This document shows positions 1 through 64,000 of a DNA stretch of 64,000 nt, one piece after another; within the stretch, counting starts at the first letter, position 1; every line of letters begins with the position of its first letter. The notes under the pieces were generated by a model. The model saw nothing but the letters and a program-made list of their open reading frames with translations. It was not told the DNA's origin and did not search any database. Origin of the DNA: Alcaligenes sp. SORT26 (lineage in GTDB: Bacteria > Pseudomonadota > Gammaproteobacteria > Burkholderiales > Burkholderiaceae_B); the NCBI RefSeq assembly GCF_017377875.1, contig NZ_CP070975.1, forward strand, positions 1,860,001 to 1,924,000, read 5' to 3'. A program made the position numbers and the translations under genes.

Positions 1-717
1 GCGACCATTGCCCAGATCGCTGGTCATCGCTGTTAACCAGCTACCACCCAGCAAGCCACCGGCATAGCGCATGGGGTTGCGGCCTGCCCAGTAAGACACG
101 GGGGCTCCGGCCAGAATCAAGGGACCAAACAACTCCGGCCACACAGCCGCCGCCATCATGATCTGCCAGCCCGCCTGACAATTACCGATCACCACCGGCT
201 TGCCCTGACTTTCTGGATGCAGCTCGGCCGCTTTGCTGACAAAGGCAGCATGGGCACGCATCACATCCTCAACCGTCTGGCCAGGAACAGGGTCCGGTAA
301 AAATCCGACAAAGTAGCAAGGGTGCCCGGCTTGCAGCGCGGCACCGATTTCACTATCCGACTTGAAACCACCGATGCCCGGCCCATGACCGGCACGGGGA
401 TCAACCACCAGAAACGGACGTTTGCTGGGGTCGGTAGGCTGATCTTCCGGTGCCAGAATACGCACCATCAGATAGTTGACGGGTCGGGGAAGAGTCAGAC
501 CCGACATGACCAGTTCGGCCGGGAAGTTCAGCACATTCGGCACTTCTACCTTGCGTTGGGCCTGGTACTGATCCCCGACCTGACGCTCGATATCGGCATA
601 CAGAATGGCGCGCTGCCAGGCGTCCACAAAGTACGAGGAGACGGTCTGACCCAGGTTCCAGGGATTCATCATCCAGGGGGACCAGGCCGTGCTGTCGTCA
701 CGAGACTTATCTGTCAT
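1..717 (-). CDS. DUF3141 family protein, PHA-synthase-like alpha/beta hydrolase (partial)
   Basis: The C-terminal part lies beyond the left edge; about 239 N-terminal residues are visible. The protein starts MTDKSRDDSTAWSPWMMNPW and runs into an alpha/beta-hydrolase region, with VDPRAGHGPGIGGFKSDSEI and then VVIGNCQAGWQ, which sits where a nucleophile elbow would be. This resembles the DUF3141 proteins often found next to PHB genes, which are distant relatives of PhaC; their function is not established. ATG codons are adjacent at 718-720 and 715-717; the second is better spaced from the GGGAG upstream. It follows phaA by 28 bp on the same strand and is probably the last visible gene of the phaP-phaB-phaA run. 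Confidence 0.8.
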   Translation of the reverse strand, partial: MTDKSRDDSTAWSPWMMNPWNLGQTVSSYFVDAWQRAILYADIERQVGDQYQAQRKVEVPNVLNFPAELVMSGLTLPRPVNYLMVRILAPEDQPTDPSKRPFLVVDPRAGHGPGIGGFKSDSEIGAALQAGHPCYFVGFLPDPVPGQTVEDVMRAHAAFVSKAAELHPESQGKPVVIGNCQAGWQIMMAAAVWPELFGPLILAGAPVSYWAGRNPMRYAGGLLGGSWLTAMTSDLGNGR

Positions 718-745
718 CATCTTCTCCCTTCAATCAGCTAGCTGT

Positions 746-1930
746 TCAAGCGGCCTCAATGGCAATGGCTACGCCTTGACCGCCACCAATGCACAGAGTG
801 GCCAGACCTTTCTGGCCACCACGGCGACGCAGTTCATGAACCAGGGTGACCAACACGCGCGCACCGGACGCACCAATGGGGTGACCCAAGGCAATCGCAC
901 CGCCGTTGACGTTGACCTTGCTCATGTCCCACTGCAAGTCTTTGGCCACAGCCAGCGATTGGGCGGCAAAGGCTTCGTTAGCTTCGATCAGATCCAGTTG
1001 ATCAATTTCCCAACCCACTTTCTTCAAGACCTTGCGGCTGGCCGACACGGGGCCAATCCCCATGATGGCCGGGTCCACACCCGTGCTGGCCCAGCCACGA
1101 ATCCACGCCAGGACAGGCAGACCCAATTCCTTGACCTTGTCGGCGCTGGCCAGCAAGAGCACAGCGGCACCATCATTAATGGTGGACGCGTTACCTGCCG
1201 TGACCGTGCCGTCTTTCTTGAAGGCAGGACGCAGCTTGGCCAGGGATTCCAGTGTGGTTTGTGCGCGTGGTTGCTCGTCGGCCTCGACACGGACGGGATC
1301 GCCTTTGCGCTGGGGCACGTCGATCGGAGTGATCTCGTCCTTGAAGCGTCCGGCTTCCATGGCCGCTACGGCTTTACGCTGGGACTCCACCGCAAAAGCA
1401 TCTTGCTGCTCACGGCTGATCTCATAACGCTCGGCCAGATTTTCTGCCGTGATACCCATGTGGTAATTGTGGAAGGCATCAGTCAAACCGTCGCGCAACA
1501 AGGTGTCGTCCATCATGGCGTGGCCCAGACCCAAACCTGTGCGCGCCTTGTGCACCACAAAGGGAGCCAGGCTCATGCTTTCCTGACCACCGGCGAGCAC
1601 CAGATCCGCATCGCCCAGGGCAATGGCCTGAGCCGCCAGATGCACCGCTTTCAGGCCCGAACCGCAGAGCTTGTTCAGGGACATGGAGGGGACTTCATAA
1701 GGCAGGCCAGCGTTCACGGCCGCCTGGCGAGCCGGGTTCTGCCCGGCTCCAGCAGTCAGAATCTGACCCAGAATGACTTCATCAATCTGTTCGGCTGCCA
1801 CGCCTGTGCTCTGGAGCACGGCACGAATCAGTTGTGCGCTCAAATCATGGGCGGGCACCGTAGACAGCCCCCCTTGAAAGCGTCCAATGGGGGTACGAGT
1901 CGCCGCAACAATCGCGATATCTTTGTGCAT
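746..1930 (-). CDS. phaA: Acetyl-CoA acetyltransferase (beta-ketothiolase)
   Basis: A 394-residue thiolase that condenses two acetyl-CoA to acetoacetyl-CoA, the first step of PHB synthesis (the reverse reaction is possible). The nucleophilic Cys lies in NKLCGSG, the catalytic His in GHPIGASG and the second Cys in LCIGGGQG; length is normal for the family. In-frame ATGs exist at 1945, 1936 and 1930. Only the one at 1930 has an AAAGGA at usual spacing, so [14 protein letters not shown] is taken as the N-terminus. It lies 70 bp downstream of phaB on the same strand, so role and symbol follow mainly from context. Confidence 0.93.
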
Positions 1931-2000
1931 ATCCATTCCTTTCATAAGTCGCAGACCCGACTAGCGGGCCCATACAGGCAGCAGCCGAACCGAGTCGAGC

Positions 2001-2747
2001 CTAGTACATATGCTGGCCGCCATTCATGGCGACATTACTACCTGTCATAAATCCGGCTGCTTCGCTGGCAATGAAGGTGACCAAGGCCGCGATTTCCTCC
2101 GGCTTGCCCAGACGGCCCACCGGAATGCCCGCGATGATGCTGTTACGCACATCTTCAGGCACGGCCATGACCATTTGCGTGGCCAGATAACCGGGGGAGA
2201 TCGTATTCACCGTCACGCCCTTGCGCGCCACTTCCTGAGCCAGCGCCTTGGTAAAGCCGTGCATCCCTGCCTTGGCGGCCGAGTAGTTGGTTTGACCAAA
2301 CTGCCCCTTGCTGCCATTAATAGAAGAGATGTTGATCACACGGCCCCAGCCACGTTCCAGCATGCTGTCAATAAAGGGCTTGGTGACGTTAAAGACCGAG
2401 TCCAGATTGACGCGCAGCACATCGTCCCACTTGTCTTTGCTCAATTTGCGGAAGGTGCCGTCGCGCGTAATACCGGCGTTATTGATCAGGATGTCGACCT
2501 GTTGGCCGTCCTTTGCAATCGCCTGCGCCATTTGCTGGCACGACTCGAAGTCCGCCACATCAACGTGATAGCCCTGGAACACATAGCCTGCGTCGGCCTG
2601 CTCTTTCAGCCAGATCTGGGCATCGGCATCGCTGCGCGAGTGAGTCACCAGAACATGGTGACCCGCATCATGCAAAGCGCGGGCGATCTCTTGACCCAGA
2701 CCGCCCATACCACCTGTCACCAACGCAGTGCGTTTAACCGTAGACAT
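2001..2747 (-). CDS. phaB: Acetoacetyl-CoA reductase (SDR family)
   Basis: A 248-residue short-chain dehydrogenase expected to reduce acetoacetyl-CoA to (R)-3-hydroxybutyryl-CoA with NADPH, supplying monomer to PhaC. It shows the cofactor-binding motif TGGMGGLG near residue 12, NNAG near 90, and the catalytic Ser in NISSINGSKGQFGQ followed by YSAAK. The phrase NGSKGQFGQTNYSAAKAG is typical of PhaB rather than FabG, and the protein ends GGQHMY as PhaB proteins do. The stop of phaP is only 5 bp upstream, so the two are cotranscribed. Confidence 0.95.
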   Translation of the reverse strand: MSTVKRTALVTGGMGGLGQEIARALHDAGHHVLVTHSRSDADAQIWLKEQADAGYVFQGYHVDVADFESCQQMAQAIAKDGQQVDILINNAGITRDGTFRKLSKDKWDDVLRVNLDSVFNVTKPFIDSMLERGWGRVINISSINGSKGQFGQTNYSAAKAGMHGFTKALAQEVARKGVTVNTISPGYLATQMVMAVPEDVRNSIIAGIPVGRLGKPEEIAALVTFIASEAAGFMTGSNVAMNGGQHMY

Positions 2748-2752
2748 ACCGC

Positions 2753-3199
2753 TTATGCTCCCTTTTTAGTGTCAGAGGCGCTGGCAGCATTTGCCCAAGG
2801 TGCGCCCCACTGCTTGAAAATATCCATGACTGGCACAGCGGCGCTGGTGTTGCTGACCACGCCCATGACCGACTTCTGCCAGGCTTCCAGCGCTTCTTGC
2901 AAACCGTTGGTGAACTCGGTCTGGTTCTGAATGGCCAGTTCATTGATGGTCTGGCTGTCATTCACACCGTGCTGGAACAAACGCCAGAAGGTGTCGGCAG
3001 GCAAGGTCGCCAGAGACTGCCAATTGCCGGTTTGCAGCAGGCCTTCAATTTCAGCCGTGGTCTGCTCCATGCTCCTCATGCTGCTTTTCTGTACGGACTC
3101 CAACCAACGATGACCACCCGCCTGCAGCAGGCGGGTGATACGCAGTTGCAACTCAACATTGGCCTTGTACAGATCCAGGGGAAGTGTCTCCATGCTCAT
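2753..3199 (-). CDS. phaP: Phasin family protein (PHB granule surface)
   Basis: A 148-residue helical protein without signal peptide. Its N-terminal half (LPLDLYKANVELQLRITRLLQAGGHRWLES) is the amphipathic, heptad-like pattern of phasins, which coat PHB granules and control their size and number. The ATG at 3199 has a strong AAGGAG six bases upstream. It sits directly ahead of phaB and phaA. A terminator hairpin (3217-3242) separates it from the ABC exporter genes upstream, so it probably has its own promoter or depends on readthrough. Family assignment rests on pattern, size and context. Confidence 0.85.
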   Translation of the reverse strand: MSMETLPLDLYKANVELQLRITRLLQAGGHRWLESVQKSSMRSMEQTTAEIEGLLQTGNWQSLATLPADTFWRLFQHGVNDSQTINELAIQNQTEFTNGLQEALEAWQKSVMGVVSNTSAAVPVMDIFKQWGAPWANAASASDTKKGA

Positions 3200-3216
3200 C
3201 GAAATCTCCTTAAAGG

Positions 3217-3242
3217 AAAAAAGTGCCCCCTGAGGGGGCCCA
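3217..3242 (-). terminator. Rho-independent terminator of the ABC exporter operon
   Basis: Read on the minus strand, GCCCCC-TCA-GGGGGC is followed by ACTTTTTT. The stem is 6 G:C pairs with a 3-nt loop. It lies directly after the stop of the ABC permease at 3248 and partly abuts the phaP ribosome-binding site, so exporter transcripts should largely stop before phaP. Confidence 0.7.
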
Positions 3243-3247
3243 GTCCA

Positions 3248-4372
3248 TCAAGCCATCTGAGAGATGGTGTTACGAAAACGCCGCAGCGACAGGACAAACA
3301 GGGCTGTCCCAATCACCAGCAGGGCTAAAAAGGGTTGCCATACGGTTTCAATACCAGCACCGCGGAACAATATGGCCTGCCCTAAAGACACGAAGTGCGT
3401 AGTGGGGGCCAGTTGCATCAGGTTTTGCACAATTTCCGGCATGCTCTCACGGGGCGTGCGACCGCCCGAGAGCAAGTTCATGGGCAACAAGGTCAACATC
3501 AGGAGCAAACCGAATTGCGGCATGCTGCGCGACAAGGTGGCCAGATAAATACCCATGGAGGTCATGGCAAACAGACACAGCACCGCACCACACAAGAACA
3601 GCGGGATAGAACCTTCAATAGGAACGCCCAACAATCCGCGCACCACAAAATTGAGCGAAGCCGCCGTGGCAATCAGCACCACCAGACCCATCGCCGTGAC
3701 TTTGGAGGCCATGATCTCGCCCGGTGTAACGGGCATCACCAGCAAGTGTTCGATGGTGCCGTGCTCACGCTCCCGAATCAGGGCAGCCCCGGTCAGGATG
3801 ATGGACAACATGGCCACCGAGTTGATGACCTCGGCAATACTGCCGAACCAGGCTTTTTCCAGTGTGGGGTTAAAACGAATCCGCAAGGCCAGATCCACCG
3901 GCAAGGTATCGATGCTGCGATAACGCCGCACGAACTCGTTGACCTCGCCCATCACCACCTGCTGGATGTAGTTATTGCCGGTAAAGGCCTGACTCATGCG
4001 GGTAGCATCAATGTTCAATTGCACTTCAGGACTGCGCCCGGCCAGCACGTCACGCTGAAAATTGGGGGGAATATTCAGCACAAAGGTGAACGCCCCCGTA
4101 TCCATGCCCGAGTCCATTTCTCCGTACTCGATCATGTGCGGATGAATGAACTCCGGCGGATAAAAGGCCGAAGTAATACGGGCCGACAAAGGGCTTTGGT
4201 CCTGATCCACAATCGCAATAGGTGCATTGTTCAGGGTTTCCGGCTGGGCCGTTGCCGAGGTGTAAATCGAGACCGAGAACACATATACGATGAGCAGCAA
4301 CATCATGGGGTCGCGCGCCAGACTCCACAGCTCTTTGCGACCCAGCAACAGCACATTCTTGAGTTTTCTCAT
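3248..4372 (-). CDS. ABC-2 type transporter permease (YhhJ/YbhR-like)
   Basis: A 374-residue inner-membrane permease. One hydrophobic segment lies at residues about 18-40, followed by a large periplasmic part (about 45-175) and then five hydrophobic segments, with the ABC-2 signature REREHGTIEHLLVMPVTPGEIMASK near residues 200-225. This is the MDR/YhhJ layout. It is the last gene of the exporter, 1 bp after the RbbA-like gene, and should pair with that protein's own membrane half to form the channel. Substrate unknown; such systems usually export drugs or hydrophobic compounds. Confidence 0.9.
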   Translation of the reverse strand: MRKLKNVLLLGRKELWSLARDPMMLLLIVYVFSVSIYTSATAQPETLNNAPIAIVDQDQSPLSARITSAFYPPEFIHPHMIEYGEMDSGMDTGAFTFVLNIPPNFQRDVLAGRSPEVQLNIDATRMSQAFTGNNYIQQVVMGEVNEFVRRYRSIDTLPVDLALRIRFNPTLEKAWFGSIAEVINSVAMLSIILTGAALIREREHGTIEHLLVMPVTPGEIMASKVTAMGLVVLIATAASLNFVVRGLLGVPIEGSIPLFLCGAVLCLFAMTSMGIYLATLSRSMPQFGLLLMLTLLPMNLLSGGRTPRESMPEIVQNLMQLAPTTHFVSLGQAILFRGAGIETVWQPFLALLVIGTALFVLSLRRFRNTISQMA

Positions 4373-4373
4373 C

Positions 4374-7115
4374 TCACTTCTCCTGCTTTTTCAGCAGCAT
4401 GACTGCCGCACCCAACACCACCGGAATCGCCAAAAGCAAAGCGAACAAAGCACCATGCAGATCCGAGAAAGTCAGCGCCTTGTTAAATACCCCGCGACTG
4501 ATGTTGAACATATGGGTGGCCGGGTAAATCTCGCCCGCCCAGCGGCTGATCCCTTCCATGGAAGACACCGGATTCAACAAACCGGACAGTTGCGTGGCGG
4601 GCAGCATGGTGCCAATCATGGCAAAGAACATGGCCGCGATCTGGCTTTGCGTCACGGTGGACGCCACCAGACCCATGCCGGTTGAGATCACGCAGAACAT
4701 CAAGGTCGCCACACTCAAGGTCAGGAAACTGCCCTTGATCGGTACATCGAAGACCGTGATCGCCAATAGACACATGCACAAAAAGTTGATCATCGCCAAG
4801 CCGATATAGGGAATCTGCTTGCCCAGCAGAAACTCCACTCGCGTCACCGGCGTAACGTACAGATTGATGATGGAACCCAACTCTTTTTCGCGCACCACGG
4901 ACAGCGCCGTCAGCATGGCAGGCAGCATCAGCAAGAGCACCGGAATCACCGCGGGCACCATGGCGGGCAAGCTCTTGACGTCCGGGTTGTAACGGTAACG
5001 GTCCTGAATACTGGCGGGCACTACCAAGGCCCCTGCCCCCAGGCGCTCCTTGGCCTGCGTAATCAGCCATTGCTGGTGCATGGCTTTGACGTAGCCTTGA
5101 ATGGTCTCGGCGCGGGTTGGCATGGAGCCATCGACCCAGGCGGCAATTTCTGGTTTGCTGCCACGCAGAACATCACGGCCAAAGCCGGGCGGGATTTCAA
5201 TCGCCAGCGCAATCTTGCCGCGCCGCATTCTGTTGTCCAGGTCCTCGTAATCTGTCAGCGGCGGCTGCTCCAGAAAATAACGGGAACCGGACAGGTTCAA
5301 GGCATAGTTCTGGCTGATGCTAGTTTGATCGCGGTCCAGCACGGCGTAGCGCAAATCCTCTACGTCCAGTGTGATACCAAAACCCATCACAAACAGCAAA
5401 ATCAGGGAACCGGCCAGGGCCAGGGTCGCTCGTACCGGGTCCCGACGTAGCTCCAGCGCCTCGCGCCAGGTGTAGCTTAGTAGACGCTGCAAGCTGAAAC
5501 GGTCTGGTTTGCCGCCATGTTCCTGTTCATCAGAAACCACGGCCTGTTCTGTCGCGGCTTCCACTTCTGGCTCAGGGCCACTCGCTTCCAGCAGATAGCC
5601 GATAAAGGCCTCTTCCAGATCAGCAGCACCGCGTTTTTTAACCAGATTGGCCGGTGTGTCGCTATCCAGCACTTTACCGGCATGCATCATGGACATGCGG
5701 TCGCAACGCTCGGCCTCGTTCATGAAGTGGGTCGAGATAAAGATCGTGACCTTGTCGCGGCGGGATAACTCAATCAGCAATCGCCAGAAATTATCACGTG
5801 CTACCGGGTCCACGCCGGAGGTGGGTTCATCCAGGATCAGCAGCTCGGGTTTATGCACCATCGCGACTGCCAAAGACAAACGCTGACGCATCCCCAAAGG
5901 AATGGCATCAGGCAGGCGATCCAGAATCTGCCCCAGATCAAAGCGCTCCACCATCTCGGCGACACGAGCCTCAACCTCCTCGGCAGGAACGTGGAAAAGC
6001 TGAGCGTGCAGCACCAGGTTTTGTCGTACGGTCAGTTCGCTATACAGGGAGAAAGCCTGCGACATATAGCCCACGCGACGGCGGGTATCAATGTCTTTAG
6101 GATTCACCTCGTGGCCGAACAGCCAGGCCTGGCCTTCAGACGCGGGCAACAAACCGGTCAGCATCTTCATGGTGGTGGACTTGCCGCAACCATTCGAGCC
6201 CAGGAAGCCGAAAATCTCGCCGCGTCGGATGCGGAAGGAGACGCTATCGACAGCCGTAAAGTCACCAAAACGAATCGTCAGCCCTTCGGCTTCAATCGCG
6301 ATATCGTCGGCATCCACCTCCAGGGGCGGAATTTCTACTGCTTTATGACCTTGGCGTTTGTCTTCAGGCAACAAGCGGATAAAGGCCTGCTCCAGACTTT
6401 TGCTTTCTGTGCGCTCCAGCAATTCCTTGGGCGTTCCGGTAGCCAGAATCTGGCCATCATCCATGGCGACCAGCCAATCAAAGCGCTGGGCTTCGTCCAT
6501 ATAAGCGGTGGCCACAATTACGCTCATGCTGGGTCGTTCGATGCGAATACGCTCGATCAAGTCCCAGAACTGCTTGCGAGCCAAGGGGTCCACACCGGTG
6601 GTGGGTTCATCCAGCAGCAGAAAATCCGGGTCGTGAATCAGTGCGCAGCACAGACCCAGCTTTTGTTTCATACCACCGGACAACTTGCCAGCCGGACGGG
6701 TCAAAAAGGGATACAGGCCCGTGCTACGCGTCAAGTCGTCAATGCGACGGCGACGCTCGGCGGCATCATGCCCAAACAGGCGGCCAAAGAACTGCAGGTT
6801 CTCTTCCACCGACAAGGTGGGATACAAGTTCTTGCCCAGACCTTGGGGCATGTAGGCAATGCGCGGGCAAATCTGTTCGCGATGGCTTTTTTCCGCCATA
6901 TCGCCACCCAGCACTTCAATGCGCCCTTCCTGAATGACGCGGGCACCCGCCAGCAGGGACAGCAAGCTGGATTTACCCACGCCATCAGGACCAATCAGTC
7001 CGACCATGCAAGCGGCAGGAACATCCAGGCTTAAACGATCCAGTGCGAGCGTGTCGCCATAACGCTGACTAAGCTCAACAACGCGAGCAACTGCCGCCGC
7101 TTGCTGCTTGGGCAT
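4374..7115 (-). CDS. rbbA: Fused double ABC ATPase / ABC-2 permease (RbbA/YhiH-like)
   Basis: A 913-residue fusion. Nucleotide-binding domain 1 covers about 10-240 (Walker [10 protein letters not shown] at 42-50, signature LSGGMKQK, Walker [11 protein letters not shown]). Domain 2 covers about 270-500 ([10 protein letters not shown] near 305; degenerate signature [11 protein letters not shown]; Walker [11 protein letters not shown]). An ABC-2 permease fills the C-terminal 360 residues with [25 protein letters not shown]. Domain order and length match E. coli RbbA/YhiH (about 911 aa), described as ribosome-associated ATPase and as exporter. Here the HlyD adaptor 3 bp upstream, an outer-membrane channel and a second permease argue for export. 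The C-terminal LLKKQEK follows the last membrane segment. Confidence 0.9.
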
Positions 7116-7118
7116 GGT

Positions 7119-8201
7119 TTACTCCGTCAAGGTAGAAGTCAGCGACTCAGGCCAACTGGCATTGGGGTCCAGCTTCACCCAGGCCACACCGGGCAAGCCG
7201 GTCTTGACTTGCTCCAGGTGCTTTTTCAGCAATTCAGGGGCAATCTGGGCCTTGACGCGGAACATCAGCTTTTGGCGCTCCGAGGCAGTTTCTACGCTCT
7301 TGGGCGTGAACTGGGCCGAACTGGCCACGAAGGACACCGTAGCGGGGACCGGAATATTAGGGATGGCATCCAGCACCAGACGAACTTCGGTACCCAGAGC
7401 GACCTTGCCCGCCACTTCGCTAGGCAGGAAGAAAGTCATGTACACATCGGACAGGTCCAGCACGTTCAGCACACGACCACCGGCACCCAGCACTTCACCG
7501 GGTTGAGCAACACGGAATTGCACACGGCCATCGCGGGGGCTGACCAGTTTGCTATCACGCAAGTCGGCTTCGATACGGGCAACAGCGGCCGTGGCAGCTT
7601 CCACGGCAGAACGTGCGCCAATCAACTGAGCTTTAGCGGCGTTGATAGCGGCTTCCGATGCGGTGGCCTGGGCCTTGGTAGCAGCGACGACAGCCTGGGC
7701 ACCACGCACACGGGCGCGGTCATCATCCAGTTCCTGAGCCGAAGCAGCACCTTCTTTGGACAAGGTGGTGGAACGGGCCAGACGACGTTGAGCCGCATCC
7801 AGCTCCGACTCACGCTGACCAATCAAGGCTTTGGCGGCGATGGCATCGCTTTCACGCAAGGCAACCTGAGCCTCGGAGGCAGCCACATTATTTTCTGCCT
7901 GACGCAAACCGGCTACCGCTTCATCCCGAGCCGCTTCCAGACTGTCTTGCTGCATGATGGCCAGAACCTCGCCTTCCTTCACGAAGTCGCCTTCATGAGC
8001 GGCAATGCTCTGGATACGGCCGGCAAACTTGGTGGAGATATCAATCTCGGTGGCTTCGATACGGCCATTGCCGCTCACAAAGCCTTCTCCCGGGCCAGTG
8101 TTGGACATTTTCTGCCATGCCCACCAACCCAGGCCAAGAACCCCGGCAACGATCAGGACAGGAACAAGATTTTTTTTCAAAGAGGAAGATTGTTTGCTCA
8201 T
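7119..8201 (-). CDS. HlyD/EmrA-type periplasmic adaptor (YhiI-like)
   Basis: A 360-residue membrane-fusion protein joining the inner-membrane ABC part to the outer-membrane channel. It has a short cytoplasmic start, one membrane anchor (LVPVLIVAGVLGLGWWAW, about 12-29), a biotinyl-lipoyl half domain (GRIEATEIDISTKFAGRIQSI), a long Ala-rich coiled-coil hairpin (about 85-215) and the second lipoyl half with SPRDGRVQFRVAQPGEVLGAGGRVLNV. The start codon overlaps the stop of the channel gene by 4 bp (8198-8201) and the RbbA-like gene follows after 3 bp, so all are translated from one mRNA. Confidence 0.92.
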   Translation of the reverse strand: MSKQSSSLKKNLVPVLIVAGVLGLGWWAWQKMSNTGPGEGFVSGNGRIEATEIDISTKFAGRIQSIAAHEGDFVKEGEVLAIMQQDSLEAARDEAVAGLRQAENNVAASEAQVALRESDAIAAKALIGQRESELDAAQRRLARSTTLSKEGAASAQELDDDRARVRGAQAVVAATKAQATASEAAINAAKAQLIGARSAVEAATAAVARIEADLRDSKLVSPRDGRVQFRVAQPGEVLGAGGRVLNVLDLSDVYMTFFLPSEVAGKVALGTEVRLVLDAIPNIPVPATVSFVASSAQFTPKSVETASERQKLMFRVKAQIAPELLKKHLEQVKTGLPGVAWVKLDPNASWPESLTSTLTE

Positions 8202-9703
8202 AGCTGGCTCGAGGATGGATCCGAAGTAGAGGAGTTATGGGTGTTGGTCAGGGGCTCGGCAGGGTCCAGCCCACCGCCCAAGGCGCTATACATGGCAATC
8301 TGGCTGGCCAGAAGCGCACGGCGCGTTTGCACGACTTGCTGCTCCACATCCAGCAAATCGCGCTGCGCATCCAGCACTTCCAGATAAGCGGCCGAGCCGT
8401 TGTCGTAACGCATTTGTGCCAAACGAGCGCGCTCGGTCTGGGCGCTTCGGGCCACTAACTGGACTTCCAGTTGCTGACTTAACCAATGACGGGTCGACAA
8501 GGCGTCTGACACTTCACGGAAGGCGGTTTGAATCGCTTTCTCGTACTCGGCAACACGCATGTCACGACGTACATAAGAGACGTCCAGATTGGCGCTGCGA
8601 CGGCCGCCGTCAAAAATAGGCAGGGAAATGGTGGGGGCGAACATCCAGGCCTTGCTGCCTGAATCAAACAAGCCATCCAGCTCGGCACTGGCCGTACCAA
8701 AATTGCCTGTCAAGGCGATGCGCGGGAAGAAAGCGGCTCGCGCGGCACCAATATTGGCATTGGCCGCACGCAGCTTGTGTTCAGCCGCAATAATGTCGGG
8801 ACGCCACATCATCAGGTCTGAAGGCAGGCCGGGGGCCAGTTCAGCCAGCATGACGTTTTCATTCAATGGCGCGCCAGTTGGGGAAACTCCAGGGTCTGCA
8901 CCCAATAGCTGCTGCAGAGCATGCAGTTGCACAGCACGTTGCTGCTCCAACTGGGCCAGCATGGACTGGGCCTGGGTCAGCAAGGTTTGCACCTGGGTCA
9001 CATCCAGTTTGGACGTTGCTCCTACCTCGTAGCGGCGGGAGAAAATACGGTAGGACTCCTGACGAGTCTCTACACTTTTACGAGCGATCTGCACACGCTC
9101 GTCCAGCTCGCGCACCACAATATAGTTATTGGCCACTTGCGAGACCAGAGCCACATGAACGGCTTGTCGGCCCGCTTCGGTCGCCAGCCAGCCTTGCAAG
9201 GCGGCATCTTCCAGACTACGGACCCGACCCCACAAATCCAGTTCCCAACTGGTCAACCCGACTTGAGCGCGGTAATCGCCTCCCGTTACGGCCTGGCCGC
9301 TAGGATTCATATCCCCCGGCACGCGCGAACGAGCGGTCTGACCACCTACAGTAAATTCCGGGAAGCGTTCGCTACGCTGCAAATTCAGCATGGCGCGGGC
9401 CTCATCCACCCGCAGGACCGCCACGCGCATATCGCGGTTATTTTCCAGTGCGGTCTCAATGAGCTTGCCCAGAACCGGATCTTTAAAGTACTCGCGCCAG
9501 CCCAAGTCGCGAGCTCGTACCGCAGTGGCCGAGCCAGCCGACAGGTCTGAATAGGCTTGCGGAACAGGGGAAGCTGGCTGATCGTAATCGGGCGCCATCG
9601 AGGCGCAACCCGCCAGGGTGACCAGCAAGGCAGCCAGCGCGAAATGAGGGCGACGCGCAGCGCTTCGGTGCTTGAGACTCAAATCGTAGGTCTGTGGGGC
9701 CAT
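8198..9703 (-). CDS. Outer-membrane efflux lipoprotein, NodT/TolC family
   Basis: A 501-residue RND/ABC-type outer-membrane channel. It begins with a positive stretch and hydrophobic signal, lipobox LAGC near residues 31-34, then APDYDQPASPVPQ typical of the family. The two tandem channel repeats (about 80-270 and 290-490) are predicted coiled coil with MLNLQRSERFPEF and GAARAAFFPRIALTGNFG. It is the first gene of the four-gene exporter operon. The 136-bp gap to phaC upstream holds two hairpins (9762-9783 and about 9801-9827) that lack a T-run. Confidence 0.92.
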   Translation of the reverse strand: MAPQTYDLSLKHRSAARRPHFALAALLVTLAGCASMAPDYDQPASPVPQAYSDLSAGSATAVRARDLGWREYFKDPVLGKLIETALENNRDMRVAVLRVDEARAMLNLQRSERFPEFTVGGQTARSRVPGDMNPSGQAVTGGDYRAQVGLTSWELDLWGRVRSLEDAALQGWLATEAGRQAVHVALVSQVANNYIVVRELDERVQIARKSVETRQESYRIFSRRYEVGATSKLDVTQVQTLLTQAQSMLAQLEQQRAVQLHALQQLLGADPGVSPTGAPLNENVMLAELAPGLPSDLMMWRPDIIAAEHKLRAANANIGAARAAFFPRIALTGNFGTASAELDGLFDSGSKAWMFAPTISLPIFDGGRRSANLDVSYVRRDMRVAEYEKAIQTAFREVSDALSTRHWLSQQLEVQLVARSAQTERARLAQMRYDNGSAAYLEVLDAQRDLLDVEQQVVQTRRALLASQIAMYSALGGGLDPAEPLTNTHNSSTSDPSSSQL

Positions 9704-9839
9704 TGTAAAAAATGCCTAATGAGAAAAAGGGAAACTGCCGTCAAGACAAAACAGCACGTCAGCGATGGGCTTGCGCCTATCGCCGACATAACACAGAGCG
9801 ACAAGCTCACTGTTTAGCGAGCTTGCATGACCTGACTGC
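9704..9839. other. phaC-exporter intergenic region with two hairpins
   Basis: Between the phaC stop and the channel gene start. A 9-bp stem with one wobble pair and TTGC loop is at 9762-9783 (GCGATGGGC / GCCTATCGC). A second inverted repeat, CAAGCTC / GAGCTTG, lies at about 9801-9827. Neither is followed by a clear T-run on the minus strand, so they may end or attenuate phaC transcription only weakly, or protect the mRNA 3' end. Confidence 0.35.
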
Positions 9840-11594
9840 TTACTTCACTAATACGTATTGACCGGGCGCAGGGCCCACCGGGGCAAAGCCTTGCTTGGCC
9901 GCCCCCATTTGCGGTGGCTTCACGTCTGCACCGGAGCGAGCTTTCAGCCACTCGGTCCAGGCGGACCACCAGGAGCCCGGATGCGAGGCCGCTTGTGCCT
10001 GCCACTCGTCCACCAGAACAGGAGCAGTGCCTGCGGCTCGGGTATGGATCTGATACTTGCGACGCGGATGGCCGGGTTCGCTGACAATTCCGGCGTTGTG
10101 ACCACCTGTGGTCAAGACAAAGGTGATCTCGGCAGGAACCAGATAATGCAGCTTGTAAACCGAACGCCAGGGTGCGACGTGATCGGAGACGGTGCCCACG
10201 CAAAAAACAGGCAAATTGATTTGCGCCAGAGAAACGATACGGCCTTCAACCGGATAACGGTTTTGACTTAAATCATTATTCAAATACAAGCGGCGCAAAT
10301 ATTGCGAGTGCATGGTGGCAGGCATACGTGTGGCATCTGCATTCCAGGCCATTAAATCGTTCAAGGGACGACGTTCGCCCAATAAATATTTATTGACCAT
10401 AGGCGCCCACAATAAATCAGCAGAACGCAACATTTGAAATGCGGCTTCCATCTGATTGGCGCGTAAAAACCCTTCATCGGCCATCTGCGCTTCCAGCAGG
10501 CTGACCTGGCTTTCGTCAATGAACAGGGACAGATCGCCAGGCTCGGAGAAGTCGGTTTGAGCGGCGAAGAAAGTCAGGGAAGCCAGCCTGTCGTCCCCAT
10601 CGCGTGCCATGGCGGCCGCCGCGATAGCCAGCAAGGTGCCACCCAGGCAGTAGCCGGTAGCATGCACTTTCTGGCCTGGAACAATGGCATTGACGGCATC
10701 CAGACTGGCTTTCCAGCCCAGACGAATGTAGTCGTCCATGCCAAAGGCATGGTCCTTGGCATCGGGGTTTTTCCAGGACAGGCAAAACACTGTATAGCCC
10801 TGGTCGACCAGGTATTTGATCAGCGAATTCTGCTGAGACAGATCCAGAATGTAGTACTTCATAATCCAGGCCGGAACGATCAAAATAGGCTCTGGGTGTA
10901 CTAGTTTCGTGGTGGGTGTGTATTGAATCAGCTCCACCAGCTCATTGCGCAACACCACCTTGCCTGGTGTCGCCGCCAAATCCTTCCCTACCGTGAAATC
11001 TTCCGTACCAACAGGAGGCTCGCCCGCGAACTGGGCCTGCATATCCTGCTGCCAATGCTCCAGACCACGGCTGAAGTTATCCCCTTGCTCTGCCAGGGTT
11101 TTATCCCATACCAAAGGGTTGGTCAGTGCGAAATTGCTGGGGCTGAGCATGTTCAGCCATTGCTCGGCACCAAAGGCAATCAACTGCTGATGATGGGGCT
11201 CTACCCCTGCCACACCCTCGGTTGCGCTTTGCCACCATTGCTGCTGCGCCTGATAGGTTTGCCGCAACAAATTAAAGGGCCAGCGGTCCCAGGCGGGATC
11301 CGCAAACCGGCGGTCTGTCTGAGCGGGGGGTGTTGCTTGAGCAGGGGCTTGCGCAGGAAGCTGGGCAGAGGCGGCCAGCTCCTCGCTCCAGTCACGGAAT
11401 AACTGCTCCCACTGACTAAGGGCCAACTGCCGTAATTGTTCTTGTTTGCCGGGGCTCAGGGCCAGATGACGTATCCAATCCATCCAGGCCATGAACTGCG
11501 ATTCGGGGGAGATGGAGCTCCAGATACGGGCCCAGGCGGCTCGTGCGGATGCGTCTAAATGCTCAGTCTGATCGATGCACTGCCTGCTTACCAT
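9840..11594 (-). CDS. phaC: Class I poly(3-hydroxyalkanoate) synthase
   Basis: A 584-residue cytoplasmic PHA synthase that polymerises (R)-3-hydroxybutyryl-CoA. The lipase-like box GYCLGG carries the nucleophilic Cys; Asp is in VGTVSDHVAPWRS and His in TTGGHNAGIV, completing the triad. The N-terminal part has the family's LTNPLVWDKTLAEQGDNFSRGL region and the length is typical of class I. Of two in-frame ATGs (11618, 11594) only 11594 has a Shine-Dalgarno (GGAG, 5 nt). phaP-phaB-phaA lie 6.6 kb downstream on the same strand, separated by the exporter operon. Confidence 0.95.
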   Translation of the reverse strand: MVSRQCIDQTEHLDASARAAWARIWSSISPESQFMAWMDWIRHLALSPGKQEQLRQLALSQWEQLFRDWSEELAASAQLPAQAPAQATPPAQTDRRFADPAWDRWPFNLLRQTYQAQQQWWQSATEGVAGVEPHHQQLIAFGAEQWLNMLSPSNFALTNPLVWDKTLAEQGDNFSRGLEHWQQDMQAQFAGEPPVGTEDFTVGKDLAATPGKVVLRNELVELIQYTPTTKLVHPEPILIVPAWIMKYYILDLSQQNSLIKYLVDQGYTVFCLSWKNPDAKDHAFGMDDYIRLGWKASLDAVNAIVPGQKVHATGYCLGGTLLAIAAAAMARDGDDRLASLTFFAAQTDFSEPGDLSLFIDESQVSLLEAQMADEGFLRANQMEAAFQMLRSADLLWAPMVNKYLLGERRPLNDLMAWNADATRMPATMHSQYLRRLYLNNDLSQNRYPVEGRIVSLAQINLPVFCVGTVSDHVAPWRSVYKLHYLVPAEITFVLTTGGHNAGIVSEPGHPRRKYQIHTRAAGTAPVLVDEWQAQAASHPGSWWSAWTEWLKARSGADVKPPQMGAAKQGFAPVGPAPGQYVLVK

Positions 11595-12065
11595 TGCCAC
11601 TCCGCAAAAAGTACACATAAAGAAAAAAGCAGATACGACTGCTTAGTCTTTTTAATAATACACCAGTTTACATCTAAACTTTTTGCATGCAGGCCTTTTA
11701 ACAAAGACCTATAAAAAACCTTTGCGGTAGATCAAGTTCATGACAGATAAAAAACGGTCAGCTCAAGCCACCTTTCCTGTTATAACGTGCCTGATATGAA
11801 ATGGGGAAATAAAAACAAGCATAAAAAATAAATAAACCTTCACTGAAAAGGGAAGGCTTTTAAAAACAACAAAGACCATGCAACCCACTGAAACATATGG
11901 CACTTCAAACAGGCAACAGAACAATTATTTCTTAGCTATATGACAAAACGAAGCTGCCGTCCCGGCTAGGGATTCAAGCCACTACAGACCTGATCAGACG
12001 CCAGCCCGAAAGCAGTGGCCTGATATACTGCAAGCCCCATATCTTGCCCATCCACACAGGGTGAC
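11595..12065. other. AT-rich divergent intergenic region phaC / TetR
   Basis: 471 bp without a convincing gene. On the minus strand, about 30 bp ahead of phaC, AAGCAG-N6-CTGCTT (11627-11644) is followed by TTTTTT and could act as a leader terminator. A small stem CCTTC / GAAGG followed by CTTTT lies near 11836-11860 on the plus strand. Promoters of phaC and of the TetR gene must lie here, but none can be placed with confidence. Confidence 0.4.
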
Positions 12066-12731
12066 ATGACAGACTCGCACCAAAATAAACCTCAAAAAAA
12101 CGAAACCACAAGCAAGCGACGCTACCTGCCCTCGGCCGAGCGCAAACGCGAAATCCTGAAAGCCGCTTTTGAAGAATTTTCCCATCGGGGTTTTCTGGGA
12201 ACCTCTCTGGAACGGATTGCCGCCAGCGCCGGCATTTCCAAGTCCGGGATCTACGCGCACTACAGCAGCAAGGATGAAGTGTTCGAGGACATGCTCCACA
12301 GCACCCTGCTGCCACCCGACGGCAATACTTTTGAGCTGACCGATACATCGGATGCCGACACCCTGTCCTGTATCGTGGATGAGTACCTCAAGCAACTGTA
12401 CAAACGCCTGTCCAGCCCGGACGTGCAAGCCATGTTCAGACTCTTGATGACCGAGAGCGGCCGCGTACCCGATCTGGCGCACTACTGGGGCAAACAGCTC
12501 CTGAGTCAGAACTACACGTCCAATCAGGCATTTTTTGAACTGGGTATACAGCGTGGTCTCATCCGCCCCGACGTCAGCTCGTCCGATTACATCCTGGCGG
12601 CCTCCCCTTCCCTGATGTGGCTCATGGTCCTGCTGGTTCTGGGCCCACAGAACTCGCCCGTGCCTTTTGACGAAGTCCATCGCTTGCACAAACGCTTACT
12701 CATAGAGTGTCTGCAACCTGCGGCGACCTGA
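12066..12731 (+). CDS. TetR/AcrR family transcriptional regulator
   Basis: A 221-residue regulator. The N-terminal helix-turn-helix spans about 22-68 (KREILKAAFEEFSHRGFLGTSLERIAASAGISKSGIYAHYSSKDEVFEDML), the hallmark of the family. The C-terminal ligand domain resembles AcrR-type domains (LFRLLMTESGRVPDLAHYW). ATG with AGGGTGAC directly upstream. It is divergent from phaC across 471 bp, so phaC or the exporter behind it are plausible targets, but no operator was identified and its ligand is unknown. Confidence 0.9.
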   Translation: MTDSHQNKPQKNETTSKRRYLPSAERKREILKAAFEEFSHRGFLGTSLERIAASAGISKSGIYAHYSSKDEVFEDMLHSTLLPPDGNTFELTDTSDADTLSCIVDEYLKQLYKRLSSPDVQAMFRLLMTESGRVPDLAHYWGKQLLSQNYTSNQAFFELGIQRGLIRPDVSSSDYILAASPSLMWLMVLLVLGPQNSPVPFDEVHRLHKRLLIECLQPAAT

Positions 12732-12948
12732 TCCTTCGCCTATATGAAGTGGACCACGCCGGCTCGGCTGCCTTGGCGCCAGAGCTGGACTCAAGGCCCG
12801 CCGACGCAGCCCGCCTGCTCTCTTTACCCCATAAGCCTCATCAAGCCAGACGTATAAGCGTCTCGGGCGCTCACGCTACACTTGAGGGCAACGATCATTC
12901 CCTCGAACAGCAACTGCCCGTACAATAGTCGGTTGCAGTCCATTTCCA

Positions 12949-12979
12949 ATGGGTTCCCTCACCCCATCCACCAAAAAGG
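12949..12979 (+). promoter_or_regulatory. Candidate preQ1-I riboswitch controlling yhhQ-queC
   Basis: An H-type pseudoknot can be drawn ending at the ribosome-binding site. P1 is AUGGG (12949-12953) with CCCAU (12963-12967). The loop between is UUCCCUCAC, including the C just before the 3' strand of P1 where class-I aptamers pair with the ligand. An A-rich tail CCACCAAAAA follows, and AGG (12977-12979) can pair with CCU of the loop as P2. The AAAAAGG tail is the Shine-Dalgarno of yhhQ (ATG 12987), so ligand binding would block translation. Layout matches the compact preQ1-I class and both downstream genes handle queuosine precursors. Seen by eye; not tested with a covariance model. Confidence 0.7.
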
Positions 12980-12986
12980 TTCAGAC

Positions 12987-13661
12987 ATGACTCTGCCTAC
13001 CGTGCCGTCTTCACGGCTGTCGTTCTATTTGCGACTTTTAATTGCGTTTCACATTTTTATTGTGATCGCCAGCAATTACCTGGTTCAACTTCCCATTGAA
13101 CTGTTCGGCTTTCATAGCACCTGGGGGGCCTTCAGCTTTCCCTTCGTTTTTCTGGCCACCGACCTGACAGTCCGTCTAATGGGCAAGTCCGAAGCGCGTC
13201 GCGTCATTACCCGCGCCATGTTCCCGGCCTTGATCGCCTCGTATGTGGTGTCCGTCCTGTTTAACGAAGGCCATTTCAATGGTCTGCAAGCACTGGGCGA
13301 ATTCAACAGCTTTGTCTTCCGCATTGCCTTGGCCAGTTTTGCTGCCTATGTATTAGGACAGTTGCTGGATGTGCAGGTGTTTGACCGCATCCGCCGCGAC
13401 TACAAGCAATGGTGGATCGCACCAGCAGCCGCTTCCATCTTTGGGCAGGCTTTGGATACTCTGGCCTTTTTCGGCATCGCCTTCTGGCGCAGCAGCAACC
13501 CGTTCATGGCCGAGCACTGGGGTGAAATTGCCGTGGTGGACTACGTTATCAAGCTGGGCGTCAGCCTGCTGCTTTTTGTGCCCATGTATGGCGTACTGCT
13601 TAACTCCCTGATCAGCACCATGAAGCGCCGCGCGCTCAGTACCCCACAGGTCAAGGCATGA
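12987..13661 (+). CDS. yhhQ: Queuosine precursor (preQ0/preQ1) transporter
   Basis: A 224-residue inner-membrane protein of the YhhQ/COG1738 family with about six hydrophobic segments. Family features include [37 protein letters not shown] and [16 protein letters not shown]. coli YhhQ imports preQ0 and preQ1 for queuosine tRNA modification. The reading frame is open further upstream (to 12882), but that would run through the riboswitch, and the ATG at 12987 has AAAAAGG in place. The stop overlaps the queC start by 4 bp (13658-13661). Confidence 0.92.
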
Positions 13662-14371
13662 AGCCGCACACTCCCCGCCGCCGGGCACTGGTTTTATTTT
13701 CGGGCGGACAGGATTCAGCCACTTGTCTAGCCTGGGCACTGGACCGCTTTGCCTTGGTGGAAACCGTGGGCTTTGACTACGGGCAGCGCAACCATGCGGA
13801 ATTGCAGTGCCGCCAGACCTTAAGAGACAAGCTGTGCCAGCAATTCCCGCATTGGGCAGAACGCCTGGGGGAAGATCATGTGCTGGACGCCAGCGTGCTG
13901 GCTCAGATTGGCGGCAGTGCCATGACCGAATCCATGACGATTGCCATGCAGGAAGACGGGCTACCCAATACTTTTGTACCGGGTCGGAACCTGCTGTTCT
14001 TTACCCTGGCAGGTGCCTTGGCCTACCGCCGGGGCCTGGATACGCTGGTGGGTGGCATGTCTGAAACCGACTACTCCGGCTACCCGGATTGTCGAGACAA
14101 TACGCTCAAAGCCTTGCAAGTGGCCTTGAGCCTGGGCATAGAGCGCCCGCTGACCGTGGAAACGCCACTGATGTGGCTGGACAAAGCGGATACCTGGGAA
14201 CTGGCCCACCAGCTAGGCGCGGATGCTTTAGTGAAGCTGATCCAGCAAGACAGCCATACCTGCTACCAGAATGAGCGCGAAACGCTGCATGACTGGGGAT
14301 ATGGCTGCGGGCACTGCCCGGCGTGTGAGCTGCGGGCCAAGGGGTATGGGGATTGGAAGTTGCGGGGCTAA
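13658..14371 (+). CDS. queC: 7-cyano-7-deazaguanine synthase
   Basis: A 237-residue ATP-dependent enzyme that converts 7-carboxy-7-deazaguanine and ammonia to preQ0 in queuosine synthesis. The PP-loop SGGQDS is at residues 15-20; the zinc-binding cysteines are at the C-terminus in SHTCYQNE...[22 protein letters not shown] and VPGRNLLF are family motifs. It is translationally coupled to yhhQ, giving the cell both uptake and synthesis of preQ0 under one control region. queD, queE and queF are not in this window. Confidence 0.96.
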
Positions 14372-14602
14372 TCGCTTCGCTATTTTTTGCAGTGGCAAGG
14401 GCACATCGCACAATGCAGGCTCCGAGTCCCCAAAAACTCCAACTCTCAATATCGCATCAAATATTTTCACTTACCAGACAAGAGCTTTTATTTGCTAATT
14501 TCATTAATTACCAAACACCCAAAATTTTTTATATTTAATAAAGCAATAAATATCTAGCAAGTATTTTCATATTATCAATATACTTAACCCCACTAAAATC
14601 AA

Positions 14603-15178
14603 TCAATTTTTCTTATAAGGTCTACGCCAGGTTTCACCATTTGAGCCCCATGCCCCCTCCTTCTCGTTCGTTCTGAGGCATGGCGAGCCACTACACATAG
14701 ACCACATAAGATTTACACCGTACTGTTCCAACTCAAGAGCACGTGATTCCATAGCAGCTAGTTCTTGGCGTCGAGTATCGATTTCCTCTCTCGTAGGAAT
14801 GAAATTCATAGCAACTATCAATGCAACGCCCAAAATTGCAAATATAAAAACGGTTAAACCACAAAACAACTTAAGCCCCAACCATCTCGCCGCACGCGTA
14901 TACCGGTCCGCAGCTAGCACAGCTTGCTCATCAGCTTTTATAAAATTCTGTTGAAGCAGCTTAGCTGCTTCAACAGCATTGGTCGTTGCAGCCCCATCAA
15001 TCTTATGAACTACAGATTGCGCAAGGGTCCCCATACGGGTTTCTATCCTTACCCGCATCTCATCCAATGCAGAAATCGCGGCTTCCGCTTGCTCTTGAGT
15101 TTGCCCGCTAGCAATTAAAATCTTAGTCACCACATCGAGTTGAGTTTGGATCTGATCATCAAATTCTTTAGGTGTCAT
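14603..15178 (-). CDS. Unknown membrane protein, coiled coil plus one TM segment
   Basis: 191 residues, not recognised. Residues 1-105 are charged and helical with heptad-like spacing (EEAEAAISALDEMRVRIETRM region). One strong hydrophobic segment lies at about 100-125 (LFCGLTVFIFAILGVALIVAM). A second helical stretch follows and then a Cys-containing tail (CSGSPCLRTNEKEGAWGSNGETWRRPYKKN region) that looks like a small folded module. ATG at 15178 has AAGG 5 nt upstream. It starts 2 bp after the stop of the 236-aa gene, forming a two-gene unit. Base composition is clearly more AT-rich than queC or glyA, suggesting acquisition by transfer. Confidence 0.7.
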   Translation of the reverse strand: MTPKEFDDQIQTQLDVVTKILIASGQTQEQAEAAISALDEMRVRIETRMGTLAQSVVHKIDGAATTNAVEAAKLLQQNFIKADEQAVLAADRYTRAARWLGLKLFCGLTVFIFAILGVALIVAMNFIPTREEIDTRRQELAAMESRALELEQYGVNLMWSMCSGSPCLRTNEKEGAWGSNGETWRRPYKKN

Positions 15179-15180
15179 AT

Positions 15181-15891
15181 CTACCTTTCCAAGCTTGGCC
15201 CTTTGCGTTCAAGTTTATGCTGTCGCTCTTTCTTACGTTGTCTCAAGTATTCAAGATCCTTCTCTAACTTCACCTGCCTTTCCTTTATCCATAGAGAATG
15301 TTCAAGATTCAACTCTAACAAATCAGTGAGTGGTGCGAATCGAAGAAGCCCTCCTGGCTCAGCCAAAAGTAAAAGCCCCCCTGAACCCACTTCCCCCTTT
15401 CCCTGTGTGCGTCTTACCCACGCTAGGTACTCATTAATTTGAGCCCCTGTATATAGAACATTCTGACTAACTATATCTTTAGCTAAAGTGTGAATAAACT
15501 CTTCCAGCAGCTCTATTCTTGGACCCTTTGGACGAGGAAAGGCATCCAAATACGGAACCACCCTTAAGCCAAGAGTATTTTCGGTGGCTTTAGTTTCAAT
15601 TAACCAATGAACCTCTCTCGAAATCGGCTCAAGCCTCGCTCCTTGAATTGCAGGGCACAAAAGAGAATGTCGGGCTTTCTCCTTAGCTAAGCTTGCTCCC
15701 TCTGCCTTAAACTCTATGAGCCGGACAACACCTGTAAATTTGAGAAGCACATCGCCTAGCAATTGGTCAGCAGGAGTTTGCTGTAACAGATTAACCGAGC
15801 CTGCCAGCATATCTTTTCCCTGCTTATCACGGAGTGAATAGCCAAGTGCAAATAGAAAATTACCAATAGTGATATTCTCGTACAGCTTCAT
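15181..15891 (-). CDS. Unknown protein with possible PD-(D/E)xK-like motif
   Basis: 236 residues, no signal peptide or membrane segment, not recognised. In LLGDVLLKFTGVVRLIEFKA, D47, E60 and K62 have the D-X(n)-E-x-K spacing of PD-(D/E)xK nucleases; this is suggestive only. The C-terminal 45 residues are highly charged and probably coiled coil (KERQVKLEKDLEYLRQRKKE). ATG at 15891 follows GGGA by 5 nt. First gene of an AT-rich two-gene operon with the membrane protein downstream. A soluble candidate nuclease paired with a TM/coiled-coil partner is reminiscent of small defence or conflict modules, but function is unproven. Confidence 0.7.
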   Translation of the reverse strand: MKLYENITIGNFLFALGYSLRDKQGKDMLAGSVNLLQQTPADQLLGDVLLKFTGVVRLIEFKAEGASLAKEKARHSLLCPAIQGARLEPISREVHWLIETKATENTLGLRVVPYLDAFPRPKGPRIELLEEFIHTLAKDIVSQNVLYTGAQINEYLAWVRRTQGKGEVGSGGLLLLAEPGGLLRFAPLTDLLELNLEHSLWIKERQVKLEKDLEYLRQRKKERQHKLERKGPSLER

Positions 15892-16036
15892 CTTTTTCCC
15901 AATTATTTTTATTTTTAAATACTGTTAAACCCAACAAAACTCAGTGTATTTTCTCACTCAAATATCAGATACGATTTAGCCTCCACAAAAAGAGGCTACA
16001 GTTTATTAAAAAAATAAACCGAAAATATTAAACTCA

Positions 16037-16068
16037 TAAAAAACCCAGCCACCAAAGTAGCTGGGCCC
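16037..16068 (-). terminator. Terminator downstream of glyA
   Basis: On the minus strand, CCCAGC / GCTGGG with a 9-nt spacer is followed by TTTTTT. It lies 20 bp after the glyA stop and ends the serC-glyA transcript before the unknown AT-rich pair. Confidence 0.75.
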
Positions 16069-16088
16069 TTATAAAGAAGTTAATCAGT

Positions 16089-17378
16089 TCACAACTGTGC
16101 TGGCTCTGTCTGCACCTGATATACCGGGTAGCGTCGACACAAGGTCACAATCTTTTCACGGATATCGTGCTTGATCTTGTCCAGGGTGCCTGCCTCGTAA
16201 GCATCCAGCACATCACACAAGTAATGAGCCAACTGCTCGCAATCCGCTACGGTAAAGCCACGCGTGGTGACGGCAGGCGTCCCGATACGAATCCCGGAAG
16301 TCACCATGGGCGAACGCGGGTCGTTGGGCACCGAGTTCTTGTTCACGGTAATGTAGGCATCAGCCAAGGCATCGCTGGCTTCCTGACCCGTATAAGGCTT
16401 GGCCGACAGATTGATCAGCATCATGTGGTTATCCGTCCCACCTGACACGATGTTGTGACCACGCTGCATCAATACGGTGGCCATGGCGCGGGCATTACGC
16501 ACCACGTTTTGCTGATAGCTACGGAACTCCGGCTGCAGGGCCTCTTTGAAAGCAATCGCCTTGGCGGCAATCAAGTGCATCAAGGGGCCACCCTGCACGC
16601 CAGGAAAAACGGCAGAGTTCAGACGTTTGTAGAAATCTTCACTTTGCCCTTTGGCCATGATCACGCCACCACGTGGACCGCGCAGCGTTTTATGTGTCGT
16701 ACTGGTAACTACATGCGCATATGGCAAGGGGCTAGGGTACTCGCCCGCCGCGACCAGACCCGCCACGTGGGCCATATCTACCCAGAACCAGGCACCGACT
16801 TTGTCCGCGATCTGGCGCATGCGTGCCCAATCTTTCACGCGGGAATAGGCCGAAAAACCACCAATCAGCATTTTGGGCTTGGTCTCGATGGCAATACGCT
16901 CCATTTCGTCGTAATCGATCAAGCCGGTTTTGATATCAACCCCGTAAGGAACAATGTTGTAAAGACGCCCGGAAATATTGATGGGGTTACCGTGTGTCAG
17001 GTGTCCCCCCTGAGCCAGATTCATCCCCATGACCGTATCGCCCGGTTTGAGCAAGGCCAGGAACACGGCAGTATTGGCTTGTGCTCCAGCATGAGGCTGC
17101 ACGTTGGCGTAGTCGCAATCGAACACGGCTTTCAGGCGCTCAATCGCCAGGCGTTCGGCCACGTCCACAAATTCACAACCGGCGTAGTACCGCTTGTCGG
17201 GATAACCTTCGGCGTACTTATTGGTAAACACCGAGTTTTGCACCTGCATCACCAAGGGGCTGGCGTAGTTTTCCGAGGCAATCAGTTCTACGTGATCTTC
17301 CTGACGGCTTTCTTCGCCCTGGATGGCCTGCGCCAATTCCTTGTCGAATTCAGCCAGGCTGAGTGTGTTGTCGTACAT
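16089..17378 (-). CDS. glyA: Serine hydroxymethyltransferase (dnf-linked copy 1)
   Basis: 429 residues. It interconverts serine and glycine with tetrahydrofolate as one-carbon carrier. The PLP lysine is present in [14 protein letters not shown], with [23 protein letters not shown] and GRLYN-type motifs also intact, so the enzyme should be active. It follows serC by 72 bp on the same strand. The serC-glyA pair shares its control region with the MocR regulator gene, which ties it to the dnf cluster. In the published dnfT1RT2ABCD naming this or serC may be T1; I cannot settle which from memory. Confidence 0.93.
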
Positions 17379-17450
17379 CGCTTTTCCTTAAAAAATTTCA
17401 ACTCAAGTTGCAGCCACTTGCCGGGCCGCTGTGTAAAGCAGGCACACGCC

Positions 17451-18533
17451 CTAGCCGTGCGTGCGCTCGAACTCGCGCATGAACTCCCCCAGCGCCTGTA
17501 CCGCATCCAAGGTGACGGCGTTGTAGATGCTGGCGCGCAAGCCCCCCGTTGATTGGTGTCCCTTCAAACCATGAAAACCATTTTTTTGTGCTTCTTCTGC
17601 AAATAAAGCATCTACATTATTTTTGGAAATATGGAATGGAATGTTATTGATGGATCGATAGTCAGGCAAAACATTATTGATATAAAAACCATTACTTCCA
17701 TCAATAACGTCATAGAGCAATTGTGATTTTTTCTTATTTATTTCATGCAACACATTTATTCCACCCACACGCTCAATCCATTCCAGCGTTAAACCCAACA
17801 CATACCAGGAAAAGGTGGAAGGCGTATTTAATAAGGATTGTTTTTTTGCTTGAATGGAAAAATCCAGGGCTTGTGGTGTACTTGTTAAAGGTTTGTCTAA
17901 AATAGCGGGATTCAGGACAACAAGCGTGACACCAGCAATCCCCATATTCTTTTGGGCAGATGCATAAATCAAATCATGCGCCGAAATGTCAAGCGGTTTT
18001 GACATCAAACTGGAGCAAGCATCACACACCAATGGAATAGGCGAGACAGGTGGTGCTGAAAATTGCAAGCCCTGTGCTGTTTCGTTTTCTGTGTAATGCA
18101 AGTAAGCCGCATCCAGATTAATATTAGATTCATTAATCTCGGGAATACGATCAAATCCAGTTTCATGAGAACTGGCTATGATTCTTACCTTTCCATATTG
18201 CCTGGCGGCATTAGCTGCTTGTTCCGACCATAAACCCGTATGTATATAGTCCGCTGTGTTTGTTTGATGGAACAAGTTCATCGGAATTTGAGAAAACTGC
18301 AAGTAAGAACCACCTTGCAGCAGCAAGACGTGATAGTCCGATGGAACCGCCAGGACACGGCGCAACGCAGCGTCGGTACGATGGGCAAAATCCATGAAGG
18401 GCTGGGAACGATGGCTGATTTCCATCACAGACAAACCTGTGCCAGCGAAATCAAGCAGCTCATCACGCACTTGCAATAGAACATCCATTGGCAAGGCGCT
18501 GGGCCCTGCGCTGAAATTAAAGGGTCGGGACAT
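17451..18533 (-). CDS. serC: Phosphoserine aminotransferase
   Basis: 360 residues, a class-V PLP aminotransferase of the SerC type (3-phosphohydroxypyruvate to phosphoserine; also used in PLP synthesis). MSRPFNFSAGPSALPMDVL is the classic N-terminus and the PLP lysine is in YASAQKNMGIAGVT. The frame continues upstream to a TTG at 18554, but the ATG at 18533 fits the family. Codons 20-320 are noticeably more AT-rich than either flank, while the last ~45 codons are GC-rich like the neighbours, which hints at transfer or recombination. The promoter region upstream holds a perfect palindrome (18613-18636) likely bound by the divergent MocR regulator. Confidence 0.92.
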   Translation of the reverse strand: MSRPFNFSAGPSALPMDVLLQVRDELLDFAGTGLSVMEISHRSQPFMDFAHRTDAALRRVLAVPSDYHVLLLQGGSYLQFSQIPMNLFHQTNTADYIHTGLWSEQAANAARQYGKVRIIASSHETGFDRIPEINESNINLDAAYLHYTENETAQGLQFSAPPVSPIPLVCDACSSLMSKPLDISAHDLIYASAQKNMGIAGVTLVVLNPAILDKPLTSTPQALDFSIQAKKQSLLNTPSTFSWYVLGLTLEWIERVGGINVLHEINKKKSQLLYDVIDGSNGFYINNVLPDYRSINNIPFHISKNNVDALFAEEAQKNGFHGLKGHQSTGGLRASIYNAVTLDAVQALGEFMREFERTHG

Positions 18534-18612
18534 ACTTGCTGAGATCCTGTACAAACCTGAACGCCGGAACAGGCCCCCCTATTTCGGCAATGACAATCAA
18601 GTCTACGAGCAC

Positions 18613-18657
18613 AATGGTCTGACTAGTCAGACCATTAATATTCTCTGGAGCAGACCG
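18613..18657. promoter_or_regulatory. Predicted DnfR/MocR operator between serC and dnfR
   Basis: A 24-bp perfect palindrome, AATGGTCTGA-CTAG-TCAGACCATT, is at 18613-18636. Its right arm CAGACCA (18628-18634) is repeated as CAGACCG at 18651-18657, exactly 23 bp on. That is the same TGGTCTG-N16-TGGTCTG spacing found twice upstream of dnfA. The second half-site touches the dnfR start codon (18659), as expected for autoregulation. Site definition is read from sequence; the regulator assignment is inferred. Confidence 0.7.
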
Positions 18658-18658
18658 C

Positions 18659-20164
18659 ATGACGCGTTCGTTTGAACTGGACACCTTGAAGATGCGTCTT
18701 AACGATGACGAACTTCAATCCCTGGATCTTCACCAGCGCATTCAGCGTGCCTTGCGGGCACTGATTCTGGATGGTGCCCTGGGTCCGGGAGTCAAGCTGC
18801 CTGCCACGCGCTCACTGGCCAAGTCCCTGAGCATGGCGCGCGATACGGTTGAAAATGCCTATGTCCAACTGCACCGCGACGGCTTTATCGTGCGGCGCGA
18901 AGGCTCGGGCAGCTATGTTTCCGAATCGGTAGGCACCGAGCTGCGTGGCAGCGCATACCGCCGCATCAAGGCTCAGGATATGAAACGAAGCGTGATGGAA
19001 CCGGGTACGGGCTTAAGCCGCCGGGGTCGCGCCGTGTTTGAAAGTGGTGGCATTGCCGACCAGCAGACCATCAAGGCCTTTGCCACGGGCCTGCCTGAAA
19101 CCCGCAACTTCCCCACGGATGTCTGGGAACGCTTGCAGCGTCAGGCCATGAAAGACTTTCGAGCCAATATCCTGCTGCACGGTGATCCGCAAGGCACGGA
19201 GTCCCTGCGTAAAGCCATTGCTGTCTACCTGAATCTGGAGCGCGGAGCCAAAGTGTCTGCGGACCAGATCCTGATTCTGAGCAGCACGCGCCAAGCCCTG
19301 TTCCTGTGTGCTCAGTTGCTGGTGGATGCGGGCAAACCCATTCTGGTTGAAAACCCCGGCTACTTTGGTGCCCGCAAAGCCTTTGAAGCCGCCGAGGCCC
19401 GAGTTGTACCTATTGGTGTGGACGAACAAGGTCTACGCACCGAGCTCTTGCATGAAGATCGCAGCGGAGCCAATTGCATTTACGTCACACCTTCCCACCA
19501 ATACCCCACCGGCGCGACCCTGTCCTTGGAACGCCGCCTGGAGCTGATACGCTGGGCCGCTGAAAATGGTCGCTGGATTCTGGAAGACGACTACGACAGC
19601 GAGTTTCACTACGACGGATTGCCGACCGCTTGTGTGCAGGGCCTGGATAAATACCAGCGCACGATTTACCTGGGCACCTTCAGTAAAACCCTTTATCCAG
19701 GGCTGCGCATGGGGTACATGGCCCTGCCACCCGAACTGGTCAAACCCTTCACCCAGGCGCGCAGCATCATGGATGGTCATACGCCACAAATCCTGCAACT
19801 GACGCTGGCACGCTTTATGGAAGACGGACACTACAACTCCCATATCCGCGCCATGCGCAAGCTGTATGCAGGACGACGGGAGATCATGCTGGAAGCGATC
19901 GAACAGCATTTGCAAGGGATTGTCCGCGCTGCCCGCCCCGAAGGTGGTCTGCAAATCCCCTGCTTTCTGGAACCGGGCTGGTCCGAGGAACACACCCTGC
20001 GTCGTGCCTTGAGTGCGGGGGTACAACTGCCAGGCTTAAGTCGCCTGTACATCGGTGAAGAAAAACAACAGGGCTGGTTATTAGGTTATGCCTCACTGAC
20101 CGCGTATGAGATCGAGTCCGCCATGTTGCGTCTAGCCAACGCCCTGCGTCAGGGCAAAGGCTAA
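18659..20164 (+). CDS. dnfR: MocR/PdxR-type regulator (GntR HTH fused to aminotransferase fold)
   Basis: 501 residues. A GntR winged helix (about 20-95; LGPGVKLPATRSLAKSLSMARDTVENAYVQLHRDGFIVRREGSGSYV) is joined to a type-I aminotransferase domain (about 135-495) with the PLP lysine in LGTFSKTLYPGLRMGY. MocR proteins use PLP or PLP-amino-acid adducts as signals. Divergent from serC-glyA and convergent with the lysine-less SHMT gene, with a predicted operator at its own start. Position between two transferases matches dnfR of the dnfT1RT2ABCD cluster. SD GGAG 8 nt before ATG. Confidence 0.88.
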   Translation: MTRSFELDTLKMRLNDDELQSLDLHQRIQRALRALILDGALGPGVKLPATRSLAKSLSMARDTVENAYVQLHRDGFIVRREGSGSYVSESVGTELRGSAYRRIKAQDMKRSVMEPGTGLSRRGRAVFESGGIADQQTIKAFATGLPETRNFPTDVWERLQRQAMKDFRANILLHGDPQGTESLRKAIAVYLNLERGAKVSADQILILSSTRQALFLCAQLLVDAGKPILVENPGYFGARKAFEAAEARVVPIGVDEQGLRTELLHEDRSGANCIYVTPSHQYPTGATLSLERRLELIRWAAENGRWILEDDYDSEFHYDGLPTACVQGLDKYQRTIYLGTFSKTLYPGLRMGYMALPPELVKPFTQARSIMDGHTPQILQLTLARFMEDGHYNSHIRAMRKLYAGRREIMLEAIEQHLQGIVRAARPEGGLQIPCFLEPGWSEEHTLRRALSAGVQLPGLSRLYIGEEKQQGWLLGYASLTAYEIESAMLRLANALRQGKG

Positions 20165-20174
20165 GTGGGGGCAA

Positions 20175-21470
20175 TCAGTACATCAAGGGGTATCGCCGGT
20201 TCAGGTCGGTGACCCCTTCCAGAATGGCATTTTCGGTTCGTGGATTGCGCGCCCCACTGCGCACCCCACCCAGCAAAGCCAAAATCATGTCGCCAATTTC
20301 CTTGAAGTCGTCTTCGCCCAAACCGCGAGTCGTACAGGCAGCACTTCCTACGCGGATACCGGAGTAAGCACCACTTATTTGCTCGTAAGGCACCCGGTGT
20401 TTGCTAAGGCTGATGCCTAGCTGGGTTAATACCCGCTCCACCAAGGGGCCGGACAACTCCCAGGGGCGCAAATCCACCACCCCAAAATGACAATCCGTCC
20501 CGCCTGACACCACAGTCAGCCCCCCTTCAGACAGACGTCGGCACAGACTGCGAGCATTAACAATAACGGACTGGGCATAGGCTTTATAAGACGGGCTCAT
20601 GGCTTCACCCAAAGCCACCGCTTTGGCCGCCATGATGTTCAGCAAAGGTCCACCTTGCAGCCCTGGATACACAGCCTGATTCAAGCGCTCTGCCAGCTTG
20701 GGCTCGTTGCACAAGATAATGCCGCCACGCGGGCCCCGTAAGGTGCCATGTGTGGAAAACGTAGTGACGTGCGCATGTTTGACTGGCGACTCCATCAGGC
20801 CCGCCGCAACCAGTCCGGCGCTATGAGCCAAATCCACCATCAGGTACGCGTTGACCTCGTTGGCAATTTGTCGGAACTCAGCAAAGTTGGGCGTACGTGA
20901 GTACGACGAGCCCCCGGCAATAATCAGCCGTGGGCGCTCCTTGTGGGCCAAGGCGCGCACCTGATCCATATCTACCCATTGCGTTTGGCGATCCACTCCA
21001 TAGGAGCAGGTCTGAAACCAGCGCCCCGACACATTGAAGTGCGAGCCGTGACTAAGATGGCCACCCGCACATTGATCCAAGGACAGAATCGTGTCACCCG
21101 GCGAGAGCAGGGCCAGGTACACCGCCAGATTGGCCTGGCTACCCGAGTGAGCCTGCACGTTGGCATAGGCCGCCCCAAAAACGGACTTGGCTCGTTCTAT
21201 AGCCAGCTCTTCAGTCTGATCTGCCTGTTCGCACCCGCCGTAAATCCGGTGTCCCGGATAGCCTTGCGCCTGCTTGTTGCTCAGCAGGGAACCCTGTACA
21301 TCCAGGACGGCACGGCTCAGGTAATTCTCGGAAGCAATCAACTCAATGGTGTGTTGTTGACGACGCCGTTCGGCTTCGATGATGTCCCAAAGATTGCGAT
21401 CGCTTTGCTGCAGAAATTGCGAACCCACCAGAGGCAGGTGGGGGGTGTCGCCACCGGCAAGACTCTTCAT
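20175..21470 (-). CDS. dnfT2: SHMT-like protein lacking the PLP-binding lysine (dnfT2 position)
   Basis: 431 residues, a clear serine hydroxymethyltransferase homologue over its whole length ([54 protein letters not shown]). The Schiff-base lysine is replaced: where glyA reads [11 protein letters not shown], this reads [11 protein letters not shown]. The codon is GGC (Gly) on the minus strand near 20750. Lysine mutants of SHMT can still hold PLP as an external aldimine but turn over poorly, so the protein is probably specialised or regulatory rather than a housekeeping SHMT. A 20-residue N-terminal extension precedes the usual start. Upstream lies a TGGTCTG-type operator oriented toward this gene. 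Confidence 0.88.
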   Translation of the reverse strand: MKSLAGGDTPHLPLVGSQFLQQSDRNLWDIIEAERRRQQHTIELIASENYLSRAVLDVQGSLLSNKQAQGYPGHRIYGGCEQADQTEELAIERAKSVFGAAYANVQAHSGSQANLAVYLALLSPGDTILSLDQCAGGHLSHGSHFNVSGRWFQTCSYGVDRQTQWVDMDQVRALAHKERPRLIIAGGSSYSRTPNFAEFRQIANEVNAYLMVDLAHSAGLVAAGLMESPVKHAHVTTFSTHGTLRGPRGGIILCNEPKLAERLNQAVYPGLQGGPLLNIMAAKAVALGEAMSPSYKAYAQSVIVNARSLCRRLSEGGLTVVSGGTDCHFGVVDLRPWELSGPLVERVLTQLGISLSKHRVPYEQISGAYSGIRVGSAACTTRGLGEDDFKEIGDMILALLGGVRSGARNPRTENAILEGVTDLNRRYPLMY

Positions 21471-21604
21471 GGGAGTTCCTGTTTAGATATTGGCCGCTTC
21501 AGGGTCGTGGCCATTATTCAGGCACGAAGCAAAAGCGCGGCCCTTGGCCTGACGATTCCAAGGGCGAAAGATAAACATCCTATTCTGTTTATCGTCCTAT
21601 CAAA

Positions 21605-21634
21605 CAGTCCATTAAAAATTAATTCACCAGACCA
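21605..21634 (-). promoter_or_regulatory. Predicted DnfR site upstream of the SHMT-like gene
   Basis: On the minus strand TGGTCTG (21634-21628) and TGGACTG (21611-21605) form a direct repeat with 16 bp between, a 23-bp period. It points toward the SHMT-like gene, 135 bp upstream of its start. Same architecture as the site at 21766-21795. Confidence 0.65.
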
Positions 21635-21765
21635 CTTTTAATTATTGTTATTCGAATAAATATTCAAAGCATAAAACAATCAAAAACCGCTGAAACACAG
21701 GGCTAAAGCCAATTCCGATAAATCCACTCAAGAATTAAAACGTGGATCAAAATTTTATTATCAAG

Positions 21766-21795
21766 TGGTCTGTTAAATGATCTTTAAATGGTCTG
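21766..21795 (+). promoter_or_regulatory. Predicted DnfR site upstream of dnfA
   Basis: TGGTCTG at 21766-21772 and again at 21789-21795: two identical heptamers 23 bp apart in an AT-rich stretch, oriented toward dnfA. Direct repeats two helical turns apart are typical of MocR/GabR/PdxR binding sites. Confidence 0.7.
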
Positions 21796-21982
21796 TCATT
21801 TATTGTCATAGGATCATTAGAATGCAGCCAACGAATACTCAACGCCCATACTTCTAAACGCTCAAGCAGATTATCACTTTTTTCAATCTGCAAACGAAAA
21901 AACACCCCCAGTTTTCCCATGACTACAGGAAACGCCATTGCTTTAACGGCAGTTCAACCACGCTGATCCCCCAAGCCTCAAG

Positions 21983-22005
21983 AAACCCGGTAACGGGGTT
22001 TTTTT
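21983..22005 (+). terminator. Terminator-like hairpin in the dnfA leader
   Basis: AAACCCG-GTAA-CGGGGTTT, with one bulged G, followed by a T-run, lies about 130 bp upstream of dnfA and downstream of the predicted operator. No gene on the plus strand ends here, so if the dnfABCD promoter is at the operator this is an attenuator in the 5' leader rather than a gene-end terminator. Confidence 0.6.
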
Positions 22006-22137
22006 GGTTCTTATTCTACGAAATCAGCACATTCTTTTAAGCCTGCGAATTTCCATTTGGAAATAAAGATGGGTGGAATAACGAAACGATTTGTTCATTT
22101 CGAACAGATCGCACTCAACACAGCAAGGAAGTTTGAA

Positions 22138-23091
22138 ATGACAATCAAAAGCTACGAAACTGATGACGCCGTACGTAATATGCTGCAAAAGCTGTCTGTA
22201 CTCTGGAAAAACCGGGCTGCCGTTAATCAGGAATTGCCTGATTACAACAATCTGGCTTTCGATGCCAACAAAGCAGACTTCAGCGAATGCTTATTACCAT
22301 TTCGCGAACACCAGGCTTGGCTGGAAGCGCCTGAAGAATTGAAATCGCAATGCTTGTCCTACGCTTGGGGTATTTACAACCTCAAGACCATTTACGTTGA
22401 GTGCAACGTGGTCACACCTTCCTGCGAAGACATCATCAAGACGCCACCACCCAGTGCCAACCGCAATTTGCTGCAAGACGTGATGTCCCAGGCCTTGCTG
22501 GACGAAGCCCTGCACACCCGCATGTCGATTATGGCTTGCAACTACATCTACTCCATGCGCGGCCTGCAGCCCCTGGACTTCACCAACTTCAACCTGGTGC
22601 AGTGGCGCAATGAAATCCTGAGCCATTGCGGTTCGGAGTCCGAGCGTCGCCTGACCCGCTTTGCGATTGCCTGCGCCTCCGAGACTCTGATTACCGACTA
22701 TCTGAAGACCATGGCCGAGGACAAGAGCATCCAGACCGTGTGCCATGAAGTCACCCGCACCCATGCCATGGACGAGTGGAGCCACTCCAGCGTGTTCAGC
22801 TTTGTGGCCTCTGACATCATTCACGGCCTGAGCCAGAAAGAGCGCGAGCATATGCGTGCCGTTATTTTGCGCACCGTAGAGATGTTCGCCAACAATGAAA
22901 TGGGCGCCTGGGAAAAAGTGTTCTCCATGGTGAACTTCCCCAATGCACGCGACATTTTGCACGACACAGGCGACTCCAACGAAATTGGCGTGTACACCGG
23001 TTCGGTAGAAAGCCTGATCGAGCGCATTGGCCTGAACAGCAAATCCGGCAAGGCCCAGCCAGAAGCGGAGCAACAGGAGGCGCTGCAATGA
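22138..23091 (+). CDS. dnfA: AurF-family diiron N-oxygenase, hydroxylamine-oxidising DnfA
   Basis: 317 residues. Diiron ligands of the AurF (p-aminobenzoate N-oxygenase) family can be placed: a Glu in TIYVECNV, ExxH in LLDEALHT, a Glu in CASETLIT, and the H-x3-E-x2-H run in THAMDEWSH. In Alcaligenes, DnfA is described as oxidising hydroxylamine to N2 in Dirammox. The frame is open upstream to a TTG at 22057, but the ATG at 22138 follows AAGGAAG by 6 nt. The stop overlaps dnfB by 4 bp. It is preceded by a predicted MocR operator and an attenuator-like hairpin. Confidence 0.88.
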   Translation: MTIKSYETDDAVRNMLQKLSVLWKNRAAVNQELPDYNNLAFDANKADFSECLLPFREHQAWLEAPEELKSQCLSYAWGIYNLKTIYVECNVVTPSCEDIIKTPPPSANRNLLQDVMSQALLDEALHTRMSIMACNYIYSMRGLQPLDFTNFNLVQWRNEILSHCGSESERRLTRFAIACASETLITDYLKTMAEDKSIQTVCHEVTRTHAMDEWSHSSVFSFVASDIIHGLSQKEREHMRAVILRTVEMFANNEMGAWEKVFSMVNFPNARDILHDTGDSNEIGVYTGSVESLIERIGLNSKSGKAQPEAEQQEALQ

Positions 23092-24140
23092 CAGCCATGA
23101 TTCAGGCGCGCTGCGAGACCGTTCGCCCAGAGGCCGGGAATGTCAAAGTTTTCACCTTGCGCGTGCAAGGTGGCCACTTTGATTTCCTGCAGGGCCTGCA
23201 GGCGGGCAAGCATGTCGCCCTGAGCTACCCCGATACCGGCGGCACTCTTCAACAGCGTATGTATTCGATCACCCGTATGGCCGATCCAGACCTGATTGAA
23301 ATTGCCGTTAAAGGATCGGGCCGCAATAGCGTCTCCGATCACTTGCACGCCACCTTGCGCGAGGGCATGAATGTGCCCCTGCAATATGTGGCGGGTGATA
23401 TCTCGGTGGACTCTATTGTGGGTTACGAGCGTATCGCCATGATCGCAGGCGGCATCGGCATTACCCTGCCTATTGCCTTGCTGCGAGAACTGGCGGCGCG
23501 AGCCCAGGACGGCTTGCCAGTACCACAAGTACATTTGCTGCTCAGTATTGCCCGTATTGCCGACATTCCCTTTCTGCACGAACTGCTGCAACTGGATCTG
23601 ACCAGTAGCTGGTTCACGCTGACCGTGTTTGTCACGCAGGAAAAGATCCGCGATAGCGCTCATTTCAAAGTGGGTCGCCCCTCTTTTGAAAACCTGGAGC
23701 TCTTGAAGGACCCGCAGGCGGTGGTGATTTGCGGCAGCCACGGCTTTGCCCAGGCGCTGCGCGAATACACTATTCAGGCGCACCCCATCTCGCATATGTT
23801 GATCGAGGCCTTTTCCCCGCCTGCCAAGTCCGGCGTGGAAATCCTGCCTGAAGCAGGCAGCGCTCCCTTGCAGATCAATGTACGTACAACGGGGCAAACG
23901 CTGTCGCCCGAACCGGGCAGCAGCTTGCTGGAAATGCTGGAAGCGGGCGATGTGCCTATCCGCAGCCAGTGCCGTTCGGGTATTTGCGGTGCGTGCCGGG
24001 TCCAGATCTCGGATGGCGAGTACCGTTCCGAGCCGGATTTTTGCCTGAGCGATCAGGACAAAGCCCAGGGCCATGCGCTGGCGTGTTGCACCTTCCCCCT
24101 ATCGGGTGCCATTAATGTAGACATCGGTACCACGAGCTGA
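23088..24140 (+). CDS. dnfB: FAD / 2Fe-2S oxidoreductase, electron donor to DnfA
   Basis: 350 residues. A ferredoxin-NADP reductase-type module comes first: the FAD motif RMYSI near residue 61, an NAD-binding GGIGITLPIALLREL, then a VVICGSHGF loop. A plant-type 2Fe-2S domain follows (about 265-350) with CRSGICGACRV and a final Cys in ACCTFP. The layout resembles reductases of Rieske and diiron oxygenases and would pass NAD(P)H electrons to the DnfA diiron centre. Starts inside the dnfA stop (ATGA), so stoichiometric coupling is likely. Confidence 0.88.
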   Translation: MTAMIQARCETVRPEAGNVKVFTLRVQGGHFDFLQGLQAGKHVALSYPDTGGTLQQRMYSITRMADPDLIEIAVKGSGRNSVSDHLHATLREGMNVPLQYVAGDISVDSIVGYERIAMIAGGIGITLPIALLRELAARAQDGLPVPQVHLLLSIARIADIPFLHELLQLDLTSSWFTLTVFVTQEKIRDSAHFKVGRPSFENLELLKDPQAVVICGSHGFAQALREYTIQAHPISHMLIEAFSPPAKSGVEILPEAGSAPLQINVRTTGQTLSPEPGSSLLEMLEAGDVPIRSQCRSGICGACRVQISDGEYRSEPDFCLSDQDKAQGHALACCTFPLSGAINVDIGTTS

Positions 24141-24172
24141 CATCCTTACCCTCTGGATTGAAAGAAACCCTT

Positions 24173-24895
24173 ATGAAGAAAGTCATCGCACTGCGTCATA
24201 TCCATTTTGAAGACTTGGGCACACTGGAACCTGTTCTGATCGAACAGGGCTACCAAGTTCAATACATTGACCCTTCCGTCGAGTCACTACGTCACGTAGG
24301 TGAACAGGACGCTGACCTGCTGGTTGTATTAGGCGGGCCTATCGGCGCCTACGACGAAAAGATTTACCCTTTCCTAAGCGATGAGCTGGAACTGATCAAC
24401 AAGTTCTTGCTGGCTGGCAAACCCTTGCTGGGTGTTTGTCTGGGCGCACAATTGATTGCGCGCGCCCTGGGAGCCAATGTATACCCTCTGGGTGTCAAAG
24501 AAATTGGTTTTTCCCCCTTGAAACTGAGCGAAGCGGGCAAAGAATCGCCCCTGGCCGCCCTAAGCGGCATTCCGGTGCTGCACTGGCACGGGGATCAGTT
24601 CGATATCCCGGACGGCGCCATTCACCTGGCCAGTACCGATGTGGGTCCGAACCAGGCTTTCTCTTTTGGCACACAGGTGTTGGGCCTGCAATTTCACCTG
24701 GAAGCTGACACCAGCAAACTGGAACGCTGGCTGGTGGGCCATGCTAACGAACTGGGCCAAGCCGATATCGATCCGCAAATGCTGCGTCTGGAAGCCATGG
24801 CGGTCCAAAAACGCCTGCACGCCGCCGCCGCAACCGTGCTGACTCGCTGGCTCAGTCAACTTAAACAAACCGATAAGGCCGATTGCGCTGCATGA
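24173..24895 (+). CDS. dnfC: Class I glutamine amidotransferase-like protein
   Basis: 240 residues, GuaA-like GATase1 fold: nucleophile elbow GVCLGAQLIARALG, catalytic His in LQFHLE and an acidic residue following. LVVLGGPIGAYDE is the oxyanion-strand region. No synthetase domain is attached, as in YfeJ-type stand-alone GATases. In the dnf cluster its role is not well defined; it could supply or bind ammonia. The frame opens at a TTG (24158), but the ATG at 24173 gives the usual MKKVIALRH start. It lies 32 bp after dnfB and overlaps dnfD by 4 bp. Confidence 0.85.
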   Translation: MKKVIALRHIHFEDLGTLEPVLIEQGYQVQYIDPSVESLRHVGEQDADLLVVLGGPIGAYDEKIYPFLSDELELINKFLLAGKPLLGVCLGAQLIARALGANVYPLGVKEIGFSPLKLSEAGKESPLAALSGIPVLHWHGDQFDIPDGAIHLASTDVGPNQAFSFGTQVLGLQFHLEADTSKLERWLVGHANELGQADIDPQMLRLEAMAVQKRLHAAAATVLTRWLSQLKQTDKADCAA

Positions 24896-25758
24896 ACACA
24901 GCAGTAAGCTTCGTTGACCGGGAACGACATCCCTACCATGTGGATGTCGTTTCCATTCAGTCCCAAGTCGTCTACGGTCGGGTTGGCAACAATGTTGCTG
25001 GCCCGACCTTGCGTAGACACGGATTTAAAGTCGCTGCCGTTCCCACCGTATTGCTCAGCAACAACCCGCAATATCCCACGGTGCATGGCGGTTCCGTACC
25101 CGACGAATGGCTGGAAGGCTTTCTGGACGACCTGGTGTTGCGGGGCGCGCTGGACAAGGTACGGGCTGTCCTGGTGGGATATCTGGGCAGCGCGAACCAG
25201 GCTGTCATCATTGCAAACTGGTTGAAAACGCTGTTACTGCAACACCCGGATATCCTGGTTATTGTGGACCCGGTCATTGGTGATCTGGATGTGGGGGTCT
25301 ATGTCGATCCGGCCCTGATCCAGACCTATCACAAAACCCTGCTGCCCCTGGCCACTGGCCTGACCCCCAATAATTACGAACTGTCCCTGCTGACCCAACA
25401 GCCTTGCGACACCGTTGAAGCCAGCTCGGCCGCCGCGCACACCTTGCTCAATGGCCGTACCGAATGGGTCATTGCCACCAGTGCCGCCCCCGAGTCCTGG
25501 CAGGATGGCCAGATCAAATTATTAATGGCCCGCAAAGAGCCACGCGCCGACACCTTGCTTAGCCATCCCCGCGTGGATTGTGCTGCCAAAGGCACGGGTG
25601 ACCTGTTTGCTTCCACATTGCTGGCCCACCTGATTTTGGGCGCAGACCTGCATTCTGCGGTGCATACAGCCAGTGCCAGTGTCTTGCATCAATTGGAATT
25701 AACGCGTCAGGCCGGGCATCAGGAATTGATTTTGCCCATAGATCCTTTCCGAGCCTGA
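24892..25758 (+). CDS. dnfD: PdxY-type pyridoxal kinase (dnfD position)
   Basis: 288 residues of the ribokinase-like PdxK/PdxY family: VDVVSIQSQVVYGRVGNNVA at the N-terminus, VIVDPVIGD in the centre and the anion hole/catalytic GTGDLFASTLLAHL near residue 230. It would phosphorylate pyridoxal to PLP. With serC, two SHMT homologues and a PLP-sensing MocR regulator beside it, the region is strongly PLP-centred. ATG at 24892 overlaps the dnfC stop. The pdxY family call is firm; the dnfD label follows from gene order. Confidence 0.83.
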   Translation: MNTAVSFVDRERHPYHVDVVSIQSQVVYGRVGNNVAGPTLRRHGFKVAAVPTVLLSNNPQYPTVHGGSVPDEWLEGFLDDLVLRGALDKVRAVLVGYLGSANQAVIIANWLKTLLLQHPDILVIVDPVIGDLDVGVYVDPALIQTYHKTLLPLATGLTPNNYELSLLTQQPCDTVEASSAAAHTLLNGRTEWVIATSAAPESWQDGQIKLLMARKEPRADTLLSHPRVDCAAKGTGDLFASTLLAHLILGADLHSAVHTASASVLHQLELTRQAGHQELILPIDPFRA

Positions 25759-25843
25759 GCAAATATTTCCTAATCTAACAAACCTTTCAACAGGCGGCCG
25801 TTCTCGTTAAGCTGTGCGCTCTTAGTTACAAACGGAGCATGAC

Positions 25844-27838
25844 ATGGGGCTGCCTTTTAAAAGCACGCTACATCCACGGGTGTTCTGGGGATCTACCTTT
25901 ATCGTCCTGATCTTCTTGCTGATCGGGATCATTTTCCCTAAAGATGCCGCACTTATTTTTGAACAGTTACAAAACTGGGTCATCAAAAGTTTCGGCTGGT
26001 TCTATATCCTGGCTGTTGCCCTCTTTTTCTTTGCCGTCGTCTATCTGGCCTTAAGCCGCTATGGCAATTTGAAACTAGGGCCGGATGATTCAGAGCCTGA
26101 CTACCCGTATCTCACCTGGATGGCGATGCTATTTGCCGCCGGTATGGGCATTGGCTTGATGTTCTTTGCCGTGGCCGAGCCACTGCAACACTTCTCTGCC
26201 CCGCCTTCGGGTCTGGCCAGCACAGTGGAAGCCGCCCACCAGGCGCAGATCATCACCTTCTTTCACTGGGGCGTTCATGCCTGGGCCGTCTATGCGGTCG
26301 TGGGTTTATCGCTGGCGTATTTCTGCTTTCGCTACAACCTGCCTTTAACGATTCGTTCGGGTCTTTATCCCTTATTTGGCAAACGCATCGAAGGCTGGAT
26401 TGGCGATAGCGTCGATATTTTCGCCGTTTGCGGCACGTTATTTGGCATTGCCACTTCCATGGGTTTGGGCGTGCTTCAAATCAATGCCGGTCTGGAGCAT
26501 TTATTTGGCTGGCCCCAGGAAACCTGGCTGCAAATTATTTTGATTGTGGTCGTGACCGCGTTGGCAACGCTGTCCGTGGTCAGTGGATTGGACGTCGGTA
26601 TTCGCCGCCTGTCCGAACTGAATTTGCTGGTTGCTATTGCCTTGATGCTGTTTGTGCTCGCCGTGGGGCCAACGGCCTTTTTGATGAATGCTTTTGTACA
26701 GAATATCGGCGGTTATCTCGATAACTTCTTTGCACGTTCATTTAGTACACAAGCGTTCCGCGGGCAAAGCTGGATGAAAGCCTGGACCTTGTTTTACTGG
26801 GCCTGGTGGATTGCGTGGTCGCCTTTTGTCGGCATGTTTATTGCCCGCATCTCGCGTGGCCGCACAGTACGTGAGTTTGTGCTGGGTGTCTTGCTGGTGC
26901 CCACGGTCTTTACTTTCTTCTGGATGACTGTGTTTGGCAACACCGCCATCTTCCTAGACATGACGGTAGCCGGGGGTCAGCTTGCACAAGATGCGGCAGC
27001 CAACGCCTCTGTCGCGCTGTTCGAGTTCCTGGAATACCTGCCCTGGTCCAATGTGACCTCGATTCTGGCGATTATTCTGGTTGCCATCTTCTTTGTGACC
27101 TCGGCCGACTCGGGTTCGCTGGTAATCGATACGCTGGCTGCCGGTGGTGTGGAAGACGCTCCCGTCTGGCAACGTATCTACTGGTGTGCACTGGAAGGCA
27201 CCACCGCTTCGCTGCTCTTGCTGGCCGGTGGCCTGACCGCCTTGCAGACTGTCACGCTGGTCAGTGCCCTGCCCTTTGCCATCATCATGTTCTTGCTGAT
27301 TCTGGGACTGTTCAAGGGCATGAAAGCGGATATGTCACGCCTGCGCCGTCAACAGGGTCCTGCCTCCGGGCCTGCCCCGGGTTCGGAAATATCCTGGCGT
27401 CGGCGCCTGTCGACCATTCTGCATACGCCGAATCAGCGTGATGCACGCCGCTTCCTGGCCGATATCGTCCTGCCTTCCTTGCAAGCCGTGGCCGAGGAGC
27501 TGGGCAAGCGCGACTTGAATGTCAGCCTGGACACCGGCGAGCAAGACAAGGCTCAACTGACCATCCAGGCCGATAACCAGCGCAACTTCGTCTATGGCGT
27601 GGAACTGAGCGCACGCCGTGTCGCCAGCTTTACGGCGGCCGCTGCCCGCAATGAGCAGACTCGCCCCCACGAATGGCAAGTGCGCACGGTGTTTGCTGAT
27701 GGCAGTCGGGGTTATGACCTGATGGGTTTGTCGTCCAGCCAGGTTATTAACGACATCCTGAACCACTTCGAGCGCTATCAGGCCCTGGTGACCTCCGAGG
27801 CCACCGCACTCTACGCGCAGTCGCCCGACCCGACCTAA
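25844..27838 (+). CDS. betT: BCCT-family choline/betaine-type transporter
   Basis: 664 residues with about 12 hydrophobic segments over the first 500 and a soluble C-terminal domain of about 150 residues, as in BetT-type choline transporters. Family signatures include [34 protein letters not shown] and [34 protein letters not shown] has CGGAG 6 nt upstream. It lies 85 bp after dnfD on the same strand and may be read with it or from its own promoter. Its stop overlaps the soxR stop on the opposite strand. Substrate (choline, betaine or another quaternary amine) cannot be decided. Confidence 0.88.
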
Positions 27839-28311
27839 GCCTCTGATCCGGCCTCCAGTTTTCGTTCCAGAATCTGGGGGCCGGGCCCTTGCTGGCCCAG
27901 AATATCGGCTGGGTTACGCAAGGGGCATTCACTCATCGACAAGCACCCACAGCCAATGCAGTGGGTCAGCTCATCACGCAGCCGCGTCAACTGCTCAATA
28001 CGATCATTCAGCTTGTCTTGCCAGCGACTGGACATGGCCCGCCATTGCTTGCTGGATGGCTTGCTGCCTGGTGGCAAACCACTCAGAGCCTCATGAATTT
28101 CCTCTAGCGGAATCCCCGTGCGCTGCGCCACTTTGATGATCGCAATGTAGCGCAAGACCACCGATTCAAAACGGCGCTGGTTGCCACTGTTTCGGGTACT
28201 GGCGATCAAGCCCTTGGATTCATAAAAATGCACGGTCGACACAGGCACACCGCTGCGTTTAGCCACTTCCCCCACCGTCAATGCTCGACTGTAATCCGCT
28301 GTTTTTGCCAT
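27835..28311 (-). CDS. soxR: Redox-sensing MerR-family activator
   Basis: 158 residues. MerR helix-turn-helix at about 10-75 ([26 protein letters not shown]), a dimerisation helix, and the [2Fe-2S] loop [19 protein letters not shown] with four cysteines at C-x2-C-x-C-x5-C, diagnostic of SoxR. In non-enteric bacteria SoxR responds to redox-active compounds and drives efflux pumps. It is divergent from an RND pump with a perfect SoxR box between. The start at 28311 ([11 protein letters not shown]) is preferred over an upstream in-frame start at 28332, which would sit in the promoter. Confidence 0.96.
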
Positions 28312-28322
28312 CTTGCCACCCC

Positions 28323-28353
28323 TTGACCTCAAGTTAACTTGAGGTTTTATAGT
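28323..28353 (+). promoter_or_regulatory. SoxR box in a 19-bp-spacer promoter
   Basis: The -35 TTGACC (28323-28328) and -10 TATAGT (28348-28353) are 19 bp apart, the overlong spacer of MerR-type promoters. The 18-bp perfect palindrome CCTCAAGTTAACTTGAGG (28327-28344) fills the spacer and matches the E. coli soxS SoxR box. It drives the RND pump rightward and lies 16 bp from the soxR start, so autoregulation is likely. Confidence 0.93.
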
Positions 28354-28593
28354 CCAGGTATCTAATTAAGGCAAGCCGTGTTGGCTGCCCCCTTTGTTGT
28401 CACAGGAACCTGCCATGCCTCCCCTCATTTGGATTATGTTTGCCGGACCGTTGTCATGGTTGCGGCAATCCCTGCTTGTGTCAGCCACGTACTTCAAACC
28501 CGAAGACTGGTCACAAAGTGATCAACGATTCGGCTGGACTCTCCCGAACAAACTGCCTCTGTGGCCTTCCTCCGTACAGGGAGGGCAAGCAGC

Positions 28594-29667
28594 ATGAGTT
28601 CGCGTCGTACATGGATCATGATTCCCGTTTTGGCCGGTGTATTGGCCCTGGGCTGGCGTTTGCTGCCCGCCTCACAAGAAGCACAGGCTGGTGGCGCCTA
28701 CCCACCCGCCGTCGTCGAGCTATCAACTGTAGAGTCTCAAACCGCTCCCCGTCTTTTACATGCGGTGGGAGCATTGGAAGCCTGGCAACAAGTGCTGTTA
28801 AGCGCGGAAACCAGCGGTCGCATTCGCAAGATAGATTTCACCTCCGGACAAGCGGTCAGGGCAGGCCAACCACTACTTGTGTTGAATGACGAACTGGAAC
28901 AAGCCAGCGTGCGTCGGGAGCAAGCGCAGGTCAAACAGGCGGCCATTCAATTGACGCGCGTGCGCAAATTGAAAGAACAGCAAGCCGCTACCCAGGAACA
29001 GTTGGATCAGGCCCAGGCCGATCACGCCGTGGCTCAAGCCCAACTGCAATACCAGCGCGCTGAGCTGGCCCTGAAACAGATCAACGCCCCCTTCGCAGGC
29101 CGTATCGGTATCACCAGCCTGCACCAGGGCCACTATCTGCAGCCAGGCCAAACCATTGCCAGCCTGGTTGATGACAGCCAGTTGCGCGTCAACCTGAGCG
29201 TGCCCGAGCACAGTTTGCGTGACCTGAATGTGGGCCAGACCTTGCAGATACAGGTAGATGCCTGGCCCGAAGAAACCTTCGAGGCCAAGATCAGTGCGAT
29301 TGACCCCTTGATTGGAGACTCGCGCAGCGTTCGCCTGCAAGCCGTGCTCAACAACCCGGAACACCGTTTGCAGGCGGGTATGTATGCCCGCGCACAATTA
29401 AAGCGCCCGGCCGAAGCCCCCGTGCTGACCGTACCTGAAACCGCACTGACCTATACCGCTTACGGGCAAACCGTATTCGTTGCTACCCCTCAGGACCAGG
29501 GCTTGTGGCAAGTGCGTCGCGTATCGGTGCAAACCGGCGAAGCCTGGGATGAACGTGTCGAAATTACCGATGGGCTAAAAGCAGGCGATACCGTTGTCAG
29601 CGCCGGTCAGATCAAGATTCAGGACGGCTCCACCGTGCAGACCGCCAAGGATAAGGAGCCCGTATGA
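28594..29667 (+). CDS. mexH: RND efflux periplasmic adaptor, MexH-like
   Basis: 357 residues of the HlyD/AcrA family. N-terminal signal/anchor (TWIMIPVLAGVLALGWRLLP), lipoyl half (AVGALEAWQQVLLSAETSGRIRKI), coiled-coil hairpin about 95-165, second lipoyl half (APFAGRIGITSLHQGHYLQPGQTI), then beta-barrel and membrane-proximal domains. GGGAGG lies 9 nt upstream of the ATG. First gene behind the SoxR box. With the next two genes it matches P. aeruginosa mexHI-opmD, a SoxR target; the mexG counterpart is absent. Overlaps the pump gene by 4 bp. Confidence 0.88.
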   Translation: MSSRRTWIMIPVLAGVLALGWRLLPASQEAQAGGAYPPAVVELSTVESQTAPRLLHAVGALEAWQQVLLSAETSGRIRKIDFTSGQAVRAGQPLLVLNDELEQASVRREQAQVKQAAIQLTRVRKLKEQQAATQEQLDQAQADHAVAQAQLQYQRAELALKQINAPFAGRIGITSLHQGHYLQPGQTIASLVDDSQLRVNLSVPEHSLRDLNVGQTLQIQVDAWPEETFEAKISAIDPLIGDSRSVRLQAVLNNPEHRLQAGMYARAQLKRPAEAPVLTVPETALTYTAYGQTVFVATPQDQGLWQVRRVSVQTGEAWDERVEITDGLKAGDTVVSAGQIKIQDGSTVQTAKDKEPV

Positions 29668-32600
29668 ACACCACCTCCCGTCCCGGCTTTACCGACTTGT
29701 TCGTTCGTCGGCCGGTACTTGCTCTGGTGGTCAGCGCCCTGCTCCTGATGCTGGGTCTGTTTTCCCTGGACAAGCTGCCCATCCGGCAGTATCCCTTGCT
29801 GGAAAACTCCACCATCACGATTACCACCGAGTACCCCGGCGCCTCTGCACAACTGATGCAAGGCTTTGTGACCCAGCCCATCGCCCAGGCTCTGGCCTCG
29901 GTGGAAGGGGTGGACTATCTCTCCTCCAACTCCGTGCAAAGCCGCAGTGTCGTGACCTTGCGCATGGAACTGAACCGCGACTCTACCCAGGCCCTGACCG
30001 AAGTCATGAGCAAAGTCAGCCAGGTGCGTTATCGCCTGCCTGAAGGTGCCTACGACCCGGTGGTGGAGCGTTCCTCCGGAGACTCCACGGCGGTGGCCTA
30101 TGTCGGTTTTTCCACCACGTCGATCTCCATCCCGGAGTTGAATGACTACTTGTCCCGCGTGGTCGAACCCATGTTCTCCACCATTGACGGCGTAGCGAAA
30201 ATCCAGACCTTCGGTGGCCAGAAGCTGGCCATGCGCCTATGGCTGGATTCGGACCGCATGGCCGGTTATCAACTGACAGCCGCCGATATCGCCCAGGCCG
30301 TGCGAGCCAATAACTATCAGGCCGCCCCCGGCATGGTCAAAGGCCAGCATGTTCTGAGCAATATTCAGCTCAATTCAGATCTGACCAGCGTGGCCGAATT
30401 CCAGGACCTGATTGTGCGTGAAGACGGCACATCCCTGGTACGACTGCGCGATGTGGGCAAAGTGGAACTGGGTGCGGCGGCGACCGAAACCAGCGCCTTG
30501 ATGGATGGCCTGCCCGCGATTCACCTGGGTTTGTTCCCCACCCCTGGCGGCAACCCCTTGCGCATTGTGGAAGGCATTCGTGATCGCCTGCCCGCTATTG
30601 AAGCCACCCTGCCACCGGGTGTTGAAGTGGCTCTGGCCTTTGAAACCGCCCGCTTTATTCAAGCCTCGATTGATGAGGTGCTCAAGACCCTGACCGAAGC
30701 CATGATTATTGTGGTGCTGGTCATTTACCTGTGCCTGGGTTCCTTCCGCAGTGTGCTGATTCCCCTGGCTACCATTCCCCTGTCCATGTTGGGCGCAGCC
30801 GCCTTGATGCTGGCCTTTGGCTTCAGTATCAACTTGCTGACCTTGCTGGCCATGGTGCTGGCGATCGGGCTAGTCGTGGACGATGCGATTGTGGTGGTTG
30901 AAAACGTGCACCGTCACATTGCCGCCGGACGCTCGCCCGTGGTGGCGGCCTTGCTGGGCGCACGGGAAGTGGCGGGGCCTGTCATTGCCATGACGCTGAC
31001 ACTGGCCGCCGTCTATGCACCGATTGGCCTGATGGGCGGCCTGACCGGAGCGCTCTTCAAAGAGTTTGCCCTGACGCTGGCCGGTGCCGTGCTGGTATCC
31101 GGTGTGGTGGCCCTGACCTTGTCCCCGGTGATGAGCTCTTTGCTGCTGCCCTCTCAGCAAGATGAAGGTCGCATGGCCCACCTGGCCGAGAGCTTCTTCG
31201 GTGGTTTGTCTGCCCGCTATGGCCGCTTGCTGGCTCGGTCCTTGCGTCACCGCTGGCTTACCGGCGCTATGGCCCTGCTGGTCTTTATCAGCCTGCCCGT
31301 GCTCTATCAGATGACACACAGCGAACTGGCACCGATTGAAGATCAGGCCAGCGTGCTGACGGCAGTGAAAGCCCCGCAGAACGCCAACCTGGCCTATGCC
31401 GAGCGCGACGGCAAACTGCTGGACGATACCTATCGTGACGTAGCCGAAACCGAGAGCACCTGGCTGATTGTGGGTACAGACGGCCCGGCCGCCAGCTTTG
31501 GCGGGATCAACCTGAAAGACTGGAGCAAGCGCGAGCGCGATGCCAGCGCCGTACAAGGTGAGCTGCAAGGACGCGTCAGCAGCATTCCCGGCAGCAGTAT
31601 CTTCGCCTTCCAGCTCGCCCCCTTGCCCGGCTCCAGCGGCGGCCTGCCCGTCCAACTGGTGCTGCGCAGTCCCGGCGACTACCGCACGGTGTACGACACC
31701 ATGGAATGGGTCAAACAGCAGGCGCGTGAAAGCGGATTGTTTGTGGTGGTGGACAGTGATCTGGATTACAACAAGCCCGTTTCCCGCGTAGAAATCGACC
31801 GCAGCAAAGCGGCCAGCATGGGCATCAGCCTGCGTGATATTGCAGACTCCCTGGCTGTGCTGGTGGGCGAGAACTACCTGAACCGCTTCTCGCTGGATGG
31901 TCGCTCGTATGACGTGATTCCGCAAAGCCAGCGCGAACTGCGCCTGACCGCCCAGGCTCTGACCCGCCAGTTTGTACGCAGTGCCAATGGCGAGCTGGTG
32001 CCCTTGTCGACCATGGTCCAGATTCACAGCGAAGTGGAACCGAACAGCCTGCGCCAATTCAACCAGCAGAACTCGGCCACCTTGCAGGCCATTCCTGCAC
32101 CCGGCGTCACCCTGGGCCAGGCCGTTGCCTATCTGGATGAAGTCGCCAGCCAATTGCCTGCCGGTTTTACGCATGACTGGCAATCCGAATCACGCCAGTT
32201 CACGCAGGAAAGCCAGTCTCTGGTGTGGGCCTTCCTGGCCGCATTGGTGGTGATTTATCTGGTACTGGCCGCGCAATATGAAAGCCTGGTGGATCCCATC
32301 ATCATTCTGGTCACCGTCCCCTTGTCCTTATGCGGCGCACTGCTGCCTCTGGCGCTGGGATTGGGCACGCTCAATATCTACACCCAGATTGGCTTGCTGA
32401 CCCTGGTGGGGCTAATCAGCAAACACGGGATCCTGATGGTGGAATTTGCCAATGAACTGCAATTCAAAGAGGGGCTGAAAAAACCTGAAGCCATCTTGCA
32501 AGCGGCCCGTATCCGTTTACGTCCTGTACTGATGACAACCGGGGCCATGGTCTTTGGTCTGGTGCCGCTCCTGTTTGCCTCGGGCGCGGGTGCCAGCAGC

Positions 32601-32780
32601 CGCTTTGGCCTGGGCGTGGTGCTGGTATCAGGCATGCTGATCGGCACCGTCTTCACCTTATTCATCCTGCCTACTTTGTATACCTTGCTGGCGCATGATC
32701 ACGCCCATCAAGCAGACACCCCGCGGGCGCGCGACCTGGCTCAGGCCCTGCGCCCTTCGACTGGAGAACACGCATCATGA
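29664..32780 (+). CDS. mexI: RND multidrug efflux pump, MexI-like
   Basis: 1038 residues, the size of HAE1-type RND proteins, with 12 predicted membrane segments and two large periplasmic loops. The proton-relay motif GLVVDDAIVVVENVHRH is in TM4; RRPVLALVVSALLLMLG at the start and VYLVLAAQYESLVDPIIILVTVPL and TLVGLISKHGILMVEFANE in the second half are family marks. It would export redox-active or aromatic compounds by proton antiport as the inner-membrane part of a tripartite pump. Both ends overlap neighbours by 4 bp. Confidence 0.92.
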   Translation: MNTTSRPGFTDLFVRRPVLALVVSALLLMLGLFSLDKLPIRQYPLLENSTITITTEYPGASAQLMQGFVTQPIAQALASVEGVDYLSSNSVQSRSVVTLRMELNRDSTQALTEVMSKVSQVRYRLPEGAYDPVVERSSGDSTAVAYVGFSTTSISIPELNDYLSRVVEPMFSTIDGVAKIQTFGGQKLAMRLWLDSDRMAGYQLTAADIAQAVRANNYQAAPGMVKGQHVLSNIQLNSDLTSVAEFQDLIVREDGTSLVRLRDVGKVELGAAATETSALMDGLPAIHLGLFPTPGGNPLRIVEGIRDRLPAIEATLPPGVEVALAFETARFIQASIDEVLKTLTEAMIIVVLVIYLCLGSFRSVLIPLATIPLSMLGAAALMLAFGFSINLLTLLAMVLAIGLVVDDAIVVVENVHRHIAAGRSPVVAALLGAREVAGPVIAMTLTLAAVYAPIGLMGGLTGALFKEFALTLAGAVLVSGVVALTLSPVMSSLLLPSQQDEGRMAHLAESFFGGLSARYGRLLARSLRHRWLTGAMALLVFISLPVLYQMTHSELAPIEDQASVLTAVKAPQNANLAYAERDGKLLDDTYRDVAETESTWLIVGTDGPAASFGGINLKDWSKRERDASAVQGELQGRVSSIPGSSIFAFQLAPLPGSSGGLPVQLVLRSPGDYRTVYDTMEWVKQQARESGLFVVVDSDLDYNKPVSRVEIDRSKAASMGISLRDIADSLAVLVGENYLNRFSLDGRSYDVIPQSQRELRLTAQALTRQFVRSANGELVPLSTMVQIHSEVEPNSLRQFNQQNSATLQAIPAPGVTLGQAVAYLDEVASQLPAGFTHDWQSESRQFTQESQSLVWAFLAALVVIYLVLAAQYESLVDPIIILVTVPLSLCGALLPLALGLGTLNIYTQIGLLTLVGLISKHGILMVEFANELQFKEGLKKPEAILQAARIRLRPVLMTTGAMVFGLVPLLFASGAGASSRFGLGVVLVSGMLIGTVFTLFILPTLYTLLAHDHAHQADTPRARDLAQALRPSTGEHAS

Positions 32781-34213
32781 CGCCACATGCTTTATCAAAC
32801 AGGCTCGCCCCTGTGGCACGTGCTTTGCGACTGGTGATCCCCAGCCTGATCCTGAGCGGCTGCGCCGTGGGACTGGATACCTCCATTCCCACCGCCCCGA
32901 CCTTGGCCCAAAGCAACTGGAACAGTCAGTTTGCACAAGCCCCCGAGCAGCGCGAAAACTGGTGGACCTTGCTTCAAGACCCCCAGTTGGACGCCTTGAT
33001 TGCCAAGGCTCTGGATCACAATCTGGATATTGCCCAGGCACAAGCCCGCTGGCGGGCCTCCCGCGCCCTGATCGACGAGCGCCAGCATGACAGGCTGCCC
33101 GCAGTCACTGCCCAGGCCAGCTACAACCGTAGCGGCGCACAATTTACCGCGCCAGACGGCTCCATTGATCACGGCATTACCGAGAACTGGCGCTTGGGTA
33201 TGCAAGCCACTTGGGAGATCGACCTGTTTGGCCGTGTGGAACAACTGGCCCGCTCTGCCCAGGCACGCAGCGAAGCCAGCGCGGATCAACTGGAGCTGAC
33301 TCGACAGGCTATGGCCGCTGAGCTGGCACGCCAATACGTGCAGGCCCAGGGCTTGCAACGGCGCGTGGCCCTGGCAGAGGACGATGTACGAAGCTGGGAA
33401 CATACCCTGAAGCTGGTGCAGGCCGGTGTGTCGCTAGGCCGGGAACTGCCCGAGAATCTGGACAATGCCCACGCCGGTCTGGAGCGTGCCAAAACCCTGG
33501 TGCCGCAACTGCGCAGCGACCTGGAACTGGCCCGCCTGCGCATTCAGGTCTTGAGCGGTGGCCAAGCCGAAGCCATAGCCACACCGCTGCCCAGCGCCAA
33601 AGCGCCGTTGGCCGCTTCCCTGCCTTTGGGCGATGTAAACGCCATGCTGTTCAACCGGCCTGACGTACGCGCTGCACGACAAGAGATTCTGGCCAACTCG
33701 CACGAAGTCGCCTCAGCCACAGCCGAGCTATACCCCCGTCTGGATCTGGCTGGTTTCATCGGCTTCTTTGCCCTGCGGGGCAGCAACCTGGGCAATGCCG
33801 CGCGAGCATTCGATGTCTCTCCTGCCATGCAATGGCCTGCTCTTCGTTTAGGGCATGCCAAAGCACGCTTGCGGGGCATGGAAGCCGTGGCAGACGAGTC
33901 ACGTCTGCACTATCAGCAAGTCTTGCTACAGGCCCAGGAAGAAATTCAGGGGTCTTTGCAAAGGCTGACGCAACATCAGGAAAGCCTGCTTAGCCTGACA
34001 CGGGCTGCTTCACATCTGGAAAATGCTCACACTCGTGCCCTGACGCGCTATGAAGTGGGCGCGGGTGCGTATCAGCAAGTGCTGGAGAATCAACGCAGCC
34101 TGAACCAGACCCGGCAAGAGCTGGCAATGGCTGAAACCGGCTCCTACCTGAATGTGATTGCCTTGTATCAGGCCTTGGGTTGGGGAATCGCTACACCGAA
34201 CACGCCTGAGTAA
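32777..34213 (+). CDS. opmD: RND outer-membrane channel lipoprotein, OpmD-like
   Basis: 478 residues of the NodT/OprM family. Lipobox LSGC near residues 30-33 after a hydrophobic signal; NWWTLLQDPQLDALIAKALDHNLDIAQAQARW and ENWRLGMQATWEIDLFGRV are channel signatures; the C-terminal repeat contains EVGAGAYQQVLENQRSLNQTRQEL. Third gene of the SoxR-controlled pump. It converges on the small membrane-protein gene with only 2 bp between stops and no clear terminator. Confidence 0.92.
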   Translation: MTPHALSNRLAPVARALRLVIPSLILSGCAVGLDTSIPTAPTLAQSNWNSQFAQAPEQRENWWTLLQDPQLDALIAKALDHNLDIAQAQARWRASRALIDERQHDRLPAVTAQASYNRSGAQFTAPDGSIDHGITENWRLGMQATWEIDLFGRVEQLARSAQARSEASADQLELTRQAMAAELARQYVQAQGLQRRVALAEDDVRSWEHTLKLVQAGVSLGRELPENLDNAHAGLERAKTLVPQLRSDLELARLRIQVLSGGQAEAIATPLPSAKAPLAASLPLGDVNAMLFNRPDVRAARQEILANSHEVASATAELYPRLDLAGFIGFFALRGSNLGNAARAFDVSPAMQWPALRLGHAKARLRGMEAVADESRLHYQQVLLQAQEEIQGSLQRLTQHQESLLSLTRAASHLENAHTRALTRYEVGAGAYQQVLENQRSLNQTRQELAMAETGSYLNVIALYQALGWGIATPNTPE

Positions 34214-34215
34214 TT

Positions 34216-34635
34216 TCAAGGCTGATTGGTCTGGGGGTGGTCTGTCTCAAAGATAGGCCGCCCCTTTTCTATTTGGGCATCCGCCTGTTGCAAAAACTCG
34301 GATAGATTCGCAATCTTGCTCTGCATCAGCCGGTCCAGAAATTTACCGCCAAACCACAACAAGGCGCAGCAGAAAAACGTAATCGGCAATACATACCAAC
34401 GCAGCCAGGCCGAAGCATCCAGCAACCAGCCAAGCACGGTAAAAATCACCACCAAGGTGCAGGCAATCCAGTTATTGCGTTTGGCTTTAAGCAGAAATTT
34501 ACTCAAGTCCTGGTGACCACGCTCCAGGGTTTCCAATTGCTCGCACAACTGATCACGATCTTTTTTCAACTTTGCCCAGGCGGCGCGCTGCTCCTGTGTC
34601 ACCGGCCTGCTTGGTTCATGTTCCTGATGGCTCAT
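34216..34635 (-). CDS. Small protein with two TM segments, unknown
   Basis: 139 residues. A charged helical start (RAAWAKLKKDRDQLCEQLETLERG), two hydrophobic segments at about 56-73 and 80-96 (IACTLVVIFTVLGWLL and YVLPITFFCCALLWF), and a helical tail (SEFLQQADAQIEKGRPIFE). No family recognised. Two adjacent Met codons; the second is used here. It follows the AmiR gene by about 50 bp on the same strand, so it may be the last gene of the amiS-amiC-amiR transcript. Confidence 0.65.
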   Translation of the reverse strand: MSHQEHEPSRPVTQEQRAAWAKLKKDRDQLCEQLETLERGHQDLSKFLLKAKRNNWIACTLVVIFTVLGWLLDASAWLRWYVLPITFFCCALLWFGGKFLDRLMQSKIANLSEFLQQADAQIEKGRPIFETDHPQTNQP

Positions 34636-34686
34636 CATCTCTACGTCTGGCAGCGGAGTGCTCTATAAAAACGCTATAAAACCTCG

Positions 34687-35376
34687 CTAGTTCCCCAGCA
34701 AGGACGAACCTTTCTGCCCCAGGGACAGCACTTCACTGGCATTCACAATAGCAATCGAAATGTCTTCAATCGTGCTGCGTTTGTTCATGGCTTGCTCGCG
34801 GATCAGATCATAGGCCTGATCCTCGGAAACCTGGTGGGCACGCATCAAGATCGTCTTGGCTTGCGCCACATGGCGTTGCCCTACTAATTTGCTTTGCAAC
34901 TTGCTGATCAGACGACGCTGCTGACGCAGTTCTTTATGGTATTTGCGGGCCAGCACCACCGTGGACAAGAGACCAAAAGAACGAATGGGCGAGGGCAAAA
35001 TCGCCTGAATATTCAGATCCAGCACCGCCGACACAATGGTGGGGTTCTCATAATTGACCACCGCAATAATGGTGGGTGCTTCCTCATCACATACCCAATC
35101 CAGGCGCAGGTGCAAAAGATCAGGTTGCACGGCCAGAAATACCAGATCCGTTCCTGACGGCAGGTTCTGCGTGGGCGGCCAGATCGTCTGGACCGCGCAC
35201 CCGATACGCTGCAGTTGCTGGGTCAGCAAGCGGCCATCGCTATCGTCCGGGTGCATGACCACCATCGTCAATTGCCGCAGTTCCTTCAACTGTGGCGAGG
35301 TGGCATGCGGAAACCGGTTCCGCGCTCGCAGGGGCTTGTTTGCCGGCTCATCACCGTAGGAAGAGGAGTTGGCCAC
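34687..35376 (-). CDS. amiR: ANTAR-domain antitermination regulator, AmiR-like
   Basis: 229 residues. The N-terminal part is a degenerate receiver domain without obvious phosphorylation site; a coiled coil follows (RKYHKELRQQRRLISKLQSKL); the C-terminal ANTAR domain is about 160-220 with LVGQRHVAQAKTILMRAHQVSEDQAYDLIREQAMNKRSTIEDISIAIV. AmiR binds leader RNA and prevents termination unless held by AmiC. It starts with GTG 3 bp after amiC, GGAG 9 nt upstream. Complex formation with the amiC product is expected from the Pseudomonas system. Confidence 0.9.
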   Translation of the reverse strand: MANSSSYGDEPANKPLRARNRFPHATSPQLKELRQLTMVVMHPDDSDGRLLTQQLQRIGCAVQTIWPPTQNLPSGTDLVFLAVQPDLLHLRLDWVCDEEAPTIIAVVNYENPTIVSAVLDLNIQAILPSPIRSFGLLSTVVLARKYHKELRQQRRLISKLQSKLVGQRHVAQAKTILMRAHQVSEDQAYDLIREQAMNKRSTIEDISIAIVNASEVLSLGQKGSSLLGN

Positions 35377-35379
35377 GCT

Positions 35380-36534
35380 TTATGTCTCCAAAGTATCCAG
35401 CTTGGCAGTCCAGTCACCCAGAGAATGAGTGACCAGATACGGATCGGGCGAGACGGGGCGTGTTGCTTGCCGCACAATCGTAAATTCGCCATCGGCGTTA
35501 ATGCGCCCAATCCGAGGGTAGAGCCACGTGTGGTGATTATTGGGATCAACTTTGATCCGCCCCTGAGGCGCATCCAGCTCACTGCCCAAGAGATAAGGCA
35601 GCAAGTCCTCGATCGCATCACTGGCCGATTGTCGATACGCATTGGCAAACAAATGCATCTGTGAATAGGCCGCTTCCCAACACAGATTAGGGTGGCAGTC
35701 AGCGCCAAAGCGCTTGCGCAAGCTGGCCAGACAACGCGCATTGACCTCTGACTCTATCGATTGAAAATACGGTGCCGCCGTGAAATGGCCACAGGCAATT
35801 TCTGCCCCCATCTGCGCGATCTCTGCCTCCGAAGTCGTCAGGCTGGCAATAGGCATGGTCTGCGGATTAAAGCCTGCATTGGCATACGCACGATACAGAT
35901 TGGCCGTGGAATCCCCCACCACCGTAGAAAAGATAAAGTCCGGCTGCTTGTCCCGTATGTCCTGCATGATGCGGCTGTAATCACTTTCACTGGCATCCAG
36001 AGGCAGATAGTGCTCGCCCAGCACTTTGCTGTCGGGATGCTGCATCACCAGCTCGCGCATGATGCGGTTGGACTCGTAGGGGTAGATATAGTCCGAGCCA
36101 ATCATGTAGACCCGTGCCCCGAAATTACTGGTCATGAAATGCGCCAGCTGCACGCTGTTCTGATTGGGCGCGGCACCGGTATAGATCACATTGCCGGAAA
36201 ACTCGAAGCCTTCGTACAAAGTGGGATAGAACAGCAGCTTGTTCCATTTCTCCACAATCGGGATCACCGCCTTGCGGCTGCTGGACATATAGCCGCCAAA
36301 AATCACATTGACCCGGTCATGCACAATCAGCCGCTCGGCCTGCTCGGCATAGCATGAGGGCTTGGAAGCCGGGTCGTAGCACACGGCGACCAATTCACGC
36401 CCCAACAGGCCACCGGCCTCGTTGATTTCATCAATCGCCAGTTTGGTCCCCTGCCATTGCGACTGGCCAATGGTAGAGGTCATGCCGGTTGCGGAATAAA
36501 GAACGCCGACGCGTACGGGGTCGTTGTGAGCCAA
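35380..36534 (-). CDS. amiC: Amide-sensing periplasmic-binding-fold protein, AmiC-like
   Basis: 384 residues with close similarity to Pseudomonas AmiC: GGYMSSSRKAVIPIVEKWNKLLFYPTLYEGFEFSGNVIYTG-type region, GSDYIYPYESNRIMREL, SLTTSEAEIAQM and DAPQGRIKVDPNNHH. No signal peptide, as expected for the cytoplasmic sensor that holds AmiR until an amide binds. A TTG at 36534 preceded by AGGAG at 7 nt gives MAHNDPVRVGVLYS, aligned with the AmiC N-terminus; an ATG at 36564-36555 lacks a good SD. The amidase gene amiE is not next to it. Confidence 0.88.
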   Translation of the reverse strand: MAHNDPVRVGVLYSATGMTSTIGQSQWQGTKLAIDEINEAGGLLGRELVAVCYDPASKPSCYAEQAERLIVHDRVNVIFGGYMSSSRKAVIPIVEKWNKLLFYPTLYEGFEFSGNVIYTGAAPNQNSVQLAHFMTSNFGARVYMIGSDYIYPYESNRIMRELVMQHPDSKVLGEHYLPLDASESDYSRIMQDIRDKQPDFIFSTVVGDSTANLYRAYANAGFNPQTMPIASLTTSEAEIAQMGAEIACGHFTAAPYFQSIESEVNARCLASLRKRFGADCHPNLCWEAAYSQMHLFANAYRQSASDAIEDLLPYLLGSELDAPQGRIKVDPNNHHTWLYPRIGRINADGEFTIVRQATRPVSPDPYLVTHSLGDWTAKLDTLET

Positions 36535-36666
36535 AGTCCATCTCCTGTCTAGCATGGTAGAGGCGCAGGTCGACAGACCTGCCAATAAACACTACGAGCG
36601 AGCATCAGGTTACTCCAAAAAACAGCATGACTTCGGCTCCCAAACGACGTTCCATTCTTGCCTTGC

Positions 36667-37149
36667 TTACCAGGCATCCATCAAGATCACGGTGCCGGGC
36701 AACCAGCATGTCAGCGCACCGATCAGGATGGTGTACACGGGCAAGATACGTACTGTGCGACCCAGTCCCAAAGCCAGAAAAAACAGGAACCACAAGCTGG
36801 ACCACAAGAGCCACATGGTGATCAAGCGTGGATCACCCGCCGTCCAGGCAAAGGCCAGCGCACTGATAGCCACAAACAGGCAATACCAGCCAAAGCCAAC
36901 GCCCTTCAGGCCATACCACTGCACCACGGCCAGATACAGATACGTAAAGGCAAACAGCAAGCCTCCGGCGACGGCAAAGAAATCCGCCATTTGCTCGCCA
37001 CGCTGCAAGCCCACCAGATTGATGAACAGGGCCAGCAGCCCCACCAGCAAGTTAAAGGGGGCAAGATCCCGACTTTCAATACGTCCAGTCAAACCCACAC
37101 CATTAACAATCAGCACAGCCCCAATAAAGAAAAGCGCAACACCCAACAT
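36667..37149 (-). CDS. amiS: AmiS/UreI family amide or urea channel
   Basis: 160 residues, six hydrophobic segments filling almost the whole length, as in AmiS and UreI channels (MLGVALFFIGAVLIVNGVGLTG at the N-terminus; FAFTYLYLAVVQWYGLKGVGFGWYCLFVAI in the centre). It would admit short-chain amides or urea. ATG at 37149 has GGAGG 8 nt upstream; an in-frame TTG at 37164 overlaps that SD and is rejected. First gene of amiS-amiC-amiR; the leader upstream holds a strong terminator hairpin. Confidence 0.87.
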   Translation of the reverse strand: MLGVALFFIGAVLIVNGVGLTGRIESRDLAPFNLLVGLLALFINLVGLQRGEQMADFFAVAGGLLFAFTYLYLAVVQWYGLKGVGFGWYCLFVAISALAFAWTAGDPRLITMWLLWSSLWFLFFLALGLGRTVRILPVYTILIGALTCWLPGTVILMDAW

Positions 37150-37559
37150 GGCATAAGCCTCCAAAACAAGGTGACGATTCCGGCCTGGCTGGCGTCAGGA
37201 CCCTCCTGGCGCTGCGTGAGCTCTGTGTATCGCAATGGCTTCTTGCTGTTTGGCATTTCCAGGTAGTTCGTAACCTAACTATAAGGTCGGACTTATTTCG
37301 GGCAAACAAAAAGGCCCAGACGGATTCAAGGGATGAACCAGTCTGGGCCTTTTTGCCCAACATCAACGCTGGCAACATTGGCAGCAGATGTCGTTTCAAT
37401 TCGGAAATGTCACAGCGATCTGAAATCGCGATCGGTGCAATTCTTACATAGCCCGGTCTCTCGCCTGTACTAGCGATTACCCTAGCGGCTGACTATTGGC
37501 GTCCTAAATAAAAATTGTGCTAAAGTAGCCCATCGATTTAACGATCTGATTCTTATTCC
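37150..37559. other. Divergent control region amiS / valine leader
   Basis: 410 bp without a gene other than the terminator at 37308-37354. A small hairpin GCGAT / ATCGC lies at about 37415-37430 and may be part of the amiS leader. The AT-rich stretch 37505-37530 probably holds the promoter for the rightward leader-peptide/EamA transcript. Confidence 0.4.
37308..37354 (-). terminator. Strong terminator in the leader upstream of amiS
   Basis: Inverted repeat GGCCCAGAC / GTCTGGGCC (37313-37321, 37341-37349) flanked by A5 and T5, so it can work on both strands. On the minus strand it lies about 160 nt upstream of amiS, and the apical part can extend the stem (GGTTCA / TGAATCC with one bulge). 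In Pseudomonas AmiR allows readthrough of such a leader terminator; the same is plausible here. On the plus strand no gene ends here, which favours a leader function. Confidence 0.75.
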
Positions 37560-37745
37560 ATGAACCGCCCCGCATCCTCTTTGCTAAGCACTCTGCCCCT
37601 ATCGCGGGCCGCGTCGCTGCGGGCGGGCTCTCCTCCTCCTCCATCTGTCTTGCTGATGACTGTCGTCGCCCCGGGCGTCGTCAATCAAGCCGCAGTCGTG
37701 TCCGACGTCGTCGTCGACACACGCGTCTACAGCGTCTGCTCCTAA
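37560..37745 (+). CDS. Valine-rich leader peptide (attenuation candidate)
   Basis: 61 codons from ATG 37560, or 30 from an in-frame ATG at 37656. The last 30 residues hold 12 valines in clusters (TVVAPGVV, AAVVSDVVVDTRV), nearly all encoded by GTC, and the peptide ends directly at a small terminator hairpin. This is the layout of branched-chain amino acid leader peptides such as E. coli IvbL, but the gene downstream is an EamA exporter and not ilv. No good SD at either ATG, so the start is uncertain. Confidence 0.5.
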   Translation: MNRPASSLLSTLPLSRAASLRAGSPPPPSVLLMTVVAPGVVNQAAVVSDVVVDTRVYSVCS

Positions 37746-37759
37746 GACTTCGTCTTTTT
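37745..37759 (+). terminator. Small attenuator-like terminator after the valine leader
   Basis: AAGAC-TTC-GTCTT followed by a T-run, starting inside the leader stop codon. The stem is only 5 bp, so on its own it is weak; GTC/GAC-rich sequence in the leader can pair with it in competing ways. Confidence 0.45.
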
Positions 37760-37832
37760 TTCCCTGCGCTACCGATGCGCCTGGAATGTCTTTGCAGACA
37801 AACCTAATTTATTTAGACAGATAAAGAACATC

Positions 37833-38693
37833 ATGATTTCTTCTTCTCGCGCCCAAGCGGGTGCTATTGCTTTGTTCGTGCTGCTATGGGGCAGCGCGGG
37901 TATTTTCACGCGTGTGGGTTTGGACCATGGCTCGGTCATGGCCATGCTGATCCTGCGTTTTGCCATCGCCCTGCCTATGGTGATCCTGCTGGGGCACTTC
38001 AATGGCGGCTGGCTACCGCCCAAAGGACAACGTCTGCTGCCCGCAATCAGCGGTTTGCTGATGATCGGGCTGTATTCGTTTTTCTATTTTGAAACCCTGG
38101 CACAAGGGATTACGCCGGGTCTTCTGGCCACAATCTTGGGTGTACAGCCGATTCTGACCTTGGCATTAACCGAGCGGCGTTTTTCCCTGACTCGTGTGGC
38201 TGGTTTGGCCTTGTCTTTGACTGGCCTGATTCTGGTGGTTTATCAAAGCCTGATTGTCAGCCGTTTGTCCGTCACGGGTCTGGTGTTTGCCATTGCCGCT
38301 TTGCTCAGTATTACGGTGGGGACGATTGTGCAAAAGCGTCAGCCCGTCGGTGCTTTGCAAGGCATGCCTTTGCAGTACTCCTTGTCTTTGGGCTTGTTCA
38401 TTCTGGTGTCCCTGGGTTTGGGGCAAGAGATTCGCTGGGAAAACACACTGGGCTTTTGGGGGCCGGTGGTATGGCTTGGGCTGGTGATTTCCGTGCTGGC
38501 TCAGTTGCTGTTGTATCGCATGATTCGCAGCGGGAATCTGGTCAATGTCACCAGCCTGTTTTATCTGGTGCCTGTGGTGACAGCGGGATTGGATTTCCTG
38601 ATTCTGGGGAATACCTTGGCCGCTCGGGCTGGATTGGGACTGGTGGCTATCTTGGCTGGTCTGTGGCTGACTTTACGGAAGAAAGCAGCGTAA
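37833..38693 (+). CDS. EamA/DMT superfamily transporter
   Basis: 286 residues, ten hydrophobic segments, two EamA repeats (about 10-140 and 150-282). AIALFVLLWGSAGIFTRVGL and FYFETLAQGITPGLLATILGVQPILTLAL are typical of the RhaT/EamA group, many of which export amino acids or metabolites. A valine-rich leader peptide and small terminator precede it by 87 bp, which would suit a valine or branched-chain amino acid exporter; this substrate is an inference from the leader alone. Confidence 0.87.
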   Translation: MISSSRAQAGAIALFVLLWGSAGIFTRVGLDHGSVMAMLILRFAIALPMVILLGHFNGGWLPPKGQRLLPAISGLLMIGLYSFFYFETLAQGITPGLLATILGVQPILTLALTERRFSLTRVAGLALSLTGLILVVYQSLIVSRLSVTGLVFAIAALLSITVGTIVQKRQPVGALQGMPLQYSLSLGLFILVSLGLGQEIRWENTLGFWGPVVWLGLVISVLAQLLLYRMIRSGNLVNVTSLFYLVPVVTAGLDFLILGNTLAARAGLGLVAILAGLWLTLRKKAA

Positions 38694-38764
38694 GGTGGGT
38701 TTTTACCTGCGTTAACACAAGTGAGGCCGGTCTTTGAATGATGAGATCGGTCTCCATGAAGCCA

Positions 38765-38991
38765 CCACTTGGGTCCCTCTGCAGGGCTTGGGCTGAGAAC
38801 TTGCCGGTGCTGCGCACCGGTGCCCTTGTCAGGAGATAGCTACGGGCGCATCCTGAACTCGCGGGGTGGTTCGTCCCCCGGACGAACCACAAGCGCCCCG
38901 CTCAAACAGCAGGATGCTTATACCCCTACGCTATCTCCTGACCGCGGCAAGTACTCTGATCCGCCCAATCCCTGCAGAGGGACCCAAGTGG
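38765..38991 (-). repeat. Structured repeat, copy A (minus orientation)
   Basis: A 227-bp element bounded by a 22-bp perfect inverted repeat (38765-38786 / 38970-38991). Inside are a 12-bp stem (38829-38840 / 38930-38941), an 11-bp hairpin GTGGTTCGTCC-GGG-GGACGAACCAC and a small hairpin CCGGTGC-GCA-GCACCGG. Copies B and C have the same plan with different but still complementary stems. It starts 71 bp after the EamA gene. Confidence 0.8.
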
Positions 38992-39260
38992 TTCACAGTG
39001 ATGCATATCCACGATTCAAGCCGGTTTGCTTCCAAGATCCAGATGCTCAGAGACAAATCTCAAAGCCCCCTCTAAAAGCCCCTGGTTTACGAGTTCTCGC
39101 TACGCTCAATCACAATAGCCTTCCAATTCATCTCAACAACTTGGCCAACAACAAACCCTACCAAGCGCCAAACCGAGGATCGCTACACAGCCCCCCGTCC
39201 TCTCTACAACCAGCACTTCCTCCCACCCCAAATCGGTTTTTTTGTATTTCTCCGTTGTGA
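38992..39260. other. Spacer between repeat copies A and B
   Basis: About 270 bp with no ORF of credible composition, no SD and no hairpin of note. Nothing recognised. Confidence 0.4.
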
Positions 39261-39492
39261 GCCGCTTGGGGCCGGGTTCAGGGGCTTGGGCGATTCAGAC
39301 TGCTTGCCGCAGGCGGTGTCTTGATCCGGGGTGCAAGCACTCTGCTGTTTGAGCCCGACGCTTGTGGTTTGTCCGGGGGACAAACCACCGGGCGAGTTCA
39401 GAGTGCGCCCGGATCAAGACACCGACAAGGGCACCGATGCGCAGCATCGGCAAGTAGTCAAGCCCAAGCCCCTGAACCCGGCCCCAAGCGGC
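39261..39492 (+). repeat. Structured repeat, copy B
   Basis: A 232-bp element bounded by a 31-bp perfect inverted repeat (39261-39291 / 39462-39492). An inner 17-bp stem is at 39314-39330 / 39408-39424, carrying the apical hairpin GTGGTTTGTCC-GGG-GGACAAACCAC. The side hairpin CCGATGC-GCA-GCATCGG follows. The drawn fold is a three-way junction. Core sequence (GTTTGAGCCCGACGCTTGTG) is shared with copy C. Confidence 0.82.
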
Positions 39493-39518
39493 GTCCCTCA
39501 CCGAGACGACCAAACAAC

Positions 39519-39569
39519 AAAAAAAAGAACCGACATCTCCAACCCTGGGGTCGGGTGAGATATCGGTTC
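39519..39569 (-). terminator. Terminator of the cbb3 oxidase operon
   Basis: On the minus strand GAACCGATATCTC and GAGATGTCGGTTC (39569-39557, 39539-39527) pair over 13 bp with one G-T wobble and are followed by eight T (39526-39519). It lies about 85 bp after the stop of the cytochrome c gene. A second short hairpin GCCGGG / CCCGGC is at about 39573-39592. Confidence 0.8.
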
Positions 39570-39653
39570 AAAAGCCGGGGGCCTGTTCCCGGCGTGCTAC
39601 CGTTTCAAAACGTGCTTCTAATTATTGATTCCTTTCAAAAGCATCCCAGCGTC

Positions 39654-40244
39654 TTACTGCGCTGCAATCCAGTCCTGTAACTCCTGCTCCCCCTGCCAAG
39701 GCTGAGTACGCTCCGCACTAGCCGCACGCGCTTCAGCGACAAGTTCAGGAGTAAGCGCCTCTGCCTCATTCCCCCATTCATGGCGAATGAAATTAAACAC
39801 GGCGGCTAGCTCCGCATCACTGAACTGCTCCGCAAAAGCAGGCATTGCTCCCTGATACTGCTGCCCTTTCACCGTGATAGGCCCGTTAATGCCATGCAAC
39901 ACCAACTGAGCCAACACCTTGGGCTCGCCCTTCACCCATTCAGAGTCAGCCAAAGGGGGAAACACTCCCGGCAAACCTTGTCCCGTCGCCTGATGGCAGG
40001 CCACACAGGCATTGGCATAAAGCTGCTTGCCATCCGCAGAGGCACTGGCAGGGGCAGGAGCCAACACAGCCAACGGTCGTTGATCACCCAAGCGGGGAGA
40101 GCTATTAGGCTGAGCCGACACGATGTAGTACACCGCCCAGGCCAGCAGCGCCAAAATCACCAGAATCACAACTCGCGGAACCGGGTTGTACTGCTCATGG
40201 GGATCGGCGTTCTCGCTTTGACGATTTTGCACAGGCTTGTTCAT
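39654..40244 (-). CDS. Membrane-anchored monohaem cytochrome c (CcoP-like)
   Basis: 196 residues. One membrane anchor (VVILVILALLAWAVYYIVSA, about 27-46), a Pro/Ala linker, then a class-I cytochrome c domain with CVACH (about 83-87), the family PLADSEW and a distal Met in GAMPAF. CcoP of standard cbb3 oxidases has two haems; this has one, so it is a reduced third subunit. NPVPRVVI near the anchor recalls CcoP's N-terminal motif. It overlaps the ccoO-like gene by 4 bp and ends the operon. Confidence 0.88.
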   Translation of the reverse strand: MNKPVQNRQSENADPHEQYNPVPRVVILVILALLAWAVYYIVSAQPNSSPRLGDQRPLAVLAPAPASASADGKQLYANACVACHQATGQGLPGVFPPLADSEWVKGEPKVLAQLVLHGINGPITVKGQQYQGAMPAFAEQFSDAELAAVFNFIRHEWGNEAEALTPELVAEARAASAERTQPWQGEQELQDWIAAQ

Positions 40245-40849
40245 TCCTCGCGCTCCACGACATCAGCACTCAAGATTGGATAGACGTGCTTGAGCGACTG
40301 CAAATACACGACCAGATCCAAGGCCTCCGGACGTGCCACAACCACCTTGCCCTCTGGCGCTACACCCGGTGGCAGGCTAACAACACGCTCATCAGGCTGT
40401 ACCTGATCCGGGTCTTTCGCCTCGAACAGAAAACGATAGGGAGGCATATTGCTACCCGGCGAATACGCGCGCGGATCATACAAATGGCCCAGATGCCAAT
40501 CCTGACTAGGCTGACGCACGCCAATATTGAACAGATCCGGCCCGGTACGCATGGTGCCCAGCAAAGGCGGATCATCATAGTGATAATCCCCCGCCACAGA
40601 GGCGCGCCCCCAGCCACGGCTGGCATCAGCGACACCGGCTCCCGTGGTACTGGGCTGCTGTGTGTGGCAAGTAATACAACCATTGCCCCGATACACCGCC
40701 CGGCCACGTACTTCCTGGCTGGTATAGGGCGACAAGCCTTCCGGTGCAGGCTCGTCTTTCAACTGCAGAAAAGGCACCACAATCATGGCGGCCGTGGCCA
40801 GGGACAAGGTCACCATGGACCCGATAATCAACTTCAGTTCGTTTTCCAT
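40241..40849 (-). CDS. ccoO: cbb3-type oxidase monohaem subunit (CcoO)
   Basis: 202 residues. One N-terminal membrane segment (LIIGSMVTLSLATAAMIVVPFLQL, about 7-30), then YTSQEVRGRAVYRGNGCITCHTQQ with one CxxCH haem site and TGPDLFNIGVRQPSQDWHLGHLYDPRAYSPGSNMPPYRFLF, the CcoO signature with an axial Met in SNMPPY. It passes electrons to the catalytic subunit. It starts 4 bp after the ccoN-like gene and overlaps the cytochrome c gene by 4 bp. Confidence 0.92.
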   Translation of the reverse strand: MENELKLIIGSMVTLSLATAAMIVVPFLQLKDEPAPEGLSPYTSQEVRGRAVYRGNGCITCHTQQPSTTGAGVADASRGWGRASVAGDYHYDDPPLLGTMRTGPDLFNIGVRQPSQDWHLGHLYDPRAYSPGSNMPPYRFLFEAKDPDQVQPDERVVSLPPGVAPEGKVVVARPEALDLVVYLQSLKHVYPILSADVVEREE

Positions 40850-40853
40850 GTCC

Positions 40854-42506
40854 TCAAACCTCCAGCTCAGCAGTACGGCGCACGGCAGCCGAGCGAGACT
40901 CGGTCAAGGCGAACGCACCGGACTTCACAATCATCAGCAAGACGTGCAGGGCAAACACCAGATGGCCCAAAGTCATCAAAGCACCACCAATGGAGCGACC
41001 TTGCAGCCAGGGCATGGTGACAGCCACGGACTCCATAAAGCCACGCGTTGGATCCAGCAAGGCCAAGCCTTGCAGTACGCCACCAATGCTGAGCGTGATC
41101 ATGTACACCGCAAAGCCAGCCACCACCAGCCAGAAGTGCCAGGAGATCAAGGCTGGACGGGGCCAGGCGGTATTCAGAATGCGGGGTAAGGCAAAGTACA
41201 CCCCACCAAAAATCACCATGGTCACAAAGCCATACATGCCCAGGTGAGCATGCGCTACGGTGAAGTGTGTGAAGTGCGTAATGGAGTTCAGGGAGCGCAA
41301 GGCTTCAGCAGAACCTTGCAGGGAGGCGACGGTGTACATCATGGCGCCAAAGACGATGAACCGCAGAACCGGCGAATGACGCAACGCACTGAAGTGACCT
41401 TTCAAGGTCAAGTGCTGGTTAGCCGAGAAGGCCAGCACCGGAATCACCATCATCACGCTTTGCACGATGGACAGAGTGATCAGCCATTCAGGAATAGGGC
41501 CACCGATCAAATGGTGTGCTCCGACCTGACCGTAGAAAAAGGCCAGCGTCCAGAAACCCAGCAAGGACAAGTTGTAGGAACGTACGGGACGCCCGATGAC
41601 TTTAGGCAAGAAGTAGTAAATGGCCGCAATCGACATGGGGGTGTAGAACAGGCCCAGCACGTTATGCCCGAACCACCAGTTCATGGTGGCCTGCTCAACG
41701 CCAAAGTGCACGCCCGGAACCTTGGCAACCAGATACAGGATCGGGAACCAGAACAGTGCGGCACCGATGTACCAAACCGACACGTACAAGTGCTTGACCT
41801 TGCGTTGCGAAAGCATCAAGGCCAGTGGCATGCCGATCATCATGCCGCCAAAGGCAAACAGCACACCAATCTGCCAGGGAATTTCCAGCCACTCCAAACC
41901 AGCATTCAAACCAATGGCCAAGGCCCCGATCCCCGCGACCAGAGCCGCGTTCCAGACCAGTCCACCGACCATCACCAAACGGCCACCCAAAAGTGGGGTT
42001 TGCAGCAGGCGCGGCAGCATCCAGATTGTCAGCCCCAGCAAGCCCATCGGGGCCCAGCCATATGCAACACCGTTCAGGTGAATCGTGCGCAGACGGCCAA
42101 AGCTCAACCAGGACACATCGCCCAGGAACTCTGGCCAATGCAGTTTCAGCGAACTGATCAGACCGGCAAAAGACGCCACCACCAGCCAGACCACCGCACA
42201 GACAATCAATAAAAAAGCAGGCATGGAGCTGGAGCGGTCAGCCTGCTCGCGTGCCTCCATCTCTACAGCACTGGTTTGCTGGCCGTGGTTCTCTGCCAGA
42301 TGGTCTGCGGCAGCCAAACTGAGCGCTTGCCGTTGAGCATCACCGGCAGAAGGCTCTTCGGGCTGGCCGATCTCGCCCTTATGAAAAATAGTGCGTGCAC
42401 CACTGACGTCAGCATCGAACAGGCCCTTGCGCAAGGACCAGATAAAGGCAAAAAGCCCGGCAATCGACAGGATGAATGCGGCAAGCAAAAGCGCCGTCGG
42501 GTTCAT
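40854..42506 (-). CDS. ccoN: CcoN-like catalytic subunit with N-terminal CcoS-like domain
   Basis: 550 residues. Residues 1-45 (LLLAAFILSIAGLFAFIWSLRKGLFDADVSGARTIF) look like CcoS, normally a separate cbb3 assembly protein. A 50-residue acidic linker follows, then a haem-copper oxidase of about 12 segments: haem ligand in RTIHLNGVAYGW, CuB ligands in WWFGHNVLGLFYTP and VGAHHLIGGPIPEW, haem ligands in VAHAHLGMYGF. This is the CcoN/cbb3 branch. ATG 42506 has AGAGGA 5 nt upstream; an in-frame start at 42566 has no SD. First gene of a ccoN-ccoO-cytochrome c operon. Confidence 0.88.
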   Translation of the reverse strand: MNPTALLLAAFILSIAGLFAFIWSLRKGLFDADVSGARTIFHKGEIGQPEEPSAGDAQRQALSLAAADHLAENHGQQTSAVEMEAREQADRSSSMPAFLLIVCAVVWLVVASFAGLISSLKLHWPEFLGDVSWLSFGRLRTIHLNGVAYGWAPMGLLGLTIWMLPRLLQTPLLGGRLVMVGGLVWNAALVAGIGALAIGLNAGLEWLEIPWQIGVLFAFGGMMIGMPLALMLSQRKVKHLYVSVWYIGAALFWFPILYLVAKVPGVHFGVEQATMNWWFGHNVLGLFYTPMSIAAIYYFLPKVIGRPVRSYNLSLLGFWTLAFFYGQVGAHHLIGGPIPEWLITLSIVQSVMMVIPVLAFSANQHLTLKGHFSALRHSPVLRFIVFGAMMYTVASLQGSAEALRSLNSITHFTHFTVAHAHLGMYGFVTMVIFGGVYFALPRILNTAWPRPALISWHFWLVVAGFAVYMITLSIGGVLQGLALLDPTRGFMESVAVTMPWLQGRSIGGALMTLGHLVFALHVLLMIVKSGAFALTESRSAAVRRTAELEV

Positions 42507-42738
42507 GGTATTCCTCTGATGAGATAGGGCCGTCCCCCGCAGGGGCACGGACGAAAACACTCGCAAGGCTACCCGTCGGTACAGAGCATTCCAAGAATCA
42601 GTTAAAGCTTCAAAAACCCTATCAGTTGTCCTGTAAGCGGCGTAAATAGCGCCTTGCTTGTGCTTACAGCCCTACCCATCAGATAATAAAAAAACCACAT
42701 TTGGCGAATCAACCGTATCAGATGGAGTATCAAGTCGC
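42507..42738. promoter_or_regulatory. Divergent control region ccoN / MocR with inverted repeat
   Basis: 232 bp between divergent genes. An 8-bp inverted repeat, CTGTAAGC at 42631-42638 and GCTTACAG at 42662-42669, encloses a second stem (GGCG / GCGCC region). The tetra-to-pentamer ATCAG recurs three times (about 42621, 42678, 42718). These are candidate operator elements for the adjacent MocR protein. No FNR box TTGAT-N4-ATCAA was found. Confidence 0.4.
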
Positions 42739-44163
42739 ATGAAACTATATGAGACTCTGGCAAAAGAGCTGGCCCAGGCCATTCTGGACGGCACGGTCGC
42801 GGCGGGCGAGCGCATGCCGTCGGTGCGCCAGTTAATGGATAAGCACAAGATCAGCGCCTCGACGATTTTTCAGGCTTATTACCGTCTGGAAGCACAAGGG
42901 CTGATACAGGCACGCCCACGTTCGGGCTATTACGTGTGCTCTCATCTGGCCCCACATACGCTGGAAGCCGACACCGCGTCCCAGCCCCCCTTGCAGGCCA
43001 CCAACGTCAACAATAGCGACCTGATCATGGCGATTTTGCAATCCAGTTCAGAGCGCTCCGTTGCTCCCTTGGGATCAGCATTTCCCAGCCCCCTGCTCTT
43101 TCCACTGGAGCGATTAGGCCGCTTTTTATCAGCCAGTCTCAAACAGCAAGATCCTTGGGCCAGCCTGGATGATCTGACCCAGGGGCATGCCGCCCTGCGT
43201 CGGCAGATTGCCTTGCGTTATTTGGCTCAAGGCATGGCTATCAACGCTAACGATATTGTGATTACCAATGGCGCACTGGAAGCCCTGAATCTCTGCCTGG
43301 CCGCCGTCACCCAGCCGGGCGATATTGTGCTGGTGGAGTCACCCACTTTCTATGCTGCCTTGCAGTCTTTGGAGCGCATGAAACTGCAGGCCCTGGAAGT
43401 GCCCACTCACCCACGCGAGGGCATCGATCTGGATGCGTTGGAGCAAGCCATCGTGCGCCACTCCCCCAAAGCCTGCTGGTTGATGACCAACTTCCAGAAC
43501 CCATTGGGCAGCCTGATGCCGGACGCCAAAAAAGCACAATTGGTAGAGCTATTGGCCCGTCACGAAATCCCCTTGATCGAGGACGATGTGTACGGCGAGC
43601 TGTACTTCGATACCGAACGCCCACGACCCGCCAAAGCCTTTGATCGCCAGGGTTTGGTGATGCACTGCTCCTCCTTTTCCAAAACCCTGGCACCCGGCTA
43701 TCGGGTAGGCTGGGCTGTGCCGGGACGCTATACCCGCGAAGTCGCCAAAGCCAAGCTGACCACAACACTGACCTCTCCCGTTCCTACTCAACTGGCTCTG
43801 GCCAGCTATCTGGAAAAAGGAGCCTACGACCAGCATCTGCGTCGCCTGCGCACCCAACTGAAAAATCAGTATGAACAGTTCTCCAAAGCCCTGGGACGCT
43901 ACTTCCCGACAGGCACCCGCGCCACACGCCCCGAAGGCGGCTACTTTCTCTGGGTAGAGCTGGAAAAAAGCGTACAGACGCTGGACTTGCATCGTCAGGC
44001 CTTGTCACAAGGCATCAGTCTGGCACCGGGTTCTATTTTCTCTACCACCCAAAACTACAGCCATTGTTTACGCCTGAATTTTGGTCATCCCTGGACCGAT
44101 CAAAGCAGCAATGCCTTGGAAATACTGGGTAATCTGTGCAGGCCATTGCCACTTAAAAAATAA
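42739..44163 (+). CDS. MocR-type regulator (GntR HTH plus aminotransferase domain)
   Basis: 474 residues. GntR winged helix at 1-75 (LYETLAKELAQAILDGTVAAGERMPSVRQLMDKHKISASTIFQAYYRLEAQGLIQARPRSGYYV) and an aminotransferase fold from about 110, with PLP lysine in HCSSFSKTLAPGYRVGW. FQNPLGSLMPDAKKAQL and EDDVYGELYF are standard motifs. An in-frame start at 42658 is less likely than the ATG at 42739. Divergent from the cbb3 operon; the target is unknown. It differs in sequence from the dnfR regulator. Confidence 0.88.
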   Translation: MKLYETLAKELAQAILDGTVAAGERMPSVRQLMDKHKISASTIFQAYYRLEAQGLIQARPRSGYYVCSHLAPHTLEADTASQPPLQATNVNNSDLIMAILQSSSERSVAPLGSAFPSPLLFPLERLGRFLSASLKQQDPWASLDDLTQGHAALRRQIALRYLAQGMAINANDIVITNGALEALNLCLAAVTQPGDIVLVESPTFYAALQSLERMKLQALEVPTHPREGIDLDALEQAIVRHSPKACWLMTNFQNPLGSLMPDAKKAQLVELLARHEIPLIEDDVYGELYFDTERPRPAKAFDRQGLVMHCSSFSKTLAPGYRVGWAVPGRYTREVAKAKLTTTLTSPVPTQLALASYLEKGAYDQHLRRLRTQLKNQYEQFSKALGRYFPTGTRATRPEGGYFLWVELEKSVQTLDLHRQALSQGISLAPGSIFSTTQNYSHCLRLNFGHPWTDQSSNALEILGNLCRPLPLKK

Positions 44164-44283
44164 AGATCCGTAGGGTTGATCGATAGGAAATAAAAATCGC
44201 TAATAGATTGTTATGTATAGACAAAAACCTCATGATGAAACGGTTTTACTGCAGAAAAAAAACCGACTATTCAGGAGTTTTTG

Positions 44284-44709
44284 ATGTCGCATACCTTACG
44301 TAGCAAACTGATTGGCGTCTGGAAACTGGTGTCGTTTGATTTTGTCCCCTCGGATGGCTCTCCTTCCTATCCAGGTCTAGGCCCCAACCCGATCGGCATG
44401 CTGATTTATACGGGAACAGGCTACATGGCCGCCCAACTGGGCAGCAGTGACAGAACCGTGCAAGACCCCTGCCAAAGCCTGATAGACAGCTACCTGGCTT
44501 ATGCCGGTACGTTTGAAGTCGATGAGCAAGCCCACTGCGTGACCCATTTTGTGGATATGTCCTTGTACCCGGACTGGGTGGACGTGCCCCAGCCAAGACT
44601 GGCGCGATTTAGCGAAGGAGCACTGGAACTGATCACCCGTGACCCCGTGGTCGTCGGTGGCAAGTTGGGCATGGGCACCTTGTTATGGCACCGGGCCAGC
44701 CCGACCTAA
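44284..44709 (+). CDS. Lipocalin-like domain protein
   Basis: 141 residues of the lipocalin-like (AtaL/PF13924-type) family: LIGVWKLVSFDF at the start, PSYPGLGPNPIGMLIYTGTGYMAAQL in the middle and VTHFVDMSLYPDWVDVPQPRLARF further on. Predicted small beta-barrel without signal peptide; biological role not known. AGGAG six bases upstream of the ATG at 44284. It follows the MocR gene by 120 bp and may form its own unit. Confidence 0.8.
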   Translation: MSHTLRSKLIGVWKLVSFDFVPSDGSPSYPGLGPNPIGMLIYTGTGYMAAQLGSSDRTVQDPCQSLIDSYLAYAGTFEVDEQAHCVTHFVDMSLYPDWVDVPQPRLARFSEGALELITRDPVVVGGKLGMGTLLWHRASPT

Positions 44710-44764
44710 GCATACGCATCAGGGACGTACAGCAAGCACACGGCCAGCCACGACGCTGGCCATT

Positions 44765-45688
44765 TCAATTCTGCGCAACAGAGTCCAGCGCATTCAAGAA
44801 GTAATCCACAATCGCATGCGCGCGCCTATCCTTGCGCATGGCCAACGACAGGGGAATCGTGAATTGGCGCTGCTGCGGGTCCACCGCGATCATCTGCCCC
44901 TTTTCCACCCAACGGGCTGCGACATGCTCGGGCAAGAAGCCGATGTACTCACCAGTCAGAATCAAAAAAGCGATGCCTTCCCGATCACTGGCCGTTGCCA
45001 CACAATTCAAATCCTGATGCTGGGCAATGGCTTCCGAACTCATTCGATACGCAGGAGCAATAGCAGCCGCAGCGCGCAAATCCGCAGGTGGTACCGTCCC
45101 TTTTTGAGCGGCACGGAACAAGGGATGCTCCCAGGAGCAATACAGAAAATAAGGCTCGGCATACAGCGTGCGGTACTCCAAGCCGCTAAGCGCATTGGTT
45201 TCAGGCAGCACGCCCATGTGCAAACGGTCCTCCAACAAGCCACGCTCTATCTCCCCCGGCGTACTCATGCTGATATGCACACGCACCGCATCACTGTTTT
45301 GCCGCAGGGTGCGCAAGGCCGACGTAATGTGCATATGTGGCTGCGAGATCAGGCTATTCATCAACCCTATATTCAAATCTCCCCTCAAACTGGAATGCAG
45401 TTGATTAACCTCGCTACGGAAGTTCTCCACCGCCGCCATCAAGGTTTCACTGGCCCGCAGCACTTGCCGGCCTTCTTCCGTCAAGGCAAAACCCGCCCTG
45501 CCACGCTGGCACAACCGTATACCCCCCAGGCGCTTTTCCAGATCGCTCATGTGCAAGCTGATGGCCGAGCGCGTAATCCCCAGCACACCCTCTGCAGCCG
45601 AAAAGCTGCCCACTTGCGCCACCGTTCTGAACACACGCAGCAGGCGCAAATCAAAATCGGAAACCTGCAAGAGTCCTTTCAGATGCAT
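44765..45688 (-). CDS. LysR-type transcriptional regulator
   Basis: 307 residues. The winged helix is at about 10-70 (FDLRLLRVFRTVAQVGSFSAAEGVLGITRSAISLHMSDLEKRLGGIRLCQRGRAGFALTEEG) and the periplasmic-binding-like effector domain is about 95-300. The ATG at 45688 is chosen over an upstream in-frame start at 45742, which would reach into the promoter of the divergent transaminase gene. The 100-bp shared gap suggests it controls that gene. The inducer is unknown. Confidence 0.88.
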   Translation of the reverse strand: MHLKGLLQVSDFDLRLLRVFRTVAQVGSFSAAEGVLGITRSAISLHMSDLEKRLGGIRLCQRGRAGFALTEEGRQVLRASETLMAAVENFRSEVNQLHSSLRGDLNIGLMNSLISQPHMHITSALRTLRQNSDAVRVHISMSTPGEIERGLLEDRLHMGVLPETNALSGLEYRTLYAEPYFLYCSWEHPLFRAAQKGTVPPADLRAAAAIAPAYRMSSEAIAQHQDLNCVATASDREGIAFLILTGEYIGFLPEHVAARWVEKGQMIAVDPQQRQFTIPLSLAMRKDRRAHAIVDYFLNALDSVAQN

Positions 45689-45788
45689 ATAGGTGAGTAA
45701 AACAATAAGTGAAGTTGAATAAAAACGTATTTTACTCAACAACTTAGCTCCCTACACTGGGGGTATTCACCGCCTTGAGGAGACCGAC

Positions 45789-47135
45789 GTGAACTCACCC
45801 TACTTTGCGCCCCAGCAGATCGCCAGTGAACTCAATCTCCAGTCCCACTGGATGCCCTTTACCGCGAACCGGCACTTTCAGCAGGACCCACGCCTGGTCG
45901 TGAAAGCCGAAGGCAACTGGCTGTACGACCAGGACGGCCGCCAGATTTTTGACAGCCTGTCCGGGCTTTGGACTTGCGGTGCAGGCCACGCCCGCCATGA
46001 GATCCAGGCAGCCGTGCATCGCCAACTGGGGCAACTGGACTACTCCCCCGCCTTTCAGTTTGGACACCCAGCCGCATTTCAACTGGCCGACAAGCTGACT
46101 CAGCTCACCCCTGAAGGCCTGGACCACGTGTTTTTCACCAACTCCGGCTCTGAATGTACGGACACCGTCGTCAAAATGGTGCGTGCCTACTGGCGCATCA
46201 AAGGCCAGGCCACCAAAACCCGCCTGATTGGCCGAGCCCGCGGCTACCACGGCGTCAACGTGGCTGGGACCAGCCTGGGTGGCATAGGCGGCAACCGCAA
46301 AATGTTTGGCCAGTTGATGGATGCCGACCACTTGCCCCACGTACTGCAAGCAGACTGCGCCTTCACCCACGGCCAGCCTGAAACCGGCGGTCTTACTTTG
46401 GCCGATGAACTGCTTAAACTGATCGAACTGCACGATGCCAGTACCATCGCCGCTGTATTTGTAGAGCCCGTCTCCGGCTCGGCAGGCGTACTGGTTCCCC
46501 CTACCGGCTACCTGCAACGCCTGCGTCAGATTTGCGATCAGCACAACATCCTGCTGGTATTTGATGAAGTCATTACCGGCCTGGGTCGTTTGGGCACCCA
46601 CACCGGAGCCGAATACTTTGGCGTCACACCCGATGTCATGACCATGGCCAAGCAACTGACCAACGGCGCCATTCCCATGGGCGCGGTCATTGCCAGCAAA
46701 GAGATCTACCAAACCTTCATGGGCCAGGACTTGCCACTGCACGCCGTCGAATTCAGCCACGGCCATACCTACTCCGCCCACCCCGTGGCCTGCGCCGCCG
46801 GTCTGGCCGCACTGGAATTGCTGGAACAAGACAATCTGCTGCAACGCTCCGCCGAACTGGCGCCACACTTTGAACAAGCCCTGCACCAACTGCGCGACTG
46901 CCCCAACGTCATCGACATCCGTAACTGCGGTTTAGCGGGAGCCATTCAACTGGCACCCCGCAATGGCGACCCCGCCATCCGTCCCTTTGAAGCAGGCCTG
47001 CAACTATGGAAACAAGGTTTTTACGTACGCTTTGGCGGCGACACCTTGCAATTTGGCCCGCCCTTCACCAGCACACCCGCCCAACTCAGCTCACTCTTTG
47101 ATGCGGTGGGCGGCGTCTTGAAGCAACTGGCCTGA
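45789..47135 (+). CDS. Omega-amino acid:pyruvate (beta-alanine) aminotransferase
   Basis: 448 residues, class-III PLP aminotransferase. NLQSHWMPFTANRHFQQDPRLVVKAEG at the start is characteristic of omega-amino acid:pyruvate transaminases; VFFTNSGSECTDTVVKMVRAYWR, FDEVITGLGRLG (PLP Asp) and TMAKQLTNGAIPMGAV (PLP Lys) complete the fold. It would transfer the amino group of beta-alanine or similar omega-amines to pyruvate. The start is GTG at 45789 with GAGGAG 6 nt upstream. Divergent LysR gene is the likely regulator. Confidence 0.88.
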   Translation: MNSPYFAPQQIASELNLQSHWMPFTANRHFQQDPRLVVKAEGNWLYDQDGRQIFDSLSGLWTCGAGHARHEIQAAVHRQLGQLDYSPAFQFGHPAAFQLADKLTQLTPEGLDHVFFTNSGSECTDTVVKMVRAYWRIKGQATKTRLIGRARGYHGVNVAGTSLGGIGGNRKMFGQLMDADHLPHVLQADCAFTHGQPETGGLTLADELLKLIELHDASTIAAVFVEPVSGSAGVLVPPTGYLQRLRQICDQHNILLVFDEVITGLGRLGTHTGAEYFGVTPDVMTMAKQLTNGAIPMGAVIASKEIYQTFMGQDLPLHAVEFSHGHTYSAHPVACAAGLAALELLEQDNLLQRSAELAPHFEQALHQLRDCPNVIDIRNCGLAGAIQLAPRNGDPAIRPFEAGLQLWKQGFYVRFGGDTLQFGPPFTSTPAQLSSLFDAVGGVLKQLA

Positions 47136-47295
47136 CACGCCACACAGGGCGGCCAAACACCGGCCGCCCACACCCCCCCTTCACTCGTTGCAAATAGAAA
47201 CCTTAACTTTGTCTGCAGGCAGAACCCGCCCCCTGCTCCAAGGACCACAAACGCGCCATAATACGAGCTTTGCTCCACAAGAATTATCCAGCGCC

Positions 47296-48132
47296 ATGAG
47301 TACATCCACCTCGTCCACCTTTGCTCAGGCTCCTATCGGCCTGTTTGACTCGGGCGTGGGCGGCCTGTCCATCTGGCGCGCCCTGCGCCAGTCCCTGCCC
47401 AACGAGAACCTGCTGTATCTGGCCGACTCACACTGCGCCCCTTACGGCGACCGCTCCCCCGAATGGATCGTGGAACGCACCCAGCGCATGGCACAAGTGC
47501 TGGTCGACCAAGGCTGCAAAGCGCTCGTCATCGCCTGCAACACCGCCACCCTGGTTGCCGCCCCCACCTTGCGGGCCCAACTCAACATCCCCATCATCGC
47601 CATCGAACCGGCCATCAAACCGGCGGCTGCCTTAAGCCGCAGCCGTAGCATCGCCCTGATGGCCACCAGCCGCACTCTGGACAGCAGCGGCCTGCAAAAC
47701 CTGATTGAGCGCTACGCCAGCGACATAGAAGTCATCCGCATTCCCTGCCCCGGCCTGGCCGACCGCGTCGAAGCCCTGCAACTGTCAGGCCCGGAAATCG
47801 AAGCAGAACTCCAGGCACGCTTGGCCCCGGCCCTGCAAAGCCAAGCCGACACACTCGTACTGGGCTGCACCCACTACCCCTTCCTGCGCCCCACCATCGA
47901 AGCCATCAGCGGCTCGCGCTTCCACATTCTGGAACCCTCCTTCGCCGTCGCCGCCCAAGTCCACCGCCGCCTGGAACAAGCGAACTGCCTGAATACACAA
48001 ATACAAACAGGCAACAGCGCCTTCATCAGCAGCGCCCCCATGGAGCAAGCCAGAAAAGTCATCCAGGCACTGACCGGACTGACCGAGCCGACCATGCTGG
48101 CATTCCCGACACAGCCGCTAACCACTCTGTAA
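47296..48132 (+). CDS. murI: Glutamate racemase
   Basis: 278 residues. MurI makes D-glutamate for peptidoglycan. The two catalytic cysteines are in VIACNTAT and LGCTHYP; GLFDSGVGGLSI and LADSHCAPYGDRSPEWI are family motifs. The frame is open to 47188, but ATG 47296 gives a normal length. It stands alone, 160 bp after the transaminase gene; downstream is the repeat-rich 1.2-kb gap. Confidence 0.95.
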   Translation: MSTSTSSTFAQAPIGLFDSGVGGLSIWRALRQSLPNENLLYLADSHCAPYGDRSPEWIVERTQRMAQVLVDQGCKALVIACNTATLVAAPTLRAQLNIPIIAIEPAIKPAAALSRSRSIALMATSRTLDSSGLQNLIERYASDIEVIRIPCPGLADRVEALQLSGPEIEAELQARLAPALQSQADTLVLGCTHYPFLRPTIEAISGSRFHILEPSFAVAAQVHRRLEQANCLNTQIQTGNSAFISSAPMEQARKVIQALTGLTEPTMLAFPTQPLTTL

Positions 48133-48270
48133 AACCCAGCCGTCCTCAATCTCCCGATGTATCCAACAAGAGCAGCTTGAATTGGCTGCTCGATCCGACT
48201 GAGCTTTGCCTCCGACTACCCAACTGCGGGCATCACCACTCACCGACTACGCGCAGCCACACCTCCTCAC

Positions 48271-48534
48271 TGACGTGGTGACGTGGTGACGTGGTGACGT
48301 GGTGACGTGGTGACGTGGTGACGTGGTGACGTGGTGACGTGGTGACGTGGTGACGTGGTGACGTGGTGACGTGGTGACGTGGTGACGTGGTGACGTGGTG
48401 ACGTGGTGACGTGGTGACGTGGTGACGTGGTGACGTGGTGACGTGGTGACGTGGTGACGTGGTGACGTGGTGACGTGGTGACGTGGTGACGTGGTGACGT
48501 GGTGACGTGGTGACGTGGTGACGTGGTGACGTGG
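48271..48534. repeat. 33 perfect copies of an 8-bp tandem repeat (TGACGTGG)
   Basis: TGACGTGG repeated 33 times without a mismatch over 264 bp, preceded by CCTCAC and followed by TGGCTTTTAAAACC. As 8 is not a multiple of 3, every frame reads through a 24-bp cycle and gives spurious ORFs (HHVTTSPR on the minus strand). Perfect identity points to recent expansion by slippage. The 139 bp between murI and the array holds nothing recognised. Confidence 0.97.
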
Positions 48535-48535
48535 T

Positions 48536-48573
48536 GGCTTTTAAAACCCTCCTCCCGGACGGTTTTAAAAGCC
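48536..48573 (+). terminator. 13-bp inverted repeat after the tandem array
   Basis: GGCTTTTAAAACC (48536-48548) and GGTTTTAAAAGCC (48561-48573) are perfectly complementary with a 12-nt spacer. It could be the terminator of murI displaced by the growing repeat array, but lacks a clean T-run after the stem. Confidence 0.4.
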
Positions 48574-48662
48574 AGCCCAAACAACAAGTCCCAGCCATCA
48601 CGATTCAAACCAGCAGTCTGCACAAACAAGAATTCCGGGCGTCACTCTACGACCCGTTGAGA

Positions 48663-48898
48663 GCTGCTCGGGGTGCAGGCACAGGGGGCGCAGGGCGAGT
48701 CAGACTACTTGCCGCGGTCGGAGGGTCAATCGGGGATGCAAGCGGCCTGCTGTTTGAGCCCGACGCTTGTGGTTTGTCCGGGGGACAAACCACCGGGCGA
48801 GTTCAGGCTGCGCCCCGATTGACCCTCCGACAAGGGCACCGACGCGCAGCGTCGGCAAGTAGTCCGCCCCAGCCCCCTGTGCCTGCACCCCGAGCAGC
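48663..48898 (+). repeat. Structured repeat, copy C
   Basis: A 236-bp element bounded by a 27-bp perfect inverted repeat (48663-48689 / 48872-48898). A 12-bp stem GACTACTTGCCG / CGGCAAGTAGTC lies inside it, then an 18-bp stem (48718-48735 / 48813-48830) carrying GTGGTTTGTCC-GGG-GGACAAACCAC, and the side hairpin CCGACGC-GCA-GCGTCGG. Same plan as copies A and B. Confidence 0.82.
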
Positions 48899-49316
48899 GG
48901 CCCACGAAGAATGCCCTCCGGCAATCCTCCCCTCAGTTGCCTCCATCAATCCCCCCTAGCCTGCACTCCACCTCAACCCAAACCCAAACCCAAACCCAAA
49001 CCCAACAACTTTGAACCTAAAACATAAAAAAATCGCTCAAACCCCGCCACTCCCCCCTCCCCGTAACAAACCATCCATCAAACCGCCACATCCCCGCCAG
49101 GCCGCAGCCAGCCAACGCTCCCCCTCCCCATCCTCCCGCACTAATCACCCCACCCCATAAAACACAATCCAATCATCGGCGGATTTAGCCATCCGTTCAC
49201 AGGGCAGTCATACGCCCTTCCTACACTGCCCGCAGTCCTGATCCGATGCCGACTGAGCAGCCCACCCCCACGCACAGTCCGGCCTCTCTTTTTTCCTTCT
49301 CTCCACGAGTGGCTGT
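48899..49316. other. C-rich intergenic tail with CCCAAA repeats
   Basis: 418 bp with very C-rich, A/C-biased plus strand and no credible gene. About five copies of CCCAAA occur at 48977-49006. The promoter of the lipoprotein gene at 49317 must be near its end; none could be defined. Confidence 0.5.
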
Positions 49317-51395
49317 ATGACCTTCACCTCCCGTCCCCAAAAATCCCACACCGTGCAGCGCCTGCAGCAAGCCGGGATCTCCCTGTCCCTGGCACTGCTG
49401 CTGACCGCCTGCGGCAGCGGCTCCGGTGGTAACGATGGCCCGGCAAACCCCGGCGTCGACCCCGAAACCCCCACCGTCGAACCCGGCGACAAACCCCAGG
49501 CACTGGGCGGCAAAAAAGCCCTGATCGTCACCCTTGACGGCCTGAGCTACGAAGCCCTGCTGCAAGCTCGCCAGGCAGGCCAACACCCCGCCCTGAAAAA
49601 CCTGACCATCGCCCCCGCCCAAACCGGTGGCTATGTCGGCACCGCCAGCGAACAGCGCACCTTGCCACTGCCCGGCTGGGCCTCCCTGATCACCGGCGTC
49701 TGGGCAGACCAGCACGGCCTGCGCGGTGTCGGCCAGGAAGACACCAAACTTAATAGCCCCACCCTGGTCGCTCAAACCTCCAAACCCACCCAGGCCGCCC
49801 TGGCCTTGAGCAATGCCAACTACCGCACACTGTGGAGCCAGGACCTGCAAGAAGGCCGCATCATCGAAGCTGCCAACTGTACCGACTCCGATAGCTGTGT
49901 CAGCGAGCAAACACAAAAGTACCTGCAAGAAGGCAAATCCCTGATTCTGGCCCAGATCCAGGCCCCCGCCCGCGCTGCCACACAAGGAGGCCTGGGCAGC
50001 CCGGCCTATCAACAAGCCGTACAGGAGTCCCTGGCCTCGCTGGACAAACTGTTTGCCCTGATCGACAAGCGCAAACAGGCAGACGCCTCGGAAGACTGGC
50101 TGATCATTCTGACCACCAGCTACGGCCTGGACGAATTCGGCGGCACCACTGGCTCCCAATTCAACCGCAACAAGACCAGCTTTATTGCCACCAATAAAAC
50201 CCTGGCCTCCCTGCCCGCCGCCGACAGCCAAATCAGCAGCACCACAGACATGAACACCCTGGCCGCCGTCATCGACATCGCGCCTACCGTCTTGTCACAC
50301 CTGGGCCTTCAAAACGAGCAATACCGCTTCCGCGGCTCGCCCTTGCAAGCCGAAACCCGTGTACGCAATCTGGCCTTCAACAAACCGGCCGACAAAAACA
50401 TGGTGGACCTGAACTGGGTCCTGCAAGGCGAGGCCTCGCAAGAAATCCAGGTGATGCGCGATGGCAAACTGATCGCCACCCTGCCCGCCGGTACCACGCA
50501 TTACTCCGATCCTTTACCCGCTTCGGACACCGCCCAAACCTACTCCCTGTACTACTCGGTCCAGGTGGGCCAAGCCGCCTCCGCCCTGAAAGCAGACGTA
50601 GGCTACCAGCCGCCTCCCAAACTGGCTGACACCCTGAAAAACGGTTTGCGCAGCTACTACACCTTCAACGCGCAACCCTTTACCGACGCCAAAGGTGGCA
50701 GCAGCCTGCAAACCTCCACACCCGCCGTCCCTGCCGGTCAATTGATTGCCGGTGATTTCCTGGATCCCAGCACCGCCAAAGGTGGTCTGCGCATCGTAGG
50801 CAGCAATGCCGACAACAACGGCAACCGAGGCTACCGCCTGTCCATGAGCCGCGACCTGTTCACCTTGAGCAGCGTGCAGCAAATGACCATCGGCTTCTGG
50901 CTGCGCACACCCAACAACTGTCAGGGTTACGGCGCTTCCATCATGGCCAACAAGAACTACGACTCTGGCAACAACCCCGGTTTTGCGTTGGGTCTGTTTA
51001 ACGCCGGTGGTTGCGACATCCGCTTTAACACCGGCTACGGTGGCGGCCGCAACGAGAGCCAGGGCTACAACATCACCCCCGATGAATGGGCCTATGTGGC
51101 CGTCGTCATCGACAAGGCCGAAGGCAAGATGCTGGGCCACGTATTCGATCCCAAGAAAGGCGCCCAATTTGGTTCGGTTGCCCTGGAAGCACGCACGCTG
51201 CAAGCCCTGGGTGGCACCGGCACGGGCGAGCTGGGTTTGAACGAAGACGTTACCGGCCAGTACTACAAACGCTGGGGACGCAGCGACATCAATATGGACT
51301 TTGGCGAACTGGCCATGTGGGACCGCGCCCTGAGCACGGACGAACTGACCAGCATTTTTGAATCCCGCCAGCCTCTGTCCAGCCTCCAACCCTGA
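49317..51395 (+). CDS. Lipoprotein with alkaline-phosphatase-like and LamG domains
   Basis: 692 residues. Signal peptide with lipobox LTAC (about 29-32), then a Gly/Pro/Glu linker. Residues about 65-345 resemble the alkaline phosphatase/phosphodiesterase superfamily (ALIVTLDGLSYEAL with metal-binding Asp; LPGWASLITGVWADQHGL with the nucleophile region). The C-terminal part (about 455-690) is a LamG/concanavalin-like domain (QQMTIGFWLRTPNN, ELAMWDRALSTDELTSIFES). Probably an outer-membrane hydrolase; substrate unknown. It precedes a mini-lipoprotein and a phospholipase C, which suggests phosphate or phosphocholine scavenging. Confidence 0.78.
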   Translation: MTFTSRPQKSHTVQRLQQAGISLSLALLLTACGSGSGGNDGPANPGVDPETPTVEPGDKPQALGGKKALIVTLDGLSYEALLQARQAGQHPALKNLTIAPAQTGGYVGTASEQRTLPLPGWASLITGVWADQHGLRGVGQEDTKLNSPTLVAQTSKPTQAALALSNANYRTLWSQDLQEGRIIEAANCTDSDSCVSEQTQKYLQEGKSLILAQIQAPARAATQGGLGSPAYQQAVQESLASLDKLFALIDKRKQADASEDWLIILTTSYGLDEFGGTTGSQFNRNKTSFIATNKTLASLPAADSQISSTTDMNTLAAVIDIAPTVLSHLGLQNEQYRFRGSPLQAETRVRNLAFNKPADKNMVDLNWVLQGEASQEIQVMRDGKLIATLPAGTTHYSDPLPASDTAQTYSLYYSVQVGQAASALKADVGYQPPPKLADTLKNGLRSYYTFNAQPFTDAKGGSSLQTSTPAVPAGQLIAGDFLDPSTAKGGLRIVGSNADNNGNRGYRLSMSRDLFTLSSVQQMTIGFWLRTPNNCQGYGASIMANKNYDSGNNPGFALGLFNAGGCDIRFNTGYGGGRNESQGYNITPDEWAYVAVVIDKAEGKMLGHVFDPKKGAQFGSVALEARTLQALGGTGTGELGLNEDVTGQYYKRWGRSDINMDFGELAMWDRALSTDELTSIFESRQPLSSLQP

Positions 51396-51415
51396 TCGCC
51401 ACGCAAGGACTTTTC

Positions 51416-51613
51416 ATGACTCCCAAGAACGCTTCATCCACCTTCGAGCGCATAAAACGCGCATCCGTTTTGTTGATGCTCTGCGGCCTGCTGGCTGCTT
51501 GCAGCAGCGGTAGTGACAACGGTGGCTCGGACAACCCCGGCTCGCCTGAAGAGCCCACCGAGCCCGGCAAACCCACGCCAGAACCCGCGCCGCAACTGAA
51601 ATGCGCCCCTTGA
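51416..51613 (+). CDS. 65-residue mini-lipoprotein
   Basis: Signal peptide (RASVLLMLCGLLAAC, lipobox LAAC), then only a Gly/Ser/Asp linker and a PEEPTEPGKPTPEPAPQ stretch, ending LKCAP. The mature part matches in style the linker after the lipobox of the 692-aa lipoprotein upstream, as if a signal-plus-linker had been duplicated without a domain. It lies 20 bp after that gene and 21 bp before the phospholipase. A single Cys near the C-terminus is odd for such a short lipoprotein. Confidence 0.7.
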   Translation: MTPKNASSTFERIKRASVLLMLCGLLAACSSGSDNGGSDNPGSPEEPTEPGKPTPEPAPQLKCAP

Positions 51614-51634
51614 TTGATTAAGAGATTAAGCACA

Positions 51635-53809
51635 ATGACTTCACGCCGCACCTTCCTACGCAATATGACGGGCGCAAGCCTGGCTGCAGGTTCCCTGGCT
51701 GCTTTTCCTCCCAGCATCCGCAAAGCCCTGGCCATTCCCGCCAACAACAAAACGGGCACGATCAAAGACGTCGAACACATTATTGTTCTGATGCAAGAGA
51801 ACCGTTCGTTTGACCATTACTTCGGCACCTTGAAGGGTGTGCGCGGTTTTGGTGACCGCTTCACCATTCCGCTGCCCAATGGCCGCAACGTCTGGCAGCA
51901 GAACGTCAGCTCCACTGAAACAGTCATGCCTTACCACCTGGACAGCACAAAAGGGAATGCCCAGCGTGTCAACGGCACACCGCACTCCTGGTCCGACGGC
52001 CAGGCCGCCTGGGATCATGGCCGCATGGATTTCTGGCCCAAGCACAAGAACCGCCACTCCATGGGTTTCTACCGTGAAGCCGAAGTGCCGTTCCAGTTCG
52101 CCATGGCCAACGCCTTCACCCTGTGTGATGCCTACCACTGTTCCATGCACACCGGCACCAACTCCAACCGCATGTTCCTGTGGACCGGCACCAACGGCCC
52201 CACGGGCACGGGCGAGTGTACGGTGAACAATGCCTGGGATAGCCTGGGTTCCTCCTTGCTGGGCTACGAGTGGAAAACCTACCCCGAGCGCCTGGAAGAA
52301 GCGGGTATTAGCTGGAAGGTGTACCAGAACTTGCCCGACAACTTCACCGACAACTCCCTGGCAGGCTTCAAGCAATATCGCCGCGCCAACGAAAAGTCCG
52401 GCAAACCCAACAACTCGCCATACGATCCAGCCGACAACACGGGCAACCCGCTCTACAAAGGTGTTGCCAACACCATGCCCGATGGTGGTTTCTTCGACCA
52501 ACTGCGCAAGGACGTGGCAGAAGGCAATCTGCCCCAGATTTCCTGGGTGGTCGCTCCCGCCAACTACTCCGAGCACCCAGGCCCATCAAGCCCAGTACAA
52601 GGTGGCTGGTATACCCAGGAACTGCTGGACGCCCTGACCGCCAACCCCGAGGTCTGGAGCAAGACGGTTCTGCTAGTCAACTTTGATGAGAACGACGGCT
52701 TCTTTGATCACGTGCCTTCGCCTTCCGTCCCGTCCATTGATCCGGTCACCGGCAAACCGGCTGGCAAGACGTCCTTGAGCGCAGAAGAACTCGCGTTTGA
52801 GTACTACAACTACCCCAGCCCCAAAGGTCTGCTGGGCCAGCCTCCCCGCGATGGCAAAGCCTTTGGCCCCGGCGTACGTGTGCCTATGTACGTAATCTCC
52901 CCCTGGAGCCGTGGCGGCTGGGTGAACTCCCAAGTGTTTGACCACACTTCGGTCATCCGCTTCATGGAAGAGCGCTTTGGTGTGATGGAGCCCAACATCA
53001 GCCCTTACCGCCGTGCAGTCTGCGGTGACCTGACCACTGCCTTCAACTTTGCCAGCCCGAACGACGAACCACTGCCTACGCTGAATGGCCGTCGCAGCCG
53101 TCAAGACGCGGACTCCATCCGCAGCGCCCAGGAACGACTGGCCCAGGTGCCACAACCCGTGGACAACCAACGCATCCCCGTGCAGCAAACCGGCGTGCGT
53201 CCATCGCGAGCCCTGCCATACGAACTGCACGTCAGCGCCCGTTGCGACAGCGAAAAAGGCGTCCAACTGCTGTTCTCCAACACGGGTAAAGCAGCCGCTG
53301 TTTTCCACGTTTACGACAAGCTGAACCTGGACCGTATCCCCCGCCGCTACATGGTCGCTCCTGACCAGATTCTGGACGATGTCTGGGACGTGCAAGCCGA
53401 TAACCTGGGCCATTACGACCTGTGGGTACTGGGACCGAACGGTTTTCACCGTCACTTCCGTGGCGATGTCAGCGTGTTGAGCCAGGCCGAAGCCGCCCGC
53501 CCCGAAATCCGCGTCTGCTACGAAGTGTCCAAGGGTGATGTCTATCTGGAAATGATGAACGGTGGTCAGTCCGCCTGCACCTTCACCATCCAGTCCATGG
53601 CCTACCGCGAAGACGGCCCATGGGAAGTCACGGTTGAACCGGGCAAGCAATCCAAGCAATCCTGGACCTTGAAGCCCAGCGGCCACTGGTACGACTTTGT
53701 CGTGCGCAGCAACAGCGACCCGAGCTACTACCGTCGCTTTGCTGGCCGAGTGGAGTTTGGTGAGCACGGCGTAAGCGATCCAGCCCTGGGGATCCCCGCC
53801 TACCTGTAA
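51635..53809 (+). CDS. plcN: Phosphocholine-specific phospholipase C (Tat-exported)
   Basis: 724 residues. Twin-arginine signal TSRRTFLRNMTGASLAAGSLAA; the catalytic domain (about 40-465) contains HIIVLMQENRSFDHYFGTLKGVRGF, DAYHCSMHTGTNSNRM and VLLVNFDENDGFFDHV, marks of the acid-phosphatase-like PLC family. Two C-terminal beta domains of the DUF756 type follow (about 520-710). It hydrolyses phosphatidylcholine or sphingomyelin to phosphocholine. The start at 51635 is used because it places the twin Arg normally; an in-frame start exists at 51614. Whether it is haemolytic (PlcH) or not (PlcN) cannot be told. Confidence 0.9.
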   Translation: MTSRRTFLRNMTGASLAAGSLAAFPPSIRKALAIPANNKTGTIKDVEHIIVLMQENRSFDHYFGTLKGVRGFGDRFTIPLPNGRNVWQQNVSSTETVMPYHLDSTKGNAQRVNGTPHSWSDGQAAWDHGRMDFWPKHKNRHSMGFYREAEVPFQFAMANAFTLCDAYHCSMHTGTNSNRMFLWTGTNGPTGTGECTVNNAWDSLGSSLLGYEWKTYPERLEEAGISWKVYQNLPDNFTDNSLAGFKQYRRANEKSGKPNNSPYDPADNTGNPLYKGVANTMPDGGFFDQLRKDVAEGNLPQISWVVAPANYSEHPGPSSPVQGGWYTQELLDALTANPEVWSKTVLLVNFDENDGFFDHVPSPSVPSIDPVTGKPAGKTSLSAEELAFEYYNYPSPKGLLGQPPRDGKAFGPGVRVPMYVISPWSRGGWVNSQVFDHTSVIRFMEERFGVMEPNISPYRRAVCGDLTTAFNFASPNDEPLPTLNGRRSRQDADSIRSAQERLAQVPQPVDNQRIPVQQTGVRPSRALPYELHVSARCDSEKGVQLLFSNTGKAAAVFHVYDKLNLDRIPRRYMVAPDQILDDVWDVQADNLGHYDLWVLGPNGFHRHFRGDVSVLSQAEAARPEIRVCYEVSKGDVYLEMMNGGQSACTFTIQSMAYREDGPWEVTVEPGKQSKQSWTLKPSGHWYDFVVRSNSDPSYYRRFAGRVEFGEHGVSDPALGIPAYL

Positions 53810-53850
53810 GTGTTAAACGCCCTAGCTCTATAGTTTCACCGTCTGACTAT

Positions 53851-53915
53851 GTGTGCGTGCGCACCACGCACACTTTTTACCCCGATGTCCGCATTTGGCA
53901 TCGGGGCTTTTTTTT
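53851..53915 (+). terminator. Double terminator after plcN
   Basis: Two hairpins in a row: GTGTGCGTG / CACGCACAC with TTTTT (53851-53878), then CCCCGATG / CATCGGGG with CTTTTTTTT (53880-53915). Together they end the lipoprotein-plcN transcript before the convergent adhesion operon. Confidence 0.9.
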
Positions 53916-53954
53916 ACTGACGTGAAACGTGAATGTCTGCTCTTCCCGGTACGT

Positions 53955-54431
53955 CTAGCGGGAAAAGCGCGACCTCAGGTTCAAACCAATGTAGTGCCTT
54001 CTACGTTGCCTCTTCCTTTTCATCGCGACTCTCTCATCATTGATGGGAGCCGCTGGCTGGGTACTTCCCAACTCAATCACTGTTCTTAACACAGTGGAGT
54101 ACGCACTACGGGCAGGTAAACAGCTTTCTGCCCCCGCATACAAAGCACGCTCACAGGACAGTGGGGATTCATCAGCCAGAAAAAGGATGGCGACATTATC
54201 CAACTGACGCATCGCCGAGATCACGTCATAGACATCAAACGCGCTCTCGCCCTCCCCATCAATAATCAGAATGCGCAGGCGCTTTCCGAGCATGGCAAGG
54301 TCCGTAGGGCTGGTTGCTACCGTCGTGCACACCCCTGAGCCAGCCAGATAATCATGCAGGGCCAGCATATCGCCCACACGCGATGATGCAGGCTGTGCAA
54401 TCAGGAGAAAAACCACATCAAAATCATACAT
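53955..54431 (-). CDS. Receiver-like protein, last gene of the adhesion operon
   Basis: 158 residues. It has the alternating strand/helix pattern of a CheY-type receiver (RILIIDGEGESAFDVYDVISAMRQLDNVAILFLADESPLSCERALYAGAESCLPA), with an acidic residue at the usual strand-3 position. The conserved Lys is not seen, so phosphorylation is doubtful. A basic tail (MKRKRQRRRHYIGLNLRSRFSR) follows. No output domain. It is 24 bp after the SecD-like lipoprotein gene on the same strand. Confidence 0.65.
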   Translation of the reverse strand: MYDFDVVFLLIAQPASSRVGDMLALHDYLAGSGVCTTVATSPTDLAMLGKRLRILIIDGEGESAFDVYDVISAMRQLDNVAILFLADESPLSCERALYAGAESCLPARSAYSTVLRTVIELGSTQPAAPINDERVAMKRKRQRRRHYIGLNLRSRFSR

Positions 54432-54455
54432 AGGGCGCGATACGCAGTCCTGTTA

Positions 54456-54998
54456 TCACTGACCACCCTGCATCAATTTAATAATGGCCTGTGTATGCTG
54501 GGCATTCTGGGTTCCGATTAGCAAACGTCCGTCGGAAATCGTTTCACTGATACGGGCCACGCTGACCAACTGCCCTTGCACGCTTAAAAGAAGATAGTGG
54601 CCTTGCGCCTGAGCCGTGACGCTGCGCAGCTTGGTAATGCCGTTCTGATTCATCTCCAGCAAAAGAAACGTACCTTGATCTTGTGCCGTCACCGGGGTGA
54701 CACGATGCAGATCGGCTTGCGTCAACACCGGCTGAGGCAGCGCATACAGAGAGGTTCCCCCCACATCCACCGCAACCAAGGGCGCTTCCGCTTTTTCCTG
54801 CGCCAGATGCAGGGTAATCACGGCTGAAGATTGATTACGAGCAGCCGTTGCCGGGCTGGCATTCGTCGACACCGCCGAGCTTTGCATGGCAGGCGGAGCA
54901 GGATCGACCGGTTCGGGGATACGACGAGGTGCCGTTTGCTGACACGCTGCCAAGCCGCCTGCCAGAACCAGCACAGCTAATTTGTGCAGAATATTCAT
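54456..54998 (-). CDS. Lipoprotein with SecD P1-head-like domain
   Basis: 180 residues. Lipobox LAAC at about 16-19 (ILHKLAVLVLAGGLAAC). The mature part after a Pro/Ala linker has FLLLEMNQNGITKLRSVTAQAQGHYLLLSVQGQLVSVARISETISDGRLLIG, the pattern of the SecDF P1 head subdomain. The frame is open upstream to 55118, overlapping the OmpA-like gene, but ATG 54998 gives a proper signal peptide. Role beside a trimeric autotransporter is unknown; a periplasmic chaperone-like task for adhesin passage is a guess, comparable with SadB for SadA. Confidence 0.75.
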   Translation of the reverse strand: MNILHKLAVLVLAGGLAACQQTAPRRIPEPVDPAPPAMQSSAVSTNASPATAARNQSSAVITLHLAQEKAEAPLVAVDVGGTSLYALPQPVLTQADLHRVTPVTAQDQGTFLLLEMNQNGITKLRSVTAQAQGHYLLLSVQGQLVSVARISETISDGRLLIGTQNAQHTQAIIKLMQGGQ

Positions 54999-55062
54999 TG
55001 TTATCTCGGTACATGGCGCGCACCCAGTCTGGCCAGGTGCGCGCGCTGTTGCTGCATCCAAC

Positions 55063-55836
55063 TTAGCGTTGGCCTTGAACTGCAATATCAACCCGACGAT
55101 TCGGTGCCAGGCAGGCAATCAAATCACGGCGATTGTGCTGATCACACTGCACCAGAGGTCGGTCCTGACCAAAGCCTTGCGTCACAATCGCGGCGGCTGG
55201 AATGCCTTGTGCCGACAAGGCCTGCCGCACTGTCTCGGCGCGCTGCTGCGACAGGCGTTGATTCGATGCCGCATTCCCGATCCGATCGGTATGACCAGAG
55301 ACCGTCACCTGTTCGATGTCAGACATTTGCTTGAGCTGACCGGCAATATCGCGAATTGTCGCCACGCCTGCGCTGGTCAAGGTCGCACTGCCAAATGCAA
55401 AAGCCACATCCCCGGAAAGCGAGAAAGGCTGAATCGTCGCCGTTTTGGGCGTCGCATCCAGAACAGCAGCACAATCGCTGGGCTTCCAATAGAAGCTGCG
55501 ACCCAGCTTGTCCTGATCAAACAGCACCTTGAACTGACAAGTCTTGATGCCCTGTACCGTGTTGAAGTGAAACAGGTAATCCCACTCCCGAACCTTGAAG
55601 CCCTCAGCAAAGTGCGGGCGACCTAACAAGTCATAAAGCTGATCACGCGTCACACCTTCCCGAACCTGACGCAGATTGTCGATATTGGGATAAGAGCCCG
55701 TGTGAAAAGTCGCTTTGTCCACGTCAGGAAACACCGGGTTTTCTGTATGACCTTCCGAGTCCACCTGACTCAAGGTTCCGCAACCAGCAAGCACCAGACT
55801 GCCAAGCAAAGCAGCCCCAAACCAATTTTTTTTCAT
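55063..55836 (-). CDS. tpgA: TpgA-like lipoprotein: SmpA/BamE-like plus OmpA domain
   Basis: 257 residues. Lipobox LAGC at 16-19; residues about 45-130 resemble SmpA/OmlA (LRQVREGVTRDQLYDLLGRPHFAEGFKVREWDYLFHF); residues about 140-255 form an OmpA peptidoglycan-binding domain (VTVSGHTDRIGN, NQRLSQQRAETVRQAL, PNRRVDI). This exact domain pair is that of TpgA, which anchors and stabilises the trimeric autotransporter Ata in Acinetobacter. Here it lies 74 bp downstream of a trimeric autotransporter gene, supporting the same task. ATG follows MKKNWFG start with hydrophobic signal. Confidence 0.85.
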   Translation of the reverse strand: MKKNWFGAALLGSLVLAGCGTLSQVDSEGHTENPVFPDVDKATFHTGSYPNIDNLRQVREGVTRDQLYDLLGRPHFAEGFKVREWDYLFHFNTVQGIKTCQFKVLFDQDKLGRSFYWKPSDCAAVLDATPKTATIQPFSLSGDVAFAFGSATLTSAGVATIRDIAGQLKQMSDIEQVTVSGHTDRIGNAASNQRLSQQRAETVRQALSAQGIPAAAIVTQGFGQDRPLVQCDQHNRRDLIACLAPNRRVDIAVQGQR

Positions 55837-55910
55837 GATCTGAATTCCTTCAAAAGTGTGTGCTGTGCATCGGCGTCCATACGCCGATGCACCGTAGAGT
55901 CAGGGCTGGA

Positions 55911-58900
55911 TTACCACTGGTAGCCAACACCCACTGCGCCGCCATAATCACCGCGCGAGGTGGTATTGCCCGAGAGCTTGTAGACCCATTTACCGTTATC
56001 GGTAATGCCGGAGAAGCCAATAGCCATACCGGACTCTCCACGCCAGGTGCCACCGGCCATGGACATCATGTGTTTGCCCGGCAAATAAGCCTGAGGCAGC
56101 GACGCTGTTGCCATTGCGGCAGCCACACCTGCACTTAATCGGTTATCCAGACGATTGATATCGTGGCGAATATTGTTGATCTGGCCTTGCAGATTGCCCG
56201 CAACCTGATTCAACTGGCTCACGTTCACCGCATCGGTATCATTGATGCCCGCCGCCACATTAGTAATGTGCTTGCCGGACATATTGATGCCGTTCTCGTT
56301 GATGATCGGGCCACCGTTATTGATCTGAATTTCATCGGCCTGAACATTCACCGCCGTAATGGAATTGACCGTCACATCTTGAGCCAGCGATACCTTGATA
56401 TCGGCACCCACGGTCTGGCCTGCATCATTGACCCGGTCCGTCTTGGAGATCACGATGTTGTCGCCTTCAACAAAGCCCACCGTGTTGCCATTGTGGATAG
56501 GTGTACCGTCGCCGGAGCCATTGTTGCCGCCACCAGAGCCAGGGCCATTGCCATTGGAACCACCGTTGTTGCCACCGTCCTTGCCATCCGTCGGGGCTTC
56601 AACATTCCAGTGCATGCTGTCCAGAACATCTTTCAAGGATGTGTGCTGACCACCGTTGTAGGCAAAGGAGCCGTTTCCATCCAGGCCAATGAAGGACTCG
56701 ATAGGCTGGAGCTGTCCGTAATTCACGGCATCCGTCGGATTGCGACCGGCGGCCACATTGGTAATGCGCATATCACCTGCGTTGATGCCTGCCAGGGTAA
56801 TGCTGGGGCCATTGTTGATGGTCAGGCCGGTGTTACCCAGATGTACGTCATTGCCTACCGCAACACCGGCGTTGTTGATGACGGTATCGCCGGTCTTCAG
56901 GCTGCCATCAGCCCCCAGATCGATGTCCTTGTTCAACTTGACTTCAAGCTGCCCATCATCATCGGTCCCGGTCTGCTCAACCGTGATGTTCTTATCCCCT
57001 GCAAACGTCACTTGGCCATTTGGACCGATGTTGGCGCTATTACCGTCAGTATCCGTCACGTTCCAGCCTGCGCTGGCTACATCGCTGACTCGCTTGAGCT
57101 GGTCTTCCGTTGCCGCCTGGCCGCTGGTGTAATTGTCCGGATCCCAGGTGAGATTGGTCAGGCCACCAATTCGGCCCGTATCACCATTGATCGTGACCGG
57201 GTTCGCTCCGCCCACCACTACCTGCGTGCTGCTTATGGCCGTGCTATTACCGGCCGCATCTGCCACGGTGATCGCACCTGCACCCACTGTGGTCGTGTCA
57301 CCAGCGGCATTGCTCACCGTGGTGCCTGCTGCTGTCGTGGCGGTCTTGTTGCCTGCACCATCATCCACCGTCAGACCATCGTTGTTGACCAAGGTGTTGC
57401 CTGTGGTCAGGCTGCCATCCGCACCCAGATCAATGTCTTTGTTCAGATCGAAAACCAGATCCGTACCATCACGCGTGATGTTGATATTGCCGTCCGTGTT
57501 GCTGAAGTCCACCGAAGCACCCGGCTTCACGTTCTCGGCAGCACCACCATTAGCGCTGACGTTCCAGCCTGCATTGGCAATGTCCGAGACCTCTTTCAAC
57601 TGCGACACATTCACAGCATCGGTATCATCCGTGCCAGCATCCAGATTGGTGATCTTCTTGCCACCCATATTGATGCCGTCGCCGTTGATCACCGGACCAC
57701 CGTTATTAATGGTGATGCTGTTCAGATCGGTCAGGTTCTGAGCCATGACCAGGTTCAACTTGTTGCCGTCGCTATCAACGCGCAAGTTGGCACCGGTGGA
57801 TTCTTCGCCTTCGGCCAGTTCACCTGAAATGGTCAAAGGTGTGTTGTCGCCCAAGGTCTTGGCAATGGTGTTGCCGGTATTGCCTGCAAAGCTCAAGCCA
57901 TCGGCCTGGGTAGCGACTTCGTTGCCCTTGTAAGTGACCTCACCCGTGTTGTTGACTACAAAGTTGTCACCCAGGCGGGTTTCACCCTGAACGGTCAGGT
58001 TATTGGTGGTGATGCTATCGCCCTTGACTACCGTATCACCGACAGTGACGCTGTCGCCGTTGATCACCGTATCGCCCACGGTGATGCTGTTGCCAACTGT
58101 CAGATCATTAGCCAGATTGAAGGCCAGATCCGTGCCATCACGTGTGATGTCGATATTGCCGTCGGTATTGCTGAAGTCCACCGAAGCGCCAGGCTTCACG
58201 TTCTCGGCAGCACCACCATTGGCGCTGACGTTCCAGCCTGCATTGGCAACATCAGAGACCTCTTTCAACTGCGATACATTCACAGCATCGGTATCGTCCG
58301 TGCCAGCATCCAGATTGGTGATCTTCTTGCCACCCATATCGATGCCGTCGCCATTGATCACCGGACCACCGTTATTGATGGTGATGCTGTTCAGATCTGT
58401 CAGGTTCTGAGCCATGACCAGGTTCAACTTGTTGCCGTCGCTATCGACGCGCAGGTTGGCGCCCGTGGAGACTTCACCCGCTGCCAGTTCGCCAGACAGC
58501 GTCAACGGTGTGTTGTCACCCAAGGTCTTGGCAATGGTGTTGCCGGTATTGCCTGCAAAGCTCAAGCCATCAGCCTGAGTGGCGACTTCGTTGCCCTTGT
58601 AGATAACATCGCCGTTGTTATTAACCACAAAGCTGTCACCCAGGCGGGTTTCGCCCTGAACGGTCAGGTTATTGGTGGTGATGCTATCGCCATTGACTAC
58701 CGTGTCACCTATCGTGACGCTGTCGCCATTGATGACTGTATCGCCTACGGTAATGCTGTTGCCCACCGTCAGATCATCGGCCAGATTGAAGGCCAGATCA
58801 GTCCCGGTACGAGTAACGGTGATGTTGCCATCGTCATTACTGAAGTCCACCGAACCACCCGGCTTCACGTTCGCAGTGGCGTCACCATTGGCACTCACAT

Positions 58901-61883
58901 ACCAGCCTTGAGCTGCGTATTTGATCGCATCGTGCACCGTGTTTTCACCGGTATCACCGATATTGCTCATGCTCAGAGTGCCGTTGGTCGCCAGCGTGGC
59001 ATTGCCACCCAGAATGTTTTTCGTGGTGTTGGCCACATTGCCCAGCACCGCATTCGTGGCATACAACTGGCTGCCATTGATCGCATCCGTGCTGCTCGCG
59101 CTGATCCGACCTGCGGCCACATTCGTCACAGTGCGTTTTTCCTGCTCCGTACCCACGCTGACGGTAGCAACAGGACGATCGCCGGCAAAGTTGCCGTAGT
59201 TCAGCCCGTTCAAAGACGCATTCAAGGTGCCAACCGCGCCTGCTGTCACGGCACCATCACCCAGTGCTACCGAGCGTGCATTGCCTGCCTGTGCGCCCTG
59301 ACCAATAGCAACAGCGCGGTCGGCCGTGCTGCGGGAATCGGCACCCAGCGCAATCGCTTGTCGTTCAATGGCCCAGGCATCACGGCCCTGAGCAATCGAA
59401 TCTTCGCCAAAGGCATGAGCGCCCTTGCCCTGTGCCTGTGCATAGTCGGCTTTGGCCTGGGCTTCGCGACCTACTGCAATACTGCTATTGAACTCGGCAA
59501 CCGAGTCCGTACCCAAGGCAATGGAATCGCGGTTCTTGTCCCGGTTTTCGACATCAGGAGCAGGCTCGCCGGAGCGAGCACGAGTACCGATGGCAATCCC
59601 ACGGGCAGCAAAGGCCTTGGCATCCGTACCGCTGGCCTGTGAGTCATTCGCATCCGCCCATGACCGGGAGCCAAAAGCCATGGCGTCAGTGGCCGTCGCC
59701 TTGGCATTGCTACCCTGAGCAATACCGCGAGCAGCATTCACCACAGAGTTTTTACCGATCACAATCCCTTCCATGGCCGTGGAACTGGATTCTGTACCAA
59801 TCACAATCGAGTTCTCGACAGACGGGCCATTTGCCTGGCGATCCGTATAGGAATCCCGGCCAATGACAATGGAATTCTTGTCACGGCTGACGACAGACGT
59901 ACCAATCGCCACACCACTCTCATCACGCGCCTCGGATTGCGAGTTACCGATGGTGGTCGAGTTCACGCCCAGGCCCTTGATGTTGTGACCCATCACAACA
60001 GAAGAAGCCCCTTCCGCACCGGCCATATGCCCGATTGCAATCGAGTCTCGCTCTTTAGCCGTCGCATCTGGCCCGATGGCAATCGAATCGATGGCAGTCG
60101 CAGCAGCGCCGTTATTGTTCTTGTTGCCCTTGTCCACGCCGCCATCATTGACGCTGAAATAGCGAGGCTTGCTGTCGGCAATCTGCTGGCCCCAGTCGTC
60201 ACCCACCTTTTCGGCCAGCTTCTCATAGTCCACTGTTGCACCCAGCGTCACCTGATCTACAGCCGATTGCAACTGGCGCACGTTCACCGCGTCCGTGTCT
60301 TTAGCACCATCTTCCACATTGACGATACGGCGCGTGAACTCGCTGCCCGCTTCGCTGCTACCGACAGAAACCGCACTGCCTGTGAAAGCCTTGTTGGTGA
60401 ATCGGCCTGTGCCGGAAACATCACCTTGTACAGCGTGGGAGTTCAAGCCCAAAGCGACAAAGTTGCTGTCTGCATGCGCATTCGGGCCAATAGCCGTCCC
60501 GGTTCCCAGAGCGGTAGTCTGACGGCCAATGGCGACCCCGGTATTACCGGCAATCGCTTTGTACCCGATGGCAACGCCTTCAGTCTCGGCACCCGCGTCC
60601 TCGCCAATACCAACAGCACGATTCGACTCGCGCCCCTGATTGGCATTCATGCCCAGGCTGATATTGCTATCCCCTTTGATATTCTGGCCAGCGTTTCGGC
60701 CCATCGTCACGTTCTCGTTGCCATTCACGCCATTGCCTGCGCCATCACCCAGCGCCACGTTGAACTGGCCTGTGACGTTCTGCCCCGTTGCCTGTCCAAT
60801 AGCGATATTGTGCGAACGGTCGCCCGGCAGATGATTGCCAGTCGCCCGGCCAGCATCATTACCGATGGAGATATTGTTATCTGCATTGGCTTGAGCACCC
60901 AAACCCAAGGCGATACCATTGGCACCACTGGCCTGGGCCTGCGTGCCCAATGCCAAGGCATTATTTCCACCCGCCGCTGCTTCGCGACCCACCGCGACGC
61001 TGGCCAGGCCACTGCTCTGACTATCCTTGCCAATAGCAATGGCCGCCTCCGGTTTGGGTCGGCTGTCTGCGCTGGCGACACGGGCACCGTCACCCAATGC
61101 AATCGCACTCTCGGCATCGGCCAAGGCCCCCTGGCCTGCGGCAATACTGCGATCACCCTCTGCCTTGGACTCAGGGCCAATCGCAATGGATTCTTCACCG
61201 TTCGCCTCGGAATCGGGCTGCTCGGAGTTAGCACGGAAATACTTCACGCCGGGAGTGGTTTCATCCACACCTAAAGCGGTCAAACGATTGTTGATCGTTA
61301 GCAGTCCAGCTTCAGCCGTTCCAATTCGTGTGCCCTGAGCAGCAATAGCCGTTTCATTATTCGTAATTCGGCTGGCATGATCTGCGATGGCAGTCTGATT
61401 GTCAGCCAGCTTGGTCGCATGGTCTGCAATAGCAGCTTCATTGCCAGCAACCCGGCCTTCCAGCCCGTCAATCTTGCCTGTATTAGTCAGTACATCAGCA
61501 GAAGTGGCATTCAACTGCCCCTGAGTCGCCACGGACTCACCGCCCACCGTAATCTGATCGGCACTCAAGACACCCGCAATTGTCAGGCTGCTCAAGCCCA
61601 CAATGCTGCCACCGCCTGTGAACCGGATGGTGCCGCCCGGAGCCGTGAAGTTGATCACGTTGTCCAGACCCTCATCAGGAATCTCGACCGCGGCCCATAC
61701 ATTGCTCATCCCCAGCGCACTGGCCGTCAAGATCGCAGCCAAACCCAGACGGGCAGCAAAAGACGGATGCTTGGCGCCCGCCACACAAGAAGAACTGCGT
61801 TTGCCTTTCGCGTTCTTATTCTCTGAGACGGCAACAAATGTTCCAGTCTGCTCATTCCAGATGGTTTTATAGACGTGATTCAT
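55911..61883 (-). CDS. Trimeric autotransporter adhesin (YadA/Ata type), 1990 aa
   Basis: N-terminal ESPR (MNHVYKTIWNEQTGTFVAVS), long signal peptide ending near WAA (about residue 66), coiled coil, and a head with many AIG-x-A-x-A-x-G YadA repeats (about 260-960). Stalk with three necks of the type DAVNVSQLKEV and long near-identical tandem units. A Gly/Asn-rich linker (DGKDGGNNGGSNG region) precedes the last stalk and the C-terminal four-strand anchor ending VGVGYQW. Start ATG 61883 overlaps the EAL gene stop by 4 bp; the open frame to 62156 is only the overlap. Surface adhesion or biofilm role expected. Confidence 0.93.
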   Translation of the reverse strand: MNHVYKTIWNEQTGTFVAVSENKNAKGKRSSSCVAGAKHPSFAARLGLAAILTASALGMSNVWAAVEIPDEGLDNVINFTAPGGTIRFTGGGSIVGLSSLTIAGVLSADQITVGGESVATQGQLNATSADVLTNTGKIDGLEGRVAGNEAAIADHATKLADNQTAIADHASRITNNETAIAAQGTRIGTAEAGLLTINNRLTALGVDETTPGVKYFRANSEQPDSEANGEESIAIGPESKAEGDRSIAAGQGALADAESAIALGDGARVASADSRPKPEAAIAIGKDSQSSGLASVAVGREAAAGGNNALALGTQAQASGANGIALGLGAQANADNNISIGNDAGRATGNHLPGDRSHNIAIGQATGQNVTGQFNVALGDGAGNGVNGNENVTMGRNAGQNIKGDSNISLGMNANQGRESNRAVGIGEDAGAETEGVAIGYKAIAGNTGVAIGRQTTALGTGTAIGPNAHADSNFVALGLNSHAVQGDVSGTGRFTNKAFTGSAVSVGSSEAGSEFTRRIVNVEDGAKDTDAVNVRQLQSAVDQVTLGATVDYEKLAEKVGDDWGQQIADSKPRYFSVNDGGVDKGNKNNNGAAATAIDSIAIGPDATAKERDSIAIGHMAGAEGASSVVMGHNIKGLGVNSTTIGNSQSEARDESGVAIGTSVVSRDKNSIVIGRDSYTDRQANGPSVENSIVIGTESSSTAMEGIVIGKNSVVNAARGIAQGSNAKATATDAMAFGSRSWADANDSQASGTDAKAFAARGIAIGTRARSGEPAPDVENRDKNRDSIALGTDSVAEFNSSIAVGREAQAKADYAQAQGKGAHAFGEDSIAQGRDAWAIERQAIALGADSRSTADRAVAIGQGAQAGNARSVALGDGAVTAGAVGTLNASLNGLNYGNFAGDRPVATVSVGTEQEKRTVTNVAAGRISASSTDAINGSQLYATNAVLGNVANTTKNILGGNATLATNGTLSMSNIGDTGENTVHDAIKYAAQGWYVSANGDATANVKPGGSVDFSNDDGNITVTRTGTDLAFNLADDLTVGNSITVGDTVINGDSVTIGDTVVNGDSITTNNLTVQGETRLGDSFVVNNNGDVIYKGNEVATQADGLSFAGNTGNTIAKTLGDNTPLTLSGELAAGEVSTGANLRVDSDGNKLNLVMAQNLTDLNSITINNGGPVINGDGIDMGGKKITNLDAGTDDTDAVNVSQLKEVSDVANAGWNVSANGGAAENVKPGASVDFSNTDGNIDITRDGTDLAFNLANDLTVGNSITVGDTVINGDSVTVGDTVVKGDSITTNNLTVQGETRLGDNFVVNNTGEVTYKGNEVATQADGLSFAGNTGNTIAKTLGDNTPLTISGELAEGEESTGANLRVDSDGNKLNLVMAQNLTDLNSITINNGGPVINGDGINMGGKKITNLDAGTDDTDAVNVSQLKEVSDIANAGWNVSANGGAAENVKPGASVDFSNTDGNINITRDGTDLVFDLNKDIDLGADGSLTTGNTLVNNDGLTVDDGAGNKTATTAAGTTVSNAAGDTTTVGAGAITVADAAGNSTAISSTQVVVGGANPVTINGDTGRIGGLTNLTWDPDNYTSGQAATEDQLKRVSDVASAGWNVTDTDGNSANIGPNGQVTFAGDKNITVEQTGTDDDGQLEVKLNKDIDLGADGSLKTGDTVINNAGVAVGNDVHLGNTGLTINNGPSITLAGINAGDMRITNVAAGRNPTDAVNYGQLQPIESFIGLDGNGSFAYNGGQHTSLKDVLDSMHWNVEAPTDGKDGGNNGGSNGNGPGSGGGNNGSGDGTPIHNGNTVGFVEGDNIVISKTDRVNDAGQTVGADIKVSLAQDVTVNSITAVNVQADEIQINNGGPIINENGINMSGKHITNVAAGINDTDAVNVSQLNQVAGNLQGQINNIRHDINRLDNRLSAGVAAAMATASLPQAYLPGKHMMSMAGGTWRGESGMAIGFSGITDNGKWVYKLSGNTTSRGDYGGAVGVGYQW
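57423..58858 (-). repeat. Near-identical tandem repeat units inside the adhesin gene
   Basis: Two full units of about 670 bp (roughly 57423-58130 and 58131-58858) encode the same series: GNSITVGDTVINGDSV, LTVQGETRLGD, VATQADGLSFAGNTGNT, NLVMAQNLTDLNSI and DAVNVSQLKEVSD. Nucleotide identity is high with scattered synonymous differences. They encode stalk segments and are candidate sites for length variation by recombination. Confidence 0.8.
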
Positions 61884-63169
61884 CTCTGTTCCTGATCCTT
61901 TAAGGAATACTTCTTGAATGCAAAGTTGGTGTGAGTGGGGTTGAAGCTGTCTTGAACGCACAAAGGTGCCGCCCCCTCCCACGGGGGCTGGACGGAGGGG
62001 GGAGCAATCAGATAGCCCTGGACGGCGTGCACGCCTGCCTCGACGCTCAACTGGTAATCCAGGGCTGTCTCTATTCCTTCGGCGATGACGTATTGGCTGA
62101 TGCCGCGTGAGGCATGAACCCAGGAATTCAGGGCAGCGATGCCGTCCTTGTCCCATGCCTGATGCACAAGGGCCTTATCGATTTTTATGATGTGAGGACG
62201 CACCTGCCGGGCCAGATCCAGGGTGTTGAACCCCGCCCCGATGTCATCAATGGCTACTTTGCAGCCCAGCTTTCGCAAGGTGCGAAGCAGGCTGGCCGCC
62301 GCCTCCTGATCAAAAACCGCCGCGGTTTCTGTAATCTCCAGGGTCAAGCGACGTGCCAGTTGCGGGTCCGTGTTCAGTACCGCAATGAGCAATCTCCACC
62401 AGGGCGCAGACTGCAAAGACAAGGGGGAAATGTTGCAGGCAAGGTGGATATCCGGATTTCGTTCCAGAATCTGCACAGCCGCCCAAAGGACACTGGCATC
62501 CAATCGTTCCGTGCAGTGCAAACGCTCTATCGCTTGGACCACCAGGGCGCAAGACGCGGGCTGGACGCGTTCATCCGCCCCTCCCCAGCGCAACAGCAGC
62601 TCGTAATACAGAATCTGCTGATGATTCTCGACCAACACAACGGGCTGGAATGACAGGGCCACCTTCTCGTCCCGCATGTCGGCAAAGAAACGGCTTGCCA
62701 AGGCCATGTCATTGCGGGTCTGCGCGCAAACAGGGGGCTGGACTTCGGAAAAGGCAATCGTGCTGGCCAGCGAATGCAGATGGGAAAGACAAACGGGTTG
62801 GTCGACCGAGGCCTCTACCCAGGCCAGTACGGCATTCACAAGGATGCTGTCCGAGCCGCATTGGACAGGCTCATAGCACAGCGCCGCTTTGACGCGTTCC
62901 AGGAACAGGTCCTTGTCAAACTGGGAAGGCAAGCGGCAGTCGCTCAGGCTGATCAGCACCGCGTGATCGAGCACCAGGATGTCGTCGCGCACCACGCCAT
63001 AAGGGCGCAGCCGCTCCTGGATAGCGGACAAAAAGGCTTGTCGAAACAGGTGTGCGTCGTAGGCCTGGGCAAGCGACTCGGCGCTGCGCAGGCCCAACAG
63101 CAGATAACTGTTTGAAGGCGTAACTTGCTGCAACCAGCAAGACAGGAACTCTACCGACGCCGCGCCCAT
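61880..63169 (-). CDS. EAL-domain cyclic-di-GMP phosphodiesterase
   Basis: 429 residues. The N-terminal 170 residues resemble no named sensor. The EAL domain is about 180-410: YYELLLRW (E-x-L), CNISPLSL (metal Asn), LTLEITETA, AIDDIGAGFNTL (DD pair), HIIKIDKALV (Lys), VIAEGIET and VQGYLIA. The metal and catalytic residues of active EAL enzymes are present, so it should degrade c-di-GMP. GTG 63196 is an alternative start. It leads the adhesion operon, overlapping the adhesin start by 4 bp, an unusual direct pairing of PDE and adhesin. Confidence 0.9.
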   Translation of the reverse strand: MGAASVEFLSCWLQQVTPSNSYLLLGLRSAESLAQAYDAHLFRQAFLSAIQERLRPYGVVRDDILVLDHAVLISLSDCRLPSQFDKDLFLERVKAALCYEPVQCGSDSILVNAVLAWVEASVDQPVCLSHLHSLASTIAFSEVQPPVCAQTRNDMALASRFFADMRDEKVALSFQPVVLVENHQQILYYELLLRWGGADERVQPASCALVVQAIERLHCTERLDASVLWAAVQILERNPDIHLACNISPLSLQSAPWWRLLIAVLNTDPQLARRLTLEITETAAVFDQEAAASLLRTLRKLGCKVAIDDIGAGFNTLDLARQVRPHIIKIDKALVHQAWDKDGIAALNSWVHASRGISQYVIAEGIETALDYQLSVEAGVHAVQGYLIAPPSVQPPWEGAAPLCVQDSFNPTHTNFAFKKYSLKDQEQR

Positions 63170-63738
63170 TACGCGCCCCGCATCGCCAGTTGGCACTCTA
63201 GGCGTTGGCCCTCAATCCGCGCCTGGCCTGCCAGCCGGAAGCGGCCAAAAAGCCTCCTTTATGTCAACATCCCTTCCATAACAAATAGTCACGTTTGTAC
63301 GTGGAATCTACGCTGAAAAGGATCATTTCGATGCGCTATTCGGTTGGGACTAAAAGGAGGCTTCTTGTCAAAATCTCAAACCTATTTACGCCTTTTCTTA
63401 ACCATTGTTGACGCTTGCCTTGTACAGGCTGCAACGTTCTTCAAAAAGTGCATCGACCCGGACCCGCTGCGTGTTGACACACATGTGGCTGCCGCTAACA
63501 CTTAATCAGTATCTGCATCTGAAACATGCGTTAATAAAAATTGACGTCCTAGTTTTTAGTGCAGTACGAGCGACCTTAGTCGCCCTTTACGTGACAGCAG
63601 GTTTGCATGTAGTTAGTAAAACTTGACATCGCGTGGCCACAACTCCACTAGACCATCTTGGTTTTACTAACGCCGATTGCACTGAGATGTGGTCGAAGAG
63701 GGAGGGGGGCTGCGCCTTGCGCTAGGAAGATGGGTATT
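63170..63738. other. Gap before the recombinase with inverted repeat
   Basis: About 570 bp. An 11-bp perfect inverted repeat, GTTAGTAAAAC (63612-63622) and GTTTTACTAAC (63661-63671), lies 68 bp ahead of the recombinase gene and may be a recombination or operator site. A short stem GCGAC / GTCGC is near 63568-63585. Composition differs from the flanking adhesion operon, marking the junction to a mobile segment. A small ORF at 63365-63505 is listed separately. Confidence 0.45.
63365..63505 (+). CDS. Possible 46-residue small protein (TTG start)
   Basis: A TTG start follows a perfect AGGAGG by about 5 nt and opens a frame MSKSQTYLRLFLTIVDAC, running to TAA at 63503-63505. Residues 7-25 are moderately hydrophobic. 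No family recognised; it may be a remnant of a disrupted gene. The strong ribosome-binding site is the only real support. Confidence 0.25.
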   Translation: MSKSQTYLRLFLTIVDACLVQAATFFKKCIDPDPLRVDTHVAAANT

Positions 63739-64000
63739 ATGAGTAAGAAATATGGGTATGCACGCGTCTCGACACAGGATCAAAACCTGGACCTGCAGAT
63801 TGCGGCACTGAAAAAAGTGAATTGTGATCATATCTATACGGATAGAGGAATATCCGGCGCTAAAGCAGTACGTCCAGGTTTGAATCATCTTCAAAGAAAA
63901 ATGAAATCAGGCGACACCCTGATTGTCTGGCGTCTGGATAGATTGGGACGATCTCTGCGCTATTTAGTGGACACAATTGATCGTTTGGGCAAAGACAATA
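63739..64000 (+). CDS. Serine recombinase (resolvase/invertase family), partial
   Basis: 87 N-terminal residues are visible before the right edge. KYGYARVSTQDQNLDLQIAAL contains the catalytic Ser of the resolvase/invertase family; DRGISGAKAVRPGLNHLQRKMKSGDTLIVWRLDRLGRSLRYLVDTI is the conserved core with the R-x2-R active-site run. Such proteins occur on Tn3-type transposons and invertible segments. Three in-frame upstream codons from ATG 63730 are possible; 63739 matches the family start MSKKYGYARVST. An inverted repeat lies just upstream. Confidence 0.93.
   Translation, partial: MSKKYGYARVSTQDQNLDLQIAALKKVNCDHIYTDRGISGAKAVRPGLNHLQRKMKSGDTLIVWRLDRLGRSLRYLVDTIDRLGKDN

Follow-up and report, generated by a model that had tools for sequence, protein, structure and literature searches.

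The stretch of 64,000 nucleotides from Alcaligenes sp. SORT26 analysed here (the window) contains three copies of a structured repeat, which raises the question of whether they are RNA genes of the host, mobile elements or palindromes kept up at the DNA level. We checked the window sequence and located all three copies where the first-pass annotation had placed them (Table 1). Each is a giant hairpin: a long outer stem leads to a three-way junction, from which a short side hairpin branches off, and the main arm contains a GA/GA internal loop, which is conserved, and ends in an apical loop. The perfect outer stems of 22, 31 and 27 bp described by the annotation were borne out, 22 bp being the outermost run of copy 1 (23 with an A-T pair just beyond). 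The side hairpin reads CCGGTGC, CCGATGC and CCGACGC in copies 1 to 3, with exact partners in all of them, and the reported pair swap in the apical stem is present as C-G in copy 1 and T-A in copies 2 and 3. Folding z-scores against dinucleotide shuffles were -12.7, -14.8 and -14.5 for copies 1, 2 and 3. Copies 1 and 2 lie head to head, their cores 321 bp apart, an arrangement absent from the annotation; no gene was called in the spacer between them using a home-made gene caller.

Table 1. Coordinates of the repeat copies and their parts in the window.
Feature	Position	Strand	Remarks
Copy 1 of the repeat	38764..38992	- (selected strand)	194 bits
Copy 1 outer stem arms	38764-38796 / 38960-38992		33 nt, 94% complementary
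Copy 1 core	38789-38966	-	
Spacer separating copies 1 and 2	38993..39260	no strand	
Copy 2	39261..39492	+ (selected strand)	206 bits; head-to-head partner is copy 1
Copy 2 outer stem, 5' arm	39261..39291	+	31 bp, copy-specific sequence
Copy 2 conserved 178-nt core (covariance model R1)	39288..39465	+	
Copy 2 internal loop CTGTTTGA	39345..39352	+	conserved; faces GAGTT at 39394-39398
Copy 2 apical hairpin	39364..39388	+	11 bp, loop GGG
Copy 2 side hairpin CCGATGC-GCA-GCATCGG	39434..39450	+	belongs to three-way junction
Copy 2 outer stem, 3' arm	39462..39492	+	pairs with 5' arm, 31/31
Copy 3	48663..48898	+	205 bits; single, unpaired copy
Copy 3 outer stem arms	48663-48689 / 48872-48898	+	27/27 paired

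A covariance model search of the whole genome yielded 29 strong copies scoring 175-206 bits, after exclusion of a 33-bit match at 2016111, with a core match of 178 nt in 25 of them and of 175-180 nt in the remaining ones. The annotation had named three copies only, with pairing unconserved in relatives, as the case against its reading; the 29 copies, and the pairing kept in other genomes and genera, show otherwise. Across the 178-nt core, 98.0% of the 1707 paired cells pair, compared to 33-43% after sliding, both sides change in 42 of the 59 core pairs (0/500 shuffles), and the covariation score is 0.603 versus 0.172 (0/500 shuffles). The core thus covaries beyond controls, as a structured non-coding RNA does, and the covariation extends across genera and families. 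We then counted G·U and A·C cells at core pairs with a Watson-Crick majority, dropping pair columns with under half Watson-Crick cells, and obtained ratios of 48:2 in this genome, 72:9 in other genera, 92:12 in the relative G005 and 28:1 in G008; without the majority rule this genome gives 84 G·U and 3 A·C, 27 of the G·U coming from one column pair. This excess of G·U over A·C implies that one strand is selected, read as a single strand, and this strand is most likely RNA, although single-stranded DNA could produce the same bias. Judged by energy, folding favours the forward strand in 23 of 29 copies here, 16 of 22 in G008, 28 of 31 in G005 and 30 of 43 other copies. G·U counts in the energy-based folds were mixed (144:129 here, 90:94 in G008, 225:142 in G005 and 215:237 in the others), so strand assignment by folding energy was set aside and the fixed-pair counts were used.

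Within this genome, all copies less than 1 kb apart are head to head (6/6). Eighteen of the 29 copies sit between convergent genes (11 were not called so), and a terminator faces the element at 260 bp or less in 17 of 29 cases, compared to 47 of 300 random stretches, while no terminator facing the copy was found for the other 12. We saw no fixed gene neighbour around the copies. A 3'-UTR element of the nearer downstream gene was rejected, because that gene lies on the other strand in 22 of 29 cases and the strand picked out by the G·U bias is the opposite one. The site of copies 1 and 2 is common to five relatives, and in G009 the pair is present in collapsed form; the orthologous site of copy 3 retains remnants only in G001 and G002 and nothing in G009. 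The orthologous places in these three genomes yielded no clean empty site for the window copies, and with remnants in two genomes and absence in the third, loss and absence are not always separable. The relative G006 has zero copies of the family.

Searches with covariance models were positive for 58 of the 151 host-family genomes, 72 of the 399 genomes from the order (18%) and 22 of the 369 from the class, with nothing outside the class but one partial, doubtful match; model R1 hits 3 of 349 order genomes, the present one included, and the wider spread depends on model R2. Judged from coordinates, neighbours less than 1 kb apart are head to head in 6 of 6 cases in A. faecalis AU14, 5 of 5 in G008, 11 of 12 in G005 (one partial) and 6 of 7 in other genera; we regard the arrangement as shown for the host family. 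In the order and class, among the matches listed, such neighbours comprise two head-to-head cases (G294, G801) and two with a shared orientation (G459, G709). Head-to-head units are themselves repeated in G709 (84% over 645 bp) and G650 (93% over 537 bp), and three of five distant genomes compared have single-hairpin repeats of 242-349 bp, without pairs. Most distant relatives retain the internal loop CTGTTTGA opposite GAGTT, and roughly two in three of the distant loci inspected have a second 3' hairpin with a pseudoknot. To assess the latter, 34 of the 37 hairpins from 55 distant loci were aligned (L254, L263 and L298 were excluded); the pseudoknot alone has 83.8% of its cells paired versus 62.2 when shuffled and scores 0.534 versus 0.174 (0/500), and two of five measures were unremarkable (24/500 and 119/500 shuffles).

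Support for the mobile-element suggestion of the first-pass annotation comes from one relative, G005, in which the head-to-head pair is the interior of a transposon-like unit of about 733 bp with ends GGTTCTTCG and CGAAGAACC. We tested 18 of the 32 fetched G005 loci for target duplications, 14 (including L169) remaining outside the test. An exact 8-bp duplication flanks 5 of the 18 units (13 have none), compared to 2.9% of 306 swapped flanks, and a duplication matching at least 7 of 8 positions flanks 10 of 18, compared to 12%. Both flanks are of one kind, A-rich or T-rich, in 15 of the 18; under a stricter control with swaps within A-rich or T-rich flanks, 9 of 121 were exact, and the permutation p-values are modest (0.018 for exact duplications, 0.020 for at least 7 of 8). 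Because the script misplaced the right ends of L308 and L310, these two units are among the misses; on visual inspection, L308 is flanked by CTTTTCTG left and right, and the untallied L169 has an exact duplication. We consider these 8-bp duplications likely to be genuine. An intrinsic terminator adjoins 11 of the 18 units, compared to 3 of 500 random places, which shows insertion at terminator T-runs in this relative. G005 was the one genome tested for both traits that define a MITE, and it has them: terminal inverted repeats, with ends in 18 units, and target duplication. Among the 29 loci of the present genome, matches to the G005 ends with one mismatch occur in 8, none bracketing a copy, and no MITE with these ends was recognised. 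When the G005 unit was compared to other Alcaligenes genomes, coverage among the matches listed barely exceeded the cores.

We found no transposase with ends of the G005 type. The ISL3 family makes 8-bp duplications and has GG[C/T]TCTT-like ends, and the G005 unit resembles it in both respects. Transposases of the ISL3 type were found at full length in G007 (5) and G003 (1) alone, and their ends, read by eye, are different; G005 has just a match of 23 bits. ISL3 as the mover, or the unit as an ISL3-derived MITE, is thus unsupported, since no ISL3 transposase whose ends match the unit was found in G005. A spacer gene as the autonomous form was likewise rejected, the L150 and L147 spacers holding genes unrelated to each other; by eye these are a recombinase-like fragment plus a nuclease-like gene, and a toxin-antitoxin-like pair.

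The annotation had recognised no known terminator, REP or IS in the repeat, and the tests made here agree. In the 29 flanks of this genome, inspection by eye showed no T-run immediately after the outer stem on its 3' side, such as an intrinsic terminator would require. A known RNA family was ruled out with Rfam 15, which gave no match at curated score: there were 0 matches across the window, 0 at E-values up to 1 for 38700-39560, and in 21 loci of relatives just a tRNA and microRNA matches under the curated scores. In plasmids, two queries had no match and the hits of a third, in 4 records, were confined to a stretch of 55-63 bp; one query had no match in phages, and searches of viral contigs gave 0 and 1 matches. 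Searches of an open-access library, judged mostly from their listings, gave no account of the repeat. Correia/NEMIS, ERIC and RUP elements are bacterial MITEs with RNA-forming palindromes, and the present family resembles them in being non-coding, intergenic, hairpin-forming and present in many copies, and, in G005, in having terminal repeats and target duplication. It differs in having large hairpins with a three-way junction, of which each unit contains a divergent pair, and in its strand-specific covariation, its 3' pseudoknot in relatives and its insertion at terminator T-runs. REP/REPIN sequences mobilised with RAYT are also palindromic intergenic repeats, and GTAG-type REPs adjoin the copies in G057 (by eye); REPs measure 20-40 bp (PMC3733652), in contrast with a core of 178 nt and a complex fold. 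The Bordetella repeats BRE and Bor-1/Bor-2 are also repeated, mostly intergenic and hosted by Alcaligenaceae. BRE is about 90 bp and often tandem (Hot 2011, PMC3110155) and Bor-2 is a 167-bp intergenic model of 17 sequences with a predicted structure (Cozzuto 2008, PMC2267715); the comparison with the present family covers these published lengths and the tandem habit, in which BRE differs.

The annotation had read the covariation as selection on structure, which holds for the core and is less secure for the outer stems. There the G·U to A·C ratio is 27:19 in this genome, 23:13 in G008, 58:17 in G005 and 53:22 elsewhere, sequences under 280 nt (2 of 43 other-genus rows) being left out. Between orthologous copies one base pair has been inserted on both arms of the outer stem (31 versus 32 bp), which suggests arm-to-arm copying of DNA as a simpler explanation than selection, and stem blocks have been exchanged (by eye); the perfection of the outer stems is probably maintained in part by such copying. 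All of the pairing might then be attributed to palindrome correction between arms, without selection, the loops being conserved by recent spread or gene conversion. The weak strand bias of the outer stems in this genome, the double insertion and the swapped blocks all agree with this, but arm correction predicts neither the 48:2 ratio of the core nor covariation across genera and families; for the core the explanation is already hard to hold, and we regard it as very improbable. A functional fold could also be that of a DNA single strand which a transposase recognises, or which arises during replication, as in REP/RAYT or integron attC, with no RNA involved. G·T is tolerated better than A·C in DNA too, so the strand bias alone cannot tell RNA from DNA, and the REP neighbours in G057 fit such an element. 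Yet the G005 units have the ends and the likely 8-bp duplications of a double-strand element, and the halves of the unit use opposite strands, which is not the pattern of single-strand elements of the IS200 kind; the pseudoknot covariation requires a single strand, although it fits DNA as well. We consider this explanation distinctly unlikely.

A host origin deserves more weight, although we still hold it to be unlikely: the copies would be small-RNA genes of a multi-copy regulatory or protein-binding family, and the mobility in G005 would reflect capture by an unrelated small transposon. The strand-specific covariation, the conservation of unpaired loops, the sharing of the copy 1/copy 2 site by five relatives and the failure to see the G005 ends at copies of the present genome are all expected from such genes. 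They are harder to reconcile with the lack of a constant gene neighbour, with a relative devoid of copies, with orthologous places where copies are missing or broken, and with other genomes holding repeated units with shared ends.

On balance the repeats look like an apparently undescribed kind of mobile, RNA-shaped genome passenger, and we think it somewhat probable that they belong to a MITE-like mobile element in which two predicted structured RNAs diverge. The repeats would be the halves, often left single, of a non-coding element whose full unit bears a structured RNA gene twice, in divergent orientation. The selected strand would be transcribed, and a cut-and-paste type transposase acting in trans would move the unit into the T-run just past the terminator of a gene, so that the host is spared. 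The folded RNA may serve the mobility or persistence of the element rather than a host gene, because no constant neighbour accompanies the copies and some orthologous places lack them or hold broken ones. A bolder version, which we find rather unlikely, is a class-wide selfish lineage whose sole product is RNA, each unit having two divergent copies of one giant pseudoknotted RNA without which it would not move or persist; this RNA might, for instance, be the scaffold or the regulator of a trans-acting transposase; this would be a kind of mobile non-coding RNA so far unknown.

A structured repeat that reaches about 30 strong copies in a genome and is missing from Rfam leaves a hole in the catalogue of bacterial RNAs. 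Its hairpins allow two causes of perfect pairing, strand selection and arm-to-arm DNA copying, to be separated in one molecule, which matters wherever covariation is taken as proof of function. If the RNA serves the element, the family would be a test case for a protein-free mobile element aimed just behind the terminators of genes.

The repeat copies in the window were found exactly where the first-pass annotation had placed them, and its stems, side hairpin and apical change held in all three; each copy folded 12.7 to 14.8 standard deviations below its shuffles. An Rfam search of the repeats matched no family. The copy count and covariance model proposed in that annotation yielded 29 strong matches in the SORT26 genome (one contig of 4,083,727 bp in which the window spans 1,860,001-1,924,000; copy 2 matched it in 32 rows, counting partial and reverse-strand ones) to R1, a covariance model built from these 29 copies; a 30th match (33 bits), overlapping copy L009, is excluded from this number. 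The fold is established in the core, the conserved inner part of the repeat, which matched over 178 nt in 25 of the 29 copies and over 175-180 nt in the others: 98.0% of its 1707 cells were paired, both sides changed at 42 of 59 pairs, the covariation score was 0.603 versus 0.172 in shuffles, and pairing fell to 33-43% once partners were slid by one to three columns.

Coordinates of the repeat copies and of other features
Feature	Location	Strand	Remark
Copy 1	window 38764-38992	minus	
Copy 2	window 39261-39492	plus	
Copy 3	window 48663-48898	plus	
Tandem array of short repeats (GTGACGTG-like)	window 48233-48545		upstream of copy 3
Very long ORF with repeats	window 55911-62156	minus	presumably a trimeric autotransporter adhesin, judging from its repeats
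Copy cluster	SORT26 (G000:C1) 1.60-2.40 Mb		perhaps the replication terminus region
ISL3-transposase-like weak match	G000:C1:489093-489329		22-25 bit
Mobile unit inside or beside a putative CRISPR repeat array	L308 (G005:C1:2961382-2962393)		by eye
Head-to-head copies enclosing a tyrosine-recombinase-like fragment and a nuclease-like gene	L150 3175-4785 (G079)		1.6 kb apart; by eye

At pairs in mostly Watson-Crick columns of the core, the G·U:A·C ratio was 48:2 in SORT26 (26:2 by distinct column and type), 72:9 in other genera, and 92:12 and 28:1 in the relatives G005 and G008. For the latter three ratios the sequences had been aligned to the model, and the pair structure was taken from RNAalifold; both steps somewhat favour G·U. 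Since an A·C mismatch reads as G·U on the opposite strand, constraint acts on one strand, plus for copies 2 and 3 and minus for copy 1. This strand may act as RNA or as single-stranded DNA, and both fit the sequence. For the outer stems the ratios were 27:19 (SORT26), 23:13 (G008), 58:17 (G005) and 53:22 (other genera). Their arms matched their own partner and not those of other copies (median score 32 versus 8 when swapped, 29 copies), and orthologues of copy 2 are separated by one base pair inserted on both arms. Whole stem blocks were exchanged between orthologous copies (by eye), as expected from recombination between copies, and DNA-level arm-to-arm copying probably helps to keep the outer stems perfect.

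A DNA-level search recovered the repeat in 9 of 10 Alcaligenes genomes and in none of 31 others, and a pattern scan returned 23 stretches, with A. pakistanensis, Pigmentiphaga, Candidimonas and Allopusillimonas among the organisms named. R1 matched 58 of 151 genomes of the host family (23 of 43 genera) but, across the order, no more than 3 of 349. Using R2, a broader model from 58 sequences to which a few of the searched genomes contributed, we obtained matches in 72 of the 399 order genomes, spread over 36 of 159 genera, in 22 of the 369 genomes of a class sample, spread over 19 of 272 genera, and in 11 of the 398 genomes of a phylum sample; ten of these eleven belong to the class, two of them only at E ~3e-4, and the eleventh, outside it, has a partial and doubtful match. 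SORT26 is included in all of these tallies, and searches with more than 40 genomes used stricter filters, by which weak matches were lost.

Among copies compared in five distant genomes, head-to-head units recurred in G709 (84% over 645 bp) and G650 (93% over 537 bp), their orientation being read by eye, and in the other three genomes the repeats were single hairpins of 242-349 bp. Of 54 distant loci, 48 carried the internal-loop motif (TGTYTGA-like, then CGAGTT), and a motif search of 55 recovered a second hairpin, of a shared type, on the 3' side in 37; the loop of this hairpin forms a four-pair pseudoknot with a motif immediately upstream of it. In 34 of the 37 hairpins, these pairs were formed in 83.8% of cells versus 62.2% when shuffled, the pseudoknot score was 0.534 versus 0.174 (0 of 500 shuffles as high) and slid partners paired in at most 47%; two further measures were unremarkable (24 and 119 of 500 shuffles). 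GTAG-tagged REP-like palindromes flank the copies at L140-L146 of genome G057, with one lying 3' of each copy at a similar distance (by eye).

Within the family the arrangement is established: in SORT26 all 6 pairs less than 1 kb apart lie head to head, as do neighbours in A. faecalis AU14 (6 of 6), G008 (5 of 5) and G005 (11 of 12, one copy partial) and 6 of 7 pairs in other genera, where a further head-to-head pair, the seventh of that kind, is spaced 1.6 kb. Among the matches listed for distant genomes, neighbours were head to head in two (G294, G801) and in the same direction in two (G459 and G709, the latter also with its head-to-head unit). By a home-made gene caller, 18 of the 29 SORT26 copies lie between convergent genes, the remaining 11 having no such call, and a terminator faces the copy within 260 bp in 17 of 29 versus 47 of 300 random stretches. 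The cluster in the table holds 16 of the 29 copies in a fifth of the chromosome, unusual at ~0.02 by independent sites in a post hoc comparison. Simple tandem repeats adjoin several copies.

Mobility features are established in G005, whose copies align as a repeated ~733-bp unit with two different halves and the ends GGTTCTTCG and CGAAGAACC. The 18 units tested for duplications (from 32 fetched loci) comprised 10 of 725-736 bp, 6 of 490-634 bp and 2 with a misplaced right end. Match coordinates in addition suggest units that have lost one hairpin. Duplications of 8 bp were exact in 5 of 18 and matched at 7 or more of 8 positions in 10 of 18, versus 2.9% and 12% of 306 freely swapped flanks. 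Because G005 flanks are A- or T-runs, we also applied a stricter control in which flanks were exchanged only with others of the same kind; 9 of 121 such swaps were exact, and the permutation p values were 0.018 (exact matches) and 0.020 (7 or more matching positions). Units lay directly at an intrinsic terminator in 11 of 18 cases versus 3 of 500 random places. The ISL3-like match was seen in all 10 of the Alcaligenes genomes searched, is interrupted by stops in 9 and is probably not a working transposase.

Among the matches listed in other Alcaligenes genomes, the G005 unit was covered little beyond the core, and no SORT26 copy was found bracketed by G005-type ends; the window copies therefore either are ancient remnants of such units or spread by some other route. 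Copies are missing or broken at some orthologous places and none was found in the relative G006, both of which speak for a passenger. At the site of copies 1 and 2, the relative G009 (L234) has one short hairpin instead of the head-to-head pair, as if a deletion had occurred between the two side hairpins.

The repeat had no description in the open-access literature searched. The nearest published repeats, compared by length and tandem habit, are BRE and Bor-1/Bor-2 of Bordetella; if Bor-2 is the present repeat, one genus was already on record in 2008. Overall, we lean somewhat towards reading the repeats as a non-coding mobile unit that carries a divergent pair of structured RNAs, in which both RNAs would be transcribed, a mover would act on the unit and the folded RNA would serve the element.
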